From contig NZ_OY763930.1 of the NCBI RefSeq assembly GCF_963667685.1, forward strand, positions 1,781,501-1,845,500: 64,000 bases of DNA, written 5' to 3'. This document shows, in pieces, positions 1-64,000 of the stretch. Below the pieces are notes generated by a model. The model made no database searches. It worked only from the letters and a program-made list of their open reading frames with translations, and was not told the DNA's origin. A program made the translations under genes and the position numbers. The stretch is from Maridesulfovibrio sp. GTDB lineage: Bacteria; Desulfobacterota; Desulfovibrionia; Desulfovibrionales; Desulfovibrionaceae. The first letter of the stretch is position 1; each line of letters begins with the position of its first letter.

Positions 1-1119
1 ACCTACGTCCGGCTCGATGGGCATATGCGGCTGGCGCTGTACATAGTAGGAACCTTCAAGAACAACGTCTGCTTTGTCGAAGATAGGTGCAGTTTCTTCA
101 CCTTTAACGATCTTCTGTTCAAAGTAAACGTTGGGGGTGCCGGGATGAATTTCTATAGCGTCTTCTGCCATGGCGGAAGGAGCATCCATGTATTCGGGCA
201 GCTGTTCCAGTTCAACTTTTACCTTTGCAGCAGCAGCCTTAGCGATTTTTTCTGAAGTTGCGCAGACAATGGCAATAGCGTCACCGTACTGGAAGATCTT
301 TTCATCCGCGAGGATGGGGCGGTCCCAGCCGTCACCTTTGTTAGTGGGGAAGGTAATCAGACCGGTGATGCGGTTTTTACCCTTGATGTCTTTGTAGGTA
401 ACAACTTTTTCAACGCCTTCCATTGCTTCTGCTTCAGAAGTATCGATGGAGATAACGTTTGCGTGGGAAACTTCAGCCTGTACCAGTGCGCATTTAAGGG
501 AACCTTCGGGCATTTTCAGGCCGAGGTCTGCACCGTATTCCAGAGTACCTGTAACTTTGGCAACTGCGGTGGGACGGGGGTATTTGGAACCCCAGATGCG
601 CTGGTCTTCGGGCATTTTGAACATAAGATCTTCTTCGCTCATGTCGCCGCGCATTACTGCTGCTGCATCTTGAACTGCATCAACCAGAGGTTTGTAGCCG
701 GTGCAACGACATGCGTTGCGGTGCTTCTGGAACCAATCGCGGATGTCTTCACGGGAAGGCTTGGGATTAGCGGTGAGCAGAGCATAGGTGGAAACGACGA
801 AACCGGGGGTGCAGAAACCGCACTGTGCGCCGCCGTGGGCAATCCATGCGAGCTGGATCGGGTGCAGACTGGTGGGAGTACCGATACCTTCTGTGGTGAG
901 GATTTCGGTGAAATCTTCAACGCGTTTCATCTTCATGTTACATGTACGTTTAAGCTTGCCGTCAATAATGACGGAGCAGCTACCGCACTGTCCGGTTCCG
1001 CAACCGATCTTTACGCTGAGCAGACCGAGTTTTTCACGAAGAACACTGGCGAGAGTATCATCATTATCGCAAATAATGAATTTCTCCACACCGTTAACTT
1101 TTAGAGTCCGTTTAAGCAT
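1..1119 (-). CDS. mop: aldehyde oxidoreductase, molybdenum hydroxylase family (partial, C-terminus off the window)
   Basis: Molybdopterin [2Fe-2S]x2 enzyme of the xanthine oxidase family that oxidises aldehydes to carboxylic acids. The visible 373 residues hold a plant-type ferredoxin domain (Cys40, 45, 48, 60), a second helical [2Fe-2S] domain (Cys100, 103, 137, 139), and from about residue 175 the start of the molybdopterin domain (GSKYPRPTAVAKVTGT, then GLITFPTNKGDGWDRPIL). These cysteine positions and the last residues (QPHMPIEPDVG) agree with the Desulfovibrio gigas Mop family as I know it. ATG at 1119 has a perfect AAGGAGG 9 bases upstream. The rest of the gene (a full protein is about 900 residues) lies left of base 1. 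It follows a molybdopterin-binding protein gene by 67 bases on the same strand, so the two are probably co-transcribed. No FAD domain is expected in this family. Confidence 0.95.
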   Translation of the reverse strand, partial: MLKRTLKVNGVEKFIICDNDDTLASVLREKLGLLSVKIGCGTGQCGSCSVIIDGKLKRTCNMKMKRVEDFTEILTTEGIGTPTSLHPIQLAWIAHGGAQCGFCTPGFVVSTYALLTANPKPSREDIRDWFQKHRNACRCTGYKPLVDAVQDAAAVMRGDMSEEDLMFKMPEDQRIWGSKYPRPTAVAKVTGTLEYGADLGLKMPEGSLKCALVQAEVSHANVISIDTSEAEAMEGVEKVVTYKDIKGKNRITGLITFPTNKGDGWDRPILADEKIFQYGDAIAIVCATSEKIAKAAAAKVKVELEQLPEYMDAPSAMAEDAIEIHPGTPNVYFEQKIVKGEETAPIFDKADVVLEGSYYVQRQPHMPIEPDVG

Positions 1120-1186
1120 TGGGGGAAACCTCCTTGAATTACTGCTGTTTATTAGCAGGCGCCCGAAAAAGGCGTCGAACTATCCT

Positions 1187-2206
1187 CTATTTACCGAAAG
1201 AACACAGCGGGTAGCGGCAAGTATCGCATCCGGCGCAGAATCCACCGTGGCCCAATTCGGCGATGTCTGCGCGTGTTGGGCGTTCACCTGCAACGATCCG
1301 CGGAACTATAAGGTCGAAAATACTGGCCCGGTAGTACATGACACAGCCGGGCAGACCTACGATGGGAACACCGTTAAGGTAGCCGAGCATAAACATTACT
1401 CCGGGGAAGGTCGGTGAGCCGTAGGTAACGATTTCGGCACCTGTAGCTCTAATGGAAGCGGGGGTCTGGTCATCAGGGTCGACGCTCATTCCACCGGTAA
1501 CCACCACCATCTGCGCTCCGTCATCAATAGCTTTCAGAATAGCGGTACTGGTCATATCGGGGTCATCACTGACAAAGGTCTGACCCATAACTTCCGAATT
1601 AAGCTGGGAAAATTTTTTGCGAATAACGGGACCGAATTTGTCCTTGATACGGCCGTGGTAAACCTCGCTTCCTGTGGTGATTAAACCGACCTTCAGGTTG
1701 CGGAAAGGTTTTACGCTGACAATCGGACCGCACTCACGACAGATTTCTTCAACCTGCTCGATCTTGTTCTCGTCAATGACGAGAGGAACAACGCGTGTTC
1801 CCGCTACTTCACGGGCTTCAGTGATCTGTATTCCGTTATGCAGCGTGGCCAGTACGACTTCATCAATAGAGTTGATGCGGTTCAGTGCTTCCACGTTGAT
1901 ACAGAGGAGACCGGGAGAGGCTATCATATTGATTCGCCCTTCACTGATGTCTGTGAGGGTGATTCCGGGGCCGGCGGCGGCCTTTGCTATTCTCCTTGCG
2001 GCATCGTTTTCATGTAACTGGCCTTCTTCAAGGGTCAGGATGTAAACATGCTCCTTGCCGATTTCTAAAAGCACCGGAATATCTTCCGGGGTGATGATAT
2101 GTCCCTTTTTAAAAGCAGGTCCCTTGTATTCACCTGGGACGATGCGGGTCATATCATGACAAAGAACATTGCCGATGGAGTCCTGAACAGGAACTGTTTT
2201 CATCAT
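1187..2206 (-). CDS. molybdopterin-binding domain protein (MoeA/MogA-like) upstream of mop
   Basis: A 339-residue cytoplasmic protein with a MoaB/MogA/MoeA-type molybdopterin-binding fold in its C-terminal half: TTGSEVYHGRIKDKFGPVI at about 178-195 and VVVTGGMSVDPDDQTP at about 234-249. The N-terminal half is unlike full MoeA domains I and II, so this is probably not the canonical MoeA. The tail holds a cysteine cluster (CAGCDTCRYPLC), typical of Desulfovibrio proteins of this type and perhaps metal binding. The open frame extends upstream to 2401, but the tandem ATG at 2206/2203 preceded by GGAGCC at 2215-2220 is the likely start. It sits 67 bases upstream of mop, suggesting a role in cofactor maturation or insertion for the aldehyde oxidoreductase; that role is inferred. 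Confidence 0.85.
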   Translation of the reverse strand: MMKTVPVQDSIGNVLCHDMTRIVPGEYKGPAFKKGHIITPEDIPVLLEIGKEHVYILTLEEGQLHENDAARRIAKAAAGPGITLTDISEGRINMIASPGLLCINVEALNRINSIDEVVLATLHNGIQITEAREVAGTRVVPLVIDENKIEQVEEICRECGPIVSVKPFRNLKVGLITTGSEVYHGRIKDKFGPVIRKKFSQLNSEVMGQTFVSDDPDMTSTAILKAIDDGAQMVVVTGGMSVDPDDQTPASIRATGAEIVTYGSPTFPGVMFMLGYLNGVPIVGLPGCVMYYRASIFDLIVPRIVAGERPTRADIAELGHGGFCAGCDTCRYPLCSFGK

Positions 2207-2574
2207 TGAGTTAAGGCTCCGGTTTGAAAATAATGTTGTTCGCAGGTCCGCAAAACAGGTTTGCGATATATCAAAATAGACATAATTTAAGATACTGAGA
2301 GACCATAAAGGCATATTCAGAGGCAACTCTATGATCATGGGTCTTATATGTCCAACAGGTAACAATAAGTCAAGGAACCGCGAAAAATTTGCAGCTTGCA
2401 TGTGTTACTTTTTGAACAAGCCAGACCAGCCCTTGGCTGGCAAGGAATACAGCACGCGCACCTTAATTGGCTTAAACTTACAGCAAAATTAGGTCCAAAA
2501 TAGTATAATGAATAAAAACAGTATGTTGGTGAGATTGCGATTTTAAAGACTGGATCAATTTTTTAAAAAATATT

Positions 2575-2603
2575 TTTACAGACTTTAATTTGCCTGTTAT
2601 AAT
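2575..2603 (+). promoter_or_regulatory. strong sigma-70-type promoter for a plus-strand transcript
   Basis: TTTACA at 2575-2580, a 17-base spacer and a perfect TATAAT at 2598-2603. It points away from the divergent molybdopterin gene and towards no obvious protein gene; the next signal downstream is the intrinsic terminator at 2775-2818. Confidence 0.6.
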
Positions 2604-2609
2604 TTAGAA

Positions 2610-2818
2610 TTTAATGTGTGAAAAGTCGCATAAAGAGAGCGTTGCGCTCGGATGTGTCATTTTGGGACAGTTTTCACATCAGGATGTGTCAGAAGCTGAC
2701 TGCGCAGCGTTGCCGGAGTAATTAGCCTGTCGACGGGGGGATGAATGCAGTTGCGGCATTGATTTGCAGAGCTAAAACCTGCCGGAAAGAGGAAAACCTT
2801 CCGGCAGGTTTTTATTTT
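2610..2818 (+). ncRNA. candidate small non-coding RNA, about 200 nt
   Basis: The interval lies between a consensus-like promoter (2575-2603) and an intrinsic terminator with a U-tract in the plus direction. It contains no ORF with codon character; a 69-codon frame from 2741 runs through the terminator and is not credible. Visible structure includes GAGCG-TTG-CGCTC at 2637-2649, TGTC/GACA at 2655-2669, TCAG-AAG-CTGA at 2689-2699, and a direct repeat GGATGTGTCA at 2650 and 2682. I do not recognise a known RNA family. The next gene on the other strand ends at 2822, so the terminator may be shared. Confidence 0.4.
2775..2818 (+). terminator. intrinsic terminator, probably bidirectional
   Basis: A 13-bp stem (arms 2775-2787 and 2799-2811, AAACCTGCCGGAA) with an 11-base loop is followed by TTTTTATTTT on the plus strand. 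On the minus strand the same stem is followed by TTTTAG, so it can also end the modABC-DUF364 transcript whose last stop codon is at 2822. Confidence 0.8.
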
Positions 2819-2821
2819 AAT

Positions 2822-3553
2822 TTAAGAGCTTTGGCAACAAAATCGCTGCCAGCCCATCATTTCTGCAGCAGCAGCAACAGTGGTTCCGAAGAAAATGGTC
2901 GGCTTGTCTTCACGCAGGAAGTTGCTCAGCGTGTCGTTAACTATGGTTGACCCGGTGACAACCAACAGGTTTACATCTTCAAGCACGTCAGCGGTTTGCG
3001 CCGGACCCTCTACGGTAATTCCGCATTTGACGCTACCAATGTTGTCTGGATCAAGGTCAACAATGCGCATCTCGAAGCGTCCGGAGAGTGCTTTGATCAT
3101 AGCCGGCTGAAAACCGATAAGTCCCAGCTTGGGATTGCCGTATTTGTTTTCTATGTAATCTCCAAGTTGCGGCGCACACAGGGCCGGGCCTTCGTCCTTG
3201 CAGTGAATGGTCCGCTCGGCCTGACCAAGACTGTTCTGAACAGCGTTTAGCGCTGAAACAAAGATGGCCCGCCGGAAGTTGTTGCTCAAATCCATTTCCG
3301 CAATTTCGCGTAAAGTATTGCTGAAATTTCCATAACGGTCAGTGAAAGCCTGTCCCTTTGAACCCCGGAACTGCGCTTCCATGAGTTTTTCCTTACCCCG
3401 CAACAATGGAAAGTCATCACCTTCAGGATTGCCGATAGCTTCTTCCGTGCTTAGGGTGCGGGCTTTTACTTCAATATTTTCATCAAGTATGCCTGCGGAT
3501 TTCCAGATATCATAAGCCCGTAATTGGACCTCTTTAAGAATTGATTTGCTCAT
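2822..3553 (-). CDS. DUF364 Rossmann-like protein (putative heavy-metal chelation domain)
   Basis: A 243-residue soluble protein of the DUF364 type: an N-terminal helical part (MSKSILKEVQLRAYDIWKSA), then a Rossmann-like C-terminal region with KLGLIGFQPAMIKAL, FEMRIVDLDPDNIG, LLVVTGSTIVNDTL and PTIFFGTTVAAAAEMMGW. Proteins of this family often neighbour metal or molybdate/tungstate transport and are proposed to handle metals; the chemistry is not established. It is the last gene of the mod cluster, 10 bases after modB2, and the sole gene between it and the terminator. A cysteine pair close to the C-terminus (RFCCQSS) could bind metal. Family call fairly sure, function open. Confidence 0.75.
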   Translation of the reverse strand: MSKSILKEVQLRAYDIWKSAGILDENIEVKARTLSTEEAIGNPEGDDFPLLRGKEKLMEAQFRGSKGQAFTDRYGNFSNTLREIAEMDLSNNFRRAIFVSALNAVQNSLGQAERTIHCKDEGPALCAPQLGDYIENKYGNPKLGLIGFQPAMIKALSGRFEMRIVDLDPDNIGSVKCGITVEGPAQTADVLEDVNLLVVTGSTIVNDTLSNFLREDKPTIFFGTTVAAAAEMMGWQRFCCQSS

Positions 3554-3563
3554 TACGTTCCTC

Positions 3564-4238
3564 TTATTCCGTGTCGGAAAATTTTTTTAGGGCAGTAAAC
3601 ATGGTTATAGACGCGATTCCGATGATAGATGACAGTACTGCCGCCCGCTCAAATTCACCATTAAAAACCGCATTATATATTTCAAGGGAAAGTGTATTAG
3701 TGCGTCCGATAACATTGCCGCCGAGCATTAAGCTCATACCCACTTCTCCAAGTGACCGTGCCATGGCCAACAGAATTCCGGCTGCAATTGAACGGCGTGC
3801 ACACGGCAGCATGACTTTTAAAAATATTGTGCTTTCAGACTTTCCCAGTACGGCGGCGACTTCGTGCAGTTTTGCAGCTTCGGCGGACTTAAGGGCCGCT
3901 TGTACCGGTTTGACCAGCAGCGGCAGTCCGGCAATAAAGGCTGCAATCACCAGTCCGTGAAAACTGAAAATAATGCTGTCTCCTAAAATTGAAGCGGCCG
4001 GTCCCCGTCGTCCAAGCATGAAGAGAAGGACAAAGCCTGTCGCGACCGGGGGGAAGACCAGTGGCAGGGTAACGGCACTGTCCACGAAACTATTCAGCAT
4101 CCCTTTGGAACGGGAGAGCCAGAAAGCCAGCGGTACCCCTATTGTCAGTTGCAACAATCCCGCCACACCCATAACCTTGGCTGAAAGAACCAACGGATTA
4201 AGGGTTGCGCTGTCGGAAAGAATTGCCGCGAAGTCCAT
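3564..4238 (-). CDS. second molybdate/tungstate-type ABC permease (ModB/TupB-like)
   Basis: A 224-residue inner-membrane permease with about five to six hydrophobic segments and the binding-protein-dependent transport signature around 125-150 (EVAAVLGKSESTIFLKVMLPCARRSIAAG), which contacts the ATPase. The motif SLGEVGMSLMLGGNVIGRT resembles ModB (SLGEFG). Its gene follows the second substrate-binding protein by 4 bases and precedes the DUF364 gene by 10, so the three form one translational block. No ATPase gene accompanies this pair; ModC at 5069-5788 is the nearest candidate partner. Whether the substrate is tungstate, molybdate or another oxyanion cannot be read from the sequence. Confidence 0.85.
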   Translation of the reverse strand: MDFAAILSDSATLNPLVLSAKVMGVAGLLQLTIGVPLAFWLSRSKGMLNSFVDSAVTLPLVFPPVATGFVLLFMLGRRGPAASILGDSIIFSFHGLVIAAFIAGLPLLVKPVQAALKSAEAAKLHEVAAVLGKSESTIFLKVMLPCARRSIAAGILLAMARSLGEVGMSLMLGGNVIGRTNTLSLEIYNAVFNGEFERAAVLSSIIGIASITMFTALKKFSDTE

Positions 4239-4242
4239 TCTA

Positions 4243-4962
4243 TTAATCCTGCATGCCGTGGGTCGTTACTATTTCACGTGCTTTGGGTGACTGGATAAAT
4301 TTCATGAATTTTTGGCATTCATCAGCGTGGTTGGAGCTGCTCATCTGCTCGATAATAATTGAGATGGGTGTATAGGCAGATTCATCAAGAATCGTAAAAC
4401 CACCGATGGACTTTTGGATTTTGCGGGCATGGGTCAGGTTTATGAATGCATAATCTGACTCCCCGGTAATCACGTAGGATGCTGATTGCGGAACAGTGGC
4501 AACCATAAGCAGCTTGGGCTCTACTGCAGAGAGTAACTTTTTGTTGTTCAGATACTGCATGGCTGCCTTTCCGTAAATTGCCCGCTTGGTATCAGGCAGG
4601 GAAATGCGGGAAATTTCAGGTGCTAGTAAGTCTTCAGGGCTGGTGAAGTTCTTGCCTTTTGCGAAGGCCAGCACCAGTCTTCCTCGGCCTACTTTTTGGG
4701 TTGCAGCGGTATCCAGTGCTGTTTTTTCCAGAAATGATTTGTCGCCAAGAACAAGGTCAACAGAACCGCTGTTTTTGGCAAGTGCGGTTACCCGTGCCAT
4801 ATTTCCGTATATTCGCTCCACCTTGTTTCCGGTGTCGGCAGTGTATGTCTCTATCAGTTGATCGACCAGGGACCGGTACCCGGCCCCGGAAGCAATAACG
4901 ATATCTGCATGGGATGCTACGGGGATGAAAAGCAGAGTGATAATAAGTAGTAGAATGCGCAT
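4243..4962 (-). CDS. second periplasmic oxyanion-binding protein (ModA/TupA-like)
   Basis: A 239-residue exported protein with a signal peptide (MRILLLIITLLFIPVASHA, cleavage about residue 19) and a mature part of the ModA type: DIVIASGAGYRSLVDQLIETYT, an N-terminal lobe with GNMARVTALAKNSGSVDLVLGD, and YAFINLTHARKI in the second lobe. It is divergent from the first modA in this cluster. It presumably delivers an oxyanion to the permease encoded 4 bases downstream. The ATG at 4962 starts directly at the signal peptide. The 106-base gap before it carries no clear terminator or TunR-like site, so it is probably read through from modC. Confidence 0.8.
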   Translation of the reverse strand: MRILLLIITLLFIPVASHADIVIASGAGYRSLVDQLIETYTADTGNKVERIYGNMARVTALAKNSGSVDLVLGDKSFLEKTALDTAATQKVGRGRLVLAFAKGKNFTSPEDLLAPEISRISLPDTKRAIYGKAAMQYLNNKKLLSAVEPKLLMVATVPQSASYVITGESDYAFINLTHARKIQKSIGGFTILDESAYTPISIIIEQMSSSNHADECQKFMKFIQSPKAREIVTTHGMQD

Positions 4963-5068
4963 GATGACCTACGTGTTAGAGGATTGAAGGGAACAAAGGG
5001 GTTTTCCTATTTGGACGCTTGGAACTGAAATATTGCAGGAACTCCAAATGTTACGGTTCAAACAGGGA

Positions 5069-5788
5069 TCAGGCTGCCGATGGCGAAATCAGATTATCGA
5101 GTTGCGCGAAGCGCGCCAGATTCTCATCTGGGCAGAATCTTCGACGTTGCCGTTCCAGCCACTCGGGAGATTCATGCCCGTTTTCAAGGACGAAAATAGA
5201 GTCAGCCAGATAGTAGGCTTCTTCGAGGTCGTGGGTTACGTGAATGATGGGGATATTCAATTCTTTCTTCAGGTCCCGGAGCTCCTTGCGCAGCCCTTCA
5301 CGGGTGGCAATATCCAGTGCTGAAAAAGGTTCATCCAGCAGAAGCAGGACTGGTTCCCGGGCCAGAGCCTGGCAGAAAGCTGCCCGCTGGCGTTCCCCGC
5401 CGGAAATGTTGACGGGTTTGCTCTCCGCAATATGGGAAATTCCGAATTTCTTGAGCAGCCCGTCTACGCACTTTTTATCCACAGCGGCAAAGGCCACGTT
5501 CTTGCGGACATTAAGGTGCGGAAAAAGGGTGTATTCCTGAAAAACAAGTCCCAACCCTCTTTTTTGCGGTGTGGCGAAAGTTTTGGACGCAGTGTCTACC
5601 CATACTTTCCCATTGAGTGATATTTCTCCCGAGTCCGGTCTTTCCAGCCCGGCAATGATGCGCACAAGTGTGCTTTTCCCCGCACCGGAAGGGCCGACTA
5701 CCGCGGTCAGTGTTCCCGGCCTACAGTTGAAGGCTACATCCAGTGCGAAGTTTGGCAACTGTTTACGTATATCAATTTTCAAAGTCAT
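5069..5788 (-). CDS. modC: molybdate ABC transporter ATP-binding protein
   Basis: A 239-residue ABC ATPase: Walker A GPSGAGKST at about 33-41, the signature ISGGERQRAAF at about 127-137, Walker B VLLLLDEPFSALD about ten residues later, and an H-loop HVTHD. It energises ModB. The protein is about 110 residues shorter than E. coli ModC because the C-terminal TOBE/Mop regulatory domain is missing; in this locus TOBE domains instead sit in TunR. The start overlaps the modB stop by 4 bases (ATGA), indicating translational coupling. It may also serve the second permease encoded downstream, since no other ATPase is present. Confidence 0.92.
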   Translation of the reverse strand: MTLKIDIRKQLPNFALDVAFNCRPGTLTAVVGPSGAGKSTLVRIIAGLERPDSGEISLNGKVWVDTASKTFATPQKRGLGLVFQEYTLFPHLNVRKNVAFAAVDKKCVDGLLKKFGISHIAESKPVNISGGERQRAAFCQALAREPVLLLLDEPFSALDIATREGLRKELRDLKKELNIPIIHVTHDLEEAYYLADSIFVLENGHESPEWLERQRRRFCPDENLARFAQLDNLISPSAA

Positions 5789-6450
5789 GATCTGCTCCGG
5801 CTGATTTTATTCAGGCGGTTGATTGCTAAAAGGGCCAGAAAGCTGACCGGGATTATTGCCAGCGACATGTACAGGGCGTCATTGTAGCGCATGGCTTCGA
5901 CTGCCTCGTAAATGGCGATGGAAGCGACTTTAGTCGAGCCGGGGATGGACCCGCCGACCATGAGAATGACCCCGAATTCTCCAAGGCTGTGTGCAAAAAC
6001 CAGCATGGCCGAAGCCGCGAGCCCCGGCAGACTGTTGGGCAGGACCACCCTGAAAAATGTTGCTGTTGGCGAAAGCCCCAGCACCGCCGCATTTTCCAGC
6101 AGCCGGAAGTCCAGTTTTTCAAAAGCCGCCCTCATGGGTTGTACTGCAAATGGCAGGTTGTATACCAGCGACGCCAGCAATATGCCGGAAAAGCTGAAAA
6201 CCATACGTTCTCCTGTCATGTCCCGCCATACCCCCCCCAGCGGTCCTTGCGGTCCCATGGCTATAAGCAGCCCGAAACCAAGAACCGTTGGAGGGAGCAC
6301 CATGGGGAGAGAAACCACCGCGTCAATCAGGCTTTTGCCTTTGAAATCAAGAAAGGCAAGAATATAGGCAATTGGTGCGGCTACAACCGGGATAAACAGG
6401 GTTGTAGCCACAGACAGTTTTGCCGATATATAAAGCGGGTAGAAATCCAT
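5785..6450 (-). CDS. modB: molybdate ABC transporter permease
   Basis: A 221-residue inner-membrane permease with five to six hydrophobic segments, the typical N-terminus MDFYPLYISAKLSVATTLF, the loop PLVLPPTVLGFGLL, and the ATPase-contact region NAAVLGLSPTATFFRVVLPNSLPGLAASAML. FAHSLGEFGVILMVGGSIPG is the classic ModB motif. The start codon overlaps the modA stop (TAATG), and the end overlaps modC by 4 bases, so modABC is one translationally coupled operon. It imports molybdate and, in sulfate reducers, tungstate. Confidence 0.94.
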   Translation of the reverse strand: MDFYPLYISAKLSVATTLFIPVVAAPIAYILAFLDFKGKSLIDAVVSLPMVLPPTVLGFGLLIAMGPQGPLGGVWRDMTGERMVFSFSGILLASLVYNLPFAVQPMRAAFEKLDFRLLENAAVLGLSPTATFFRVVLPNSLPGLAASAMLVFAHSLGEFGVILMVGGSIPGSTKVASIAIYEAVEAMRYNDALYMSLAIIPVSFLALLAINRLNKISRSRS

Positions 6451-7184
6451 TAGTCGTATCCATATTTTTTCTTGATGGATTTTACTTCAGGGCCGGACAG
6501 GAATTCTACGAATTTCATTGCTGCTTCCTTGTGTTCGGAGGACTTGAGGATGCAGGCAGCCTGAATTACCGGCGGAGCTTCATTGACAACAACAAAAGCG
6601 CCTTTTTTCCCAATGGGGGTAAACACGGATGAATAGGCGCAGAATCCGGCGTCAGCAGCGCCTGTGGATGCGAACTGAAAGGTCTGGGCAATGGACTGCG
6701 CATATACAAGATTCGGTTTTATAAAATCCCAGAGTTTGGCTTTCTGAAGTGCCAGCATAGCTGCTGTACCGTAAGGGGCGGTTTCTGTATTGGCAATGGC
6801 TACTTTTTTGAACTTGCCGTCCATAATTGTTTTTTGCCAGCTTTCTTCAATTTTGGTTTTGTCGATAGACCAGAGGACTACCTTGCCTTTGGCATAGACA
6901 AAGGGAGACTCGGCCAGTCCGTCTTTGAACAATATTTCCGGACGACGTTCATCTGCGGCCAGAAAAACATCAAAAGGCGCGCCGTTAACTATCTGGCCAT
7001 ACAATTTCCCGGTGGAAGTGTAGGTCGCCTGAACTTCAAGTCCGCTGGCTTTTTTAAAAGCCGGAATGATTTCTTTCATTGCGGGCATGAAGTTGGCTGC
7101 CTGAGCTACCATCAAGTCGGCAGCGTTGGCCGAAAGAGGCAGGGCCAGCAGCAGCATGAGGATGAGAGAGCTGATACGTTTCAT
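6450..7184 (-). CDS. modA: periplasmic molybdate/tungstate-binding protein
   Basis: A 244-residue exported binding protein with signal peptide MKRISSLILMLLLALPLSANA and a mature start ADLMVAQAANFMPAMKEIIPAF, typical of ModA. Family segments include ATYTSTGKLYGQIVNGAPFDVFLAADERRP and GTAAMLALQKAKLWD. It captures molybdate or tungstate for ModBC. First gene of the minus-strand transport operon, divergent from tunR; the 136 bases between them hold a 26-bp inverted repeat. In Desulfovibrio vulgaris modA and modBC are activated by TunR and the activation falls with tungstate, so similar control is expected here. Confidence 0.94.
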   Translation of the reverse strand: MKRISSLILMLLLALPLSANAADLMVAQAANFMPAMKEIIPAFKKASGLEVQATYTSTGKLYGQIVNGAPFDVFLAADERRPEILFKDGLAESPFVYAKGKVVLWSIDKTKIEESWQKTIMDGKFKKVAIANTETAPYGTAAMLALQKAKLWDFIKPNLVYAQSIAQTFQFASTGAADAGFCAYSSVFTPIGKKGAFVVVNEAPPVIQAACILKSSEHKEAAMKFVEFLSGPEVKSIKKKYGYD

Positions 7185-7275
7185 TTCTTATTCTCCATTT
7201 TCAGTTTGTAGTCTTCCTGATTTGGTTTTATCAGTGTCCTATGTTTATGCAGGTGAGGGCTAAATTTTCAAACCG

Positions 7276-7301
7276 GTCACGCGTTTAATTAAAAACGTGA
7301 C
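7276..7301. promoter_or_regulatory. predicted TunR operator between modA and tunR
   Basis: An imperfect 26-bp palindrome: GTCACG at 7276-7281 and CGTGAC at 7296-7301 flank CGTTTAATTAAAAA. Its size and dif-like layout (two half-sites around an AT-rich centre) fit a DNA-binding domain derived from XerC/XerD recombinases. It lies 92 bases upstream of modA and 20 bases before the preferred tunR start, so it could serve both activation of modABC and autoregulation. It was recognised by symmetry and position, not by matching a published matrix. Confidence 0.6.
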
Positions 7302-7320
7302 TGCTCGAAGGGTTATTGCT

Positions 7321-8400
7321 GTGGCGAATAAAGGAAATGAAAGTCAGAGAACAGAGATCGGGGCAACAAAGCTGTCTACGTCAGAAGTATTTGATGTTCC
7401 TGACAATATTCTTCATATGAGCAGGGAAGAACTAGCCGTTTTGGAGCTAGGGTTCCGCTGCTGGAAAGATAGGACTCCCCGTGCGGACTACGCAAGGTCC
7501 CGCACTAGGGTTTTTTGTCTGTTTCTGATTTTACGTCATACCGGGGCAAGGTTAGGAGAGATACTAAAACTTGATGAGCGAAAAGATATTGATCTGGACA
7601 GGGCGGTTATCATTCTTGGAAGAGATGGCCAGCAGCGCGAAGTTCCGCTTTCCCAGGCAGTCTGCAGGGAACTGAAAGGGTTGATTGACGGTCCGATGAG
7701 TGCCGGTCTGGAAGGTAACATTTTTCATCTTGATCCCGGCTATATCCGTCGAATTTTTTATGAGCGTGCTGGGGATTGCGGTCTGGACCGCAAGAAAGGT
7801 GCTCCCTCAGTTTTGCGCCGCTCCCGGGCTGTTGAAATGCTGCGCAACGGTGTTCCGCTGGGAGTCGTTCGCAAGGTGCTCGGCCAATCGTCCACAGATC
7901 TTGCCGCTGTTTATCAGGAGTGGTCATCCGGGGATGTGAAAAATATAGTCCGGCGCATGGCACTTGAAGAAAATACACTTAAATCGAGTGCCCGAAATAC
8001 TTTCATTGGGCATGTCAGTTCCATTAATCGTGATGGAGTGCTGGCTGATGTGAAGTTCGAAACAGCCGAAGGATTCAGTATCAGTTCTGTCATTACTCTG
8101 GAGAGTCTCTATAAGCTTGGGCTAGAGCCGGGAATATCTGTTTCGGCCTCCGTAAAGGCTCCACTGGTGGCAGTGCGGCCTTTAAAAGAAAAGGGCACAA
8201 GCTCCCGCAACTGTGTTGCTGCGAAAGTGACCACTATTAAGCAGAACGAGGTTCTGGCTGAGGTTTCCGGGATATCCCCGGGGGGGACTAAAATGTGTGC
8301 GCTGGTTACCTCGTGGTCAATTGAGGAAGAGGGGTTGTTCGAAGGCGGGCTGGTTGAGTTCTGCTTCAAAGCTTTGTCCGTAGTGCTTCACGCAGTGTGA
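7321..8400 (+). CDS. tunR: TunR-type tungstate-responsive regulator (recombinase-like domain plus TOBE domains)
   Basis: A 359-residue regulator with two parts. Residues 25-215 resemble a tyrosine recombinase catalytic domain: RHTGARLGEILKL, SVLRRSRAVEMLRNGVPLGVVRKVLGQSS, then AAVYQEW, where the usual catalytic Tyr context is followed by W rather than a normal tail, and the box HxLRHxxAT is altered to PSVLRRSRA, so recombination is unlikely. Residues 225-350 hold two TOBE/Mop-type repeats (SARNTFIGHVSSINRDGVLADVKFE and SSRNCVAAKVTTIKQNEVLAEVSG) that bind molybdate or tungstate. This is the architecture of TunR of sulfate reducers. The frame opens at GTG 7297 inside the operator; GTG 7321 with GAAGGG 8 bases upstream is the better start. 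Divergent from modABC. Confidence 0.88.
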   Translation: MANKGNESQRTEIGATKLSTSEVFDVPDNILHMSREELAVLELGFRCWKDRTPRADYARSRTRVFCLFLILRHTGARLGEILKLDERKDIDLDRAVIILGRDGQQREVPLSQAVCRELKGLIDGPMSAGLEGNIFHLDPGYIRRIFYERAGDCGLDRKKGAPSVLRRSRAVEMLRNGVPLGVVRKVLGQSSTDLAAVYQEWSSGDVKNIVRRMALEENTLKSSARNTFIGHVSSINRDGVLADVKFETAEGFSISSVITLESLYKLGLEPGISVSASVKAPLVAVRPLKEKGTSSRNCVAAKVTTIKQNEVLAEVSGISPGGTKMCALVTSWSIEEEGLFEGGLVEFCFKALSVVLHAV

Positions 8401-8419
8401 TTTTTCTTCTATTAAGTAG

Positions 8420-8437
8420 GTTTATAATAGTATAAAC
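8420..8437. promoter_or_regulatory. palindrome upstream of the orphan binding-protein gene
   Basis: GTTTATA at 8420-8426 and TATAAAC at 8431-8437 form a perfect 7-bp inverted repeat around ATAG, 20 bases after the tunR stop and 60 bases before the next start. It could be an operator overlapping a promoter; no T-tract follows it, so it is not an obvious terminator. Confidence 0.35.
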
Positions 8438-8496
8438 AATTTATTTCAGCATAAAGAAGACCGGTGTTTCTCTTATATGAATTACAGGTGGTGAAC

Positions 8497-9639
8497 ATGC
8501 GTTCTTTTTTTGTTATCCTATTATTTACATTAGTTAGTTTTATATTGTGCCCTCCTCCCGCATATAGTGCAAAAAATAAAAATTTGTCCGAGCCGATGGA
8601 AGTTGTTTTCCTCAATCCCGGTAAGTCTGACCCGGCTGATCCGACCGGGGGATTCTGGATGGAAGTAAGCTCTTTTATGCAGGCCGCAGCCGATGATCTC
8701 GGTGTCGATCTGGAAATTATCTATTCCGAACGAAATCATTTGTTAATGCGTAAAAAAGCGGAAGAAGTTCTCAGCCGGGAAAATCTTCCTGATTACCTGA
8801 TTGTAGTGAATGAAAAACTTGCTGCCGCCGGTATTGTTGCCCTTGCAGAGCAAAAGAATGTCAAGGTTTTCAACATAATGATGGGTTTTTACGGTAATCA
8901 GGCCGCACATCTGGGGAAACCCAGAGAAAAGTATAAGAATTGGATTGGCGGATTAATTCCGGATAATCGTTGGGCCGGATATCATCTGGCCAGTGAGCTG
9001 ATTAAAAAGGTTCGGGAGCAGGGAGTTGCTGACAAGGATATAAGATTACTGCCAATTGCAGGAGATTACGCAACGCAGGCAACACTGCTTAGAAATGAAG
9101 GCTTGGCATATGCGCGGGCTGATTTTTATAACTCGCAATTTTTACCAGAAATTCATTGCTTATGGCGTAAGGATATGGCCTATGATCTGGTGAGGAAATT
9201 TATGAAGCGTGACCCGCAAGTGAATGTTATATGGGCCGCCAACGATCCTATGGCCTTAGGGGCAATAGAAGGAATCAAAGAAAATGGCTTAATCCCTGGT
9301 AAAGATGTTCTGGTCGGCGGAATCAACTGGGACAGACCTGCTCTTGAAGCTGTCAGGGATGGGCGGTTGGCACTCTCCATAGGTGGGCATTTCATGATAG
9401 GAGGATGGGGGTTGGTTATGCTTTATGACTACCACCATGGTTATGATTTTATAGAGAAAGGCGGGCCGATAGTCCGTAAGAAGATTTTCAGCGTGATTGA
9501 TAGCGGGAATGTTAATCATTTTTTAAGAAGATTCGGAATGCGTGATTGGAATAAGATTGATTTTAAGCGGTTCTCGAAGGCCTACAATGAGACTTTAAAT
9601 GAATATGATTTTTCGGTTGATGCCTTGATCAATAACTAA
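8497..9639 (+). CDS. orphan periplasmic binding protein, type 1 (sugar/LuxP-like)
   Basis: A 380-residue exported protein with signal peptide MRSFFVILLFTLVSFILCPPPAYS followed by a type-1 periplasmic binding fold: MEVVFLNPGKSDPADPTGGFW, PDYLIVVNEKLAAAGIVALAEQ, RLLPIAGDYATQATLLRNEGL, VNVIWAANDPMALGAIEGIKENGLIPGKDVLVGGINWD. ATG 8497 with AGGTGG six bases upstream is preferred to the ORF-opening ATG at 8464. No ABC permease, ATPase, chemoreceptor or kinase is adjacent, so it probably works as a sensory ligand-binding partner for a membrane sensor elsewhere, or serves a transporter encoded elsewhere. The ligand is unknown. Confidence 0.82.
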   Translation: MRSFFVILLFTLVSFILCPPPAYSAKNKNLSEPMEVVFLNPGKSDPADPTGGFWMEVSSFMQAAADDLGVDLEIIYSERNHLLMRKKAEEVLSRENLPDYLIVVNEKLAAAGIVALAEQKNVKVFNIMMGFYGNQAAHLGKPREKYKNWIGGLIPDNRWAGYHLASELIKKVREQGVADKDIRLLPIAGDYATQATLLRNEGLAYARADFYNSQFLPEIHCLWRKDMAYDLVRKFMKRDPQVNVIWAANDPMALGAIEGIKENGLIPGKDVLVGGINWDRPALEAVRDGRLALSIGGHFMIGGWGLVMLYDYHHGYDFIEKGGPIVRKKIFSVIDSGNVNHFLRRFGMRDWNKIDFKRFSKAYNETLNEYDFSVDALINN

Positions 9640-9731
9640 AAAAGAAGTTATTAAAAAAGGAGTTCTGTTGTAGGAAATACAGGATTGTGCTATTTATGGT
9701 GAAAATTAAAATTAAATAATGGAGTTGAACC

Positions 9732-10247
9732 ATGAAAGAAAGAACAGGTATAATCACATTCAAGGGCAATCCCCTGACACTTCTCGGTAATGAAATCAAA
9801 GTTGGTGACAAGGCTCCTGAATTCACTGCAACCGATAATGAACTCGGCCCTAAAACTCTGGCTGATTTTAAAGGAAAGGTACTGATCTTAAGCGCGGTTC
9901 CTTCCCTTGATACTCCGGTTTGCGACATGGAGACCCGCAGGTTCAATAACGAAGCTGCCTCTCTTGGTGAAGATGTCAAAATTCTTACTCTGTCCATGGA
10001 CCTGCCTTTTGCCCAGGCTCGGTGGTGTGGAGCTGCCGGAGTTGAAGCTGTACAGACTCTTTCAGACTATATGAGTGCATCTTTCGGTGAAGCCTACGGC
10101 GTGCTGATTAAAGAACTGCATCTCCTGAGCAGGGCTGTTTTCGTGGTCGATAAATCCGGCACAGTACAATATGTACAGTACCTGAATGAAATCACAGAAG
10201 AACCGGACTATGATGCTGCGCTCGATGCGGCAAAGAAGCTTGTTTAA
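9732..10247 (+). CDS. tpx: thiol peroxidase (atypical 2-Cys peroxiredoxin)
   Basis: A 171-residue peroxiredoxin of the Tpx group that reduces hydroperoxides with electrons from thioredoxin. The peroxidatic cysteine lies in SAVPSLDTPVCDMETRRFN (about residue 61) and the resolving cysteine in LPFAQARWCGAAGV (about residue 95). Start features MKERTGIITFKGNPLTLLGNEIKVGDKAPEF are typical. The ATG is preceded by ATGGAG (9720-9725). Monocistronic: about 90 bases separate it from the upstream gene and a strong terminator follows. It is a standard oxygen-defence enzyme in anaerobes. Confidence 0.95.
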   Translation: MKERTGIITFKGNPLTLLGNEIKVGDKAPEFTATDNELGPKTLADFKGKVLILSAVPSLDTPVCDMETRRFNNEAASLGEDVKILTLSMDLPFAQARWCGAAGVEAVQTLSDYMSASFGEAYGVLIKELHLLSRAVFVVDKSGTVQYVQYLNEITEEPDYDAALDAAKKLV

Positions 10248-10266
10248 AGTAAACTTATTCAAAAAG

Positions 10267-10298
10267 GACTTTCCGCAACTCACGGAAAGTCTTTTTTT
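10267..10298 (+). terminator. intrinsic terminator of tpx
   Basis: Perfect 9-bp stem GACTTTCCG (10267-10275) / CGGAAAGTC (10283-10291) with a 7-base loop and a run of seven T, starting 19 bases after the tpx stop. Confidence 0.92.
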
Positions 10299-10353
10299 AT
10301 TTTTAGGCTTGACCACAAAATATGTGCTAAGCTAAAGAAGGCTCTTACCAAAG

Positions 10354-10429
10354 GCCAACGTAGCTCAGTCGGTAGAGCAGCTGATTCGTAACCAGCAGGT
10401 CGTCGGTTCAATTCCGATCGTTGGCTCCA
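10354..10429 (+). tRNA. tRNA-Thr (anticodon CGT)
   Basis: A 76-nt cloverleaf with acceptor arm GCCAACG/CGTTGGC, D-arm TAGCTCAGTCGGTAGAGCA, an anticodon loop reading ATTCGTAAC (CGT, decoding ACG), a T-arm with GGTTCAATTCC, and an encoded CCA end at 10427-10429. Its 3' half is the integration target of the island that follows; the gene remains intact because the element carries an identical copy of that half. Confidence 0.95.
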
Positions 10430-10441
10430 GTTAAATCAAGG
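10386..10441. repeat. attachment-site repeat, tRNA-proximal (attL) of the 15.4-kb island
   Basis: These 56 bases, from the tRNA-Thr anticodon loop to 12 bases past the CCA, recur without a mismatch at 25780-25835 in the same orientation. Similarity continues imperfectly for about 35 more bases through the terminator hairpin. Such direct repeats are the product of site-specific integration into a tRNA 3' end by a tyrosine recombinase. Confidence 0.9.
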
Positions 10442-10470
10442 TCTTACATCGTATAGATGTAAGGCCTTTT
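10439..10470 (+). terminator. terminator hairpin after tRNA-Thr
   Basis: CTTACATC (10443-10450) pairs with GATGTAAG (10456-10463), extended by AGG/CCT, and is followed by CCTTTTC. A diverged copy of the same hairpin lies after the distal att repeat at about 25833-25863. Confidence 0.7.
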
Positions 10471-10518
10471 CTTGTTTCTGCTACCCTATAGCTACCCTAG
10501 GTTTGGGGGCGTTGGATA

Positions 10519-13368
10519 TTACCGTCCACAACATTTTTTATATTTTTTTCCAGATAAGCATGGACAAGGTTCGTTTCGTCCAATTTTTGTCTTCTTCGGG
10601 TAATGTTGCCGCGGCTTATTTGGCTTTTCAGAAAAATGGCCCAGATTTTTTCTTTTTGGTGGGAGAATTTTTCCTGCTATTATGTTCTGGACTAAGCTAG
10701 CGTGATTAATTAATTCTTCTTGGCAGTTAGACCCGACTGCATTTCGAAATGGTTTAATCATTGTAAGTTGCTTGCGCGCTTCATTATAAGCCCCACAATA
10801 GGCCAAAACAACAGCATACTGACTTCTAATGGGAATGACCCAATCCATTAATTTTAAGTCTTCAGCAGAAGGCAGGAGTGATTGTTCAATGAAGTTTCTT
10901 GCTGATTGGATATCTCCTAATGGGCTAATAAAATCGGCAACAATATCTTGCCCGACTTTCATGGCAGAGTTGATTGCATTTGCCATATTATAAAATTTAA
11001 AAGCAAATAGTTTTTCAAGGCTATAACGCTCTCCACTCTCTTGTATTGCTCTGGCGAGTAGGTCGTAGCAATCTGCCATTCTTTTAAAATCATCAGGGTC
11101 ATATTCAGCATGGATTTTTGCTAAAATTTCAGGAGGATTTTTTCCAAATATATCTTCCTGTGACAATCCAAACAAATTTAAATATACACTGATCAATGAG
11201 TTTGCTTGCTTAATCGTCGCCGGAAAGTTTTTGCTTTCGTAGAGGACTATAGCATAGTTATATTGCGCAATCCTTGAAAATTGTGATTTTCTAATTGCTG
11301 CAAGCTTGTTTTCATAAATATCTTTGGCTATTGAAAGATGCTTCTCTCTTGATGCAATGAGCATCTTTTTCATATAAAAATTATTGTATTCTCGACTACC
11401 TGCTGCACATTTGGTTAAGTATGGTTGCATTTCCTTCAAACGTTGTTTTGCTGATGATAGCTTGTTGTCTTGAATATCCCAAAAAGAAAGTGTATCCAGA
11501 ATCCAAAAAGTATCTATTTCTGATATTTTATATTTTGAAGATAGTTTAGATTCCAATAAGAATTTGATCCTATGTGATAATCCTAATTCATGGAATATCT
11601 CTGTCATTACAGTACAGATGTCAATGAATTCACTTACTCGGCCAAGATCATTAAGTAGTCGTAGATGTAAGTCTATCCTATCAATATTTAGATTTGTTTC
11701 AGGTTTTAAAAATAGAGTTTCAAGAATGTTTTGCTTTATCTTTACAATAGACTCCGCTGAAAGAGAGTCATGATAACTTTGTGCTAAAATACCAAATGCA
11801 TCATGAAGCTTGTAACAACCATCCTCAATTCTTTGGATGATACCTTTGTCAATCAGTCCTCTAAGTGATGAGATGAGCGCTCTTTTAGGGACTCTGCTAG
11901 AATTATGAATGATAGTTATGAGTTCTTCTTTACTAAGTGGAATACCTTTACATATTTTTAAAATTGAACAGATCGTTTTGGATTTGTCTTCTAGCTGCTC
12001 AAATGTGCTAGAAAGAATCCTTTCTTGTGTCGTTTGTTCAATATTTTCAGCTAATTCGATTTCGTTTAAAAAATTTGAAAGTTCGTAACAATATTGTTCT
12101 TGAATAAGTGTGATAGCGCTTAGGGTGTATAAGGGAAGACCTCCTGTTGCAGCGCGAAGTCTAACACAGTCTTGTAGTCGAAAATTAATGTTATTTGCTT
12201 CTAAAATAGCACCTATTGTCTCTATAGACCATCCTTTCAATTCTTTTGCAGAGACACCTAATATGGTTTCTTGCTGTTTTAGTTTCGTTCCCGGTTGAGC
12301 GAGGAGAACAAATTTGATTCTAGAACAAGCAGAGATGATTTTTTTTACTGTTTCTGGTGTTGTTTCCTGTATATTATCAAGGATCAGATAAGGACTATCT
12401 TTCTGGTTTGTTAGCCAAATATTTAAAGCGCGAAGAGAGTCAATTGAGGATGATCCCGGCATTAAAATTTCGCCAAGTCCTTTACTGTTTTTGCCTACTA
12501 AAGCTGCAGCAATTTCTCTGACAAAGGAAGGAAGAAAGTTATCTTCTTCGGTGCCAATCGCATCGAAATATACTACAGGGGATCCGATACGAGCTGCCTC
12601 GTGTGCTACCCAAGCCGTTTTTCCCGCGCCAGATAAACCTGAAATAATACGTATTGGGCTATCTGAAGCTAATTGGAATTCATTATTTAGAGGGTAGTAC
12701 TTTAAAGGTGGTGTAGGCATTACTTGAAGTTGAGTCACAATTTGTTCTAATAAAGAATGTATAGTCTCAGGGATTACAATGTGCTCTTTGTTTAGTCCTC
12801 CTGTGCAAAGTCGTTGAACCCAAGCCGCAAGTTTGTAGACTAAATTGTTTGGACTTAAGGTTATATATGGAATTGTTTTCGCCTGCTCAATACACCAGTC
12901 AAATCCAGAAGGAACGTCTTTCCAAGCAGGAGGAAGACATGGGAGATTCTGATCAGACCCAGGATAAAGAATTTGTACTCTATCAGGTAGTGAATTATCT
13001 TGTACTGATTTAGATAACTCTCTTCCAAGGTTGCTGTTGGATATGATTATTAACGACGGTTGTCGTGATCGTTCTCTTTTTGTATGTTTTTTCTTGATTT
13101 TTTCAAATAAATCAAGAGCTCCGCTTATGTCATTTTTAGCGAGTGGTTTTGTTCGAGTTTTTACCTGAAGATATAAATGTTCGCCCGCAGTTGCGATTTC
13201 TATGTCTTCATCTTTTTCGGCCACTAGAAATTCAACTTTGTTTTTCAAAGCTAAAAGCAGACAGCCAACAGTATATAAATGCTGATAAAAGAAGCCTCTG
13301 TGTACACTTTCAATTCGTGTAAGTTGTTTTTCATCAATTACTTTAGGGGGGAGCACATTGTTAGGCAT
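10519..13368 (-). CDS. Avs-like antiphage protein: N-terminal nuclease, STAND NTPase, TPR-like repeats, C-terminal SEC-C
   Basis: A 949-residue multidomain protein. Residues about 20-110 look like a DUF4297/Cap4-type PD-(D/E)xK nuclease (RGFFYQHLYTVGCLLLAL, acidic EDIEI around Asp55, then QVK at 68-70). Residues about 225-520 form a STAND-type P-loop NTPase: Walker A GLSGAGKT at 244-251, Walker B PYLILDN at 326-332, and a sensor stretch IKFVLLAQPGTK. Residues about 530-900 are helical TPR-like repeats. The last 21 residues are a SEC-C zinc motif (IGRNEPCPCLSGKKYKKCCG). Nuclease-STAND-repeat architecture is that of Avs antiviral sensors, in which the repeats recognise a phage protein and trigger DNA cleavage. 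The SEC-C tail is not a feature I know from described Avs types. Start ATG 13368 has AAGGAT upstream. It is 23 bases downstream of the zinc-hook ATPase gene and AT-rich relative to the flanks. Confidence 0.75.
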   Translation of the reverse strand: MPNNVLPPKVIDEKQLTRIESVHRGFFYQHLYTVGCLLLALKNKVEFLVAEKDEDIEIATAGEHLYLQVKTRTKPLAKNDISGALDLFEKIKKKHTKRERSRQPSLIIISNSNLGRELSKSVQDNSLPDRVQILYPGSDQNLPCLPPAWKDVPSGFDWCIEQAKTIPYITLSPNNLVYKLAAWVQRLCTGGLNKEHIVIPETIHSLLEQIVTQLQVMPTPPLKYYPLNNEFQLASDSPIRIISGLSGAGKTAWVAHEAARIGSPVVYFDAIGTEEDNFLPSFVREIAAALVGKNSKGLGEILMPGSSSIDSLRALNIWLTNQKDSPYLILDNIQETTPETVKKIISACSRIKFVLLAQPGTKLKQQETILGVSAKELKGWSIETIGAILEANNINFRLQDCVRLRAATGGLPLYTLSAITLIQEQYCYELSNFLNEIELAENIEQTTQERILSSTFEQLEDKSKTICSILKICKGIPLSKEELITIIHNSSRVPKRALISSLRGLIDKGIIQRIEDGCYKLHDAFGILAQSYHDSLSAESIVKIKQNILETLFLKPETNLNIDRIDLHLRLLNDLGRVSEFIDICTVMTEIFHELGLSHRIKFLLESKLSSKYKISEIDTFWILDTLSFWDIQDNKLSSAKQRLKEMQPYLTKCAAGSREYNNFYMKKMLIASREKHLSIAKDIYENKLAAIRKSQFSRIAQYNYAIVLYESKNFPATIKQANSLISVYLNLFGLSQEDIFGKNPPEILAKIHAEYDPDDFKRMADCYDLLARAIQESGERYSLEKLFAFKFYNMANAINSAMKVGQDIVADFISPLGDIQSARNFIEQSLLPSAEDLKLMDWVIPIRSQYAVVLAYCGAYNEARKQLTMIKPFRNAVGSNCQEELINHASLVQNIIAGKILPPKRKNLGHFSEKPNKPRQHYPKKTKIGRNEPCPCLSGKKYKKCCGR

Positions 13369-13391
13369 TGGTAAAATCCTTATTGACCTAG

Positions 13392-15968
13392 TTAGCTATG
13401 AACCTGCAGAGGTATAGGTCTTGCCTTAAAGGCTGCCTGCCACTGCTGTAGTCCTTTAAAATCAGGTTCTAATTCATCTGGTGCTGGAAGCGAGACGGGT
13501 GCCTCTAGAGGCTGGGAATGTTCATATCTTGAATACTTTGTCATCAAATCATCAAAGTATGAACAATCTTCCTCTGATATTTTGGCAAGATTGCCAATTT
13601 TACCCATTGTATTTATTGCTCGTCTATATCTCTGGACAACATCAGCAAGAAGTTCACACTCAATCATGCGTTCAAGCAAGATTCTAAAATCACTGCATAG
13701 TGCTTTGGCATAAGGCTCATAAACTTCCTTTCCATGCTCATTGAAGAGTCTTTTCGCCTTTGAAAGACGCTCATTAATAAGTTTATTTAATGCTTTATCT
13801 GGTTTCTTTGCAAAAAGTGGTGTGTCGCCCGGTTCTCCAGTTCCCCAAGACTCCTCTCGAATGCAGATGATTTCAGGATTGATGGCAACTTTCTTGGCAT
13901 AGTCTTGAAACATCCCCATAAGTGAAAGGCGATGGGTGAATATTATGATTTGTCTTTCGGAAGCGATAGAGCAGAGACGCTGAACAACTGCCTCTTCGTA
14001 ATCCTGATCAAGGGATGAAATGGGATCATCAAACACAAGAGGAGTCGGATAGTTTCTGCCGGCAACATCAGCTACAAATGCAGCAATAGAGACAATGCGA
14101 CTCTCACCTTCACTTAATATTTCACTGAGGCTGTGGTCCGCTCCATCCAACTGAAGAGTGTGAAGTACTTTGCCTTTAGATACTTTTGATTTGACGAGTT
14201 TGACCTTAATCCGGGAAGCTCCTAAAGCTTTTAGTTCATCGTTAAAACGTTGGACAAAAGCATCTGTAATAAGGGATTCCGCTAACTTTCCTTTTTTAGT
14301 GGATAATGTTGCGGAGTTCGTTTTCTTCTTGGCTTCCTTAATTCGCTTAAGTTTTTGCAGACGACTGATTTCTTCTTGAATTGCAACTTTTTGCTCTGTG
14401 AGCCACTTCTTTGCCCGCAAGTCATTTAGTTTAACTTGCAGTTCTTCACGGTTGTCATTGGCTGCATCGTCTTCATATTTCTTGGCACTATCCTCATACG
14501 TTTTTGATATTTTGTGTATTTCTTCAATCCAGTTAGGAGATAGGTTAAAATTGTCCAAAGTCTCTTCTGAATCAAATGATGGTACTTTTGACATTCTATG
14601 TTGAAGAGCAGAGAGTGTAGCATTCAGACCTTTAATAATATCCTGATTTTCAATTCCAGCAGCGTCTATTTTTGTCTTAAACGCCTCAATGCTAGGAATT
14701 TCCGGTAGATCATCAATTGCTTGTTTGAGATCTTTGGCTGCGTCTGCAGCCTGTTTTTGTGTTAAACCCTTTATGTATGTTTCAAAAGAGGTCAGTCGAT
14801 GTTTGGCTTTCCCTGATAAAGGCTGCTGGCAAAGTACACAGACAGAATCATCCTGAACATTTGGAAAATCCAGTTCGCAATATGCCAGTTCTTCGGAATA
14901 TTTTCGTGCAGCATTCCAGAGTTCTTTCCATATATCAGATCCTACTCCTTCAAGTTTTGCGTCACGGAAAATATCTTTTGCCGTTGCTTCGGCAGCGGTC
15001 TTTTTCAGGATGGCTTTCTTTTTAGCAGCGATAATCTTTCTGCAATTATTATCTGAGAGTTGATTGAGGTAAACCTGAACATCTTTAACGATAGCATCGG
15101 CATGACTTTTTTTGTTTCTGAATTGGATGGCCTTATCAGCGGGTGATGGCTCAGAAATTCTTTTTAGGAGGTCTTGTCGATCTTTTTCATTTTCCGGAGT
15201 GAAAGAACAATGGGCTTCAACTTCATCTGCCGATGTTTTGGCACTGAGTTTTTCCACCCAAGCTGCTCCTTTGGAACCAACATAAGAACTCGGAATACTC
15301 GGCATTTTGGATTTAAGTGCTTCGGAATCTGTATCAAGCTTGGAGGCAACCTTCTCACAAACATTGATAAGTCTGCTAAAGAAGGACAAAATTGGAGGCT
15401 CGTAGCTAACCTCACCTTCGTTTCCTATAAACACCCGGCCAAATGAAGTGTCGAAGATATCAACGGAGCATAAGTCTTTACAGACTCCCTTGCCAGACCA
15501 TTCATGTTCCGTTGGACTATTATTTTTGAGAAAGGAGATTTTGGCTTTCTGAACCACTTCTTTAGCCGAAAATATGTTGTTGTGAAGTAGCCCAAGGGTA
15601 CAGTCGCGGGCTCCGCAAATATGTTTCAGAAGCCTTACATAACCGGATTTGCCAGAGCCATTCTGCCCGTAAACAATAGCAATGTTACTTTTACCAAAAT
15701 CAAGCGAGTTACGGGGAGCAAGTTTGTTTACCCCTTCAACTTCACTGATGGCACATAAACGTATTTCTTTCGGATTATGGGGCTTAAAAGCACTGGAAGG
15801 TATACTACAGTCGATATCAGGAAATTCATTGTTAGCTTCCTGCTGGCACAGCACAGAAAGCTCAGAAATTGTCGCCTCATTTATATTGCTGGATGCCAGT
15901 AAATGTTTAGCAGCTACTTGCAGCCATTTTGGTCTTCTCGTTAACCATTCCGTTGTTGATGAAATCAT
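13392..15968 (-). CDS. SMC-like AAA_13 ATPase with zinc hook, RloC/PrrC-like putative anticodon nuclease
   Basis: An 858-residue ABC/SMC-type ATPase. Walker A GQNGSGKS at 101-108; coiled-coil segments on either side of a zinc-hook CVLC at 377-380; ABC signature LSEGESR at 618-624; Walker B PLVFDDPISSLD at 643-654; H-loop FTHR at 677-680. The C-terminal 130 residues contain R762-x3-E766 (FRILLERMIE) and H817 (YSRYEHSQ), an arrangement recalling the Arg-Glu-His triad of PrrC/RloC anticodon nucleases, although the Glu-His spacing is longer than in PrrC. RloC combines exactly a zinc hook, an ABC ATPase and a C-terminal tRNase, so a suicide tRNA-cleaving defence role is plausible; another AAA_13 family cannot be excluded. 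First gene of a two-gene operon with the STAND protein. Confidence 0.7.
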   Translation of the reverse strand: MISSTTEWLTRRPKWLQVAAKHLLASSNINEATISELSVLCQQEANNEFPDIDCSIPSSAFKPHNPKEIRLCAISEVEGVNKLAPRNSLDFGKSNIAIVYGQNGSGKSGYVRLLKHICGARDCTLGLLHNNIFSAKEVVQKAKISFLKNNSPTEHEWSGKGVCKDLCSVDIFDTSFGRVFIGNEGEVSYEPPILSFFSRLINVCEKVASKLDTDSEALKSKMPSIPSSYVGSKGAAWVEKLSAKTSADEVEAHCSFTPENEKDRQDLLKRISEPSPADKAIQFRNKKSHADAIVKDVQVYLNQLSDNNCRKIIAAKKKAILKKTAAEATAKDIFRDAKLEGVGSDIWKELWNAARKYSEELAYCELDFPNVQDDSVCVLCQQPLSGKAKHRLTSFETYIKGLTQKQAADAAKDLKQAIDDLPEIPSIEAFKTKIDAAGIENQDIIKGLNATLSALQHRMSKVPSFDSEETLDNFNLSPNWIEEIHKISKTYEDSAKKYEDDAANDNREELQVKLNDLRAKKWLTEQKVAIQEEISRLQKLKRIKEAKKKTNSATLSTKKGKLAESLITDAFVQRFNDELKALGASRIKVKLVKSKVSKGKVLHTLQLDGADHSLSEILSEGESRIVSIAAFVADVAGRNYPTPLVFDDPISSLDQDYEEAVVQRLCSIASERQIIIFTHRLSLMGMFQDYAKKVAINPEIICIREESWGTGEPGDTPLFAKKPDKALNKLINERLSKAKRLFNEHGKEVYEPYAKALCSDFRILLERMIECELLADVVQRYRRAINTMGKIGNLAKISEEDCSYFDDLMTKYSRYEHSQPLEAPVSLPAPDELEPDFKGLQQWQAAFKARPIPLQVHS

Positions 15969-16050
15969 CTCCTAGTCTCCTTCTTTCTTATGTGAAGTAG
16001 TACTTCTATATGCAAAAAAATTAGAGCTCATGATCATGAATTGTCAACCT

Positions 16051-16090
16051 TATGGTTTATTATGCTTTATTATCGTTTACTATGCTTTAC
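16051..16090. repeat. four helix-phased 10-bp tandem repeats upstream of the defence operon
   Basis: Four consecutive 10-base units TATGGTTTAT, TATGCTTTAT, TATCGTTTAC, TATGCTTTAC (consensus TATSSTTTAY), followed by partial units TATCCAATAT and TATTGTATAT. They lie 83 bases upstream of the ATPase start codon. The exact helical period suggests a cooperative protein-binding array or a bent-DNA promoter element. Confidence 0.55.
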
Positions 16091-16162
16091 TATCCAATAT
16101 TATTGTATATTTGTTTGATTTCTTGCCCGAATAGCGCAAAATCGCTTATACTCTCCCGGAGT

Positions 16163-16259
16163 CCGAAGGCAGGACAGGTAAGGTGGGCCCACTTTTTCAA
16201 AGCGGTTGACCTTACGCCCTGCACAGCCTCGGGGCTGAGATGGACTTATTCACCTTCGG
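16163..16259. other. nested inverted repeats that could fold into a three-way-junction RNA
   Basis: CCGAAGG (16163-16169) pairs with CCTTCGG (16253-16259). Inside, GCAGG (16169-16173) pairs with CCTGC (16218-16222), GTAAGGT (16178-16184) with ACCTTAC (16209-16215), and CAGCC-TCGG-GGCTG forms a hairpin at 16224-16237. No protein-like frame spans the element. It sits between the divergent defence operon and the Rha-like gene. I do not recognise the family. Confidence 0.4.
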
Positions 16260-16338
16260 TTTAACGAAAATTGCTGGTGAAATTCAGAATTCCTGAATTT
16301 TGCGATTGTATTAACTGCAAACAATATAGGGTGAAAGT

Positions 16339-16746
16339 ATGAATAGAAAAGTAAGTAAAAACAATGAACAGCCTATCCTCAGTAAATTGAAAATCAAAAA
16401 CGGTAAGCCAATGGTTTCGTCTTTAATCGTGGCTGAGTTGTTTCAACTGGAGCATAAGAGCGTCCTGAAAGCTATCCGTTGTCTTGAAATTCCTGATGAA
16501 TTTAACGAGCGTAATTTTGCGCCCGTATCAATTGAAGTTGAAAAGCCGAATGGAGAAAAAATTAGGGAGTCGTCCTGCTACATGACCCGTGACGGTTTCA
16601 CTCTGCTCGCCATGGAAACTATTGGTAAGAAATCCATCGAGTGTACGATCAATTTTTTTGAAGCTTTCAACGACATGGATGAGCGGCTGAAGAGGGAGCT
16701 AGCAAAAATGCAATTATACGTACGAAAATGCTATCCAGTTCAGTGA
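16339..16746 (+). pseudogene. Rha-family phage regulator, frameshifted remnant
   Basis: A 135-codon frame whose central part is a Rha (phage pRha) domain: KNGKPMVSSLIVAELFQLEHKSVLKAIR, then SCYMTRDGFTLLAMETIGKKSIECTINFFEAFNDMD. It starts at ATG 16339 behind GGTGAAAG. After about residue 126 the frame ends abruptly (YVRKCYPVQ stop), while a shifted frame continues with TYENAIQFSDKSKAKLKLSA and on to a stop near 16872, indicating a frameshift in a longer ancestral gene. Rha proteins come from temperate phages, where they affect lysogenic growth. Together with the decayed coil gene downstream this marks a degraded phage segment inside the island. The domain itself may still be made. Confidence 0.65.
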
Positions 16747-16947
16747 CAAAAGTAAGGCTAAACTTAAGCTATCAGCATCAGGAGCCAACAAGCATCAGCC
16801 GCAAATAGCAACCCAGAAGAAGAAAGAATGCAAATTTACGAAATGGGGCATCAACTCTTCCCCAAAGGGATAAAGTTGAAAATAGCCAAAACAAATAGGG
16901 GCCCGCCACTCGTTTTGCTAACGAGGTAGATCATGAACAAGTAAAGT

Positions 16948-17157
16948 CGGAGCTTATCTGAGACATTAAACCGTTTAAGCGAAGAACAGCAGCAAAGGCT
17001 GAAAAATCAAGATCACAAGATAGCCGAGCAGAGAGAAAGGATTTCCGAGCTGGAACAGGAGGTTCAAGGCTGCCGGGATTTGCTGAGCTGATTGGAAGGT
17101 GCTTTGAGCGAGCTGGATGAGTTGTCTGGGCATTTGCCCGGGGGGCGGGGAAAGTGA
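16948..17157 (+). pseudogene. decayed coiled-coil protein gene
   Basis: A plus-strand frame with clear coiled-coil character, reading LSEEQQQRLKNQDHKIAEQR, ERISELEQEVQGCRDLLS, an in-frame TGA at 17089-17091, then LEGALSELDELSGHLPGGRG and a final stop at 17155. Upstream of 16948 the sequence continues only in another frame, so both a frameshift and a nonsense mutation have occurred. No start codon belongs to the remaining frame. Origin probably phage or plasmid; function not identifiable. Confidence 0.4.
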
Positions 17158-17275
17158 AGAACAAAAATGGTTAGTCAACCACCGATCCCTATAACTAGCT
17201 AAACGTGACGTTTTCCCCTTCCCCTATTTTGTACCTGTCAAATACTGAGAAATTCGGCCCCTAGGGGGCTAGGCA

Positions 17276-17443
17276 ATGATGAGAATCTATTTAATACATG
17301 GAGATTGTTTACAAAACATTATTGAAATTAAAAAGTACGTGGATGTTGGTCGGTTGAAAAGTCTAATAAGTAAGGATAATTTGTATTTGTTAAAGTGTGT
17401 TTTTTTAGTGAGAGAAGCGTATTTTTTCCACAATAAGATATAG
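17276..17443 (+). CDS. hypothetical 55-residue basic protein just upstream of cas3
   Basis: An ORF from a tandem ATG (17276/17279) to TAG 17441-17443, reading MMRIYLIHGDCLQNIIEIKK at the start and REAYFFHNKI at the end, with AGG four bases before the start. It is AT-rich, rich in Lys, Ile and Leu, and shows no domain I know. It lies 100 bases before the cas3 start, in the 800-base stretch between the phage remnant and the cas operon. It may be a real small protein, part of the cas leader, or chance. Confidence 0.3.
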   Translation: MMRIYLIHGDCLQNIIEIKKYVDVGRLKSLISKDNLYLLKCVFLVREAYFFHNKI

Positions 17444-17542
17444 GCAGTTGAATTCTTGAGGTGATGAGCGTATGTTTTTTGACCTAATTATTATTAAATT
17501 TTAACAGTGGTTTACAGTGGCGGTTATCAGATAAGGGGACAT

Positions 17543-19696
17543 ATGTTTTACGCACATACAAAAGCAGGTGTTGATGAGAACGAATGGCAGCTTCTTGATG
17601 ATCATTTGATTGGTGTGGCTAAATTGGCTTCGAAATTTTCGGCTATTTTCGGTGGTTCTGATTGGGGTGAATTGGTCGGTAAATTCCATGACTACGGTAA
17701 GTTTAAGCCAGATTTTCAGAAAAAACTTCATTCAAATTCAAATGTGATAGTTGACCATAAAAGTATCGGTGCCAGATTGGTGTCTGATCATCTCGGTCAG
17801 GCTGGAAAATTGCTGTCTTTCTGCATAGCCGGACATCATGGAGGTCTGCCGGACTCAACCCATAGGAATTTGGGCGAATCTCTAGATGATATTTTGGATA
17901 AAGCTGGGCCTTACATAGATTCCGTGCCTGAACTCTCATCTACGTTTGCTCCGGAAAAGCTTCCCTTCACTTTTACTTCAGTATTTCAATTATCTTTTTT
18001 TACCCGCATGCTTTTTTCAGCACTGGTTGATGCAGATTTTTTGGATACCGAGCGGTACATGGACCCGGAGAAATTCTCCAAGCGTGAATCAGGGCCTGAT
18101 TTAAGCGTCCTGTATGAGGCTCTCAATAAGCGAATAAGCATATTTGAACCGGACACCTACATCAACAAGCTTCGCTGTGAAATATTGGACCACTGTCTTG
18201 AAAGCGCAGAACGTGACCCCGGCCTTTTCTCTCTCACAGTACCTACCGGAGGCGGAAAGACTCTTACTTCCATGGCCTTCGCCCTGAAACATGCCCTGAA
18301 ACATGGTATGCGCAGGGTTATTTATGTCATTCCTTACACGTCGATTATTGAGCAGAATGCCCATGTTTTTAAACAAATTTTCCCTCCCGGTTCTGTAATT
18401 GAGCACCATAGCAATTTTGATAGCAGCAAGCTCAAAGACGAGGAAGAGATTCCATCTGCGGACCTTAAACACCGTCTGGCCTGTGAAAATTGGGATGCTC
18501 CAGTCGTGGTGACAACCAATGTTCAATTTTTCGAATCTCTTTTCGCTGCTAAGCCTTCACGCTGCCGCAAACTTCATAATCTTGCCGGATCGGTTGTCAT
18601 TCTGGATGAAGCCCAGATGCTGCCTGTCGAGTATCTCAAGCCGTGTATGCGTGGCCTTGAGGAGTTGGTTGAGAACTATAATTCCAGCGTTGTACTCTGT
18701 ACCGCCACACAGCCCGCATTGCAGAAATCTGAAAATTTTACTGATGGTCTGGAAATAGCCGCAGAGCTCGCTCCGGACCCGGACCGTATGCATAGAGAGT
18801 TCAAACGCACAAAGCTGCATGACAAAGGCGTTCTGTCCCTTGATGAAGTCGCACAGGAAATTTGCGGGAAAGATCAGGGATTGTGCATCGTTAATACCAG
18901 AGCTCGTGCAGCCGAGTTGTTTTCCAAGATTAAAGACGAACCGGGAGCGGGCCATTTGAGTGCATTGATGTGTCCGGCGCACCGCTCGGAAGTCCTTACG
19001 GATATTCGCGCTAGACTTGCTGCGGGCAAGCCTTGTCGTGTTGTCAGTACCCAACTCATTGAAGCTGGGGTTGATGTGAGTTTTCCAGTTGTTATCCGTG
19101 AACTGGCCGGGCTCGATTCAATAGCTCAGGCTGCGGGAAGATGTAACCGCGAAGGCGAACTGGCGGAGATGGGGCAGGTGTCGGTTTTTGAACCTGCTGA
19201 AGGATTGGCCGGGTACTTCCGGCAGGCGGCGGGTAATGCTCAAAACACATTGCGCTTGCATCCTGAGGATTCATTTTCCCCGCAAGCAATGCATCATTTT
19301 TTTGCGGATACCTATTGGCTTAAAAGTGACCAGTTAGACAAAAAGAAAGTGCTTGAAGATTTGAACAGTCCCCACGGCCAATGGGATTTTCGCACGGCAG
19401 CCAAAAAATTTCGGCTTATTGAAAATGAAATGGTCCCGATCATTGTTAAATACAATGATAAAGCCGAAAAACTGCTGCGAGATTTGGTTTTTGCAGATTT
19501 TCCGGCATCCATTCTGCGTAAGCTACAACAGTTTACAGTACAGGTTTATACGCAACAATTTGCAGCACTTAATGATATGGGTGCAATTGAGATTGTGGAT
19601 GAAAGTTATGCCGTGTTGGTAGATGAGAGTCTGTATGATTTTGAAGCTGGACTGTTGGTTCCTGAAAATATTTCGAATGACAACTTCATAGTTTAA
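17543..19696 (+). CDS. cas3: CRISPR-associated helicase-nuclease Cas3 (type I-C)
   Basis: A 717-residue fusion of HD nuclease and superfamily 2 helicase that degrades target DNA after Cascade recognition. HD domain: H21, HD at 49-50 (KFHDYGKFKPDFQ), AGHHGG at 97-101, and D164. Helicase: Walker A VPTGGGKT at 233-240, DEAQ box at 355-358, ATQP motif III, and motif V-VI STQLIEAGVDVSFP through GLDSIAQAAGRCNREGE. The frame opens at GTG 17507 but ATG 17543 with AAGGGG four bases upstream gives the standard N-terminus MFYAHTK. First gene of the cas operon; cas5c follows 16 bases later. Confidence 0.96.
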   Translation: MFYAHTKAGVDENEWQLLDDHLIGVAKLASKFSAIFGGSDWGELVGKFHDYGKFKPDFQKKLHSNSNVIVDHKSIGARLVSDHLGQAGKLLSFCIAGHHGGLPDSTHRNLGESLDDILDKAGPYIDSVPELSSTFAPEKLPFTFTSVFQLSFFTRMLFSALVDADFLDTERYMDPEKFSKRESGPDLSVLYEALNKRISIFEPDTYINKLRCEILDHCLESAERDPGLFSLTVPTGGGKTLTSMAFALKHALKHGMRRVIYVIPYTSIIEQNAHVFKQIFPPGSVIEHHSNFDSSKLKDEEEIPSADLKHRLACENWDAPVVVTTNVQFFESLFAAKPSRCRKLHNLAGSVVILDEAQMLPVEYLKPCMRGLEELVENYNSSVVLCTATQPALQKSENFTDGLEIAAELAPDPDRMHREFKRTKLHDKGVLSLDEVAQEICGKDQGLCIVNTRARAAELFSKIKDEPGAGHLSALMCPAHRSEVLTDIRARLAAGKPCRVVSTQLIEAGVDVSFPVVIRELAGLDSIAQAAGRCNREGELAEMGQVSVFEPAEGLAGYFRQAAGNAQNTLRLHPEDSFSPQAMHHFFADTYWLKSDQLDKKKVLEDLNSPHGQWDFRTAAKKFRLIENEMVPIIVKYNDKAEKLLRDLVFADFPASILRKLQQFTVQVYTQQFAALNDMGAIEIVDESYAVLVDESLYDFEAGLLVPENISNDNFIV

Positions 19697-19712
19697 ATAA
19701 ATGGAGGTGTAT

Positions 19713-20366
19713 GTGGCCACAGGAGTTAAATTGAGGGTCTGGGGTGATTATGCCTGCTTTACCCGCCCGGAAATGAAGGTGGAACGGGTGAGTTATGATG
19801 TCATGACACCCTCTGCCGCCCGAGGCATTCTGGAAGCCATTTATTGGAAGCCGAGCATAAAGTGGGTGGTGGACAGAATCCATGTGCTCAAATCTGTTCG
19901 TTTCGACAATATTCGGCGAAACGAGGTTTCGGCAAAAGTTCCGGTAAAAGGAAAGACCGGGGTCGGTTCTGCCATGAAAAACGGCAAAGGCAATCTGCGG
20001 ATTTATGTGGAAGACGTCCGCCAACAACGAGCAGCCATGGTTTTGCGTGATGTGGATTACATCATTGAAGCACGTTTTGAATACGCTTCTAATGAGGATC
20101 GTAATGATGGCAAGCATCTGGATATTTTCAATCGGCGTGTAGCAAAAGGACAGTGCTTTCATCGTCCTTATCTGGGATGCCGTGAATTTGCTGCTGCTTT
20201 CGGCCCGGTTGAAGGGGATATTCCTGTTTCTGAGATTGAAGGTGAAACCGATCTCGGATGGATGCTGCACGATATTGATTACAAAGCTGGCATGACGCCG
20301 GAATTTTTCCGTCCGGTCATGCAGAACGGGATTATCGAATGCCGTAACGGAGGGCAGTCCGCATGA
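19713..20366 (+). CDS. cas5c: Cas5c, pre-crRNA endonuclease and Cascade subunit (type I-C)
   Basis: A RAMP-fold protein of 217 residues; in type I-C it replaces Cas6, cuts pre-crRNA at the base of the repeat hairpin and stays on the 5' handle. Family motifs: LRVWGDYACFTRPEMKVERV, YDVMTPSAARGILEAIYWKP, and the catalytic-side segment GKHLDIFNRRVAKGQCFHRP followed by YLGCREFAAAF. An ATG at 19701 is in frame, but it lacks an SD; GTG 19713 has GGAGG five bases upstream and gives the usual N-terminus. The stop overlaps the cas8c ATG by four bases (ATGA). Confidence 0.95.
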   Translation: MATGVKLRVWGDYACFTRPEMKVERVSYDVMTPSAARGILEAIYWKPSIKWVVDRIHVLKSVRFDNIRRNEVSAKVPVKGKTGVGSAMKNGKGNLRIYVEDVRQQRAAMVLRDVDYIIEARFEYASNEDRNDGKHLDIFNRRVAKGQCFHRPYLGCREFAAAFGPVEGDIPVSEIEGETDLGWMLHDIDYKAGMTPEFFRPVMQNGIIECRNGGQSA

Positions 20367-22075
20367 TTTTGCAGGCTCTTAATGATTATTACATTCGTAT
20401 GGCCGATGATCCTGACGTGGATGTTTCTCCATTCGGGTTCGGCAAGCAGGGAGTTCATTTCTGCCTGACAATTGACCGCGAAGGCAATCTTGTGGGCGAT
20501 CCCCTTGACCTGCGCGAGAATGGAAAGCCGTTTCGGATTGAAGTTCCGGGGCCGGAAACAAGAGCTAATGCGGTTGTTTCTAATTTTGCGTGGGATAATA
20601 CCGGATATGTTTTGGGTGTAGACGGCAAGGGGAAGCCTGAGCGTACAGCCAAAACTTATACGGCATTCAGGGAATTGGCCCAAACCATTTTAGATGGTGT
20701 TGATGATGACGGTGGGCGGGCTTTGCTTTCCTTTTTGGAAAAATGGAATCCTGAACAGGCTGAGGACTTGAAAGATTGGGAAGAGGTCTTGGACAATAAT
20801 CTTGTTTTCAGACTTGACGGTGAACGTGGGTTTCTCCATGACCGGGAGTCCGTGCGAGATGCATGGTCAAAGTATTTGGACGGCAAGGCAGGGACCAAAA
20901 AGGGGAAATGTCTGGTCACGGGTGAGGAAGATGTCTCCATCCCAAACACCCACGCCAAGATTAAGGGCGTCCCCGGAGCGCAGACTGCCGGGGCTGCACT
21001 TGTGTCTTTTAATATCGACTCCGCAGAATCACTGGGAAAAAAACAGAACCAGCTTTCGCCTATTTCCGAAAAAGCCGCCTTTGCCTACACCACGGCTTTA
21101 AACCATTTGCTGGCACCGGGAAGTTCCCGAAAGGTTCAGGTCGGGGATACAACCGTGCTGTTCTGGACCGATGCCCCCGAAGCGGAAGTCTTATTCGGTC
21201 AGGTTGTGGGCGGCAGGGAATCCGATGACAAGGACCTTGCCAAACAAATACGTGGAATGTTCTCTATGTTGGCAAAAGGCAGGCTTCCGCGTGAACTCGG
21301 TGATCCTGAAATACCCTTCTATGTGCTGGGCCTTTCGCCAAATGCCGCACGCATTTCAGTGCGCTTCTGGCATGTGGGAACGGTCGGGGAAATGTTTTCC
21401 AATATCGGCAGACATTTTGAACAGATGTCATTGGCTGGGAAACCTCCGAAAACGCCGGAAAATCCAAGCCCGTGGTGGATTTTGAAAGAGCTTGCCGCTC
21501 AGCAGGATTCTCGGAACATATCACCGCTTTTAAGTGGGCAGTTGCTTAAAGCGATCATCAGAAACAGTCCTTATCCCATGACTCTGCTGAATGCAGCTAT
21601 AGGAAGAATCAGGGCTGACAAGAATATCGGGTATATCCGGGCCGGGATAATCAAGGCGGTTCTGGTTCGTAACTATCAACAGGAGATCGATATGGCTCTT
21701 GATAAGGAAAATGGTGAGATTGGATATAGGCTGGGGCGTCTTTTTGCCATTGTGGAGCGGATTCAGGAAGAAGCTGTGCCCGGTAGCAACGCAACGGTCA
21801 GGGATCGGTTTTTCAGTTCCGCATCTGCTACCCCGGCGAGGACATTTCCTGTGATTTTACGCAATGCCCAGAACGGTCTTGCCAAAATCCGTAAGGAAAA
21901 GCCCGGATATGCGGTGAATCTTGATAAATCAATTCAGGAAATACTTGGTGAAGTTGACTCGCAAAATGGTTTTCCTGCCGCACTGAATCTTGAAAAGCAG
22001 GGCATGTTTATTCTCGGCTATTATCAGCAAAAGCAGTATTTTTTCACACCAAAACAGACTTCCACGGAGGCATAA
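20363..22075 (+). CDS. cas8c: Cas8c (Csd1), large subunit of type I-C Cascade
   Basis: A 570-residue Csd1-family protein, the type I-C large subunit that recognises the PAM and recruits Cas3. Typical N-terminus MILQALNDYYIRMADDPDVD, internal VSFNIDSAESLGKKQNQLSPISEKAAFAYTTALN, TTVLFWTDAPEAE, and C-terminal half with SGQLLKAIIRNSPYP and FSSASATPARTFPVILRNAQ. In type I-C an internal start within cas8c commonly yields the small subunit Cas11c; the C-terminal part here is intact and could do so. Starts inside the cas5c stop (ATGA) and ends 3 bases before cas7c. Confidence 0.95.
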   Translation: MILQALNDYYIRMADDPDVDVSPFGFGKQGVHFCLTIDREGNLVGDPLDLRENGKPFRIEVPGPETRANAVVSNFAWDNTGYVLGVDGKGKPERTAKTYTAFRELAQTILDGVDDDGGRALLSFLEKWNPEQAEDLKDWEEVLDNNLVFRLDGERGFLHDRESVRDAWSKYLDGKAGTKKGKCLVTGEEDVSIPNTHAKIKGVPGAQTAGAALVSFNIDSAESLGKKQNQLSPISEKAAFAYTTALNHLLAPGSSRKVQVGDTTVLFWTDAPEAEVLFGQVVGGRESDDKDLAKQIRGMFSMLAKGRLPRELGDPEIPFYVLGLSPNAARISVRFWHVGTVGEMFSNIGRHFEQMSLAGKPPKTPENPSPWWILKELAAQQDSRNISPLLSGQLLKAIIRNSPYPMTLLNAAIGRIRADKNIGYIRAGIIKAVLVRNYQQEIDMALDKENGEIGYRLGRLFAIVERIQEEAVPGSNATVRDRFFSSASATPARTFPVILRNAQNGLAKIRKEKPGYAVNLDKSIQEILGEVDSQNGFPAALNLEKQGMFILGYYQQKQYFFTPKQTSTEA

Positions 22076-22078
22076 ATC

Positions 22079-22954
22079 ATGGGCGCAATCACCAATCGTT
22101 ACGAATTCGTTTACCTTTTTGATGTTGAAAACGGGAACCCCAACGGCGACCCGGATGCTGGGAATCTGCCCAGAGTTGATCCTGAAACAGGGCATGGCCT
22201 TGTGACCGATGTCTGTCTGAAACGCAAGATCAGGAATTTTGTTGAAATCGCTAAAGGAGAAGAAGAAGGTTTTAATATTTATGTTGCTGAGAAAGCGGTT
22301 TTGAATCGGAACAACGAACAGGCTTATAAAGCTCTTGAGATTAAACAGGAGAAGAAAAAGCTTCCTAAAGATCAGGAAAAGGCCCGTAAATTGACCCGCT
22401 GGATGTGTGATAATTTTTTTGATGTAAGAACATTCGGGGCCGTAATGACTACCGAGGTCAACTGCGGGCAGGTCCGTGGCCCTGTGCAATTGACTTTTGC
22501 CAAAAGTATAGAGCCGATCATGCCTTCAGAGATCAGCATTACCCGTATGGCTGTCACCAACGAGAAAGATCTGGAAAAAGAACGCACCATGGGCCGCAAA
22601 TTCATCGTCCCTTATGCTCTGTACCGTGCCGAAGGCTACATTTCCGCCCATCTTGCTGACGGTGACAAGGGAACCGGTTTCTCCGAAAGCGATCTTGAAT
22701 TGCTCTGGCAATCCTTGGCCAATATGTTCGACCATGACCATTCCGCAGCCAGGGGCAAAATGAATGCCCGTGGGCTGGTTGTTTTTAAGCATGAAACCAA
22801 GCTGGGGAATGCTCCGGCGCACAAGCTCTTTGATACCGTTTCTGTTGAGAAAAATAATAATACTGATGGACCGGCAAGGGCTTTTTCCGATTATACTGTA
22901 AAGGTTGATGAATCGGCAGTTCCTGAGGGTGTTGATCTGGATATTAAGTTCTAA
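22079..22954 (+). CDS. cas7c: Cas7c (Csd2), backbone subunit of type I-C Cascade
   Basis: A 291-residue RAMP protein that polymerises along the crRNA spacer. Family signatures: [80 protein letters not shown], and [21 protein letters not shown]. The start follows the cas8c stop by three bases with GGAGG in the preceding codons (cas8c end ACGGAGGCATAA). The stop is 2 bases before cas4. Confidence 0.96.
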
Positions 22955-22956
22955 CC

Positions 22957-23571
22957 ATGTCCGAATTATTGCCCATTTCCGCATTGCAGCACTACCTGTT
23001 TTGCCCGCGTCAATGCGCCCTTATCCATGTTGAAAAGGTGTGGGTTGAAAACAGGTTTACTGTGGAAGGCAGAATTATGCACCGGCGTGTCGACTCCGAA
23101 CAACGGGGAAGGCGCGCCGGGGCTGATCAGGATTTATCCGTACCGCTTAAAAGTGAGCGGTTGGGATTATACGGCATTGCCGATGTTGTAGAAATGGTTC
23201 CCGGACCGGACGGAAGGGAAGTCCCGTATCCGGTGGAATACAAAAGGGGCAGCCCTAAAATTCTGGATTGGGATCGTGTTCAGCTTTGTGCGCAGGCTCT
23301 TTGTCTTGAAGAAATGCTGGGAGTGTCAGTGCCGGAAGGGGCTATCTTCTACGGCAAGCCTCGCCGCAGGGAAGTTGTTGATTTCGACCATAAACTTAGG
23401 GTGTTGGTAAAAGAAACGGCTATGGAACTCCATAGATTGATAGCCGAAGCCCGAATTCCGGCAGCTGTCAAAGACAAGAAATGCCGTTCATGTTCGTTGG
23501 CCGGAGAATGTATGCCCGGAGTCGGGAATATAAAAGTGGAGCCATATCTGCTGAGTGCTCTTAAAGAATAG
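22957..23571 (+). CDS. cas4: Cas4, RecB-family exonuclease for spacer acquisition
   Basis: A 204-residue PD-(D/E)xK nuclease with a [4Fe-4S] cluster: N-terminal cysteine in FCPRQCALIHVE (Cys24/Cys28 region), nuclease core GIADVVEM and PVEYKRG (motifs with Asp and E-x-K), and C-terminal cysteines KCRSCSLAGECMPG. Cas4 trims prespacers and selects PAM-containing ends for Cas1-Cas2. Follows cas7c by two bases and precedes cas1 by nine. Confidence 0.95.
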   Translation: MSELLPISALQHYLFCPRQCALIHVEKVWVENRFTVEGRIMHRRVDSEQRGRRAGADQDLSVPLKSERLGLYGIADVVEMVPGPDGREVPYPVEYKRGSPKILDWDRVQLCAQALCLEEMLGVSVPEGAIFYGKPRRREVVDFDHKLRVLVKETAMELHRLIAEARIPAAVKDKKCRSCSLAGECMPGVGNIKVEPYLLSALKE

Positions 23572-23580
23572 GGATGAATT

Positions 23581-24612
23581 TTGAAAAAATTGCTCAACAC
23601 TCTTTATGTGACCACTCAGGGCAGTTACCTGTCAAAGGATGGCGAATGCATTGTCGTCCGTTCAGAGGATGGGAGTAAAAGGAAATTTCCGGCTCATGTT
23701 TTGGACGGCGTTGTCTGTTTCGGAAATGTCCTGTGCAGTCCTTTTTTGCTTGGTCATTGTGCGGATAGCGGAATTTCCGTGTCGTTTTTGACAGAGAATG
23801 GACGTTTTCTGGCAGAAGTAAAAGGTCCGCAAAGCGGGAATGTTATGCTGCGCCGTGAGCAGTATCGGCGGGCAGATGATCTTGTGCAGGCTTCTGCGAT
23901 GGCCCGCAGTTTTTTGATTGGCAAGACGGTTAACTCAAGGGCCGTATTGCGCAGGGGATTGCGTGATCACGGGGAGCGCATAGATTCAGGACGTCTTGAG
24001 AACGCGACTCTTGAACTGGATTCCTATGCAAAAAGATTGAGCAATCCCTTGGAGCTTGAAGAAGCTCGCGGGCTGGAGGGTAGAGCAGCCAATGTTTATT
24101 TTAATGTTTTGGATGAATTGATTTTGAAAAATGACGGGGAGTTTACCTTTACAGGTCGCAATCGTCGACCTCCGTTGGATAAGGTGAATTGTCTGCTGTC
24201 CTTTGTTTACACTCTTTTGGCCCATGATGTGCGGTCTGCTCTTGAGGCAGCAGGACTTGATCCGCAAGTTGGGTTTCTGCATCGAGACCGTCCGGGCAGG
24301 CCGGGATTGGCTTTGGATATGATGGAGGAGTTTCGTTCATTTATGGCAGACAGAATCGTTTTGACGCTCATCAACCGTGGTGAAGTCAGTAGCAAGGGTT
24401 TTTCTGTAAAGGAAAGTGGTGCTGTGCTTATGAACGATGATACGCGCAAAACTGTGTTGCAGGCTTGGCAGAAGCGCAAAAGTGATATTGTCCTGCATCC
24501 ATATATCAAAGAGAAGATTCCATTAGGGATTGCTTTTCATGTGCAGGCAAAACTTCTGGCCCGATGTCTGAGAAACGATCTTGACGGGTATCCTCCGTTT
24601 TTCTGGAAGTGA
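23581..24612 (+). CDS. cas1: Cas1 integrase (type I-C)
   Basis: A 343-residue metal-dependent integrase for new spacers. Metal ligands are visible: Glu in EARGLEGRAANVYF, His and Asp in VGFLHRDRPGRPGLALDMMEEFR. The start is TTG at 23581, preceded by AGGGATG; no ATG in frame gives a complete N-terminus (KKLLNTLYVTTQGSYLSKDG). C-terminus YPPFFWK is typical for I-C. cas2 starts three bases later. Confidence 0.96.
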   Translation: MKKLLNTLYVTTQGSYLSKDGECIVVRSEDGSKRKFPAHVLDGVVCFGNVLCSPFLLGHCADSGISVSFLTENGRFLAEVKGPQSGNVMLRREQYRRADDLVQASAMARSFLIGKTVNSRAVLRRGLRDHGERIDSGRLENATLELDSYAKRLSNPLELEEARGLEGRAANVYFNVLDELILKNDGEFTFTGRNRRPPLDKVNCLLSFVYTLLAHDVRSALEAAGLDPQVGFLHRDRPGRPGLALDMMEEFRSFMADRIVLTLINRGEVSSKGFSVKESGAVLMNDDTRKTVLQAWQKRKSDIVLHPYIKEKIPLGIAFHVQAKLLARCLRNDLDGYPPFFWK

Positions 24613-24615
24613 TTC

Positions 24616-24909
24616 ATGCTTGTTCTTGTCAGTTATGATGTGAGTTTCGAAGACGAGGGGGGCAAAAGACGGTTACGCCGTATTGCCAAGGTCTGTGAGA
24701 ACTATGGGCAGCGGGTTCAGTATTCGGTTTTTGAGTGCGTTGTTGACCCGGGACAATGGGTAAATTTGCGTCAAAAATTGCTAGATGAGTATGAAGAGGA
24801 AAGCGATAGCTTGCGTTTTTATTTTTTAGGCAAAAATTGGCAGCGTAGAGTGGAACATCATGGAGTAGGGCAAGGATATGACCCCGAAAATGATGTGTTG
24901 ATCTTATAG
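24616..24909 (+). CDS. cas2: Cas2 (type I-C)
   Basis: A 97-residue Cas2 with the usual N-terminus MLVLVSYDVSFEDEGGKRR and the conserved YGQRVQYSVFECVVDPGQW segment; it dimerises between two Cas1 dimers in the integration complex. Last gene of the cas operon, 179 bases before the first CRISPR repeat. Confidence 0.96.
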   Translation: MLVLVSYDVSFEDEGGKRRLRRIAKVCENYGQRVQYSVFECVVDPGQWVNLRQKLLDEYEEESDSLRFYFLGKNWQRRVEHHGVGQGYDPENDVLIL

Positions 24910-25088
24910 AATGCGAACCCTAAGCAGAGCAGAAAATCCCGGCATGTTCGCACTTGTGGAAAAGATGTATTATTTAACGTCGTTATGGCTGCGTGATTAT
25001 GTCTGTTGAGTATAGAAAAAGTTTTTTTTAAAGGATTCGCGAGATCTGCTTCGTGAGCCTTTTAAAATAATGGCTTGAGAAAGCCACT
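24910..25088 (+). promoter_or_regulatory. CRISPR leader
   Basis: The 179 bases between cas2 and the first repeat. Two inverted repeats are visible: an imperfect one (TTTAAAGGATTCGCGAG, then CTTCGTGAGCCTTTTAAA at about 25027-25068), and GGCTT-GAGA-AAGCC at about 25073-25086 directly before the first repeat. The leader should hold the array promoter and the site that directs Cas1-Cas2 to the first repeat. Confidence 0.7.
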
Positions 25089-25647
25089 GTCGCTCCCCAT
25101 GCGGGAGCGTGGATTGAAACCATGACCTCCTCGATTCGGCTCTTAGGCGGTGGCGTCGCTCCCCATGCGGGAGCGTGGATTGAAACAATGCAAATCATTT
25201 TAGAGGTGTGGCACTGGTACGTCGCTCCCCATGCGGGAGCGTGGATTGAAACCGGTTCTTCGGCTTTTCGCCAGCATTATTATGAACGTCGCTCCCCATG
25301 CGGGAGCGTGGATTGAAACTAATCCCACGATGTCTGACGGCAAGCCCGTGTTTGTCGCTCCCCATGCGGGAGCGTGGATTGAAACCCCGCAAAAAGGCTC
25401 GTGAACTGAAAGAACTGCGTCGCTCCCCATGCGGGAGCGTGGATTGAAACTTCGCACATGTTGGGAAGGTGTTAAATATTTTGGGTCGCTCCCCATGCGG
25501 GAGCGTGGATTGAAACAACAACTTCACTGAATTCCATCATGCCTCCTGCTGTCGCTCCCCATGCGGGAGCGTGGATTGAAACCTGCTAAATCCAGCTCTA
25601 CGGATTTGCTGCAGCGTCGCTCCCCATGCGGGAGCGTGGATTGAAAC
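25089..25647 (+). CRISPR. type I-C CRISPR array, 9 repeats and 8 spacers
   Basis: The 32-bp repeat begins GTCGCTCCCC and ends GTGGATTGAAAC; the inner GCTCCC/GGGAGC forms the hairpin cut by Cas5c. Repeat starts: 25089, 25155, 25221, 25288, 25354, 25419, 25485, 25551, 25616. All nine copies, including the last, are identical. Spacers are 33-35 bp (34, 34, 35, 34, 33, 34, 34, 33). Orientation is set by the cas operon upstream and the ATTGAAAC 3' end. No spacer matches another part of the window that I could see. Confidence 0.98.
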
Positions 25648-25779
25648 ACCTCTTCAATCAGGTTTGTTGCTTAAGCTGATATTACATGAACATTTCTGAA
25701 AGCCTAGGTGGTCTAAAAGTTCATTAATTCAAATAGATAAAATGATATATAGCGTATTTAGGAAAAAATTAAAATCTGA

Positions 25780-25835
25780 TCGTAACCAGCAGGTCGTCGG
25801 TTCAATTCCGATCGTTGGCTCCAGTTAAATCAAGG
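25780..25835. repeat. attachment-site repeat, distal (attR) of the island
   Basis: Exact 56-bp copy of 10386-10441: the 3' half of tRNA-Thr, its CCA end and 12 bases beyond. It is preceded by unrelated AT-rich DNA, so only a tRNA fragment is present. A diverged terminator hairpin follows (CTTAC/GTAAG with GGCC extensions, ending CCTTTTC at about 25863). It marks the right end of the 15.4-kb island. Confidence 0.92.
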
Positions 25836-25923
25836 CCTTACATCGTTTGACGTAAGGCCTTTTCTTGTTTCTAGTGATTTAGTTGCTGTATTAGTTGTTG
25901 TTTCGTGCGGAGCTGAAATAGTG

Positions 25924-27180
25924 TCAGAAATAATATTTCAAATAAACTCCGCCATAATCCCCTATTGAACCGAATTCACTGCGAGGAATATTTGGAGTTG
26001 CCGGAGACGGCTCCGCTCCAGTGGTCATAGCCCAGAACAGTTGGACATCAGTGTTGTCCGTCACCGAGATATCCAGCAAGGGCCGGGCAAATACAGAACC
26101 GTCAAGAATGTTCCAGAATGACAGTATTTTGAGTTCAACAAGTGGGGTAAAGGCATAGGACGGCCCGAAAAGAAGGTAGTGCTGCCCGTAAAATGCGTTC
26201 AATCCTTCATTGTTTGCCGCGGAGCTTTTAACTTCCAGATATTTTGCAGGATCGTTTTCCCCTGCACCGTTATATAAATATTCCACAATAAAATTGATAC
26301 CATTTTCAAAACGATACCATGCTTCAATTCCACCGATGGCAAAGGAAGAATGAATATCACCCCCTTCCTGATTTACGTCTTTACCAATATAAAAGACCGC
26401 CTCGGCTTTCAAACCCATGCCTCCTATATCAGTTGCAAAACCGGCTCCCAGCATTGGTCTTTCTCGCAAAGATCCGCAAATACCAAGAATATCTATCCCG
26501 TTTACATTATGCGAAAAATTAAGGAGATAACTGTTGTTTTCTTCCTCATCACCCAGAACAATGCTGCCGCCCAGCTGGCCGCCTAAATCAAAATAGTGAG
26601 TCGCGCGTACTGCATCAACCCCGGAGCGGGTGTCTGTATCCAATGCATCAGGTGAAAAAGGTTCAATAACGTCAAGCGGTGAAACCATAGACATTCGTCC
26701 GTACCCGATCGCCTGTCGCCCGACTGTCAGTTCACCATAATCAAAATTTTTTCTGATGAGGAGCCTGTCAATATCCAGTTTATCTTCAGAATATTTATCA
26801 GTAAAAATGGTCGACTCAAGATTAATAATGCGGTTTACCGAGTTATGGGTGAAAGGATCAAACTCCGATAGAGCCGCTTCGGAAAAAATTAAATTGTTTT
26901 CAGCAGACACTTCAAAGTCAATGTCACGGACTTCGCCTGTCAGATCGATTCGTTGCTGGTTGGAAGTAATAAAACCGGAAGGGAGGCCCGCTAAAGGGGA
27001 AGGTTGCATGACCGTATTGAGGGATTTCGCATACCCGCTGATTTCAATATTGCTCAATAAATCTTCGCAGAAAGCTTTTGTGGAGAGGAATGATGGAGAT
27101 AACAAAATTATGAAAATCCATAAGATCCTGATCTCTTTGATTATTGTGAATAATCTGGATCTGCGTATAAGATCAGCCAT
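25924..27180 (-). CDS. outer-membrane beta-barrel protein of the export operon
   Basis: A 418-residue exported protein with an N-terminal hydrophobic segment (ILWIFIILLSPSFLSTKAFC at about 19-38), alternating beta-strand patterns such as VDAVRATHYFDLGGQLGGSIVL, GMGLKAEAVFYIGK and INFIVEYLYNGAGE, and a C-terminal strand GDYGGVYLKYYF ending in Phe, the usual signal for outer-membrane insertion. ATG 27180 overlaps the end of the ATPase gene (ATGGCTGA). Last gene of the operon with the MacB-like exporter; it is likely the outer-membrane partner. No specific porin family recognised with certainty. Confidence 0.7.
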   Translation of the reverse strand: MADLIRRSRLFTIIKEIRILWIFIILLSPSFLSTKAFCEDLLSNIEISGYAKSLNTVMQPSPLAGLPSGFITSNQQRIDLTGEVRDIDFEVSAENNLIFSEAALSEFDPFTHNSVNRIINLESTIFTDKYSEDKLDIDRLLIRKNFDYGELTVGRQAIGYGRMSMVSPLDVIEPFSPDALDTDTRSGVDAVRATHYFDLGGQLGGSIVLGDEEENNSYLLNFSHNVNGIDILGICGSLRERPMLGAGFATDIGGMGLKAEAVFYIGKDVNQEGGDIHSSFAIGGIEAWYRFENGINFIVEYLYNGAGENDPAKYLEVKSSAANNEGLNAFYGQHYLLFGPSYAFTPLVELKILSFWNILDGSVFARPLLDISVTDNTDVQLFWAMTTGAEPSPATPNIPRSEFGSIGDYGGVYLKYYF

Positions 27181-27847
27181 TTTTCAGTCGCCCATCTTGC
27201 AAAAAAACGGTCCGTTTTGAATATTTCATGACCATTGGATCATGTGAGCTGGCGACAATGGAGATCCCTTTTGTTTTGTTTAATACAAGAAGCAATTCCA
27301 GCAGATCCGCACTTGCCTTTGAATCAAGACTTGCTGTTGGTTCGTCAGCAAGAATCAATGCCGGTTCGGAGGCAAGGGCCCGTGCTATTGCTACCCGTTG
27401 CTGCTGCCCTCCGGACAGGTCTTTGGGCAGCCTGTCCTGCAACCCGTCAATCCCCAACTCCGCAAACAAGGAGTCGACTATTTCCCTCCGTGTTTTTTTA
27501 GGGGCTTTTTGCAGCAAAAGCACATACTCTGCGTTTTCCGCAGCGGTAAGTACCGGTATAAGATTATGCGCCTGAAAAATAAAACCAATTGACCTGAGCC
27601 GGAAGTCGGCCAAGGCTTTAGGCGTCATCCGGTCAATTCTGCATCCGGCTATACAAAGAGTCCCCTGTGTCGGCTGGTCAAGTCCGCCGATCAAGTTCAG
27701 CAATGTGGTTTTGCCACTTCCCGAAGGACCCGCAAGTACGACAAATTCCTGTTCTTCAATATTAAGATGAAGATTGGAAACTGCATTTATTTTCTGTCCA
27801 CCGAACATATATGTTTTAGTTAAATCTCTAATTTCAATCAGGCTCAT
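27173..27847 (-). CDS. ABC transporter ATPase, MacB/LolD type
   Basis: A 224-residue ATPase of the MacB/LolD group: Walker A GPSGSGKTTLLNLIGGLD, signature DLSGGQQQRVAIARALA, Walker B PALILADEPTASLD, and H-loop ASSHDP. These ATPases power mechanotransmission-type exporters rather than channels. The frame opens 57 codons earlier, overlapping the permease gene; ATG 27847 (MSLIEIRDLTKTY) is the family start. Partners are the two permeases directly upstream. Ends 8 bases inside the beta-barrel gene. Confidence 0.92.
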   Translation of the reverse strand: MSLIEIRDLTKTYMFGGQKINAVSNLHLNIEEQEFVVLAGPSGSGKTTLLNLIGGLDQPTQGTLCIAGCRIDRMTPKALADFRLRSIGFIFQAHNLIPVLTAAENAEYVLLLQKAPKKTRREIVDSLFAELGIDGLQDRLPKDLSGGQQQRVAIARALASEPALILADEPTASLDSKASADLLELLLVLNKTKGISIVASSHDPMVMKYSKRTVFLQDGRLKNG

Positions 27848-27894
27848 ATTCAAACTCTTTTCAGGTAAATCAGGTAGCGTCGTAATTTCATTTT

Positions 27895-29127
27895 TTATAT
27901 ATGTCTTAATGCTTCCGCAGGGGAAATTCTGGAAGCCTTCAACGCAGGGTATACTGAAGCCGCCAGACACAACAAAAGCATATAGAACGCAAACCTGCTC
28001 ATCCAGAGAATGTCCCACTTAGCATAAAGCAGGGCAGAAAAAAGAACTCCGCCAAATTCAAGATTTGCGGGAATAAATAGACGGAGATCAAAACCGTAAT
28101 GAACAAGGTACCATGTTGCCAGAGAAGTGAGGGCTGACCCTATAACGATTGAAAAGAGTCCTAAAAGCAGAGCTTCGGCCATAATCATTGTTTTTAATTG
28201 TTTGGGGGACGTTCCGATAGCCTTAAGAATTCCGAATTCGTATATACGTTCCATTACTCCCATAAGCAGGGTGTTGGTCACTCCTATGGTCACAATCATC
28301 AGTACAATAAGGGAAAGGAATTTCATGCTGACATAGTCCCAGCGTATGGCATTATAGAGGTTGGGCATGGCTTTTTCCCAAGAGAAAGCTTTTAATTCCG
28401 TATTGTTTTTCAGCAAATCATTGATGATTGGGAATACTGTCTCAATGAAGCAGGCATCCTTTAAAACTACAGCCAGTTCATGGGCCGCTCCTGGCACGCC
28501 TAACATCTCAGCTGCTTTTTTCTGGCTTACTATAATCAGGGAACTGTCCACTGCCCTGATGCCGGTCTCAAGGGATGCTTTGGCCCTAAATAATTCACTG
28601 ACAAGCTCTCCTCGGTCATTCTGAGTTGTGACAACGAATTTTTGTCCCGGTTTGATCTGCAGCTCATTTATCAGGATGCTTCCCACAAGTGCATCCCCAC
28701 TGCGCCAGTTTTTTTCGAAGGTTTCTTTAGGAATTCCCTTCAAAAAAGGATTGATTTTGTTTTCGACAGCGATGTTTATCCCTTCAATTCGGATATTTCT
28801 GCTTTCCCTGCTGGATTGGGCCAACCCGCAAAGTTTTACACGTGGCAGCACGCTTTGAACACCGGAGATCGCGTTAATTGTTTTAACGAGCCTGCCGGGG
28901 AGGAAAAAAACATTACTGTCTTTTGTCTCAAGGTAATTCTCATTGCAGATCACGATATGCCCGGTTCCGGAGCGAACACCGGTTTCCACCATGTAGGAGT
29001 AAACACCTTTTGTAAAATTGTGGAATGTCTGGACCAGTGTAAGACTGAGGCTAAGCCCGATAAGGGTAAGGATGATACGGCCTTTGTGCCGAAAAAGATT
29101 TCGCCATGCGAGTTGGATAGAATTCAA
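27895..29127 (-). CDS. MacB/FtsX-type ABC permease (second)
   Basis: A 410-residue permease with one N-terminal transmembrane helix (GRIILTLIGLSLSLTLVQTF), a periplasmic MacB-PCD-like domain (about 45-250), and three C-terminal helices of the FtsX domain, with the family signature RIYEFGILKAIGTSPKQLKTMI. It ends ASRISPAEALRHI, the typical PxEALR motif. It follows the first permease by one base; together they form a LolCE-like heterodimer with the ATPase encoded next. Confidence 0.9.
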   Translation of the reverse strand: MNSIQLAWRNLFRHKGRIILTLIGLSLSLTLVQTFHNFTKGVYSYMVETGVRSGTGHIVICNENYLETKDSNVFFLPGRLVKTINAISGVQSVLPRVKLCGLAQSSRESRNIRIEGINIAVENKINPFLKGIPKETFEKNWRSGDALVGSILINELQIKPGQKFVVTTQNDRGELVSELFRAKASLETGIRAVDSSLIIVSQKKAAEMLGVPGAAHELAVVLKDACFIETVFPIINDLLKNNTELKAFSWEKAMPNLYNAIRWDYVSMKFLSLIVLMIVTIGVTNTLLMGVMERIYEFGILKAIGTSPKQLKTMIMAEALLLGLFSIVIGSALTSLATWYLVHYGFDLRLFIPANLEFGGVLFSALLYAKWDILWMSRFAFYMLLLCLAASVYPALKASRISPAEALRHI

Positions 29128-29128
29128 A

Positions 29129-30355
29129 TTAATCCCCTCGAATAACCTGAACGGGGTTTAATTTTGCAGCCCTGTTCGCGGGTAAAAATCCCGCCGCAAT
29201 GCACACAAAAAGCAAAAGACATGCCGCTGAAATCTGGTAAGAAAAGTCTATCGACGCATGAATTTTTGGTAGAATGGTGCCTCCGGCATAAGTTATCGGC
29301 TCAACACTCCCGCTTAGATCAATCCCGACTTTCTGTAGGTAATAATTCATGCTGAGTCCCATGCATACACCAAGAGTCACGGCAATCATCCCCATGAAGA
29401 ATGTCTCCAGTAAAACTATAACCCTGATTTGCCATGGCCGTGTCCCCAAAGCCATTAGAACACCGAATTCATAAGAGCGTTCCATGACTGACATATAAAA
29501 GGTATTGAAAATACCAAGCCCTGTAGCCAGATAGAAAATGGTCATGACGATAATATTGGTCACATAGCTTATAGCAATAGCATCCCTGATTTCAGGAAGA
29601 AATGCACTCCAGTCCAGTACCTCAAACTTGTCTCCGAAGAGTGGCTGGAGCTTTGCGGCAATCAGCTTGGCCTGCATGGGGTCCTGCACGCTCAAAGCCA
29701 AGGAGTGAACGGTGCCGGGCAAAACCAGAATATTTTGCAACCAATCAAGGTTAACAAGAATTAATTCATTATCATTACGGAAATTACCCGTGCGGAAAAT
29801 ACCTTTAATAAACAGAATGCCGTTGCCGATTGAACCGTCGCTTGCACCGGAAACAAAAGCCAAATCATCTCCGGGGCACACTCCAAGTTTCCGGGCCAAA
29901 CCTTCTCCGAGAAGAACTCCCTCATGATCATCTCCAAGTTGTTTGCCCGCGATAAGACTGTCCTGCAATACTGTTACATTCTTTTCCATCTCAGGACGAA
30001 TGCCCAAGGCTTCAACAGGTAATGAATTTTCCTTACGGCAAAGAAGTCCGAAACCACGCAACCTTGGAGAATAGCCTTTAACAAAATCCAGCCCTGCAAG
30101 GGTTTTCAGTTGTTCCGGTCCCAACTGAAAATTTGTAAATATACTTCTTCTTTTCTGATAATTTTTGCCGGAAATGATGATATGGCCATAATACTGGTCT
30201 GTTGCTGAAGCGAGCATATCCTGCATTTTACCGGCCGAAACCCCGATAGCCAAAAGCAGCATGGCCGAAGAAAGCACCATTGCCGATATGGTCAGGAAAG
30301 AGCGGCGTTTATTACGCATGATATTGCGAAGGGCAAGAGAAACAAGAAGCATCAT
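29129..30355 (-). CDS. MacB/FtsX-type ABC permease (first)
   Basis: A 408-residue permease of the same layout: N-terminal helix (RRSFLTISAMVLSSAMLLLAIGV), periplasmic domain with GHIIISGKNYQ and VLLGEGLARKLGVCPGDDLAFV, then three helices with RSYEFGVLMALGTRPWQIRVI and a final AAKLNPVQVIRGD. Starts six bases after the LolA-like gene stop. Paralogous to the next permease, as LolC is to LolE. Confidence 0.9.
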   Translation of the reverse strand: MMLLVSLALRNIMRNKRRSFLTISAMVLSSAMLLLAIGVSAGKMQDMLASATDQYYGHIIISGKNYQKRRSIFTNFQLGPEQLKTLAGLDFVKGYSPRLRGFGLLCRKENSLPVEALGIRPEMEKNVTVLQDSLIAGKQLGDDHEGVLLGEGLARKLGVCPGDDLAFVSGASDGSIGNGILFIKGIFRTGNFRNDNELILVNLDWLQNILVLPGTVHSLALSVQDPMQAKLIAAKLQPLFGDKFEVLDWSAFLPEIRDAIAISYVTNIIVMTIFYLATGLGIFNTFYMSVMERSYEFGVLMALGTRPWQIRVIVLLETFFMGMIAVTLGVCMGLSMNYYLQKVGIDLSGSVEPITYAGGTILPKIHASIDFSYQISAACLLLFVCIAAGFLPANRAAKLNPVQVIRGD

Positions 30356-30361
30356 AACCCC

Positions 30362-31159
30362 TTAATTGCGACTTCTCTCAAGAAGGCCTTTGAATGTGCG
30401 CATCCCTTTTAGTTTACTCAGCGAAAAAAAGTCTTCTTTTATCGAAATATCGAAATCAAGATTGGTATAAGTAAGTACAGTTCGTTCATCGGGTTTGTCT
30501 TCCGGTTGGACGGTCATCCTCAAAGGTAGGATATGTCCATCCATCACCTGAACATTATCAAACGAAATAGTTCGAACCTTAAGCCTCTCCTCATCAAAAT
30601 ATTCTATGGTCTTGGGGACATAATCCTTTTTTAAAATTGTATAGATAATTTTACCCCAGATCACCGGAGCATTCGGTTTGGGTATGCACCTGATACGCCA
30701 CAGTTCCGGGGTTTCTTCGACGAGGCTTAAATCATAATCCAAGTCGACATGATTAGCTTTTACAAGGTCGTCATTTGAAATATGACTTCCCATCCATGGT
30801 GCTCCCATCATGGATGGCGGTATTTTTATCACCCGATCAATACGTGGCAGATAATTCCAGATCTCTTTATTCGCTTTAAGAGTGGCTATCCCTTTTTCTT
30901 TTTTAGGCTTAATAATTTTGGTTAAGGAGTATGAACGGCCAAGTGACCAGCCCTGAATTGCTATAGTCCGTTCCCATTTGCCGGTTTTTATCTGCATAGT
31001 AGCGCTTACAAAGGATGAATCCCCGTTATACTGCTCCTCCACATTGCGGATCAGAGTCTGCAAATCAACAGCAAATGAAGTTTGTGGAAATGAAATGGCA
31101 GCTGCAATAATTAGAATTAAATAAAGTTTTAATTTATCTGTTTTTTTCATATTTTTCAT
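30362..31159 (-). CDS. outer membrane lipoprotein-sorting protein (LolA-like)
   Basis: A periplasmic protein of about 265 residues with a signal peptide (KLKLYLILIIAAAISFPQTSFA) and the LolA-like fold seen in the lipoprotein-sorting family associated with MacB-like exporters: SFVSATMQIKTGKWERTIAIQGWSLGR, ILKKDYVPKTIEYFDEERLKVRTISFDNV, GHILPLRMTVQPEDKPDERT. It probably carries a lipid or lipidated cargo between the permeases and the outer membrane. The start is uncertain (31174, 31159 or 31150); GAGG at about 31163-31166 is too close to 31159 and rather far from 31150. The start overlaps the end of the preceding gene. Confidence 0.82.
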   Translation of the reverse strand: MKNMKKTDKLKLYLILIIAAAISFPQTSFAVDLQTLIRNVEEQYNGDSSFVSATMQIKTGKWERTIAIQGWSLGRSYSLTKIIKPKKEKGIATLKANKEIWNYLPRIDRVIKIPPSMMGAPWMGSHISNDDLVKANHVDLDYDLSLVEETPELWRIRCIPKPNAPVIWGKIIYTILKKDYVPKTIEYFDEERLKVRTISFDNVQVMDGHILPLRMTVQPEDKPDERTVLTYTNLDFDISIKEDFFSLSKLKGMRTFKGLLERSRN

Positions 31160-34100
31160 AGACCTCAAAGGCAAAACGATCCAATAATTCAGGGTTCAGG
31201 GATTCTCCGTTAACGGCCAAAGCAAGACATATCAATCCCGTATCTTCATTCACATACTGGAATTGGGACTCAACAATTTTATTGGGCATGCATTCATGGG
31301 GTCCAACAGTCACCGTACCAATAATTTTATCGTGACGGAGCTCATGAAGCGGGCCGCCAAGACTTAAAACAGCTTCACCTATAAGTGCCGGGTTGATGTA
31401 AGGAGTTGCAGCCTGAACAATATCCTCCACAGGGGATACGGTCCCCCACCCCAGCTTTGAACCTACGGCTTTATGCAATTTTTCAATAATCTGCCGCTGT
31501 ACTGTGTGGGTAATAAAGGACCCCAGTCTGCTGTCTCCAGGTAACGGACGTTTTTCACTGCATCGATCCCTTTCATTGAGGGTACAGTAAACAAGCCATT
31601 CGGAAAAAGGAGCAAGCACGCAACGCAGGCCGCGTTCTTCCAACTTTAAAACAAGGTCATTATTTGCAAAGGTGTCGAGGCGGACGTATATTTCACCTAC
31701 CACCGCGACAGTCGGGATATTTTTTTCAAAATCTTTGAGTTTTGAGAATTCCTCCCCGGCACGGGTCAGCAGTTCTTTAAGCCCGAAGCACCCCGACCAG
31801 ACCTGCCGGAAAGCATTAAAGGTCCCGACACTCCCAAGGCGCACCATCATATCTTTCAATTCGGCAATGTATCTGTCATATATTTTTTGCGTCTCACCGG
31901 GAATTTTTTCTACCGGCCGAACATCATGAAGGGCTGCCTGCAGCATATCCGTTGCAATAAAGCAGGCTAGTGCGCGCAGTTGGAAATCTACAGGGACCTC
32001 TGCGAAATAGTCTTCGTCTGAAGGGGAGATAATGCGAACTTTTTCTGACAGTCCTATTTTGTCAAAAATAATATTTTGAAGAATATTATACATACCAAAA
32101 CGGCAGGGACCGTTGGCCCCCGGCAGGAGAAAAGCAAAACGTTCGTCAGTATCCTTAGCCTGCAGCACTCTGGTAAGGAAACTTCCCAGTGTTATGGCCA
32201 TTGGGATGCACTCCTTGCCGGAGGTATATTTACGGGCTAATTGCAAATCCTCTTTTGTTCCGAGTGCCAAGGCTTCCGCCCGCACTCCTTCCGCATTAAG
32301 AAGAGCTGCGATTGTTTCTGCACATGGTCCCATTCTCGGTACCATAAGAGTTTCACCAGTGTTGCGGACGTTGAGTATAGGATCGCCAGCAACCCGGGTA
32401 TCTCTAAAATCGTTTAATCCCTGATTCGTAGCTCGGGTAGATTTCTTAATGTAGGAAGAAACGCAGTAAAGAAAAGCTTCAATACGGGTTTTTGTCCCTG
32501 CATCGCCGGAATGTCCGTCTGTCTCAATTATGGTGAACGGCTTATTTTCCATTATGTATGCGAAGAAATGCAGGGTGAAACTGTCAGGTCCGCATGAGTA
32601 GTTTGAACAGTAAACAGCATATTGGCCCGGACTTCTGCGAATCTGGTGTGCGGCGCGCAGGCAGCTCTGGGAAGAACCCCAGTAAATTTCCGGAAATACG
32701 GGAGTTTCATCACTAATTGGATAGCAATCCAGAGGAATAGCCAAGGCCCCCTGTTCCCGAAGCAGGTTGGGCACATTGGCGTTAAGGATATCATTATGAA
32801 TTGTATAGCTGCGTCCGATTACAACAACAGCTTTTAAGTCATGCTGGGCTGCAAATTCCAGAGCTTTTCTACCTGAATCGCGGCAGGACTTTTCAAAGGA
32901 TAATTGAGCCCGGCATCCAGCGTCAAAGGCTCTTTGGTATTCATTTTTACCTAATTGACCGGCTAGTTCCTTAACTGACTCGATAAATCTTTTTGATTGG
33001 AAATTTTCTATCCCGATATCAATACACGGATCTAAAATTTTCATCTTTTGCGAAAAAATTTTGGAATAGACAAGATCAGGGCTGGCTTGAACTATTGGAC
33101 AATTGCAGGCATGAAGCTCTGTTCCATGCCGAGGATTTTCCCGAAGTCTGGGGGAAAAAAAGAATTCTTCGGAACCTGACTTCAATATTTTTGAAACTAT
33201 TCCCTGATAAAGCTGCATAGGAGCACAGAAGGGGACATTACTATTTTCTATGCCTTGCTTGAGGGTGATAATTCCTTTGTCTGAGTATACTTTTACATTG
33301 AACCCAAGTTCATCGAAGAAATATAGAAAAAACGGGAGCCAGTTTTTCAGACTGAATTCTTCAACCAGAGCAATCGTGGGACGGTCTGGGTGTTCAGGGA
33401 TCGAAGAAATCAACTCGGATATTAGTTTTCGCCGTTCTACAAACGGATCAGGAGTTAGGTCCGGGAGCTTGGTTTTTGTATGCCCCTTTTCATATAACGA
33501 GCAATTTCCACCCCACAGGAACATTTTTTCTTTGTTTTGAACGATAGTTTTAATTCTTTCAATTCGGCAGTTGTTACCGTTCCCCCCGCAGCCCCGGTTT
33601 GATTTACAGTTGAAGGTGTCCTTGTTCACAATTGCAGCGCCAAGGAAAGTGTTCATATCAAGATCATGGTCAGCGTTGTTTTTCTGTCTGCCTGCAATCA
33701 ACGCTATTCCCAGCGCTCCGATGGTACCCGGGTTTGGAGGAATGATTACTTTTTGACCGGTTCTGTTGGCTATGGCCGCCGGCAGCGAGTCCGACTTAAA
33801 GGGCATCCCCTGACAGAATATTTTTTTACCGACAGAACGGGAGCCTTTTACCCTGTTCAGATAGTTCAGGGCAATGGAATCATATAAACCTGCCACGATG
33901 GATGGTTGCGGAATTCTCTCGGAAATAGCCGCAGCAATGACCTCGGCCATGAAAACGGAACAATGCTGTCCGAGGGAAACCCCGTATTCGGCTTCCATGG
34001 CAATTTTATCCATCTCGGTAACATTGTTTATTCCATCGAATCTGCCGCCCTGTTCAGCTATGAAAGATCCCGTCCCGGCACTGCAGGCCTCATTCATTGC

Positions 34101-35411
34101 CGCATCTATTATGTGACCGTCTTCCAGTCTGGAATATTTTGCATCCTGACCGCCTATTTCAAAAATTGTGTCGACTTCAGGATCAAAATAAAGGGCTCCT
34201 TCTGCATGGGCAGCAATCTCATTCATTATGGTTATCGGGCTCGTTCCGTAACAGCTTTTCATTAACGAGCCAACAATCTCTCTTCCTGAACCGGTAACAC
34301 CTACATTGCGAACTTTATGTTTACAGGTTGTCTCCTTTAAAAAAAGATTTACAAGTCGTTGAGCAGCAACGATCGGATCGCCTTGAGTGTTGAGGTATGC
34401 CTCCCACACGGGCTCCAGAGTTTCGCTGTTTACCGCAAGGGCCTTGGAGCCGGTTGAGCCTATGTCAAAACCTAAAATAACATCACAAAGGGGGGCGTCT
34501 TTTATCCATGAGGCGGCTGGGATTCGTTGTACTTTTTCAAGCGATTTTCTTAACGGTGTTACATGTTCAAATGAGTGTTCGCTTTTTTCCCGGAACAGAT
34601 CGTCAAATTCTGGTGAATCAGTTTTTTGTTCAAAGGCAACAATAGCTGCACCTAATGCTTCAGAAAAATGAGTGGAATATTTATTGTTCTCGATAAGTGA
34701 GAGATGGCGGGAATTGGAGAAAGATGTAAAATTACGCCGGATACGGTCAGACTGGGTGACCCCTCCGGTAAGAATAATTTTATCCGGTGAGATGTCCGGC
34801 TTGAGCAAGGATTGAACATTTGTGCACACAGCGTCAAACAGACCTGCAAGAATATTTTCAATGTCTTCACCCTTGTTTGCCAGATGAGTCATATCAGTTT
34901 TCAAAATTACAGGGCAGCGGCCTGAAAGAATTACCGGGTTTTCTACGCTTGCGCATTTTTGGCTGGCTTCTGATATGTTCAGTCCGAATCGTTCTACAAG
35001 CTGACAGAGGAAATTTCCGGTTCCCTGTGAACATCTTGAATTTTCCCGATAAATATTCTGACCGTTACAATGCATTTCCAAAACGGAAAAGCCCTGACTG
35101 CCGATGGAAATAACAGTACATGGAAAAATGTCAGGGTGGGTGAAACGAATACCTCGCGATAGGGCAGCTTTAACAGGAACCTGCAGACAGGTAAGTCCCC
35201 GGCTGAATCTGCCGGTGGCAGCTATTGGAAATGAAGGTGTCCAGCCAGAGTCACAAAGAAGATTACGTAAAATATTGAATGGATCTTTATCGTGCGCTTT
35301 TCGATACGTTTTATGTATATGGGGCTTGCCATTGTACTCGGTTAAAACGGCAATTTTTACAGTTTCAGCTCCAATATCGACTCCCCAAAACAATTTGGAC
35401 TCTATTTCCAC
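31134..35411 (-). CDS. giant BadF/BadG-type acyl-CoA dehydratase activase-related protein
   Basis: A 1425-residue protein with two ASKHA ATPase modules at the N-terminus (FWGVDIGAETVKIAVL near residue 8; CDVILGFDIGSTGSKALAVN near 308). The second includes the cluster-binding EACSAGTGSFIAEQGGRF of 2-hydroxyacyl-CoA dehydratase activators. A DUF2229-like region and a region resembling dehydratase subunits follow (about 660-1425), with several Cys-containing motifs such as KSNRGCGGNGNNC and FGMYNILQNIIF. Such proteins use ATP to drive one-electron transfer to low-potential Fe-S enzymes, but this long stand-alone form has no assigned substrate. Start is GTG 35411 with GAGG six bases upstream. First gene of the six-gene operon with the LolA/MacB-like exporter, an unexpected partnership. 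Confidence 0.82.
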   Translation of the reverse strand: MEIESKLFWGVDIGAETVKIAVLTEYNGKPHIHKTYRKAHDKDPFNILRNLLCDSGWTPSFPIAATGRFSRGLTCLQVPVKAALSRGIRFTHPDIFPCTVISIGSQGFSVLEMHCNGQNIYRENSRCSQGTGNFLCQLVERFGLNISEASQKCASVENPVILSGRCPVILKTDMTHLANKGEDIENILAGLFDAVCTNVQSLLKPDISPDKIILTGGVTQSDRIRRNFTSFSNSRHLSLIENNKYSTHFSEALGAAIVAFEQKTDSPEFDDLFREKSEHSFEHVTPLRKSLEKVQRIPAASWIKDAPLCDVILGFDIGSTGSKALAVNSETLEPVWEAYLNTQGDPIVAAQRLVNLFLKETTCKHKVRNVGVTGSGREIVGSLMKSCYGTSPITIMNEIAAHAEGALYFDPEVDTIFEIGGQDAKYSRLEDGHIIDAAMNEACSAGTGSFIAEQGGRFDGINNVTEMDKIAMEAEYGVSLGQHCSVFMAEVIAAAISERIPQPSIVAGLYDSIALNYLNRVKGSRSVGKKIFCQGMPFKSDSLPAAIANRTGQKVIIPPNPGTIGALGIALIAGRQKNNADHDLDMNTFLGAAIVNKDTFNCKSNRGCGGNGNNCRIERIKTIVQNKEKMFLWGGNCSLYEKGHTKTKLPDLTPDPFVERRKLISELISSIPEHPDRPTIALVEEFSLKNWLPFFLYFFDELGFNVKVYSDKGIITLKQGIENSNVPFCAPMQLYQGIVSKILKSGSEEFFFSPRLRENPRHGTELHACNCPIVQASPDLVYSKIFSQKMKILDPCIDIGIENFQSKRFIESVKELAGQLGKNEYQRAFDAGCRAQLSFEKSCRDSGRKALEFAAQHDLKAVVVIGRSYTIHNDILNANVPNLLREQGALAIPLDCYPISDETPVFPEIYWGSSQSCLRAAHQIRRSPGQYAVYCSNYSCGPDSFTLHFFAYIMENKPFTIIETDGHSGDAGTKTRIEAFLYCVSSYIKKSTRATNQGLNDFRDTRVAGDPILNVRNTGETLMVPRMGPCAETIAALLNAEGVRAEALALGTKEDLQLARKYTSGKECIPMAITLGSFLTRVLQAKDTDERFAFLLPGANGPCRFGMYNILQNIIFDKIGLSEKVRIISPSDEDYFAEVPVDFQLRALACFIATDMLQAALHDVRPVEKIPGETQKIYDRYIAELKDMMVRLGSVGTFNAFRQVWSGCFGLKELLTRAGEEFSKLKDFEKNIPTVAVVGEIYVRLDTFANNDLVLKLEERGLRCVLAPFSEWLVYCTLNERDRCSEKRPLPGDSRLGSFITHTVQRQIIEKLHKAVGSKLGWGTVSPVEDIVQAATPYINPALIGEAVLSLGGPLHELRHDKIIGTVTVGPHECMPNKIVESQFQYVNEDTGLICLALAVNGESLNPELLDRFAFEVYEKYEKNR

Positions 35412-35483
35412 GCATAGCCTCGCATCAAAAAAAAGTAATTAACACTAGATGCAGGCATCTAGCATTTTCATATAGTCCGTTCT

Positions 35484-35504
35484 GCTAAGTCATTGTGACT
35501 TAGC
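35484..35504. promoter_or_regulatory. perfect 9-bp palindrome upstream of the activase operon
   Basis: GCTAAGTCA / TGACTTAGC around TTG, 73 bases upstream of the operon start codon. It may be an operator for a dimeric regulator; the four T after it on the plus strand make a weak terminator possible. Confidence 0.45.
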
Positions 35505-36071
35505 CTTTTGCAAGAGTTTAAATGAATTTCGAGTCTTCTGTACCATGCATACGTATATAATGGAATATTTGGAGACACAAAGATTTTTGTGGGGTTATTC
35601 AGCACAAACAAACAACTTTACACCAGATAATTCATCTTGCCTGATAAGCGCTGAAGCAGCGTGAAGCATCGTTGCATGTCTGGTCTGCCTATCCTTACAT
35701 TATTTCACATTGTTCCTGCCTGCTGCATGTAGGAACGAATCGCAATATTAACAGGTTAAAACCATCAACAGTGGCATCAGCTGCGTTAGAAACTGTGTAG
35801 GGGATAAACTTCATACAAATCCAGATATACCGCAATGGAATCCCTGGCTCCGGCCCACTTGGCCGGTTCAGACACACCGATGACATTTCAGCTCCCGATC
35901 CAGCTAAATCTGATGGTGTTTGCCAGTTATTTGAAAGCCCCGTCACTGCACACTGGAGAGTGCTGTGACGGGGTTTTTGAAACTGAAACCCAGAACAATC
36001 CTGATTCAAAGGGGTGGTGGGGTCGGCCATTATTAGAAAGGAAGATCTAATCGGGCTTCACCCATTTTTAT
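35505..36071. other. 570-base gap without a credible gene
   Basis: Contains a TATAAT-like box near 35570 (plus strand) with a poor -35, a perfect hairpin CCGGCC-CACTT-GGCCGG near 35858-35874, and the strong hairpin at 35938-35978. A 111-codon minus-strand frame (35695-36030) and a 71-codon plus-strand frame run through these hairpins and have no domain character, so I do not call them. A non-coding transcript ending at 35983 is possible. Confidence 0.4.
35938..35983 (+). terminator. strong hairpin with T-tract, perhaps bidirectional
   Basis: CCCCGTCAC (35938-35946) pairs with GTGACGGGG (35965-35973), with further inner pairs GCAC/GTGC, followed by TTTTTG on the plus strand. In the minus direction it lies 89 bases after the stress-operon end and is followed only by CTTTC, so it is the weaker terminator that way. 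Confidence 0.7.
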
Positions 36072-36938
36072 CTATCTCAGGATAAGTAAGGAAGACAACG
36101 TGTTGTTGACCAAGGTTGCGACTTTGTCTCGGGGAAAGAGACGCTGAAGCGTTGACTTGGGGCTGAGCCAAACGGCCATCAGGTCTTTCTGGGTTCCAGA
36201 AGATATGAAAGATTCAAGTGCGTTTTCATCAACAACTTTCACAAGAGCTCGAATATTGCGGTTAAGATAGTAGTCTAAAACATTGCTCATCTGTTGCTCA
36301 ACCTCATCTTTGAGCTGAGCGTGTTTAAGAATGCCTACAATTTCAAGCTCCGCGTCATAAAATGTGACCAACTGGCTTATCATCTCAAGGGATTCCTGTG
36401 TGACATGAGCATGATCCAGACAACAGACTATTTTGGAAATGGGGTGCTCATCCTTGATTACCAGTACGGGGCAGTCAGCCCGGTCTGCCACTTTGCCGGG
36501 AGCATGGGCGTCGCTTTCCCACGCAGAACCGCTGCGGCTGCACCCCATGATGATCAGGTCGCTGCCATTGCTTTTGGCTTCTTCAAGTATTGCTTTTACA
36601 GGGGAAGCATTCCGCAGATGCAGCTGTAGTTTTTTCCGTCCTGTATGCTCTTCCCCTGCCAGCTTACTGCCCTGACCGGACATCAGAAACTGTTCATCAC
36701 CGCCAACGTAAAGCTCGGCGCTTGAACCCAGTAAGGCCAGAAGGTCTCTGCAATAGTTGTGAAGCATTCGCACCTTGGGATTGGAATCGGAAAGGTTTGG
36801 CTCAGACCCCGGCAACAGCCCTTTTTTATCTATGCCCAGCAGTGCCAGATCAGGCCATGTATTCCGGGCCAGCCGGGCCGCATGGCGGATGGCGTACATG
36901 CTGTATGTGTTTTCATCTACAGGAATAAGTATTTTCAT
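36072..36938 (-). CDS. universal stress protein, tandem two-domain
   Basis: A 288-residue cytoplasmic protein with two UspA domains. Domain 1 starts MKILIPVDENTYSMYAIRHAARLA and ends with the nucleotide-loop motif DLIIMGCSRSGSAWESDAHAPGKVADRADCPVLVIKD; domain 2 (about 165-288) is degenerate. Start ATG 36938 overlaps the previous stop (TAATG) and has GGGAGG upstream; the longer frame from 36968 lacks support. Last gene of the sigma-54 headed operon. Confidence 0.88.
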   Translation of the reverse strand: MKILIPVDENTYSMYAIRHAARLARNTWPDLALLGIDKKGLLPGSEPNLSDSNPKVRMLHNYCRDLLALLGSSAELYVGGDEQFLMSGQGSKLAGEEHTGRKKLQLHLRNASPVKAILEEAKSNGSDLIIMGCSRSGSAWESDAHAPGKVADRADCPVLVIKDEHPISKIVCCLDHAHVTQESLEMISQLVTFYDAELEIVGILKHAQLKDEVEQQMSNVLDYYLNRNIRALVKVVDENALESFISSGTQKDLMAVWLSPKSTLQRLFPRDKVATLVNNTLSSLLILR

Positions 36939-37750
36939 TATTGCCTCCCGGCAGAGTAGGTCCAGCACAGAAACAAAGGACAGGAAACTCGGGCCAGAAC
37001 CTCGATAAGAGGAGACTTTCTGGCCGAATTACGGTCCACGGCAGAAACGATCAGGCCGTAGTCATGGAGTGAAGGAACAGCTTTTTCCGGAGCTGTCAGC
37101 AAGGTAAATGATCTTTGCGGTGCCCGGCCATGTTCAGCGAGCAGTTCCCCGGCTGTTTTGATGATATCCTCCGGTTGGGTTTCCCTGCTGAAATCGTCAA
37201 GGCTGTATACGCAGAGGTCAAAATCAATTTTCCTGTTCCGCAGCAATCCGCAGAACTGGCCTATTGTTGATTTCAGGTCTGTGTCTGTATCAACGACTAT
37301 AGCCACCCGGTCAGATTTGATTATGTTTTTTACCAAAAGAACCGGGCAAGGCATTTTTTTGTAAAGTTTTGAGCGCAGTTTCTTGCGGAATTCACCGGTA
37401 TTGAAATTTGATATTTCTCCTTCAATGAACATCCTGTAATTACCAAGTCTTAGTTCCTGTAGAAGGATATCCTCACGATCTCCCACTTCCACAATGGGTT
37501 GTGGCATGATGAAGCAATCCAGTTCTTCGTTTTGAAGAACGCGGCGGACCTGTTCAACGCCGGCCTGCTTGAGCCCGGATTCCCACGATTTGCGAATCCA
37601 GCCGGTTTGAGACGAATGCGCTTTATGATCAGGTTCTTCAATATGTATGGGCTGAAGATCTATCGCAAGCAGTTCTGATTTTTGGCAGGCATATCGAAGG
37701 GCGATATTTGAAGCCAGAGTCATTTCCACCGGGATTAACGCTTTATTCAT
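36938..37750 (-). CDS. universal stress protein-like, divergent two-domain
   Basis: A 270-residue UspA-like protein: MNKALIPVEMTLASNIALRYACQ begins domain 1, with FRKKLRSKLYKKMPCPVLLVKN near its end; domain 2 (about 145-270) begins KSDRVAIVVDTDTDLKSTIGQF and ends ARVSCPLFLCWTYSAGRQ. The ATP-binding Gly-rich loop (G-x2-G-x9-G) is not seen in either domain, so nucleotide binding is doubtful. ATG 37750 with GAGG seven bases upstream is chosen over 37765. Starts 31 bases after the receiver gene. Confidence 0.75.
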   Translation of the reverse strand: MNKALIPVEMTLASNIALRYACQKSELLAIDLQPIHIEEPDHKAHSSQTGWIRKSWESGLKQAGVEQVRRVLQNEELDCFIMPQPIVEVGDREDILLQELRLGNYRMFIEGEISNFNTGEFRKKLRSKLYKKMPCPVLLVKNIIKSDRVAIVVDTDTDLKSTIGQFCGLLRNRKIDFDLCVYSLDDFSRETQPEDIIKTAGELLAEHGRAPQRSFTLLTAPEKAVPSLHDYGLIVSAVDRNSARKSPLIEVLARVSCPLFLCWTYSAGRQ

Positions 37751-37781
37751 AAACATACCTCGCATGCATGGCTGAATCTGG

Positions 37782-38183
37782 TTAAGCCTGTTTTAAATGT
37801 TTAGCGTTCTTTATTTTTTCCTCAGCCTGCCTGATCACTTCCTGAATCTCTCCAAGTTTAAAGGGCTTGGCGAGGAAGTCGAAAATACCTTTGCGTATGG
37901 ATTCTTTTGCTGTTTCCATAGTCGCAAATCCGGTGATAATTATCACTTCGGTGTCAGGATAAAGTTGCTTTACTTCAGTCATGAACTGCATTCCGTCCAC
38001 TCCGTCCATCTTGAGATCAGTGACGACAATATCGAAATTCCGTTCATGTATTCTTTCCAAAGCCTTGCTGCTGTCTATAAAGCTTTCCACTTCGTAGCCC
38101 TTTTTCTCAAGAGCGGGATGGAGTCTTTTACTGACGATTGGTTCGTCATCAAGAATCAGAATACTTGTTTTTGAGGTGTTCAT
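37782..38183 (-). CDS. stand-alone receiver-domain response regulator
   Basis: A 133-residue CheY-like receiver without output domain: acidic pair in LILDDEP, phospho-acceptor Asp in FDIVVTDLKMDGVDGMQF (about residue 56), Thr in VIIITGFATMETAKESI, Lys in FLAKPFKLGEI. It ends in a short charged helix. Encoded 4 bases after the phosphotransfer protein gene, it may control that enzyme or relay signals among the operon proteins; the cognate kinase could be the one at 44848-46281. Confidence 0.92.
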   Translation of the reverse strand: MNTSKTSILILDDEPIVSKRLHPALEKKGYEVESFIDSSKALERIHERNFDIVVTDLKMDGVDGMQFMTEVKQLYPDTEVIIITGFATMETAKESIRKGIFDFLAKPFKLGEIQEVIRQAEEKIKNAKHLKQA

Positions 38184-38187
38184 TCTG

Positions 38188-40791
38188 TCACCCTCCGATT
38201 GTTGTTTGAATGCGATCTTTTATTAATTCATTAAAATCGTTTGCATAGCTGCCGATACGGGAGTCGTCGATCATGGAGACATCCAGTTGTCTGCTGTAGG
38301 CAACAAGTACTCCCATAACTCTCATGCGATACATAATGTCATTGTCACTGATCTTTTTTGCACGTGCTATTACAAGATCTTCCCTGACAGTGATTGAAAA
38401 ATCCAGACGGGCAAGAACTTCACTAAGAAATCTGGCTCTGCGCGAACGTCTTTGAGCATCGGTGACCCCTCCTGCAAAGCGGAAATATACGTAGTTATCT
38501 GACGGGTTATCGCTCACATAACAGTTTATTATGGTGAAATGATAACCGAGATGCAGACTGATATGTGAATAATTGTTTGAAATCACAGCCAGATTGCGCC
38601 CGATGTTTGTTGATGCCGCATGCTGGGGCGATATTGTCCTGGTCATGCTGGACATAAAACTGGAAAAATCAACAGGAACAGGAGACGATTGCCACACTCC
38701 GGCGATAGTTACGCCCTCGATGAATGCGCTCATTGGAGCAGACAGAACCTGATCCTGTTCTATTATTTTTCTGCCATACCGGCCTGATTTTGTTTCGGGC
38801 TCAATGTTGTTCAGCCCGCCACCGATATCAATGATCGTTAAGTCCAGCGGAACAGGCAGTTGCAGCCGTCCATTTGGTGAAGAGGAATCAAGGGAAGTGC
38901 CGATGTTGATTTCTATCAGTTCTTCAACAGCCTTTTCATGTACGAAACGGGTTATATCATGGAACGTTTCACAGCCGGCAGGTGTAAAGTTGCTGTCGGA
39001 TGGATCAAACAGATTAAGCGGTTCAACCTGTCTGAGTATTCTTTTCAGTAGACGATATTCGTATGTTTCATCAATGCATTCACGTTCAGCCTGATAAAGA
39101 TGCAGTTCATGGAGAATCCCGGAATAAACGGTCTTCTGCTCTGCATCCATGGTGATAACCTGTCCCGGAGAAAGAATTTCTGTGGCATTTTCGGTGTTTA
39201 GGAGTGCAGGTACACGGTATTCCCGAGCTATGGTAGCCAGATGCCCTAAAGGTGATCCCACATCCGCTATAAGGCCTGCCGCGCGGGGAAGTACTGCGGC
39301 AAACGATGGCGATGAGTGGTGTACGACCAGAATGGCTCCACTTGGAAAGTCGGTAAAACATGAATCACAGCGCGCAATATAAACTTTCCCTGAGGCAATA
39401 CCCTGTTGGGCTACGTCTCCTTTTCCGGAAAGTATTTTCTCCCTGTTCTTTAGTTCCTTGAGCAAGGATTCTGATGGCTCATCAACCTGTGATTGTATGT
39501 GCAGAGGACGGCTTTGCAGGATGATAAGTTCTCCGTTCTGGTCAAATGCGAATTCAATATCCTGAGGTTTTTTAAAGTATTGCTCCAGACGCAGGGCGGT
39601 TTTAACCAGTGTGTCTATTTCCTCTGCATTCAGACTCGATTTGGTCTGAAGTTCCTCGGGAACAGTCTCCTCTATTGTTCCCGGTCCTGCGGGATTTATC
39701 CGCAGCGCTTTCTCTTTACGCTGGATAGAGGCAGCCCGTTGGCGGTAAGGATTCTCTCTTGAGATAAAGAACTGGTCCGTTGCCGACTCTCCGGCAACAA
39801 TGGATGACCCAAGCCCCCATGCAGAACTTATGATAACGGTGTTGTCCCGGGGGGCGGTAGGAGAAAGGGTATAAACCACACCGCTGCATTTGGCATCGAC
39901 CATTGTCTGAAATGAGACTGCCATCAGAGTTTCTCTGGTCTTGTAATTCAACCGGCGGCGGTATCTTATGGCCGCAGGGGTATAAATTGCGGCCAGTACT
40001 TTTCTGTAAGCCTCATGCAGTCGGTCGGGTTGGACATTGATCAGGCTTTCATAAATACCAGCGAAGGAATTGTTGCCGTCTTCTCCCCATGCACTGCTCC
40101 GTACAGCAAGTCCCGGTCCTTTGTCCGGGTTGATGGATAGTTGATCTTTGATCTCGTTAAGGGCCTTGCGCACTTCCGGGGGAAGGGTTCCGGAAAGGAT
40201 AAGCTCAGATATTTCGGCAGAAGCCTGATCAAGAGGTTTATCACCGGCCATGCACTCATGCTTGATGGCAGAAATTCTTTTGTTGAAGTCGTTGGACTCC
40301 ATATATTCTTTACAGGCCCGTGTTGTTATGGAAACTCCTGCCGGGGTCCTGATTTCCAGCTCATTGGATATGCGGGCCAGGTTATAACTTTTAGCCCCGA
40401 CCAGATCATAATCCTTGGATGTTGTTTCGCTGAACGGAATTATCAGCCTGTCAGGAAGGGCGGGATGCCCTGCGAGTTCATCCTGAATATTTTTGGAGAT
40501 CTCCCTCAGAGAACTGTATAGTCCGATATATTTACCGGGGGTCATGGAATCCATGGCTCCAATGAGTTTGCGTACAAGGTCCTCCATATCCTGTGTCGCC
40601 ATGCGCAGATACTGGGTGTCAAATATGTAATCGCCACCCAGTTTGCTGTGCATTGAGGCTATTCCGGTCAGAATTCGGTTGTTTAATTCCAGTACGGAAT
40701 TGAAATTTCTGAACAGGTCGGCAAAAGAGCGAGGCCTTCTCTTATGCCTTCTTTTCAGAAGATTCTGTATGAAATTAAACAACCGGTTCAT
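38188..40791 (-). CDS. PEP-synthase-like phosphotransfer protein lacking the PEP/pyruvate barrel
   Basis: An 867-residue cytoplasmic protein. After about 115 helical residues comes an ATP-grasp PPDK/PEP-synthase N-terminal domain (VGAKSYNLARI at 131-141, LAVRSSAWGEDGNNSFAG at 228-245, DIEFAFDQNGELIILQSRP at 411-429). A swivelling phosphohistidine domain follows, with GLIADVGSPLGHLATIARE, His517 being the acceptor. The C-terminal 300 residues do not resemble the TIM-barrel that binds PEP/pyruvate, so it is not a PEP synthase; the phosphoryl group must go elsewhere (compare rifampicin phosphotransferase or other repurposed PPDK-like enzymes). It is followed by a receiver gene 4 bases later and preceded by the TIGR02186 gene. 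Confidence 0.8.
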   Translation of the reverse strand: MNRLFNFIQNLLKRRHKRRPRSFADLFRNFNSVLELNNRILTGIASMHSKLGGDYIFDTQYLRMATQDMEDLVRKLIGAMDSMTPGKYIGLYSSLREISKNIQDELAGHPALPDRLIIPFSETTSKDYDLVGAKSYNLARISNELEIRTPAGVSITTRACKEYMESNDFNKRISAIKHECMAGDKPLDQASAEISELILSGTLPPEVRKALNEIKDQLSINPDKGPGLAVRSSAWGEDGNNSFAGIYESLINVQPDRLHEAYRKVLAAIYTPAAIRYRRRLNYKTRETLMAVSFQTMVDAKCSGVVYTLSPTAPRDNTVIISSAWGLGSSIVAGESATDQFFISRENPYRQRAASIQRKEKALRINPAGPGTIEETVPEELQTKSSLNAEEIDTLVKTALRLEQYFKKPQDIEFAFDQNGELIILQSRPLHIQSQVDEPSESLLKELKNREKILSGKGDVAQQGIASGKVYIARCDSCFTDFPSGAILVVHHSSPSFAAVLPRAAGLIADVGSPLGHLATIAREYRVPALLNTENATEILSPGQVITMDAEQKTVYSGILHELHLYQAERECIDETYEYRLLKRILRQVEPLNLFDPSDSNFTPAGCETFHDITRFVHEKAVEELIEINIGTSLDSSSPNGRLQLPVPLDLTIIDIGGGLNNIEPETKSGRYGRKIIEQDQVLSAPMSAFIEGVTIAGVWQSSPVPVDFSSFMSSMTRTISPQHAASTNIGRNLAVISNNYSHISLHLGYHFTIINCYVSDNPSDNYVYFRFAGGVTDAQRRSRRARFLSEVLARLDFSITVREDLVIARAKKISDNDIMYRMRVMGVLVAYSRQLDVSMIDDSRIGSYANDFNELIKDRIQTTIGG

Positions 40792-40808
40792 AAATTTAAT
40801 CCTTGGTC

Positions 40809-41558
40809 CTAATGGACTCCACCTTTATCTTGAAAGAGCATAGTCATTAACAGTCCGGCCAGAATCGCGATGACAACTGCGGAAACGCCGTAAGCAATCT
40901 CATGTCCGAAGGCAATAGATTCCAGAATTTTGGGGAACCCGTCCAGTTTGGCATTTATTGTGGTCGAGGCTATGCCGAGGACCTTATTGCCCCGGACAGC
41001 CGCAGCTTCAACTGTGTAGGCTCCTTTTTTCAGTGAAGACGGCAGTTTCATTGTCGCGGAAAAATTACGCAGACCGTTGCCGGCATCGCTGTAGTTTACA
41101 ACATTTTCCTGTATTTCATACAGCCCTTCATGACTTACAAGTTTGATGTACTCGTCAAAAAGGGTCTGGTCTGTCTGACCTTTTACCGAATTGAAACCGA
41201 GGTTAAGCTCTTGCCATGCAGCTCCACCGGACGCATAGGTTTTAGAATCAGCTCCGATCAGAAAAAGGTTCGGGACATCATGGAGTTCCACGGATCCAAG
41301 ATTCATCCATAAGAATCCCAGAGCCTTTCCCTTCTTTTTAAAATGGGTGTCCTTATGTTCACCCATAATCCTGATTACAGCATTACTCCCTGCGGGCACT
41401 GTTCCGCTGACAGAGAGAGTGGTTCCGTCATATGTTGTTCCGATAGTAAGGTGGTCTGGATTGGTATGCAGGGTCACCTTTTCGGCAGCGAGGGCTGATC
41501 CGCATGAAATAATGAGCGAAAGCAGTGTGATGATGAAAGTTTTAGTATATTTTTTCAT
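40809..41558 (-). CDS. TIGR02186-family membrane-anchored protein
   Basis: A 249-residue protein with a signal peptide (TFIITLLSLIISCGSALA), an exported beta-rich domain of about 190 residues (VTLHTNPDHLTIGTTYDGTTLSVSGTVPAG opens it) and one C-terminal transmembrane helix (VSAVVIAILAGLLMTMLF). This family regularly accompanies TSUP transporters, and here its gene is 2 bases downstream of one. It is likely an accessory subunit facing the periplasm; mechanism unknown. Confidence 0.8.
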   Translation of the reverse strand: MKKYTKTFIITLLSLIISCGSALAAEKVTLHTNPDHLTIGTTYDGTTLSVSGTVPAGSNAVIRIMGEHKDTHFKKKGKALGFLWMNLGSVELHDVPNLFLIGADSKTYASGGAAWQELNLGFNSVKGQTDQTLFDEYIKLVSHEGLYEIQENVVNYSDAGNGLRNFSATMKLPSSLKKGAYTVEAAAVRGNKVLGIASTTINAKLDGFPKILESIAFGHEIAYGVSAVVIAILAGLLMTMLFQDKGGVH

Positions 41559-41560
41559 TT

Positions 41561-42487
41561 TTAATGACCTCCTGTATAAGCCAGGAGCACATCAGGTGTG
41601 AGCAACAGGCTGAGAAGCATTTTTACCATCACGACCAGGACGAGGGTGGCCAGCAGAATTTTGAGCTGTTCGCCTTTGAGTTTCCTGCTGATTCTCGTTC
41701 CGAACTGGGCACCGATTGTTGATCCGACCAGTAACAGCAGAGCCAGAACGAAGTCGACAGTGTGGTTGGTGTACGATTGGAGAATGGTAACGTTGATGCA
41801 GGTAAAGAGAATCTGGAAGAGGCTTGTTCCAACTACAACATGCATTGGCATGCGCAGCATGTAGACCATGATCGGAACCATGATAAAGCCGCCGCCTACA
41901 CCCATAATCGCAGCCAGAACTCCGACAAGTGCTCCGAGTACCAGCGGCATGAGCAGGGAAAGACGGACTCCTGATTTTACGAAATCGGTCTGGAATGGAA
42001 GGCTCTCCAGCATCATGGCGTAACGGGATTTTTTCTTGGGAGCCTCCTGAGTCACTGCGTTGTCTTTTTTACGCAGACTTTGGAGGCTTTCTATGAACAT
42101 GTATGATCCAACCCCGCCCAGCATCAGAACATACGTAACATTGATCAGGAAGTCGGCGTTACCCATGGCCCGCAGAACCTTAATGGCCTGAACACCCATA
42201 AATCCGCCGAGAACACCGCCGATAAGAAGAAGGATTCCCATTTTGAAATCAACATTACCGAGGCGGTAGTGCGCAAGACATCCGGAAGTAGAAGCTCCGA
42301 CAATCTGGTTTGAATCAGATGCAGCCGCAACCGTCGGTGGAATACCGAACATAATCAGCAGAGGAGTCATCAAGAATCCTCCCCCAACACCGAAGATCCC
42401 CGAAAGCAGGCCAACCAGACCGCCCAACATGAAGATGACGACTACGTTAACGCTGTTTCCGGCAATGGGTAAATACATATGCCACAT
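41561..42487 (-). CDS. TSUP (TauE/SafE) family anion exporter
   Basis: A 308-residue inner-membrane protein with about eight helices in two repeats, each with the family signature: LVGLLSGIFGVGGGFLMTPLLIM (about 23-45) and ALVGVLAAIMGVGGGFIMVPIMV (about 187-210). The family moves sulfite, sulfonates, sulfoacetate and related anions. In sulfate reducers some TSUP genes are repressed by TunR, but no copy of the 7276-7301 palindrome precedes this one. ATG 42487 has AAGGAG seven bases upstream. Second gene of the stress operon, 124 bases after the usp gene. Confidence 0.92.
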   Translation of the reverse strand: MWHMYLPIAGNSVNVVVIFMLGGLVGLLSGIFGVGGGFLMTPLLIMFGIPPTVAAASDSNQIVGASTSGCLAHYRLGNVDFKMGILLLIGGVLGGFMGVQAIKVLRAMGNADFLINVTYVLMLGGVGSYMFIESLQSLRKKDNAVTQEAPKKKSRYAMMLESLPFQTDFVKSGVRLSLLMPLVLGALVGVLAAIMGVGGGFIMVPIMVYMLRMPMHVVVGTSLFQILFTCINVTILQSYTNHTVDFVLALLLLVGSTIGAQFGTRISRKLKGEQLKILLATLVLVVMVKMLLSLLLTPDVLLAYTGGH

Positions 42488-42611
42488 TAATGAACTCCTT
42501 GTTTGTCTAGTTGCAATTGACCCTTAAGTCCGGCCTGTCGGTACAACCGTTCATCCGGGTCTTTTCTCATTCTGTTTTCCGCAACCGTCAGTAAACAGTT
42601 GCGATGAAATT

Positions 42612-43040
42612 TCACCGCTGGTCGTAAGCCGAAACTTTTTGGACCACTTCGATGTGACAATCCGTCCTGTTGCCTATCCGTTCCAACAACTCGATAAATT
42701 TAGTGTCATTCCTGCTCCCGCATGGCTCCGGTTGACCTATGAACAGGGTAGTAATCTTATTCTCGATGATGAATTGAGTGACTTCGTCTTCAAACCTGCC
42801 CTTGGCGGAGTAAAAATTAATATGCGATCTTTCCGAATGGTCTTCGGCAAGGAGGGACTCCAGCCTTTTTTCCGGCAGTCCGATCCACTCGCTATCATTG
42901 CCCGGGCTGTTCCGGAATTCTTCGTCGTCAACCATAAGAATAGAAACATTCATATATATTCTCTTGCTCAGACTGATGGCGTAATACGCGAGCCAGAAGC
43001 TTGATTCAGATGTATCTACAGCGATGAGTACGTTGTTCAT
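42612..43040 (-). CDS. universal stress protein, single domain, first gene of the sigma-54 operon
   Basis: A 142-residue UspA-like protein starting MNNVLIAVDTSESSFWLAYYAISLSKR; the nucleotide loop is altered (TTLFIGQPEPCGSRNDTKFIELLERIGNRTDCHIEVV). ATG 43040 with AAAGGT seven bases upstream is preferred to the frame opening at 43103, which would include the sigma-54 promoter. The promoter at 43065-43079 should start transcription about 12-14 bases upstream of the ATG. No terminator is visible between it and the TSUP gene. Confidence 0.85.
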   Translation of the reverse strand: MNNVLIAVDTSESSFWLAYYAISLSKRIYMNVSILMVDDEEFRNSPGNDSEWIGLPEKRLESLLAEDHSERSHINFYSAKGRFEDEVTQFIIENKITTLFIGQPEPCGSRNDTKFIELLERIGNRTDCHIEVVQKVSAYDQR

Positions 43041-43064
43041 GTTTTTTACCTTTACATCTGTAGA

Positions 43065-43079
43065 GCAAGGCCGGTGCCA
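43065..43079 (-). promoter_or_regulatory. sigma-54 promoter of the stress operon
   Basis: Read on the minus strand: TGGCAC-CGGCC-TTGC, an exact match to the -24/-12 core (TGGCAC-N5-TTGC). It lies 25 bases upstream of the usp start codon and about 440 bases from an NtrC-type activator gene. Confidence 0.85.
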
Positions 43080-43401
43080 AGATTTGATTGTGACAATGTT
43101 CACTTAATCTCTGTAATTTATGGTATTTAAGATAAGTAAGAGAGTTGGGCCTTCAGAAATCAGGCTGGGAGTGTTTCATTATGAAATTGCTCATTCCATA
43201 AGGAGAGCAGCGAAGATGCAAACATGCTTAAAGGAAATTTAATGGCTCATACCCAGTAATTAAGGGGTCTTTAGAAATGTGGTGTCCTCTGTCTCAGTTT
43301 TTAAAGTCAGGTTTTTGTTTCATAGTGAAACATAAAAGCATGGGTTATATGCGGGCTAAAATAAATTTTGAATTAGTTTTGTTTCAGATTGGAACGGCAA
43401 T

Positions 43402-43441
43402 AAAAAACGGCACATTCTTCTAATCTAGAAGCATGTGCCGG
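43402..43441 (-). terminator. terminator of the kinase/regulator operon
   Basis: On the minus strand a long hairpin CGGCACATGCTTCTAGAT / TAGAAGAATGTGCCG is followed by TTTTTT, 77 bases after the regulator stop. It separates that operon from the sigma-54 promoter of the usp gene. Confidence 0.85.
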
Positions 43442-43517
43442 AAAGTGATTTTTTTAACAATATGTTCTGCGCAATTTAGTGCGTTGGTTAGAACATAATA
43501 ACTGTTTATTCAGTGGG

Positions 43518-44879
43518 TTATTCTTCGCCTAGGTCCTCGAGATTGTACTTTTTCATTCTGCGCCAGAGTGTTGTCCGTGGAAGTCCCAGAATGTGGCTGC
43601 TTAGATGTTTGTTGTATCCGGTGGCTTCAAGCACATGCTTTATGTGTCGGCGTTCTACTTCTTCAAGTGAAAGAAGGCCGGTAGCTCCGAATGCGCTGAA
43701 TGCCAGATTCAGCAGATCCGGCGGAAGTTCTCTGACCCCGAGAGTTTCTCCTTCGGCAAGGGCTACGGCCCTTTGAATTATGTTCTCAAGCTCCCGGACG
43801 TTACCCGGATAATTGTAATTTGTAAGAACCTCCATTGCCTGCGGAGATATTCCACTGACCGATTTTCCGAATCTGGCATTGAAGGTTTTGAGAAAGTAGT
43901 TCGAGAGTAGAGGAATATCGTCTCTGCGCTCGGTCAAGGGAGGCAGATAGATTCTTACAACATTTAAGCGGTAAAATAGATCTTCGCGGAATTCCCCGGT
44001 CTCCATCGCCTTGTGAAGGTCCCGGTTGGTGGCGGCTATGATGCGTATATCCAGTGAGACCGGCTTGGTGCCGCCCACGCGCATTATATGCCGTTCCTGA
44101 ATTACACGAAGCAGTTTAACCTGCATATTTACAGGCATTTCGCCAATTTCATCAAGAAATACGGTCCCGCCGTCAGCGGACTCAAGAAGGCCTATTTTAG
44201 TGGCTGTTGCGCCTGTGAATGCCCCTTTTTCATGCCCGAAAAGTTCACTGGAAATAAGTTCTTCCGTAAATCCGCCACAGTTGAATGAAACAAATGTCTT
44301 ATTGCGTCTCGGGCTTAAATCATGGATGGCCCGCGCGGCCCTTTCTTTGCCTGTTCCCGTATCGGCCTGCAGGAGCACATTGCAGTTTACTTTCGCCACC
44401 TTGCGGATCATTGCGAACAGTTCCTGCATTACTTTGCTGTTACCAATAAAGTTATCGAACGGCTTCACATCACCAAGGCTTTCCTTGAGCCGGCGGTTCT
44501 CGTCTTTAAGTTGTAATTTTTCCATAGCCTCCTGAGCTATGGCTTTAACTTCCTGTATGCGGAAGGGCTTCACTATGTAATTTACCGCACCCTTTCCTGT
44601 AGCCTCTACTGCGGAGGGAATGGAGCCATGTCCGGTTATTATGACAGCCTCAACGTCCTCGAATCCCTTCTTCACAAAGTTCAGTATGGTCATCCCGTCC
44701 ATATCCGGCAATTTAAGATCAATAAATACCAGTTGGAACGGTTTTTCGCTCATGCGGTTCAGGAAGGGATGTCCAAGATTGAAGGTTTCGGTTTCAAATC
44801 CCTGTTTACTTAAGGCTCTGGCAACGAGTTTGGCTGTATGACTTTCGTCATCGATCACTGCCGCCCGAAATCTGCTCAT
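43518..44879 (-). CDS. NtrC-family sigma-54-dependent response regulator
   Basis: A 453-residue regulator with a receiver domain (VIDDE near 8-12, phospho-Asp54 in FIDLKLPDMDG, KPF at about 104), a AAA+ domain (Walker A DTGTGKE, sigma-54 loop GAFTGA, Walker B GGTVFLDEIGEMP, second region with PGNVRELEN) and a C-terminal Fis-type HTH (HVLEATGYNKHLSSHILGLPRTTLWRRMKKY). Start ATG 44879; the frame upstream overlaps the kinase gene. It overlaps the kinase end by 32 bases, so the two are a cognate pair. It probably activates the sigma-54 promoters at 43065-43079 and 46333-46346. Confidence 0.95.
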   Translation of the reverse strand: MSRFRAAVIDDESHTAKLVARALSKQGFETETFNLGHPFLNRMSEKPFQLVFIDLKLPDMDGMTILNFVKKGFEDVEAVIITGHGSIPSAVEATGKGAVNYIVKPFRIQEVKAIAQEAMEKLQLKDENRRLKESLGDVKPFDNFIGNSKVMQELFAMIRKVAKVNCNVLLQADTGTGKERAARAIHDLSPRRNKTFVSFNCGGFTEELISSELFGHEKGAFTGATATKIGLLESADGGTVFLDEIGEMPVNMQVKLLRVIQERHIMRVGGTKPVSLDIRIIAATNRDLHKAMETGEFREDLFYRLNVVRIYLPPLTERRDDIPLLSNYFLKTFNARFGKSVSGISPQAMEVLTNYNYPGNVRELENIIQRAVALAEGETLGVRELPPDLLNLAFSAFGATGLLSLEEVERRHIKHVLEATGYNKHLSSHILGLPRTTLWRRMKKYNLEDLGEE

Positions 44880-46281
44880 TATGATTCTCCACTTCCTTAT
44901 GTTCTGGCAGGTAAATTGAAAAGGTTGTTCCTTCTCCAAGTTCGCTCTGTACTTCTATATATCCCCCATGCTTCTTAATAATCCCGTAAATGATTGACAA
45001 GCCCAGCCCCGTGCCCTTGCCAACTGGTTTGGTGGTGAAAAATGGGTCGAATATGCGGGCAATGGTTTCGTCAGTCATTCCGCATCCTTCGTCTGAGACA
45101 TCAAAGCGGACATATCCCTCGGTTGTGTCGCTGGCTGAAATTTTCAGCGTACCGCCTTCCTCCATTGCGTGGTCGGCATTGATAATAAGGTTGATGAATA
45201 CCTGTTGCAGGGAATTCAAGTCGCCTTTGATATCAGGCAGGTCCTCGGGAATATCGGTCTGTAAAATAATTTTATCAAGTTTAAGCTGGTTGGACACAAG
45301 TTTGCTGGATTCACGGATCAGTCTGCCGGCACTGATTCTGGACATCATGTGTTCACCTTCCCTGGAAAAATCCAGCAGACTTTTCACAACAAGGCTTGCC
45401 CGGCCTATCTCCCCGATAATATCGTGCAGCATTTCTCTTGCTTCGGACTCTTCGAGATCATCAAATTCCTCAAGCATGGTATCTGCCGTCAGTGATACAT
45501 TGTTAAGGGGGTTATTCAATTCATGGGCTATTCCGGATGCCAGGGTTCCTATGGAAATAAGTTTTCTTGATTCAATCAACTGCTGCTGGCGCGATTCAAG
45601 TTCGGTAGCCATATTGCTGAAGGCAGAGCGCATTAGCAAAGATATTTCATCGTCACTTCGAATTTTATTAATCGTATCGTAATCCCCTCTGGCTACGCCT
45701 TCTGCCGCCTGCTGAACATATCGAAGCCTGCCAAATACCTTTTTGGTCTGCCAATAGAAAAGGACAGTGATAAGGACGGCCAATGAAATCATTACCGCGA
45801 TCGGTATATATTGTATGCGGATTAAGGCATTGTGAATACGTTGTTTTTTTAGAATAAGAAGATTCTGCGCTTTTTGAAGCATATCACTTCCAAGCTTACG
45901 GGTCTTGGCAAGGTCTCCGGGTGTCCCATCCGCAAGGAGGCGCAACTGTTGTTTGTAGTTATTCATGTTAGTCATGAAGGCGTCATATTCTTTTTGACCT
46001 GCAACTTCTATAATATTGCTTTTCAAGTGGGTGGCATCTTTTTCAGCCTTGTCCAGATAGATTACAACTTCCTTGAAACTCCCCGGTTCAGGGTAAAACA
46101 TAAAGTTTTTTTCATAACGGCGTATCTCAAGGATATCAGAAAGCAGTTCATGAAAATTGTCCATAATGATCAACCGATCACGTAATAAGACAACATTCCA
46201 CCAGAACATTCCCGTGTTCAGTGCCATAAAGCTCAGATAAGCCACGAAAAAAAATATTATTTTAATCCTGATTCCTTTCAT
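44848..46281 (-). CDS. membrane sensor histidine kinase, partner of the NtrC-type regulator
   Basis: A 477-residue kinase: transmembrane helix at 7-27, a periplasmic helical sensor of about 130 residues (four-helix-bundle type, e.g. LLSDILEIRRYEKNFMFYPEPGSF), a second helix at about 160-177, HAMP, a dimerisation helix with the phospho-His in ASGIAHELNNPLNNV, and a HATPase domain (NLIINADHAM, DEGCGMTD, GKGTGLGLSIIYGI). The sensor opening (RRYEKNFM) resembles helical-bimodular chemoreceptor sensors, which bind carboxylic acids or similar ligands. No second receiver domain. Co-transcribed with the regulator. Confidence 0.93.
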   Translation of the reverse strand: MKGIRIKIIFFFVAYLSFMALNTGMFWWNVVLLRDRLIIMDNFHELLSDILEIRRYEKNFMFYPEPGSFKEVVIYLDKAEKDATHLKSNIIEVAGQKEYDAFMTNMNNYKQQLRLLADGTPGDLAKTRKLGSDMLQKAQNLLILKKQRIHNALIRIQYIPIAVMISLAVLITVLFYWQTKKVFGRLRYVQQAAEGVARGDYDTINKIRSDDEISLLMRSAFSNMATELESRQQQLIESRKLISIGTLASGIAHELNNPLNNVSLTADTMLEEFDDLEESEAREMLHDIIGEIGRASLVVKSLLDFSREGEHMMSRISAGRLIRESSKLVSNQLKLDKIILQTDIPEDLPDIKGDLNSLQQVFINLIINADHAMEEGGTLKISASDTTEGYVRFDVSDEGCGMTDETIARIFDPFFTTKPVGKGTGLGLSIIYGIIKKHGGYIEVQSELGEGTTFSIYLPEHKEVENHNEQISGGSDR

Positions 46282-46332
46282 TGTATTGCCTTGAAAGTTA
46301 TAAGTTACCGTTTTTGAACATAATGATTTAAA

Positions 46333-46346
46333 GCAATATATATGCC
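46333..46346 (-). promoter_or_regulatory. sigma-54 promoter of the kinase/regulator operon
   Basis: On the minus strand CGGCATATATATTGCT: GG and GC spaced by exactly 10 bases, with GGCA and TTGCT matching the consensus. It lies 52 bases upstream of the kinase start, implying positive autoregulation by its own NtrC-type product. Confidence 0.65.
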
Positions 46347-46830
46347 GTAGAATAGGTCGGTTTTGTATCCGCTGAAAACATGGACTGACTCTATCGCATA
46401 CCTTTGTTTTTCTTTTTTAACACGGAAACGGTATTGTAAGTGCTTGCTATGATCCTGCGGTTAAGTGCTGTTAAAGGTAAACTTTAGTTGAAAAGTGTAT
46501 TGTATTGTTATAATTAATAACAAATTTCTTACTGTAGCGGATAACTTCTCGCCATCCTGAAAGGCGTTTCTGCTGTCCGTTCTTCCGTTTTAAATACTAA
46601 TAAACAATCTCACCCAATTTTTCCTTTCCAGTTATGTATCTCAGTTGGTCTGAGAGATGGAAATACGGCACTGTTATATCCGTGCTTACGTTTCTTGATC
46701 AATACAGATGCAAAATTTTCTGACATTAAAAGTGACCGATGGTCATTTTGTCGTTGACCACAGGGCTGAGGTAGATTCTTTGGCTCCGGGCAAAGTCTGC
46801 AATCCTTTATCAATCAACTTTTAACCACTT
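46347..46830. other. 480-base intergenic region between divergent operons
   Basis: No convincing gene. A plus-strand TTGAAA...TATAAT with a short 15-base spacer lies at about 46489-46515 and could drive the YkvI operon with a leader of about 300 bases. A palindrome TGACC-GAT-GGTCA lies at about 46734-46746, 85 bases upstream of the first ykvI-like start, and may be an operator. A 67-codon minus-strand frame (46610-46813) has no domain character. Confidence 0.35.
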
Positions 46831-48003
46831 ATGAGTATGAACAAATTTATTCCCGCCTACCTCGCAATCGCGTTTGTCTGGTTCAGTTCCCATTTTGGTG
46901 GAGGATTTGCCTCAGGACGCCAGATTGTGGCTTTTTACCTGAACCACCAGTGGACTTCCATTTTCATGCCAGCAGTATCAATGTTGATTATGGCACTGAG
47001 CCTGTATTTTTCCATGATTATTGCTGCAAAATATCAAGTGTTTGATTACAGCAGCTGGTCGAGGAAATTATATGGTTCCGCTTCTACTGTAATGGCCCCT
47101 TTATTTGAAATCCTGTTCAATTCCCTGCTGGTTCTGGTCACTGCTGTTGCCTTCGCAACAGGAGGGTCTACAATTGCCAAGGCTTTTGGAACATCCTACA
47201 TGTTGAACACTGTTGCCATCGCAGCGGTCATTTTTGTGCTGACCATTTACGGTGCAGACCTTGTTCGCAAATCGGCGACAGTTGTTTCCCTTATTCTTAT
47301 TGCCTGTATTTTTGTTATTTATGTCCCTAACATAGTATATTATTTCCCAAAAATTGTGGATAATTTTGCGGCAATAAAGAATGGAGAAATTGTTACAGGG
47401 AGTCCCAAGACTCTGATGACCACCATATGGTGGGCATTCAAATACGGTGCGCTGCAATGCTGTGCTATCGGGGCCTATATTGTTCATGTGCAAGCATGCC
47501 CGGACAAGGCCAGCCTAAAAAAAGCAACCTTAGTCGGGTTCATTATCAACACCGGTATCATGTACCTGACATATTTCGGCATTCTGGCTTTTGTCGATCA
47601 GGGCGTTTTAAAGGAAGCGGTTCCTTCCCTGTTTGTTGTTATGCATGGAGTAGGCGGTAGCTGGATGACCGTTCTTATTTCACTGTGCATCGTCATTGGA
47701 GCCGTCTCGACCGGCGTTGCCCTGGTTTACGGCACAACCAACCGCTTGGTGAATTTCTTCGGTCGCAACCTGACCGATGAGCAGAAAGAAAGTAAACGTA
47801 AAATTCATTCCGTTATTGCTTCCGCGTTTCTTATCGCTGCCTGCTGGATTGTTGCTCAGATGGGGCTGATTCCTCTCATTGGAAAAGGCTACGGAAATAT
47901 AGGTTGGGTTTCTCTGCTGATCCTTACTCTTCCGGTACTTCTGAGGGGATTCGGTGTGTGGCGTTTTTCTGGAGATGCAGCTGAAAAAGTTGTGGCGGAG
48001 TAG
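46831..48003 (+). CDS. YkvI-family membrane transporter (first of two)
   Basis: A 390-residue inner-membrane protein with about ten hydrophobic segments, of the uncharacterised YkvI family in the LeuT-like superfamily. Opening IPAYLAIAFVWFSSHFGGGFASGRQIVAFY carries the unwound first-helix Gly-rich motif seen in such transporters. The start is ATG 46831 or 46837; the paralogue supports 46837 (MNKFIP versus MNKIIP), and neither has a good ribosome-binding site. It is followed four bases later by a paralogue of about 65 percent identity by eye, then a flavin/Fe-S oxidoreductase, so the substrate may be the hydroxy acid the enzyme oxidises. Confidence 0.85.
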   Translation: MSMNKFIPAYLAIAFVWFSSHFGGGFASGRQIVAFYLNHQWTSIFMPAVSMLIMALSLYFSMIIAAKYQVFDYSSWSRKLYGSASTVMAPLFEILFNSLLVLVTAVAFATGGSTIAKAFGTSYMLNTVAIAAVIFVLTIYGADLVRKSATVVSLILIACIFVIYVPNIVYYFPKIVDNFAAIKNGEIVTGSPKTLMTTIWWAFKYGALQCCAIGAYIVHVQACPDKASLKKATLVGFIINTGIMYLTYFGILAFVDQGVLKEAVPSLFVVMHGVGGSWMTVLISLCIVIGAVSTGVALVYGTTNRLVNFFGRNLTDEQKESKRKIHSVIASAFLIAACWIVAQMGLIPLIGKGYGNIGWVSLLILTLPVLLRGFGVWRFSGDAAEKVVAE

Positions 48004-48007
48004 GGTG

Positions 48008-49186
48008 ATGAATAAAATTATTCCCGGTTATATTGCTATTGCGCTGGTTTGGTTCAGTTCTCATTTCGGGGGGGGATTTGCGTCTGGGCGTCAGATAGTG
48101 GCGTTCTATATAAATCATCATTGGACATCTATATTCATGCCTGCGGTTTCAATGTTGATTATGGGCGGTTGCATGTACTTTTCAATGGTTATCGCCGCCC
48201 GGTTCAACACTTATGATTACAGCAGCTGGTCCAAAAAAATGTATGGTGGAATCGGTTTCTTTGCTGTCCCGGTTTATGAAATTCTGGTCAACGCCATTCT
48301 TTTGCTGGCCACCTCGGTTGCCTTTGCTACCGGCGGGACTATTCTGACCAAGATTTTCGGTACTTCATACATGGCTAACACCTTCGGTATTGCAGCGATT
48401 ATCTTCGTTTTTACCATTTATGGTTCCGAACTGGTTCGTAAAAGTGCTGTAGTTGTTTCAGTGATGTTGATTGCCAGTATGTTTGTAATTTATCTGCCTA
48501 ATATTATCGAGTATTTTCCTAAAATCATCGAGAATATTGAAGCCATCAAGACCGGTAAAATTGCTGTCAGCGGTCCTGCTAATTTCTGGGACGCATTGTG
48601 GTGGGGCGTAAAATACGGAACACTACACTGCGCAGCTATCGGAGCTTACATTGTCCACGCGCAGGTTTGCCCGAATAAAGCCTGTCTGCGCAAGGCCATT
48701 GGTCTGGGTATATTTATTAACAGCCTGATCATGTATCTGGCTTATTTCGGTATCATGGCCTTCGCTGATCAAGGGGTGCTTAAAGAAGCCGTTCCCGCGT
48801 TGTTTGTGGTTATGCATGGCGTTGGTGGACCGTGGATGACGACCCTGATCTCCATCTGCATTGTGGTTGGTGCGGTCTCTACCGGAGTGGCTCTTGTCTT
48901 TGGTACTACAAACCGCCTGGTTACTTTGCTCGGGCGCAATTTAAGTGAAGAAGAGAAGCCCCGTAAACAGCGGGTTCATGCCATGTGCTCTTCTTTTGTG
49001 CTGGTTGTAATCTGTTGGATGGTGGCTCAATTCGGTCTTATTCCGCTGATCGGAAAGGGATACGGTTCCATGGGCTGGGTTACTCTTTTTCTGATAACAG
49101 TTCCAACAGTCCTGCGTGGTGTTGGGGTATGGCGTTTTTCTGAAGATGCAGCAGACAGGGAGGTCTGTGTTGATAAAGTTAGTTAA
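48008..49186 (+). CDS. YkvI-family membrane transporter (second of two)
   Basis: A 392-residue paralogue of the preceding gene, nearly colinear: IPGYIAIALVWFSSHFGGGFASGRQIVAFYINHHWTSIFMPAVSMLIMGG at the start and RRVHAMCSSFVL-like linker with a final LRGVGVWRFSEDAA. ATG 48008 is preceded by AGGGTG; the upstream extension of the frame overlaps the first gene and is discarded. A tandem pair could act as heterodimer or have split specificities. The end overlaps the next gene by 17 bases if its TTG start is used. Confidence 0.87.
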   Translation: MNKIIPGYIAIALVWFSSHFGGGFASGRQIVAFYINHHWTSIFMPAVSMLIMGGCMYFSMVIAARFNTYDYSSWSKKMYGGIGFFAVPVYEILVNAILLLATSVAFATGGTILTKIFGTSYMANTFGIAAIIFVFTIYGSELVRKSAVVVSVMLIASMFVIYLPNIIEYFPKIIENIEAIKTGKIAVSGPANFWDALWWGVKYGTLHCAAIGAYIVHAQVCPNKACLRKAIGLGIFINSLIMYLAYFGIMAFADQGVLKEAVPALFVVMHGVGGPWMTTLISICIVVGAVSTGVALVFGTTNRLVTLLGRNLSEEEKPRKQRVHAMCSSFVLVVICWMVAQFGLIPLIGKGYGSMGWVTLFLITVPTVLRGVGVWRFSEDAADREVCVDKVS

Positions 49187-51968
49187 TGATATGCGGCGGG
49201 TGCTTCCTGCCGCTCAGGTACACGATCATCCGGCACTGGTCTCGACATATGCCGTTGATGCCAGCTATTTTGAACCAAAGGCCAAGCTTGTGGTGGATGT
49301 CCGCAGCATTGACGAGGTTCTGGCAGTTCTCAAAGTATGTGCTGACAATAAAATCGGCGTTACATTTCGAGGTGCAGGAACAGCGGTAAGCGGTCAGGCC
49401 TGCGGGGAAGGTGTTCTGGTACGGCTCATGGGCCCGGAGTGGACACGTCTGGATGTTCTTGATGAAGGGAAGCAGTTCTGGGTCGGGAGCAGCGTTATCG
49501 GCATTGAGGTCAACATGGCCCTTGCTCCGTTTCAGCGTAAGATGGGAGCCGATCCGGCTTCAATTACTTCTGCAACTATGGGCGGAATCATTGCCGACAA
49601 CTCTGCGGGAATGTGCTGCATGGTTGAAGAGAACTGCTACCATGCCGTCAAAGGCATGCGCCTTGTTCTGGCAGACGGAACTTACCTTGATACAACAGAT
49701 GAACAAAGTGTTTCCGCTTTCCGTAAATCCCATGCCGGATTACTTGAAGAGCTCGGCAATCTGCGCGAAAGGGTGATTGCCGATAAGGATGTGGTTGAGC
49801 GTATCAGACGCAAGTACTCCATCAAAAATACCATCGGTTATACCGTTAATTCTTTTGTCGACCATGAAGATCCTATTGAAATTTTGATGCATCTTATGGT
49901 TGGTTCGGAAGGAACACTGGGTTTTATCCACGAAGTTCTCATGGAGACTATTCCCACTCCTCCTCTCAGAGCTGTCGGGCTTATGTTTTTCCCGTCCCTG
50001 AATGTAGCCACTGATATTGTCATTGCCATGAAAGGCAGCTGCAAAATAGATGCGGCGGAAGTTCTTGATTTCAATTCCCTTAGCGCCATGCAGAATCTTA
50101 AAGGCATTCCTGATGTAATGAAAAATTTACAGGAAGGGGCCTGCGCCATGCTCATTGAAACAAAGGATTGGGATGCCGGGGGAGTGCAAAAAAATGTGGA
50201 TGAAATTCTGGAAGTGATGAGTCGTTTCCCGGCTCTTTCTGAACAGCGTTTTACCACCGATGAAACCGAGTGTGAGAAGCTGTGGAATATCCGCCGTGCC
50301 TTGTTCCCGGCAATCGCCAACTTCCGTGAAGCTGATGAATATGTGCTTACCGAAGACATTAATATTCCGGTCGCCCGGCTTGCCGAGGGGTGTGAGGCTT
50401 TTCAGGAATTATTTGACCGCTACGGATATGCCGCCGGAATAATGGGGCATGCCTTTCACGGCAACCTGCATTTTTCCATTCCGGTCAAGATTGCAGATTC
50501 AAAAGAGGTCGATAAGCTTCATCATTTCATGGTTGATCTGGTAAACCTCATTACTGAGAGATTTGACGGTTCACTGAAGGCCGAACACGGAACAGGCCGG
50601 GCCATGGCTCCATTTGTACGCAAGGAGTGGGGCTATTTTCTGTATGAAGTGATGTGCCGGGTGAAAGAGCTGTTTGATCCTCAAAATATACTGAACCCAG
50701 GAGTGTTGATCAGTGAGGATGCTACGGCTCATATTAACGGGCTTAAAAGCCCGGTTGCCACTCATCCTGACGTCGATCTTTGTGTGGAATGCGGTTTTTG
50801 TGAGCAGATCTGTCCTTCCCGCAATATAGGACTTACTCCACGCCAGCGAATCAGCCTTTCGAGAGCTGTAACCAAGTTACGTGCCGAAGGTGATCAGGAC
50901 ACAGCAGCTGAATGGGAAAAAATATTTCGTCAGTACGGCGAAGAGCTTTGTGCCACTGATGGACTCTGCCGAACGCGTTGCCCACTGGGTGTGGACGTCG
51001 CTAATATGGTGCGTGAAATCCGTGGCAGGAATTCTTCCGAAAATGTTCTTAAACTTGCTGATTACGTTTCCGGACATATGGAAGGGGTGCTGCGCAAGGC
51101 CTCCATTGCTTTGAACTGCATGTCACTGGCTCAGCGTATTATCGGGGACTCCAATATGGGACGTATGGCTGGGGCTGCTCGTTCAATATCTGGCAATCGT
51201 TTACCGCAATGGAACAAGGCTATGCCTAAAGGCGGTAGCAGGATTCCGAAAATGCCAGCTTCTCATAATGGAGCGCCTAAAGTCGTTTATTTTCCTTCCT
51301 GCGCAGTGCGTACTATGGGAGCAGGGAAGGGAGATGATTCAGATCCGCTTATGAGCGTTACCGTAAGATTGCTGGAAAGAGCCGGATTTGAAGTGGTGTT
51401 TCCTGAGTCTATTGACAGCCTTTGCTGCGGCAAGGCTTTTGAAACAAAAGGTCTTATGAAGCATGCAGACGAGCTTTCTGCAAAATTAAGTAAGGCTTTG
51501 CTTAAGGCCACCAATAATGGCGAATACACCGTACTTTGCGATACCAGCCCCTGTCTGGCACGGATGAAAAAGACTCTGGATAAGCGTCTTGTCCTAATGG
51601 ACCCTATTGAGTTTACTTCAGAGAATCTGCTCAACCGTTTGGAGTTCAGGAAGCTGCCTAAAACCGTGGCGTTGCATCCGACATGCTCTACCCGCACAAT
51701 GGGGCTGGAAAATTCATTTCGGGAACTGGCTGCCAGATGTGCTGAAGCCGTTGTTATTCCGAAGGGCATCGGCTGTTGCGGCTTTTCCGGGGACAAGGGT
51801 TTTCATAAACCGGAGCTTAATGCTTCGGCCCTTGAGGGGTTGAAAAAACAGATCGCAGCCTGTGATGAAGGATACAGTGTTTCCAGAACCTGCGAGATAG
51901 GTTTAACTCTTCACGGTGGTAAGAATTACAGGAATATTCTGTATCTTGTGGAGGAAGCAACCCGTTAG
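49170..51968 (+). CDS. FAD-linked D-lactate/2-hydroxyacid dehydrogenase fused to an Fe-S/CCG subunit
   Basis: A 932-residue fusion. An FAD_binding_4 domain (RGAGTAVSGQACGEGVLV, DPASITSATMGGIIADNSAG) and FAD-oxidase C domain with GHAFHGNLHFSI and LKAEHGTGRAMAPFVRKEWG are followed by two ferredoxin motifs (CVECGFCEQICPSRN; CATDGLCRTRCPLGVD). Two CCG domains end it (FPSCAVRTMG, SLCCGKAF; HPTCSTRTM, GIGCCGFSGDKG). This is the layout of membrane-associated D-lactate dehydrogenases of the GlcD-type that feed electrons to quinone or another carrier. Start: TTG 49170 with GGGAGG upstream; ATG 49191 is an alternative. Exact substrate (D-lactate or another 2-hydroxy acid) is not fixed by sequence. Confidence 0.88.
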   Translation: MIKLVNDMRRVLPAAQVHDHPALVSTYAVDASYFEPKAKLVVDVRSIDEVLAVLKVCADNKIGVTFRGAGTAVSGQACGEGVLVRLMGPEWTRLDVLDEGKQFWVGSSVIGIEVNMALAPFQRKMGADPASITSATMGGIIADNSAGMCCMVEENCYHAVKGMRLVLADGTYLDTTDEQSVSAFRKSHAGLLEELGNLRERVIADKDVVERIRRKYSIKNTIGYTVNSFVDHEDPIEILMHLMVGSEGTLGFIHEVLMETIPTPPLRAVGLMFFPSLNVATDIVIAMKGSCKIDAAEVLDFNSLSAMQNLKGIPDVMKNLQEGACAMLIETKDWDAGGVQKNVDEILEVMSRFPALSEQRFTTDETECEKLWNIRRALFPAIANFREADEYVLTEDINIPVARLAEGCEAFQELFDRYGYAAGIMGHAFHGNLHFSIPVKIADSKEVDKLHHFMVDLVNLITERFDGSLKAEHGTGRAMAPFVRKEWGYFLYEVMCRVKELFDPQNILNPGVLISEDATAHINGLKSPVATHPDVDLCVECGFCEQICPSRNIGLTPRQRISLSRAVTKLRAEGDQDTAAEWEKIFRQYGEELCATDGLCRTRCPLGVDVANMVREIRGRNSSENVLKLADYVSGHMEGVLRKASIALNCMSLAQRIIGDSNMGRMAGAARSISGNRLPQWNKAMPKGGSRIPKMPASHNGAPKVVYFPSCAVRTMGAGKGDDSDPLMSVTVRLLERAGFEVVFPESIDSLCCGKAFETKGLMKHADELSAKLSKALLKATNNGEYTVLCDTSPCLARMKKTLDKRLVLMDPIEFTSENLLNRLEFRKLPKTVALHPTCSTRTMGLENSFRELAARCAEAVVIPKGIGCCGFSGDKGFHKPELNASALEGLKKQIAACDEGYSVSRTCEIGLTLHGGKNYRNILYLVEEATR

Positions 51969-51995
51969 GGAGTACGTTCTTTTACTGTTTGTAAT

Positions 51996-52033
51996 TAAAA
52001 CACCCTGCACGTTGACGTGCAGGGTGTTTTTTT
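51996..52033 (+). terminator. bidirectional intrinsic terminator between convergent genes
   Basis: AACACCCTGCACG / CGTGCAGGGTGTT with loop TTGA and seven T on the plus strand; on the minus strand it is followed by TTTTAATT, so it also ends the HD-GYP transcript (stop at 52047). Confidence 0.93.
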
Positions 52034-52046
52034 GTGCGGTACTCAA

Positions 52047-55000
52047 TCAGTCTTTATCCAGCTCAGCAAGAATCTTTGCTACATCAACATCATCAATTTG
52101 TTCACTATTGAGAAAGCGGTGGGCGTAGCGAAGATATATGCCGCTTTCTAGAAAGAGCCTGAACAAGTCTGGATCAAGGCGCTGAGCTTTAACCATCTCT
52201 GTCATTATTTTGATGGATTCATTTAATGTTTTGTTTTTCTTGTATGGCCTGTCACTGGCGGTTAGAGCTTCGAAAATATCGGCAATGGCAATAATGCGGG
52301 ATGGTATTGAAATTTCCTCTCCCTTCAGTCCGCGGGGATATCCTTTACCATCTAGCGTTTCATGGTGTGCTCCTGCATATCCCGGAATGTTAATCATGTG
52401 TGAAGGTAGAGGCAGAGTTTCCAGCATTCGGATAGTGATCACAATATGTTCATTGATTTTATCACGTTCCTCTGGAGTAAGAGTTCCGCGGGGGATACAT
52501 AGGTTGTATACCTCTCCCAGATTATAAATAAATGATGGTTCCTTAAGGGGCGCGCATGACTTGTTGCGGGGTTGGGCCGAAGGTCGCGTATTGATTACTT
52601 GCTCCGGCTTATCGGCAAGCAGTTTTTCAACACAGGGGAGTGCCTGCGGTGGATTGGGATAACGTTTAAGCTCTTGTTGACTGAGTCCCAGACGGTCATC
52701 AAGGTGGCGAATCCATGTTTTCCGGCTTATGGATTTAATCCGCTCAAGATCACTTTGTTCCATCTCCTCTCCGCCGATGTTGCAGGAGGCGACGAAAGCA
52801 AAGTCTTCCTGGATTTCTTTTTTCTTCATAAGCAGGGTACGTGATAATTTATTTTCATCACCACCATCCAAGAGATCTTTTAGATATTCTATTTCGGCGT
52901 CCCTAAGCAGAATCTCAAAACGGGTACGAATTTCATGGATGCGGTTGTAGATGGTTTCCAGTTTTGTCGCTTTGTCCACCACGTATTCCGGGCTGGTTAT
53001 TTTTCCGCAATCATGGAGCCATGAAGCTGTTGTGAATTCTTGCCACTGCTCCTGCGTGTCAAAGGAAAAATCAGCCATCCGCCCTTGACGGCTGGCAGAA
53101 GCTGCTTGAGCCAGCATGATTGACAGTTCGGGGACGCGTGCGCAATGGCCGCCGGTATATGGGGATTTAAAGTCGATGGCGGAAGCTATGATCTGGATAA
53201 ATGAATCCAGAAGTTCCTGTAGCGATTTCTCATGTGTCCCGATGGCAGCGGCCATAGAGGTTATGGATGTGGAAAGATCCCTGATCTCAGTTATATTGCT
53301 ATCTATTCCGCGCACTTTTTCATATCTGCGCTGAATAACTTTTTTACTTTCTTGCGATAACGCCCGTATGGGTTTGGTGAGGAAGCTTGAACCTACCCAA
53401 ACCAGAGGAGAGAGAAGTAGCAGCAGGTAAATTGAAAAAAACAGGGATATCCGTATTTTTTTCATATATGGCTGCATCGCAATGTCAAGCGGTATCAGCA
53501 TACCTAGAAAAACGTTTCCGCCATAATCCGATTTTATGCGGGCAAGGTAGCCGAGGTACTGCTCATCCTTTATGCTGAGAAATTGAAGCTTGCCATGTCT
53601 GGTTTCATTCGCGGCCAGTTTCAAAATATTGAGAGCCTTTCTTCCTGTTACCAGATTTTCATCTATATTCTGATTGCCGAACCATTTTGCGTTTAGCCAC
53701 TCCTTTTCCTCCTGCGAAACGGCAGCCATAGCTTTATTTATAATACCCGATAGTTGTGGAATATCCGGTCGGACAACGAAGTGCAGCCCCTGTTCAGGGG
53801 TTGGAATATTTATACCGAGCTGAATAAAACCGATGAAATTGGTATTTGCAAGGTAGCGCAACTCTGCAACCTTACCGATAACAGCATCGGCCTTTCCAAG
53901 TGCGACAGCCCTTATTCCATCAATAACCTTCATATTCACTTGCTTGATATCAGGGTAGTTTTCCTCGAGGTAAATAGCGGCAGGTGTGTTTTTCTCAATG
54001 GCAACTATTTTCCCATTGAGATCGGAAAGCGTGGACGGTTGCGGAGTATTCCGTTTTATCGCAATCCCCTCCCGAAGGGGCCTGTACGCATTTGTATAGA
54101 GTCCTAATTGCGGAGCTGTGTTTTTCTTTAATTGAGAATGAATCAGGTCTATTCGTTTATCTGTAAAAGACGGGAACTGGTTATCGACTGATTCAATACG
54201 CAAGTGAAATTTGCGCGCAATCAGGTTTAGAAAATCGACAGAATAGCCAACTTCAGCTTTGGCCGATGGTAGAGAAAAAGGGACGAGTGGTGCGCCGGAG
54301 ACATGTATAACCGGGTGTTTCGCAATAAAAGCATGCTCCTCACGGCTTAAATAAATTTTTTTATCAGTGGGTTTAGTGGCTGGAAGTACAGGTTTATTCG
54401 CTTTTGCAATAAGATTTCCCTGCTGATCGAAGAGAGAAACCAAACCTGATGGAGGCAGGTGCTGTTGATGAAGATAGTAAGAAATACCATCTAAAGACAT
54501 ATTGAGTGCAACAATCCTGTTTCCATTATCCATGCTCTTGGTGTAGCTAAAACCGGAAGTCTTGAGATTGGAGAAGAGATAAGGGCTTGTGCGGATGATC
54601 TTTCCGGAGGCGAGTGCTTCTGTAACCCAGGGACGTTCATGGGGAACGTAGTCTGTTTGTTCCTGTTTTTTTCTCCGTACAGTGAACTGGTGGTCCATGT
54701 ACGCTGTTGTTTTTATGCGTTTGCCGTTCTTTGTTTCTATCCGAATAATAGCCCAATCTTCTTTAGGGGAGGCATCAAGCGCCAACTTTGCATTTATGCT
54801 ACTGTTTAAGTTTACTATTTCAATTAAATTTCCGTTTTTAAATCCAACAGATATAGACAATGCCGGTGTTTGATTCATACAGCCGGTTATGAGCGATAAA
54901 GCCCTTTTGTCCAGTCTGCCGGACGGGTATTCATTTAATTCAGAAAAGTGGCTGAAAAGATTTATTAGATTTGCGCTCTGGTTATCCAGAGAACGCACAC

Positions 55001-55193
55001 GTTCATTAATGTTTACCGAAATGGAACGGAATGTTTTTTCAGCTGCTGTTTTAGCCAGATCCAAACTGAAGTAGTAATCCAATCCAATTGTCAGGCCCGC
55101 GATCAATGAACCTATGACCATAACAACACCCACCGCAAGAAAGCGTATAGGGATGGATTTGCCAGATGTTAGGATACGTAAAATAGATTTCAT
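52047..55193 (-). CDS. membrane HD-GYP phosphodiesterase with Cache-like and periplasmic binding-protein sensor domains
   Basis: A 1048-residue protein. A transmembrane helix at about 15-40, a Cache-like periplasmic region (about 45-275; NINERVRSLDNQSANLI, RPWVTEALASGKIIRTSPYL), an extracytoplasmic solute-binding-protein-3 domain (about 295-520; HPVIHVSGAPLVPFSLP, KADAVIGKVAELRYLANT), another Cache-like stretch, a second helix near 590, HAMP, and an HD-GYP domain: WLHDCGK, then HHETLDGKGYPRGL and ADIFEALTASDRPYKK. About 155 extra residues lie between HD and HHE compared with canonical HD-GYP proteins. HD-GYP domains hydrolyse cyclic di-GMP. Start ATG 55193 has GGAG five bases upstream. Its neighbours are rimK genes. 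Confidence 0.9.
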   Translation of the reverse strand: MKSILRILTSGKSIPIRFLAVGVVMVIGSLIAGLTIGLDYYFSLDLAKTAAEKTFRSISVNINERVRSLDNQSANLINLFSHFSELNEYPSGRLDKRALSLITGCMNQTPALSISVGFKNGNLIEIVNLNSSINAKLALDASPKEDWAIIRIETKNGKRIKTTAYMDHQFTVRRKKQEQTDYVPHERPWVTEALASGKIIRTSPYLFSNLKTSGFSYTKSMDNGNRIVALNMSLDGISYYLHQQHLPPSGLVSLFDQQGNLIAKANKPVLPATKPTDKKIYLSREEHAFIAKHPVIHVSGAPLVPFSLPSAKAEVGYSVDFLNLIARKFHLRIESVDNQFPSFTDKRIDLIHSQLKKNTAPQLGLYTNAYRPLREGIAIKRNTPQPSTLSDLNGKIVAIEKNTPAAIYLEENYPDIKQVNMKVIDGIRAVALGKADAVIGKVAELRYLANTNFIGFIQLGINIPTPEQGLHFVVRPDIPQLSGIINKAMAAVSQEEKEWLNAKWFGNQNIDENLVTGRKALNILKLAANETRHGKLQFLSIKDEQYLGYLARIKSDYGGNVFLGMLIPLDIAMQPYMKKIRISLFFSIYLLLLLSPLVWVGSSFLTKPIRALSQESKKVIQRRYEKVRGIDSNITEIRDLSTSITSMAAAIGTHEKSLQELLDSFIQIIASAIDFKSPYTGGHCARVPELSIMLAQAASASRQGRMADFSFDTQEQWQEFTTASWLHDCGKITSPEYVVDKATKLETIYNRIHEIRTRFEILLRDAEIEYLKDLLDGGDENKLSRTLLMKKKEIQEDFAFVASCNIGGEEMEQSDLERIKSISRKTWIRHLDDRLGLSQQELKRYPNPPQALPCVEKLLADKPEQVINTRPSAQPRNKSCAPLKEPSFIYNLGEVYNLCIPRGTLTPEERDKINEHIVITIRMLETLPLPSHMINIPGYAGAHHETLDGKGYPRGLKGEEISIPSRIIAIADIFEALTASDRPYKKNKTLNESIKIMTEMVKAQRLDPDLFRLFLESGIYLRYAHRFLNSEQIDDVDVAKILAELDKD

Positions 55194-55405
55194 TGTTGCT
55201 CCGAGCATTGGTCAGGTCTGGCCAAAACGGCCTGACATGGACCATATAAAAATGCTCGCTAAATGGTATGAAATTGAAGCGGGGGATATAGCTTCAAGCC
55301 CAGAGGGCGTCAATCTTTTCCGTCCTTTGATCTTTAGGGTCGTATTTCAACTACTCTGCAAAGTATCGGCAGTTGATAAATGCTTTTGATGATTAAGTGC
55401 AAATA

Positions 55406-56458
55406 TTACAAATACCCTTCTTCATATTGTTGCATTTTGGATTCAAATTCAAATTCACTTTGAAATGAATCAATAGCTGTTTCGGCTATATCCATGTCGC
55501 TTATCCCTGCAACATGGCAGACCGCGTCTCCTTTGTGGACGAGCGGGCTTTGCAGTTTTCCGATGATAACTCCGCTTGAGGGAGAAGTAATCTTATGCTC
55601 GGATTCCCCCAGAGGGTCAGTGACCAGACCAAGTATCTGTTTTTTCGTCACAATCTCGCCTAATTGAACATGGGGAAGGAATATTCCACTGGCGGAAGCC
55701 CGTGCCCATGTTGAATTTCTGGCGAGAATAGGCTGGGTGCATTTATTTTTTTGCTTTGCTTTCGGGAGCATGCCCAGCTGCCTGAGAACGGAAACTACGC
55801 CTCGGGTTCCGACCCTTATCGGGATTGGATCAAACTGCATGGACTGTCCCCCTTCGAATAAAATGAGAGGGATATTTTTTTCATATGCGGCCTTACGTAA
55901 AGAACCGTCACGGAGTTCAGCGTCCAGCACAACCGGTGTCCCGAAAGCCATGGCCATATCTTTAATGACAGGGTCGCTTATCACCGCTCGTATTTGAGGA
56001 AGATTATACCTGAAATTAGCCCCCGTATGGAAATCTATCCCATGTGTTGACCGGTCAACGACTTCTTCCATGAAAATAGCAGCTAATTGCCCGGTCAGCG
56101 ATCCTTTCGGTGAGCCGGGAAAAAATCTATTGAGATCTCGCCTGTCAGGCAGGTATCTGGTTCTATTTACAAAACCGAAGGTGTTCACAACCGGAACGGC
56201 GATCAGTGTTCCTCTCAGTGAATTCAGGAGTTTCATTTTGAGCAGACGGCGAATGATCTCAACACCGTTAATTTCGTCCCCATGTACTGCTCCGGACAAA
56301 AATACAGTGGGCCCTTGTATCCTGCCGTGAATAACATGGACATCCATATACAATTCATTACGGTTGTACATTTTCGCCGCGGCGATATTGACTGTCCGGC
56401 GGTGTCCCGGCGGTATTTCTTCTCCGGCGATACAGAAAGGGGACTGTTCTCTTCTCAT
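55406..56458 (-). CDS. succinylglutamate desuccinylase/aspartoacylase-family zinc protein
   Basis: A 350-residue zinc hydrolase-like protein: zinc ligands His59 and Glu62 in [17 protein letters not shown] and a third His in [14 protein letters not shown]; substrate-side Arg-rich [17 protein letters not shown]-terminal barrel-like part with [20 protein letters not shown]. It starts inside the rimK stop (ATGA), so it belongs to the rim operon. In this setting it may remove or trim amino-acid additions made by RimK rather than act in arginine catabolism; that is inference from position. Confidence 0.87.
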
Positions 56459-57366
56459 CGTACTCCACGTCCCTGATCAGGACTCTTAGGTGTTTTTCTT
56501 TTTTTCTCGATAAATTCGATAATCATCCCCGCAATGTCTTTGCCTGTTGATTTCTCGATGCCTTCCAGGCCGGGGGATGAGTTTATTTCCATTACCACAG
56601 GCCCGTGGTTAGAACGCAAAATATCTACTCCGGCCATGTGCAGTCCCATAATTTTGCAGGCTCTGACAGCTGTGGAACGCTCTTCGGGGGTTATCTTTAT
56701 AACTTTTGCCGTCCCGCCACGGTGAAGGTTGGACCTGAATTCGCCTTCCTTTCCTTTGCGCATCATGGAAGCAACAACTTTATCTCCTACAACAAGACAG
56801 CGAATGTCTTCACCTTTTGCTTCCTTTATGAATTCCTGTACCAGAATATTGGTATTCAACCCTCTGAAAGCTTCAATAACGCTGGAGGCGGCATTGTTGT
56901 TTTCGCACAGCACGACTCCAATCCCCTGCGTTCCCTCTAACAGTTTGACGACCAGAGGGGTGCCGCCGACCATTTCAATCAGATCTTCAGTATATTTAGT
57001 TGAATGGGAAAAGCCTGTGACCGGAAGGCCGATCCCCTTGCTGGCAAGTAGTTGCAGGCTGCGCAGTTTGTCTCTGGAACGCGAAATGGCTACCGACTCA
57101 TTTATGCAGTATACGTCCATCATCTCGAATTGACGCACAACAGCAGCTCCATAAAAAGTAATAGACGCTCCAATCCTGGGGATTACTGCATCTATGTCAG
57201 AGAGCTTCTCGCCGCGGTAGCTGATAGATGGTCTGTTGGAAGTGATATTCATGTAGCAACGCAGGGGGTCGATGACACTAACATTATGGCCGCGTTCTTC
57301 AGCTGCCTTGAATAGCGCTTGGGTTGAGTAAAGTTCAGCTTTTCTGGAAAGTATTACAATATTCAC
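56455..57366 (-). CDS. rimK: RimK-type ATP-grasp alpha-L-glutamate ligase
   Basis: A 303-residue ATP-grasp ligase close in size and motifs to RimK, which adds glutamates to the C-terminus of ribosomal protein S6: [68 protein letters not shown], and the metal-site [28 protein letters not shown]. Start is GTG 57366 overlapping the previous stop (TAGTG). In Pseudomonas RimK activity is tuned by c-di-GMP; a c-di-GMP phosphodiesterase gene lies downstream here. Confidence 0.93.
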
Positions 57367-57833
57367 TATTCCTCCATTTCTTTGCGGGCATGATATTTTG
57401 ATAGTTCTTTACCTAGAAGGTAGCTTTTAGCCGGACTAATCACAATATCATTATCCATAGCAGTTCGTCCAAGGAGCATGCGAAATTTCATTGTGTCCCT
57501 ATTGGTGAGTGTTAACTCGATATTCCGTTTCCTTTCTCCCAGAACGATTGGAGTTTTGATCACATAACGCTCTTCGCGATGTCCTCCTGAATCGGTAACA
57601 ACCCTTAAGTCATGAACTTCTGTTTCACAAATGACCGTAAATTTTTCATTACCTTGAATCGGGTGCATGCCGAACCTGACCATTCGGATATTTTCCTGTT
57701 CAAATGGTTCAACAAAATAAGCGTGAAGAGCTGATGTTCGAGCGCCAGAGTCAATTTTAACTTTGATAGCATTAATGCCAAGATCAGGAAGTGAAACCCA
57801 TTCGCGCCATCCTAATATGAGAGAATTTTTCAT
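57366..57833 (-). CDS. rimB: RimB-like retropepsin-fold protease (ATP-dependent zinc protease family)
   Basis: A 155-residue protein of the PF05618 type: [32 protein letters not shown] carries the aspartic-protease-like DSGA motif, and [31 protein letters not shown] the second conserved part. In Pseudomonas the rimABK operon pairs such a protease with RimK to reset S6 modification. First gene of a three-gene operon with rimK and the aspartoacylase-like gene, all overlapping by 1-4 bases. ATG 57833 has AAGAG upstream. Confidence 0.9.
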
Positions 57834-57877
57834 ATACTCTTCTTAGGACAACGGTAATAGCTTTTCAAGGGCTAAAA

Positions 57878-57994
57878 ATGCCTAAAATCGTATTATGCGA
57901 TGTTGAAAAATCATTTATTGAAAAAATGAGAGAAGATTATATCTTGTGCTTAGTTACAGATATAAATATGGAAGCGATGATTCTTTTACTATAA
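57878..57994 (+). CDS. hypothetical 38-residue ORF upstream of the MscS-type gene
   Basis: ATG 57878 with AAGGG six bases before it to TAA 57992-57994, reading MPKIVLCDVEKSFIEKMRED and ending MEAMILLL. The first half looks protein-like, the end does not, so it may be a truncated gene remnant or chance in the divergent rimB/mscS promoter region. Confidence 0.25.
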   Translation: MPKIVLCDVEKSFIEKMREDYILCLVTDINMEAMILLL

Positions 57995-58051
57995 ATTGTT
58001 TTATCTTAATTGAGATTATAATAAGTTTTGCAGTGATATGCAGAGGTTCAA

Positions 58052-60361
58052 ATGACAAAAGATATAAATATTGGATACATGAAATATGTTTCGGCACTGT
58101 TTTGTGCTTTTCTGATCCTAACAGCTTCACTTACAGCATTTGCAAATCCAGATTATGAATTTCTAAAAAACAGAGTTCAGAATTATCAGGCTTTCGAAGC
58201 TGAAGAACTTGCAACATATTCGGTTGTTGAAGAACTGATAATTCTATCACAGAAGGAGTATGCCAAGCTGTTGCAACGCTCCAAGATTATAATCTTTTCT
58301 GAAAGAGCTTCCGCTAATTCTCCCATAGAGAGGAAATTTGTTAAAAATACCCTGAACGATTTAAAAGATGATATTCAGGGGATTGTCATTAAGCTAGGCA
58401 ATGCCAAGGCTGAATGTTTATCCAGAATAGAAGTGCTCAAATCATTTGAGCAGCTCTCTTCCAGCATGCCGGACGGCACACCTGAAGACTTGAAAGCTCT
58501 TTACCGGGAAAGATCCAAGTCTGTATATGAATTGCGCATGAAATCCATGAAGCAGCTATCCAGAATAGATCTGTTGCACTCCCAAGGCATCAGAATGCTT
58601 GATCGGATAGAAAAGATCGAGAGCGGGGAAAAACAGAACCTGTTTGAGCTTTGGAAGGCATATCTTCTTACCGGAAGGGCTCCTGTCTTCAGTTCTGAAT
58701 TTTGGAATGCATCTTTTCCAGTACAAAATTGGGTTCAGCTTAGGACTTCTGAAATTATTTCCGCCATTCAGGAGTACAATAACAATTGGATTAAGCATTT
58801 ATCCGTTTTTATTGTAGTTACATTTAGTGCCTTCTTTATTAAAAATTTGATCAGAAAACATCTGACATGGAGATATTCCATTCTCCATGAACACCGCAAA
58901 ATAAAGATATATTCATTAGTGGCGCTCATCAGTATATCTTTATGTATTGCGAATGTTATTGTTTTTCCAACTACAATGGAATTGCCCCTCTATTTATATT
59001 TCTGTATTTTTTTCTATTCAATTCTAAGGCTTTCAAAATATATCTCCCGTGATAAATTTCTCATAACCAGCGGTAGCTTCAGGCTGTCCATGCTGTTCTT
59101 TCTGAGCGTGTCTATGCTCGCGTTACATGTTCCCAGTCAGGTTATTACTGTATTTATAGTGTGTTTTACTGTTGTTGCGTGGTCTTTAAGTTCCATAACT
59201 GCTTGGCGCAGGAATAGATTCAAAGGCCTTCTCAGGACTGCGGGAAAAACGGGTGTTATGACACCGCTTGTTTTACTGGCTTTTCTGGGATTCGGCAGAT
59301 TGGCTTGTTTGGCTGCAATTCTTTGGTGTCTGGGTGTTTTTATAAGATCTTTTGGAAGATTATGGGGTCAGATCTTATTTGTAAGTACAGAAAAGGGTGA
59401 AAAACTTCTTAAAGGTTTGATAAGCGGTCTGGCCGTTCCTCTGGGATGGGGAATATCCTTTTCCATCGTATATTATTGGCTTTCCACCTTCTTTGGTCCC
59501 ACGGCAATGGATGATGTCATGGAGAGGAAGATTACCATTTATGGATTTGCCCTTACAGTTGAGAGTATGGTTTCTCTGGCAGTCTTATTTTTCATTACAA
59601 AGAGCTGTGTTGCGGCCTTTAACGTTTCGATCGAACATGTCGGGGGCAAGTGGCCCAGAGGTAAAAGAGGTGCAATTCCCTCAATGCAAACTCTTTTTAC
59701 CTACAGCGTATGGTCTTTATTCGTGATAATTTCCATGCGGGTGCTCGGGGTGAATCTGACGAGCATAGCAGTTATTGCCGGTGGTCTTAGTGTCGGGATT
59801 GGGTTCGGTCTTCAAAATATTGTCAACAATTTCATTAGCGGGCTTATTTTATTATTTGGCAGGTCAATACAGCAAGGTGATGTGATCGAGCTGGCAGGGC
59901 TTTGGTGCACAGTCCAGAAAATAAACATCAGGACAACCGTTGTAGAAACTTTCGAAAACGCAGTCATTATGATTCCCAACTCAGACCTTGTCACCACCCA
60001 GATGACCAACTGGACCAAGAACAGTTCAACTTTGCGCCGGGACATAGTCGTGGGTGTTGCCTACGGTTCAGATATTGAAAAAGTAAAGCAGACCCTTCTG
60101 GCAGTAGCCGGTAATGCAGAACATGTTCTTAATGTCCCTGAACCTTTTGTTGTGTTCAGCAATTTTGGCTCAAGCAGTCTGGATTTCATTTTGCGTATCT
60201 GGATCGACGACATCGATTACTCTATCAGGGCTCTGTCTGATCTCAGATTCGAAATAGACAATAATTTCCGTAAAGAGGGTATTGAGATTGCTTTCCCCCA
60301 AATGGATGTTCATGTTAAAAATTTTCCTGCGAGCAAACATATAAAGGATAAGTCAGAATAA
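58052..60361 (+). CDS. large MscS-family mechanosensitive channel (MscK/YjeP-like)
   Basis: A 769-residue inner-membrane channel: signal peptide (YVSALFCAFLILTASLTAFA), about 200 residues of periplasmic coiled coil, roughly ten transmembrane helices, and a C-terminal MscS core with VIAGGLSVGIGFGLQNIVNNFISGLILLFGRSIQQGDVIEL and the beta domain VVETFENAVIMIPNSDLVTTQMTNW. It releases solutes on hypo-osmotic shock. ATG 58052 has AGAGG upstream. Monocistronic or upstream of corA, from which it is separated by 204 bases. Confidence 0.93.
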   Translation: MTKDINIGYMKYVSALFCAFLILTASLTAFANPDYEFLKNRVQNYQAFEAEELATYSVVEELIILSQKEYAKLLQRSKIIIFSERASANSPIERKFVKNTLNDLKDDIQGIVIKLGNAKAECLSRIEVLKSFEQLSSSMPDGTPEDLKALYRERSKSVYELRMKSMKQLSRIDLLHSQGIRMLDRIEKIESGEKQNLFELWKAYLLTGRAPVFSSEFWNASFPVQNWVQLRTSEIISAIQEYNNNWIKHLSVFIVVTFSAFFIKNLIRKHLTWRYSILHEHRKIKIYSLVALISISLCIANVIVFPTTMELPLYLYFCIFFYSILRLSKYISRDKFLITSGSFRLSMLFFLSVSMLALHVPSQVITVFIVCFTVVAWSLSSITAWRRNRFKGLLRTAGKTGVMTPLVLLAFLGFGRLACLAAILWCLGVFIRSFGRLWGQILFVSTEKGEKLLKGLISGLAVPLGWGISFSIVYYWLSTFFGPTAMDDVMERKITIYGFALTVESMVSLAVLFFITKSCVAAFNVSIEHVGGKWPRGKRGAIPSMQTLFTYSVWSLFVIISMRVLGVNLTSIAVIAGGLSVGIGFGLQNIVNNFISGLILLFGRSIQQGDVIELAGLWCTVQKINIRTTVVETFENAVIMIPNSDLVTTQMTNWTKNSSTLRRDIVVGVAYGSDIEKVKQTLLAVAGNAEHVLNVPEPFVVFSNFGSSSLDFILRIWIDDIDYSIRALSDLRFEIDNNFRKEGIEIAFPQMDVHVKNFPASKHIKDKSE

Positions 60362-60565
60362 AATATGCCGTAGCCGGGACGCTTTACCATTTGGAGTTAT
60401 TGCCGGAACTATACCTCAGGGCGATAAGGTATATGGCTTCAATAGAGCTGAGGATCTACTCTCGGAGTAGGGGATTGTTATGGGACTTCGTTTTGACGAA
60501 ATTAGGTTTTCGTTGTTCTTTGAACTGCGAAAATGGTCCAATTCTACAGATAACAAGGGGGAATC
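60362..60565 (+). promoter_or_regulatory. corA 5' region with hairpins
   Basis: A 204-base gap. CTACTC-TCG-GAGTAG at about 60458-60472 is a perfect 6-bp hairpin, and TACC/GGTA pairs flank 60412-60431. A magnesium riboswitch would be expected before some Mg transporters, but the M-box consensus is not recognisable here. The start site is preceded by AAGGGGG at about 60554-60560. Confidence 0.3.
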
Positions 60566-61630
60566 ATGGCAAGATTTTTAAATAATAAAGATCAAAAAGC
60601 GGGCATGCCTCCCGGTTCTCTGGTTTTTACAGGGCAGCACAAAATATCTGAACCCCAAATAAGGGTTACGGAGTACAGCAGTTCCGACTTGGAAGAAACA
60701 GCTTTGGAATCAGTAAATGATATTCCGGAATGTCCTGCGCAGACTAAGCGGATGTGGTTGAACCTTGACGGAATCCACGACGCAGAGGTCATAAAAAGAA
60801 TCGGGGACAGCTTCAATCTATCTCCTCTGGTAATGGAAGATATCTTGGATACTGGGCAACGGCCTTTTGTTGAGGATTATCAGGATCAGATATTTACGAC
60901 TCTGAAATTGTTGATAGCAGGCAGTCCAGAGCAAAAAGTGTTTACTGAACAAATCAGTTTTGTTTTGGGCGAAAACTTCCTGATATCATTTCAGGAGCAG
61001 CCGAACCCAACTTTTGACCCGGTTCGTAAAAGGCTTATGAAGCACAAAAGTAAAATCAGAAATTACGGGCCGGATTATCTGTTTTACACCCTTGTGGACA
61101 GCGTTCTCGAAAATTACCTGAAAGTAGTGGAAGTAATGGGCGAGAGGATCGAGGATCTGGAAGAGGAAGTTACAGACGAGCCTTCAAAGGAGCATCTTGA
61201 AAGCATCAACTTCTATCGGCGTGAAATTGCTTATATTCGTAAAGCCATCAGGCCGGTACGGGAAATAATATTGAAATTGAATAAGCTTGATTCAGAATTT
61301 ATTGCTGATGAAACACTGATCTACATGAAAGATCTGCCGAACATGATAGATCAAGCTCTGGATTCATTGGAAATTTATAAAGATATTCTGGGCGACCTGT
61401 TCACAACTTATAATATGTATATGGCTACCCGTTTAAATGAGACCATGAAATTTCTAACGGTTTTCTCAACAATCTTTATTCCGTTAACTTTTTTAGCGGG
61501 GATTTACGGTATGAATTTCGATTTCATACCCGAGCTTCACTATAAAAGCGGATACTACGTTTTGCTCTGTCTTATGATTGCCATAGCAATTGCTATGCTT
61601 GTGTTTTTTAGAAAGAGAAAATGGATATAA
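60566..61630 (+). CDS. corA: CorA-family magnesium/cobalt transporter
   Basis: A 354-residue CorA protein: large cytoplasmic N-terminal funnel (about 1-285, with the long stalk helix EEVTDEPSKEHLESINFYRREIAYIRKAI) and two C-terminal transmembrane helices, the first followed by the signature YGMNF and the loop FIPELHYKSG (MPEL-like). It ends with a basic FFRKRKW tail typical of CorA. ATG 60566 is preceded by AAGGGGG. Forms pentameric Mg2+ channels. Confidence 0.95.
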   Translation: MARFLNNKDQKAGMPPGSLVFTGQHKISEPQIRVTEYSSSDLEETALESVNDIPECPAQTKRMWLNLDGIHDAEVIKRIGDSFNLSPLVMEDILDTGQRPFVEDYQDQIFTTLKLLIAGSPEQKVFTEQISFVLGENFLISFQEQPNPTFDPVRKRLMKHKSKIRNYGPDYLFYTLVDSVLENYLKVVEVMGERIEDLEEEVTDEPSKEHLESINFYRREIAYIRKAIRPVREIILKLNKLDSEFIADETLIYMKDLPNMIDQALDSLEIYKDILGDLFTTYNMYMATRLNETMKFLTVFSTIFIPLTFLAGIYGMNFDFIPELHYKSGYYVLLCLMIAIAIAMLVFFRKRKWI

Positions 61631-61715
61631 CACGGTGTGCCAACCTGTCCTGAAAGAGTCACCTGTTCTCCCTGTGCGTGTGGTCCGGTTTATGAAACAG
61701 GATCATCTTTTTTTA

Positions 61716-61765
61716 GTGTAAGGCTTAAACTTTCTGATTGTGCTAAGCCCAACATAGCCTTACAC
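61716..61765 (+). promoter_or_regulatory. leader with two mutually exclusive hairpins before the NtrC-type gene
   Basis: GTGTAAGGCT (61716-61725) is a perfect complement of AGCCTTACAC (61756-61765). The overlapping GGCTTA (61722-61727) also pairs with TAAGCC (61744-61749). Only one of the two stems can form at a time, and the outer one ends six bases before the ribosome-binding site GAGAGGAG of the next gene. Confidence 0.45.
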
Positions 61766-61787
61766 AGCCTGAGAGGAGTAGTCGTCT

Positions 61788-63188
61788 ATGAGAAAGATGC
61801 TAGTGATAACCCGCGACGGGAACAGGTCGGAAGAGATCGGGGACCAGATAGATCAGATTGAAGAAATTCTGACCGAAACATCCACTGAATCATCAGGTTT
61901 GGAAGATGACCGGGAAGTGGACACGCTTTTTGTGGATGTTGAATCGCTGCAAAATAAAAGTAAATCGATGACAAAGGCTCTTAATGACCTTTGGAAACAT
62001 TATCCTTCCGCCTCAATTGTCGTTATGGCGACAGAGGATCAGACCAAGGAAGCGGTAGATGCGGTGAAAGCCGGCGCCTTCGATTACCTAACCCATCCCA
62101 TTGAAAAGGAAGAACTCGGACTGGTTATGGAGAAGGTTCGTGAATCGGATGTGCTTCAATCTGAGCTTGATTACCTTAGAGGGCAATTCTGGAATGAAGA
62201 TTCACTGGAGTACGTGGATACGCGCAGTAAATCCATGCGCGATGTTTTTGCCAAAATAAGACAGGTGGCAGGAACCCGCACTACTGTATTGCTGACAGGT
62301 GAAACCGGAACAGGTAAAAGCCTTATCGCCAAGTTGATTCATGCCCATAGTAACCGAAAAGATATGCCTTTCATCAGCGTCCATTGCGGTGCAATTCCTG
62401 ACACGCTTGTAGAGAGCGAACTCTTCGGTCACGAGAAAGGGTCTTTTACCGGGGCCATTCGGCGCAAGCTGGGTAAATTTGAATTGGCCCATGAAGGCAC
62501 CATTTTTCTGGATGAAATCGGTACTGTCAGCCAGTCTGTGCAGGTTAAGCTGCTCAACGTAATTCAGGAACGTATCATCCAGCGTGTCGGCGGGGAGAAT
62601 GACATCTCTGTTGATGTACGTATTATTGCCGCGACTAATGAAGATATGGCACAACTTTGCGATGACGGTAAATTCCGCCGGGATCTTTTTTACAGGCTGA
62701 ATGTTTTCCCCATCAGAATCCCCCCGTTAAGAGAGCGCCGTGAAGATATTCCCAGGCTTTCCGAAGGTTTCATAAGACAGTTTAACGGGCTGTTGAATAC
62801 AGAAATCAAAGGTATCCATCCTCAAGTTTTGGACACTCTGCTGGAATATGACTGGCCTGGGAATGTGCGTGAGTTGGAGAACGTCATTGAGCGTGCCTGC
62901 ATTCTGGAAACTGGCGATATTCTTCAGCCGGAAAGTTTTCCGCCTGACCTCATGGATGTTCAGGGTGAAGTTGTGACCTCTCCGGTCAAGACCAGCCTCC
63001 CGCTCAAGGAAGCCCGTCAGATAACTGTGGACAGGTTTGAGAAACAATATCTTTCCAGTCTGCTTGAGCAGTGTAATGGAGTTGTCAAAGTTACAGCGGA
63101 AAAAGCCGGAATAACGACCCGTCAGTTAAGCAAGCTGATGAATCGGCATGGTCTTAAAAGGTGCGATTTCAAAAACAAGAAACAATAA
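61788..63188 (+). CDS. NtrC-family sigma-54 activator with degenerate receiver and GSFTGA loop
   Basis: A 466-residue regulator: a receiver-like N-terminus in which Asp50 (LFVDVES) remains, but the acidic pocket reads ITRDGN instead of the usual DDE and the conserved Lys of KPxx is His (YLTHPIE, about 101-107). A AAA+ domain follows with Walker A GETGTGKS at 171-178, GSFTGA at 218-223 (Ser for Ala in the sigma-54 loop), GTIFLDEIG, and YDWPGNVRELENVIERA, then a Fis-type HTH (KVTAEKAGITTRQLSKLMNRHGLKR). No kinase is adjacent, so it may be controlled by other means than phosphorylation. It likely acts on the sigma-54 promoter at 63406-63420. Confidence 0.92.
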   Translation: MRKMLVITRDGNRSEEIGDQIDQIEEILTETSTESSGLEDDREVDTLFVDVESLQNKSKSMTKALNDLWKHYPSASIVVMATEDQTKEAVDAVKAGAFDYLTHPIEKEELGLVMEKVRESDVLQSELDYLRGQFWNEDSLEYVDTRSKSMRDVFAKIRQVAGTRTTVLLTGETGTGKSLIAKLIHAHSNRKDMPFISVHCGAIPDTLVESELFGHEKGSFTGAIRRKLGKFELAHEGTIFLDEIGTVSQSVQVKLLNVIQERIIQRVGGENDISVDVRIIAATNEDMAQLCDDGKFRRDLFYRLNVFPIRIPPLRERREDIPRLSEGFIRQFNGLLNTEIKGIHPQVLDTLLEYDWPGNVRELENVIERACILETGDILQPESFPPDLMDVQGEVVTSPVKTSLPLKEARQITVDRFEKQYLSSLLEQCNGVVKVTAEKAGITTRQLSKLMNRHGLKRCDFKNKKQ

Positions 63189-63271
63189 TTCCGACATTAA
63201 GCATAATAGGAATTTAAAATTCTCATTATATCATAAACTACTGAAATGGCGTAAGTATATACCAAGGTGTT

Positions 63272-63313
63272 AAAGTCCAACCTGGCAATGTCCATGTTGG
63301 GCTTTGCATTTTT
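63272..63313 (+). terminator. terminator after the NtrC-type gene
   Basis: AAAGTCCAAC / GTTGGGCTTT (one G-U pair) around a 12-base loop, then GCATTTTTAG. It lies 84 bases after the stop codon. Confidence 0.7.
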
Positions 63314-63405
63314 AGGCCCTTTTGAAGTTCAGTCGGAACTATTAGTTCTTATAGGTTGGTATGTCTGAGAGGTTTGTTCTTTTAAATTCAATTGGTTATG
63401 CATTT

Positions 63406-63420
63406 GGCACTACTTCTGCT
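63406..63420 (+). promoter_or_regulatory. sigma-54 promoter of the small protein operon
   Basis: TGGCAC-TACTT-CTGC: GG and GC are exactly 10 bases apart and 5 of 6 upstream plus 3 of 4 downstream core bases match. Transcription would start near 63432, 23 bases before the next start codon. Confidence 0.75.
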
Positions 63421-63454
63421 TATGGCCTTGCATCAAAAAATGGCGCGAGGATTC

Positions 63455-63727
63455 ATGAAAAATTTATCTACATCAGAACAAGATACAAGGACCACCATCA
63501 GAGGAATGGTCCTGCCTGCACAATGGAATGACCGTTTTGAAGTGACCGGAATTCTGGTTGCTTGTCGCGATGAGCGGGAGTTGCGTGTGGAGAATTTGGA
63601 GTGTTTCCCTGCCCTAAGAACTCTTTCTCAGAAGGAAGCTGTTTTCACCGGCTTAATTCAGAAGAAAGATGGCGTGGAGTCCATTTTACTGGAAAGCTTT
63701 ACGCCTATTGAAAAGGTCGAGGAGTGA
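63455..63727 (+). CDS. conserved-looking small protein of 90 residues
   Basis: Starts at ATG 63455 with GAGG five bases upstream; the longer frame from 63392 would include the sigma-54 promoter. The product MKNLSTSEQDTRTTIRGMVL... has a beta-rich pattern (IRGMVLPAQWN, FEVTGILVACRDERELRVEN, KEAVFTGLIQKKDGVESILLESF) that could be an OB- or PilZ-like small barrel; no family is certain. Its stop TGA is followed in frame by more coding-like sequence to 63823. First gene of a sigma-54 transcript leading into the GNAT gene. Confidence 0.7.
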   Translation: MKNLSTSEQDTRTTIRGMVLPAQWNDRFEVTGILVACRDERELRVENLECFPALRTLSQKEAVFTGLIQKKDGVESILLESFTPIEKVEE

Positions 63728-63751
63728 CGGGAGAATCACGCCACCGGAAGC

Positions 63752-63823
63752 ATGCAGCAACTGTCTGACGCGCTCGCCCCCCTCATGCAGTTTGAAACCA
63801 ACAACAAAGGAACAGAGAGATGA
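63752..63823 (+). CDS. possible 23-residue peptide or continuation of the preceding gene
   Basis: ATG 63752 with GGAAG upstream to TGA 63821-63823, reading MQQLSDALAPLMQFETNNKG and TER. It lies in the same frame as the 90-residue protein after its TGA and ends with an ATGA overlap with the next start. It could be a real leader peptide or the cut-off C-terminus of the preceding protein. Confidence 0.3.
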   Translation: MQQLSDALAPLMQFETNNKGTER

Positions 63824-64000
63824 CTTCACAGGAAGATCCATCTGTCAAAACACAAGAGGTCGAGATCTCTTCGTGGATCACACCGGACGATGTTGAAAAA
63901 ATTTTGAACATGATTGCGGCTAGCGGTCTTTTTTCGGCTTCGGAAATAGATTCAGCAGAATCTTTGGCATGGGACTGTGCATACGGGAACGGGAGCGGAC
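63820..64000 (+). CDS. GNAT-family N-acetyltransferase (N-terminus, continues beyond the window)
   Basis: ATG 63820 preceded by AACAGAGAG; 60 codons are visible. After an N-terminal extension (MTSQEDPSVKTQEVEISSW) the segment ITPDDVEKILNMIAASGLFSASEIDSAESLAWDCAYGNGSG resembles the opening of a GNAT subgroup with the pattern aStGfFs-eEid-A-eLvd. The acetyl-CoA-binding motif lies off the window, so the call rests on this opening only. Translationally coupled (ATGA) to the upstream frame. Confidence 0.5.
   Translation, partial: MTSQEDPSVKTQEVEISSWITPDDVEKILNMIAASGLFSASEIDSAESLAWDCAYGNGSG

Follow-up and report, generated by a model that had tools for sequence, protein, structure and literature searches.

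Adjoining RloC-like and Cap4-type nuclease-STAND genes in a Maridesulfovibrio tRNA-Thr island are probably two separate defense effectors

Two neighboring genes, a putative zinc-hook ATPase of the RloC type (gene A) and a putative nuclease-STAND protein (gene B), raise the question of whether they form one composite anti-phage system or two separate effectors. They lie in the 64,000-nucleotide stretch of Maridesulfovibrio sp. that was analyzed here (contig NZ_OY763930.1, positions 1,781,501 to 1,845,500; hereafter the window), and an initial annotation had joined them in a two-gene defense operon. Both ORFs are intact and located on the minus strand 23 bases apart, as had been described. In the ORF list, gene A (858 aa, 13392-15968), recognized by PF13166 and PADLOC PDC-S06, comes first in the direction of transcription, followed by gene B (949 aa, 10519-13368), recognized by Pfam, PADLOC, and conservation across 97 distinct sequences. 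The neighboring gene on the far side of A is the divergent rha, encoding a phage regulatory protein (16339-16746, plus strand; PF09669, E 2e-18). That A and B form a single transcription unit is an assumption based on their 23-base spacing; promoter-like sites were not more common than in shuffled sequences (17 vs. a mean of 16.2). The G+C content is low over both A and B (33.5-41.7% in 1-kb windows from 11000 to 15999), in contrast with the cas genes; the 1-kb windows from 18000 to 24999 have a G+C content of 45.6-50.2%.

The operon-like layout and the low G+C content of both genes compared with the cas genes favor a dedicated two-tier composite, in which DNA cleavage by B would follow phage recognition and the tRNA nuclease of A would be released by these breaks or by B directly, shutting down translation if DNA cleavage is insufficient. 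RloC has also been reported to be activated by a DNA-break inducer (accessible text of PMC3874168), so a DNA-cutting neighbor could be a natural trigger of A.

The motifs read in A by the initial annotation, namely Walker A, a CxxC hook, an ABC signature, and an R-x3-E...H C-terminus, were all located and are conserved family-wide. The PADLOC PDC-S06 model PDLC04893 matched residues 4-850 of 858 with 1045.8 bits, and PF13166 matched residues 87-689 only with 55.5 bits, leaving the C-terminus outside the match. The ABC ATPase motifs kept across homologues are the Walker A GQNGSGKS (residues 101-108), the signature LSEGE (residues 618-622), the Walker B/D-loop FDDPISSLDQ (last residue 655), and the switch His motif FTHR. 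Solved structures matching the ATPase region include AriA, SMC, and HlyB, and Rad50 when a profile was used; the C-terminus gave no match to solved structures by sequence at E up to 1. The CVLC at residues 377-380 (14829-14840, minus strand), placed within an insert, is a predicted zinc hook. Its two cysteines are present in 21 of 23 rows of an alignment of A with 22 relatives and in 14 of 15 rows of an alignment from viral contigs; the exceptions over both alignments are the fragments L017, which is without the hook region, and L212, and the 696-aa ORF L135, in which the aligned second cysteine is absent. Nine short loci whose genes recur in longer stretches, two window copies, and the broken relative L071 were left out of the 23-row alignment. 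Partial or distant loci such as L185-L199, L213, L217, and L218, as well as duplicate contig stretches, were left out of the viral rows, and L118 is common to both sets.

The putative nuclease triad of A, R762, E766, and H817 (R-x3-E-x50-H; 13518-13685, minus strand), is found in all 23 rows and all 15 viral-contig rows, and it lies outside all patterns with which the viral loci were retrieved. In a C-terminal alignment of 16 sequences, with identities to A as low as 16%, the sole invariant columns are G711, R762, E766, R780, and H817, as expected of a catalytic site. In the accessible text of PMC2610378, three features define the RloC group, namely ABC motifs held in common, an insert with a CX2C hook, and Arg-X3-Glu-X36-52-His, and its size range is 658-897 aa; the x50 spacing and the 858-aa length of A are within these ranges. 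As judged from these features and their conservation across the family, the RloC-type reading of A is supported, and A is a predicted protein of an already known kind, that of RloC and PADLOC PDC-S06; no functional test of PDC-S06 was found in the accessible text of literature naming it. A is similar to RloC of Geobacillus kaustophilus and to PDC-S06 in its ABC motifs, the CxxC hook in an insert, R-x3-E-x36-52-H, and size (PMC2610378). Unlike RloC, it has Glu instead of the frequent Ser before the catalytic His and sits upstream of a Cap4-STAND gene.

The target of A could also be an RNA other than the anticodon loop, and the B nuclease could be RNA-cutting or non-specific, which would still leave two separate effectors. 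The RloC and PrrC nuclease domains have been assigned to the HEPN superfamily, the members of which are metal-independent RNases, some cutting other RNAs (accessible text of PMC3710099). However, replacing any residue of the triad abolished the anticodon nuclease activity of Geobacillus RloC (PMC2610378), and A has the RloC sequence features that were tested, so we regard this alternative as unlikely.

Gene B had been read as a Cap4/DUF4297-like nuclease followed by a STAND NTPase, helical repeats, and a SEC-C zinc finger. The nuclease, STAND, and SEC-C parts held up on family-wide conservation. The helical (TPR-like) repeats at about residues 560-900 (10669-11691, minus strand) are weakly supported, since each TPR model shown matches one to three of 40 aligned members. 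The putative Cap4/DUF4297-type nuclease domain is at residues 15-115 (13024-13326, minus strand), and the STAND NTPase is at residues 238-525 (11794-12657, minus strand). STAND NTPases carry, in order, Walker A, an hhhhD Walker B, GxP, and an MHD-like motif; B shows Walker A, hhhDN, G-x-P, and (L/V/I)-H-D in this order, at SGAGKT (246-251), D331-N332, GxP (410-412), and the MHD-like H522-D523. All 97 distinct B sequences, the window protein included, keep E51, D53, E54, D55, E57, Y66, Q68, K70, R72, and R100 in the nuclease and S246, G247, G249, K250, D331, N332, P412, H522, and D523 in the NTPase, with T251 kept in 96 and G410 in 95. Many of the loci were retrieved with the patterns SG[AS]GKT[AS]W and VExDED[IVL]E, in which Walker A and E51-E57 lie, so the invariance of these two stretches is partly selected. 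Q68-K70-R72, R100, D331-N332, P412, and H522-D523 lie outside these patterns.

Profile matches were clearer in the relatives of B than in the window protein itself. PF14130 Cap4_nuclease did not match window B at E up to 1 but matched 30 of the 40 members when E values up to 0.1 were allowed, the best being 2e-8, and the N-terminus of window B has a weak PADLOC match to PDC-M46A (residues 20-113). STAND-specific Pfam models did not match window B; AAA_22 and AAA_16 matched over the ATPase under their cut-offs, and AAA_22 is present in 39 of the 40 members at E up to 0.1. The SEC-C tail (residues 931-949; 10522-10578, minus strand), predicted to bind zinc, was detected in window B with PF02810 above the cut-off (E 5e-9; 36.2 bits against 20.4), and SEC-C was found by Pfam in 28 of the 40 members at E up to 0.1. 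The strict SEC-C pattern occurs in 62 of the 97 sequences, and several full-length relatives stop short of the tail (four of the 97 sequences are shorter than 850 aa), which rules out SEC-C as a defining part of B; judging from these relatives, the tail is common but dispensable. Five further variant tails were recognized by eye (L025, L039, L042, L056, and L087).

Avs (AVAST) proteins have an N-terminal nuclease, a central STAND NTPase, and C-terminal repeats serving as the sensor. B is similar to Avs in having a putative nuclease, STAND NTPase, and probable C-terminal repeats in this order, and differs from it in its SEC-C zinc tail, in a nuclease motif set of its own, and in the absence of a PADLOC Avs match: none was obtained at E up to 1 for window B or at E up to 0.01 for the 40 members. 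PADLOC matches of window B are to single domains only. The best-scoring PADLOC models among the 40 members are PDC-S12 (4e-9, 26 members) and LmuA (5e-9, 27 members), and HamA models match 13. The predicted N-terminal dsDNA endonuclease domain of the B family resembles that of Cap4/DUF4297 systems (CBASS Cap4, HerA-DUF4297, and LmuA of Lamassu). The partners of Cap4/DUF4297 nucleases are HerA, LmuB, or a cyclase; in B, by contrast, the nuclease is fused to a STAND NTPase, with no HerA, LmuB, or cyclase partnering. No description of a SEC-C-tailed STAND defense protein was found in the open-access PMC literature among the matches listed, a scope outside which most subscription papers fall. B is thus best described as a putative variant of the STAND sensor-nuclease kind, with no PADLOC 2.0 match spanning the whole window protein, and apparently represents an uncharacterized Avs-like family. 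The family is coherent, with more than 90 distinct loci, and these single-domain PADLOC matches make B a good candidate for a new Avs-like sensor.

We surveyed the distribution of both genes. Of 72,556 plasmid records, 190 matched gene A (coverage of 80% or more in 161) and 54 matched gene B by tblastn (coverage of 80% or more in 24); of 50,697 phage records, none matched A and two matched B. A scan of genome contigs with B's own sequence gave no match; a profile-guided scan found 103 relatives in genome contigs, from which 80 loci were taken among the matches listed, and nine loci in viral contigs, one of which is SEC-C-only. The relatives of B span Proteobacteria, Desulfobacterota-type sulfate reducers, Acidobacteria, Actinobacteria, a planctomycete, and a Sphingobacterium, and their replicons are plasmids, chromosomes, and viral contigs. 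A near-DNA search using an E. coli plasmid copy of B as the query detected B in 48 of 5,426 complete E. coli genomes, in 35 of them over 80% or more of the query, and such close homologues make B testable in laboratory strains. In the 297 genomes of the phylum, B has matches in three at E up to 1e-10, G270 being matched through the SEC-C tail only, and A has matches in 13 at E up to 1e-30.

The neighborhoods of B were surveyed at 91 distinct loci, 76 of which have at least 2 kb on each side. Window copies and the broken or split genes L090, L094, L106, and L107 were left out, and one locus (L002, identical to L032 and L137) is outside this survey and was covered by a separate A-B search. No general conserved partner of B was found among the 91 loci. 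Seven loci have an NlpC/P60-like gene 43-55 bases upstream of B, and nine have an N-6 methylase-like gene no more than 6 kb away, both names being taken from the annotation of L007. In E. coli CT02, the B relative adjoins a UvrD-helicase gene and an ATP-dependent nuclease gene, a pair that looks Gabija-like, which is our own label.

The joint occurrence of A and B was then compared with their separate occurrence. Among the 297 phylum genomes, only the window's own genome has both. Including duplicates, 62 loci with A and 105 loci with B were collected; three have both, namely the window twice and L071 (Bradyrhizobium), in which a broken, distant relative of A is separated from B by about 3.4 kb and has the opposite orientation. 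After eight duplicate contig stretches and one window stretch were dropped, 42 non-window A loci remained, 33 of which, L071 included, have more than 2 kb on each side. B was adjacent to A in none of these 33, and A was adjacent to B in none of the 91 B loci. A was also absent by search from 11 annotated plasmid neighborhoods of B, and no description of an RloC-Cap4 pair was found among the matches listed in the open-access PMC literature, most subscription papers being outside this scope. Among the sequences covered, the pair thus adjoins in the window's own genome only, and by the test that the initial annotation had set, co-occurrence in other genomes, its composite system fails as far as was surveyed: no adjacency outside the window was found in phylum and genus genomes, plasmids, a phage record, or viral and GTDB contigs. 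On this comparison of loci, the composite claim is unsupported, and nothing here shows selection for the pair.

Since no other locus surveyed has A as the neighbor gene of B, the pairing looks unusual and recent. The same counts (0 of 33 and 0 of 91), together with the carriage of B in one and A in two of 17 genomes of the genus, count against the dedicated two-tier composite, and we consider it quite improbable despite the operon-like layout. In the other loci examined, each gene occurs without the other as its neighbor, which argues for chance stacking. We therefore judge it probable that A and B are independently mobile, self-contained anti-phage effectors that were stacked by chance in a defense island anchored at tRNA-Thr. 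The genes, their motifs, family-wide conservation, separate distribution, and the island boundaries support this stacking.

If A and B are separate effectors, A at rest would be held silent by its Rad50-like ATPase and zinc hook acting on the C-terminal nuclease. Infection-linked DNA damage or ATPase remodeling would release the nuclease, and R762, E766, and H817 would cut the tRNA anticodon loop, stopping translation. Binding of a phage component by the C-terminal helical repeats of B, alone or together with the SEC-C zinc tail, would be followed by oligomerization of the STAND ATPase, and the N-terminal Cap4-type PD-(D/E)xK domains would be brought together and cut DNA. A bolder proposal, which we hold to be doubtful, is that B founds an unrecognized, widespread NLR-like anti-phage family with a Cap4-type nuclease, STAND, repeats, and usually a SEC-C zinc tail, and is wired upstream of RloC in this strain, with the DNA breaks made by B releasing A. 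If true, this would be a DNA-then-translation relay built from two ready-made parts, and it could still work, given the reported response of RloC to DNA breaks (PMC3874168).

The surroundings of the two genes are consistent with chance stacking in a defense island. ARAGORN and Rfam RF00005 identified a tRNA-Thr gene with anticodon CGT (10354-10429, plus strand), which is the insertion site of the island. An att-like left direct repeat, comprising the 3' part of the tRNA-Thr gene and its terminator (10386-10479, plus strand), is matched by an att-like right direct repeat (25780-25872, plus strand; 67 nt at 99%, then 24 nt at 96%). The 15.4 kb between the repeats contain B, A, rha, the type I-C genes cas3-cas5-cas8c-cas7-cas4-cas1 (17507-24612, plus strand; Pfam, PADLOC), and a CRISPR array of nine repeats (25087-25648, plus strand), with A and B forming the module that adjoins the tRNA gene. 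The earlier description of a tRNA island beside CRISPR-Cas is correct for a tRNA-gene island with a type I-C system but not in suggesting several tRNA genes, as the window has one; the term is still apt because the tRNA 3' end is repeated beyond the CRISPR array. Nine ORFs lying between the repeats were scanned with Pfam, and none was recognized as an integrase; the island may therefore be stranded, and A and B could be decaying cargo without function in this strain. However, neither ORF is truncated, and the conserved catalytic residues are retained in both, which makes decay very improbable. Two of the ORFs of about 410 aa beside the att copies of congeners were scanned as candidate integrases and had no Pfam match above the cut-off, and the window ORF at 25924-27180, considered as the island integrase, resembles none of these congener ORFs.

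Among the matches listed, a further copy of the tRNA-Thr 3' end is located within about 30 kb in eight of 16 congeners, indicating from sequence comparison that the site is an insertion hotspot in relatives. Window positions 17398-25647 align at 87% with tandem islands of congener G304, and 16087-17115 align at 89% with the island of congener G309; no counterpart of the A-B module was seen in the 16 congener stretches searched. The window island is therefore a mosaic, with parts matching different congener islands and A-B without a counterpart there. Fifteen different proteins from the islands of three congeners were scanned with Pfam, PADLOC, or both. G304 has, at the same tRNA-Thr, matches to MzaC and MzaE, a relaxase, and type I-C cas genes, and the G309 island has a Prim-Pol gene and a 5-hmdU-kinase-type gene, with a weak PADLOC match only. 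Congener G311 has matches to IetA, IetS, and PDC-S73 (Mrr-nSTAND3) at the same tRNA-Thr. The defense reading of the context is based on these other systems at the congener site and on the att-like repeats flanking A, B, and the type I-C cas genes, and it points to an exchange of CRISPR-Cas, RloC-like, and STAND effectors at this single tRNA-Thr insertion site. PDC-S73 of G311 is similar to B in combining a nuclease and a STAND domain in one protein at this site, and differs from it in being Mrr-type and nSTAND3, whereas B is Cap4-type and AAA_22-like.

A gene encoding an NlpC/P60-like cysteine hydrolase was found 43-55 bases upstream of the gene for the Cap4-type nuclease/STAND NTPase/SEC-C protein in 7 of the 91 distinct neighborhoods surveyed for the latter (L007, L062, L068, L069, L071, L076, and L084). 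The label NlpC/P60-like was taken from the annotation of L007. This gene is a recurrent partner for part of the nuclease-STAND family. The nearest relative of the adjacent RloC-like zinc-hook ATPase, with 77% identity, was located in a viral contig (L118:910-18376), where it sits in a long co-directional run of genes; by eye, those around it were named as DNA methylase-, SNF2-, HNH-, Vsr-, SbcD-, SbcC-, and Mrr-like.

Upstream of rha, the phage regulatory protein gene, a conserved non-coding element of about 105 nt with nested hairpins lies at window 16155-16275 on the plus strand. Matches to the element were detected in 17 of the 58 genomes searched, comprising its own genome, 14 of the 16 congeners, and two weak matches outside the genus, with up to six copies per genome. 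The comparison with Rfam yielded no family reaching the gathering score, and the sole match at E values up to 5 was not credible. The stems are preserved across 28 aligned copies, in which 3 of the 26 base pairs showed changes on both sides, and the fold z-score of the single sequence was only -1.5. The element is possibly an undescribed structured RNA.

In the congener loci L163-L178, tandem islands are anchored at the same tRNA-Thr(CGT) 3' end and differ in cargo. Matches to IetAS, PDC-S73, Mza, and type I-C CRISPR-Cas were found among the island cargo of two congeners. The Pfam scan of two proteins of about 410 aa (L165:15708-16925 and L163:3174-4415) gave no domain above the model cut-off; these proteins, from two congeners, share 88% identity, and each directly adjoins a tRNA-Thr copy.
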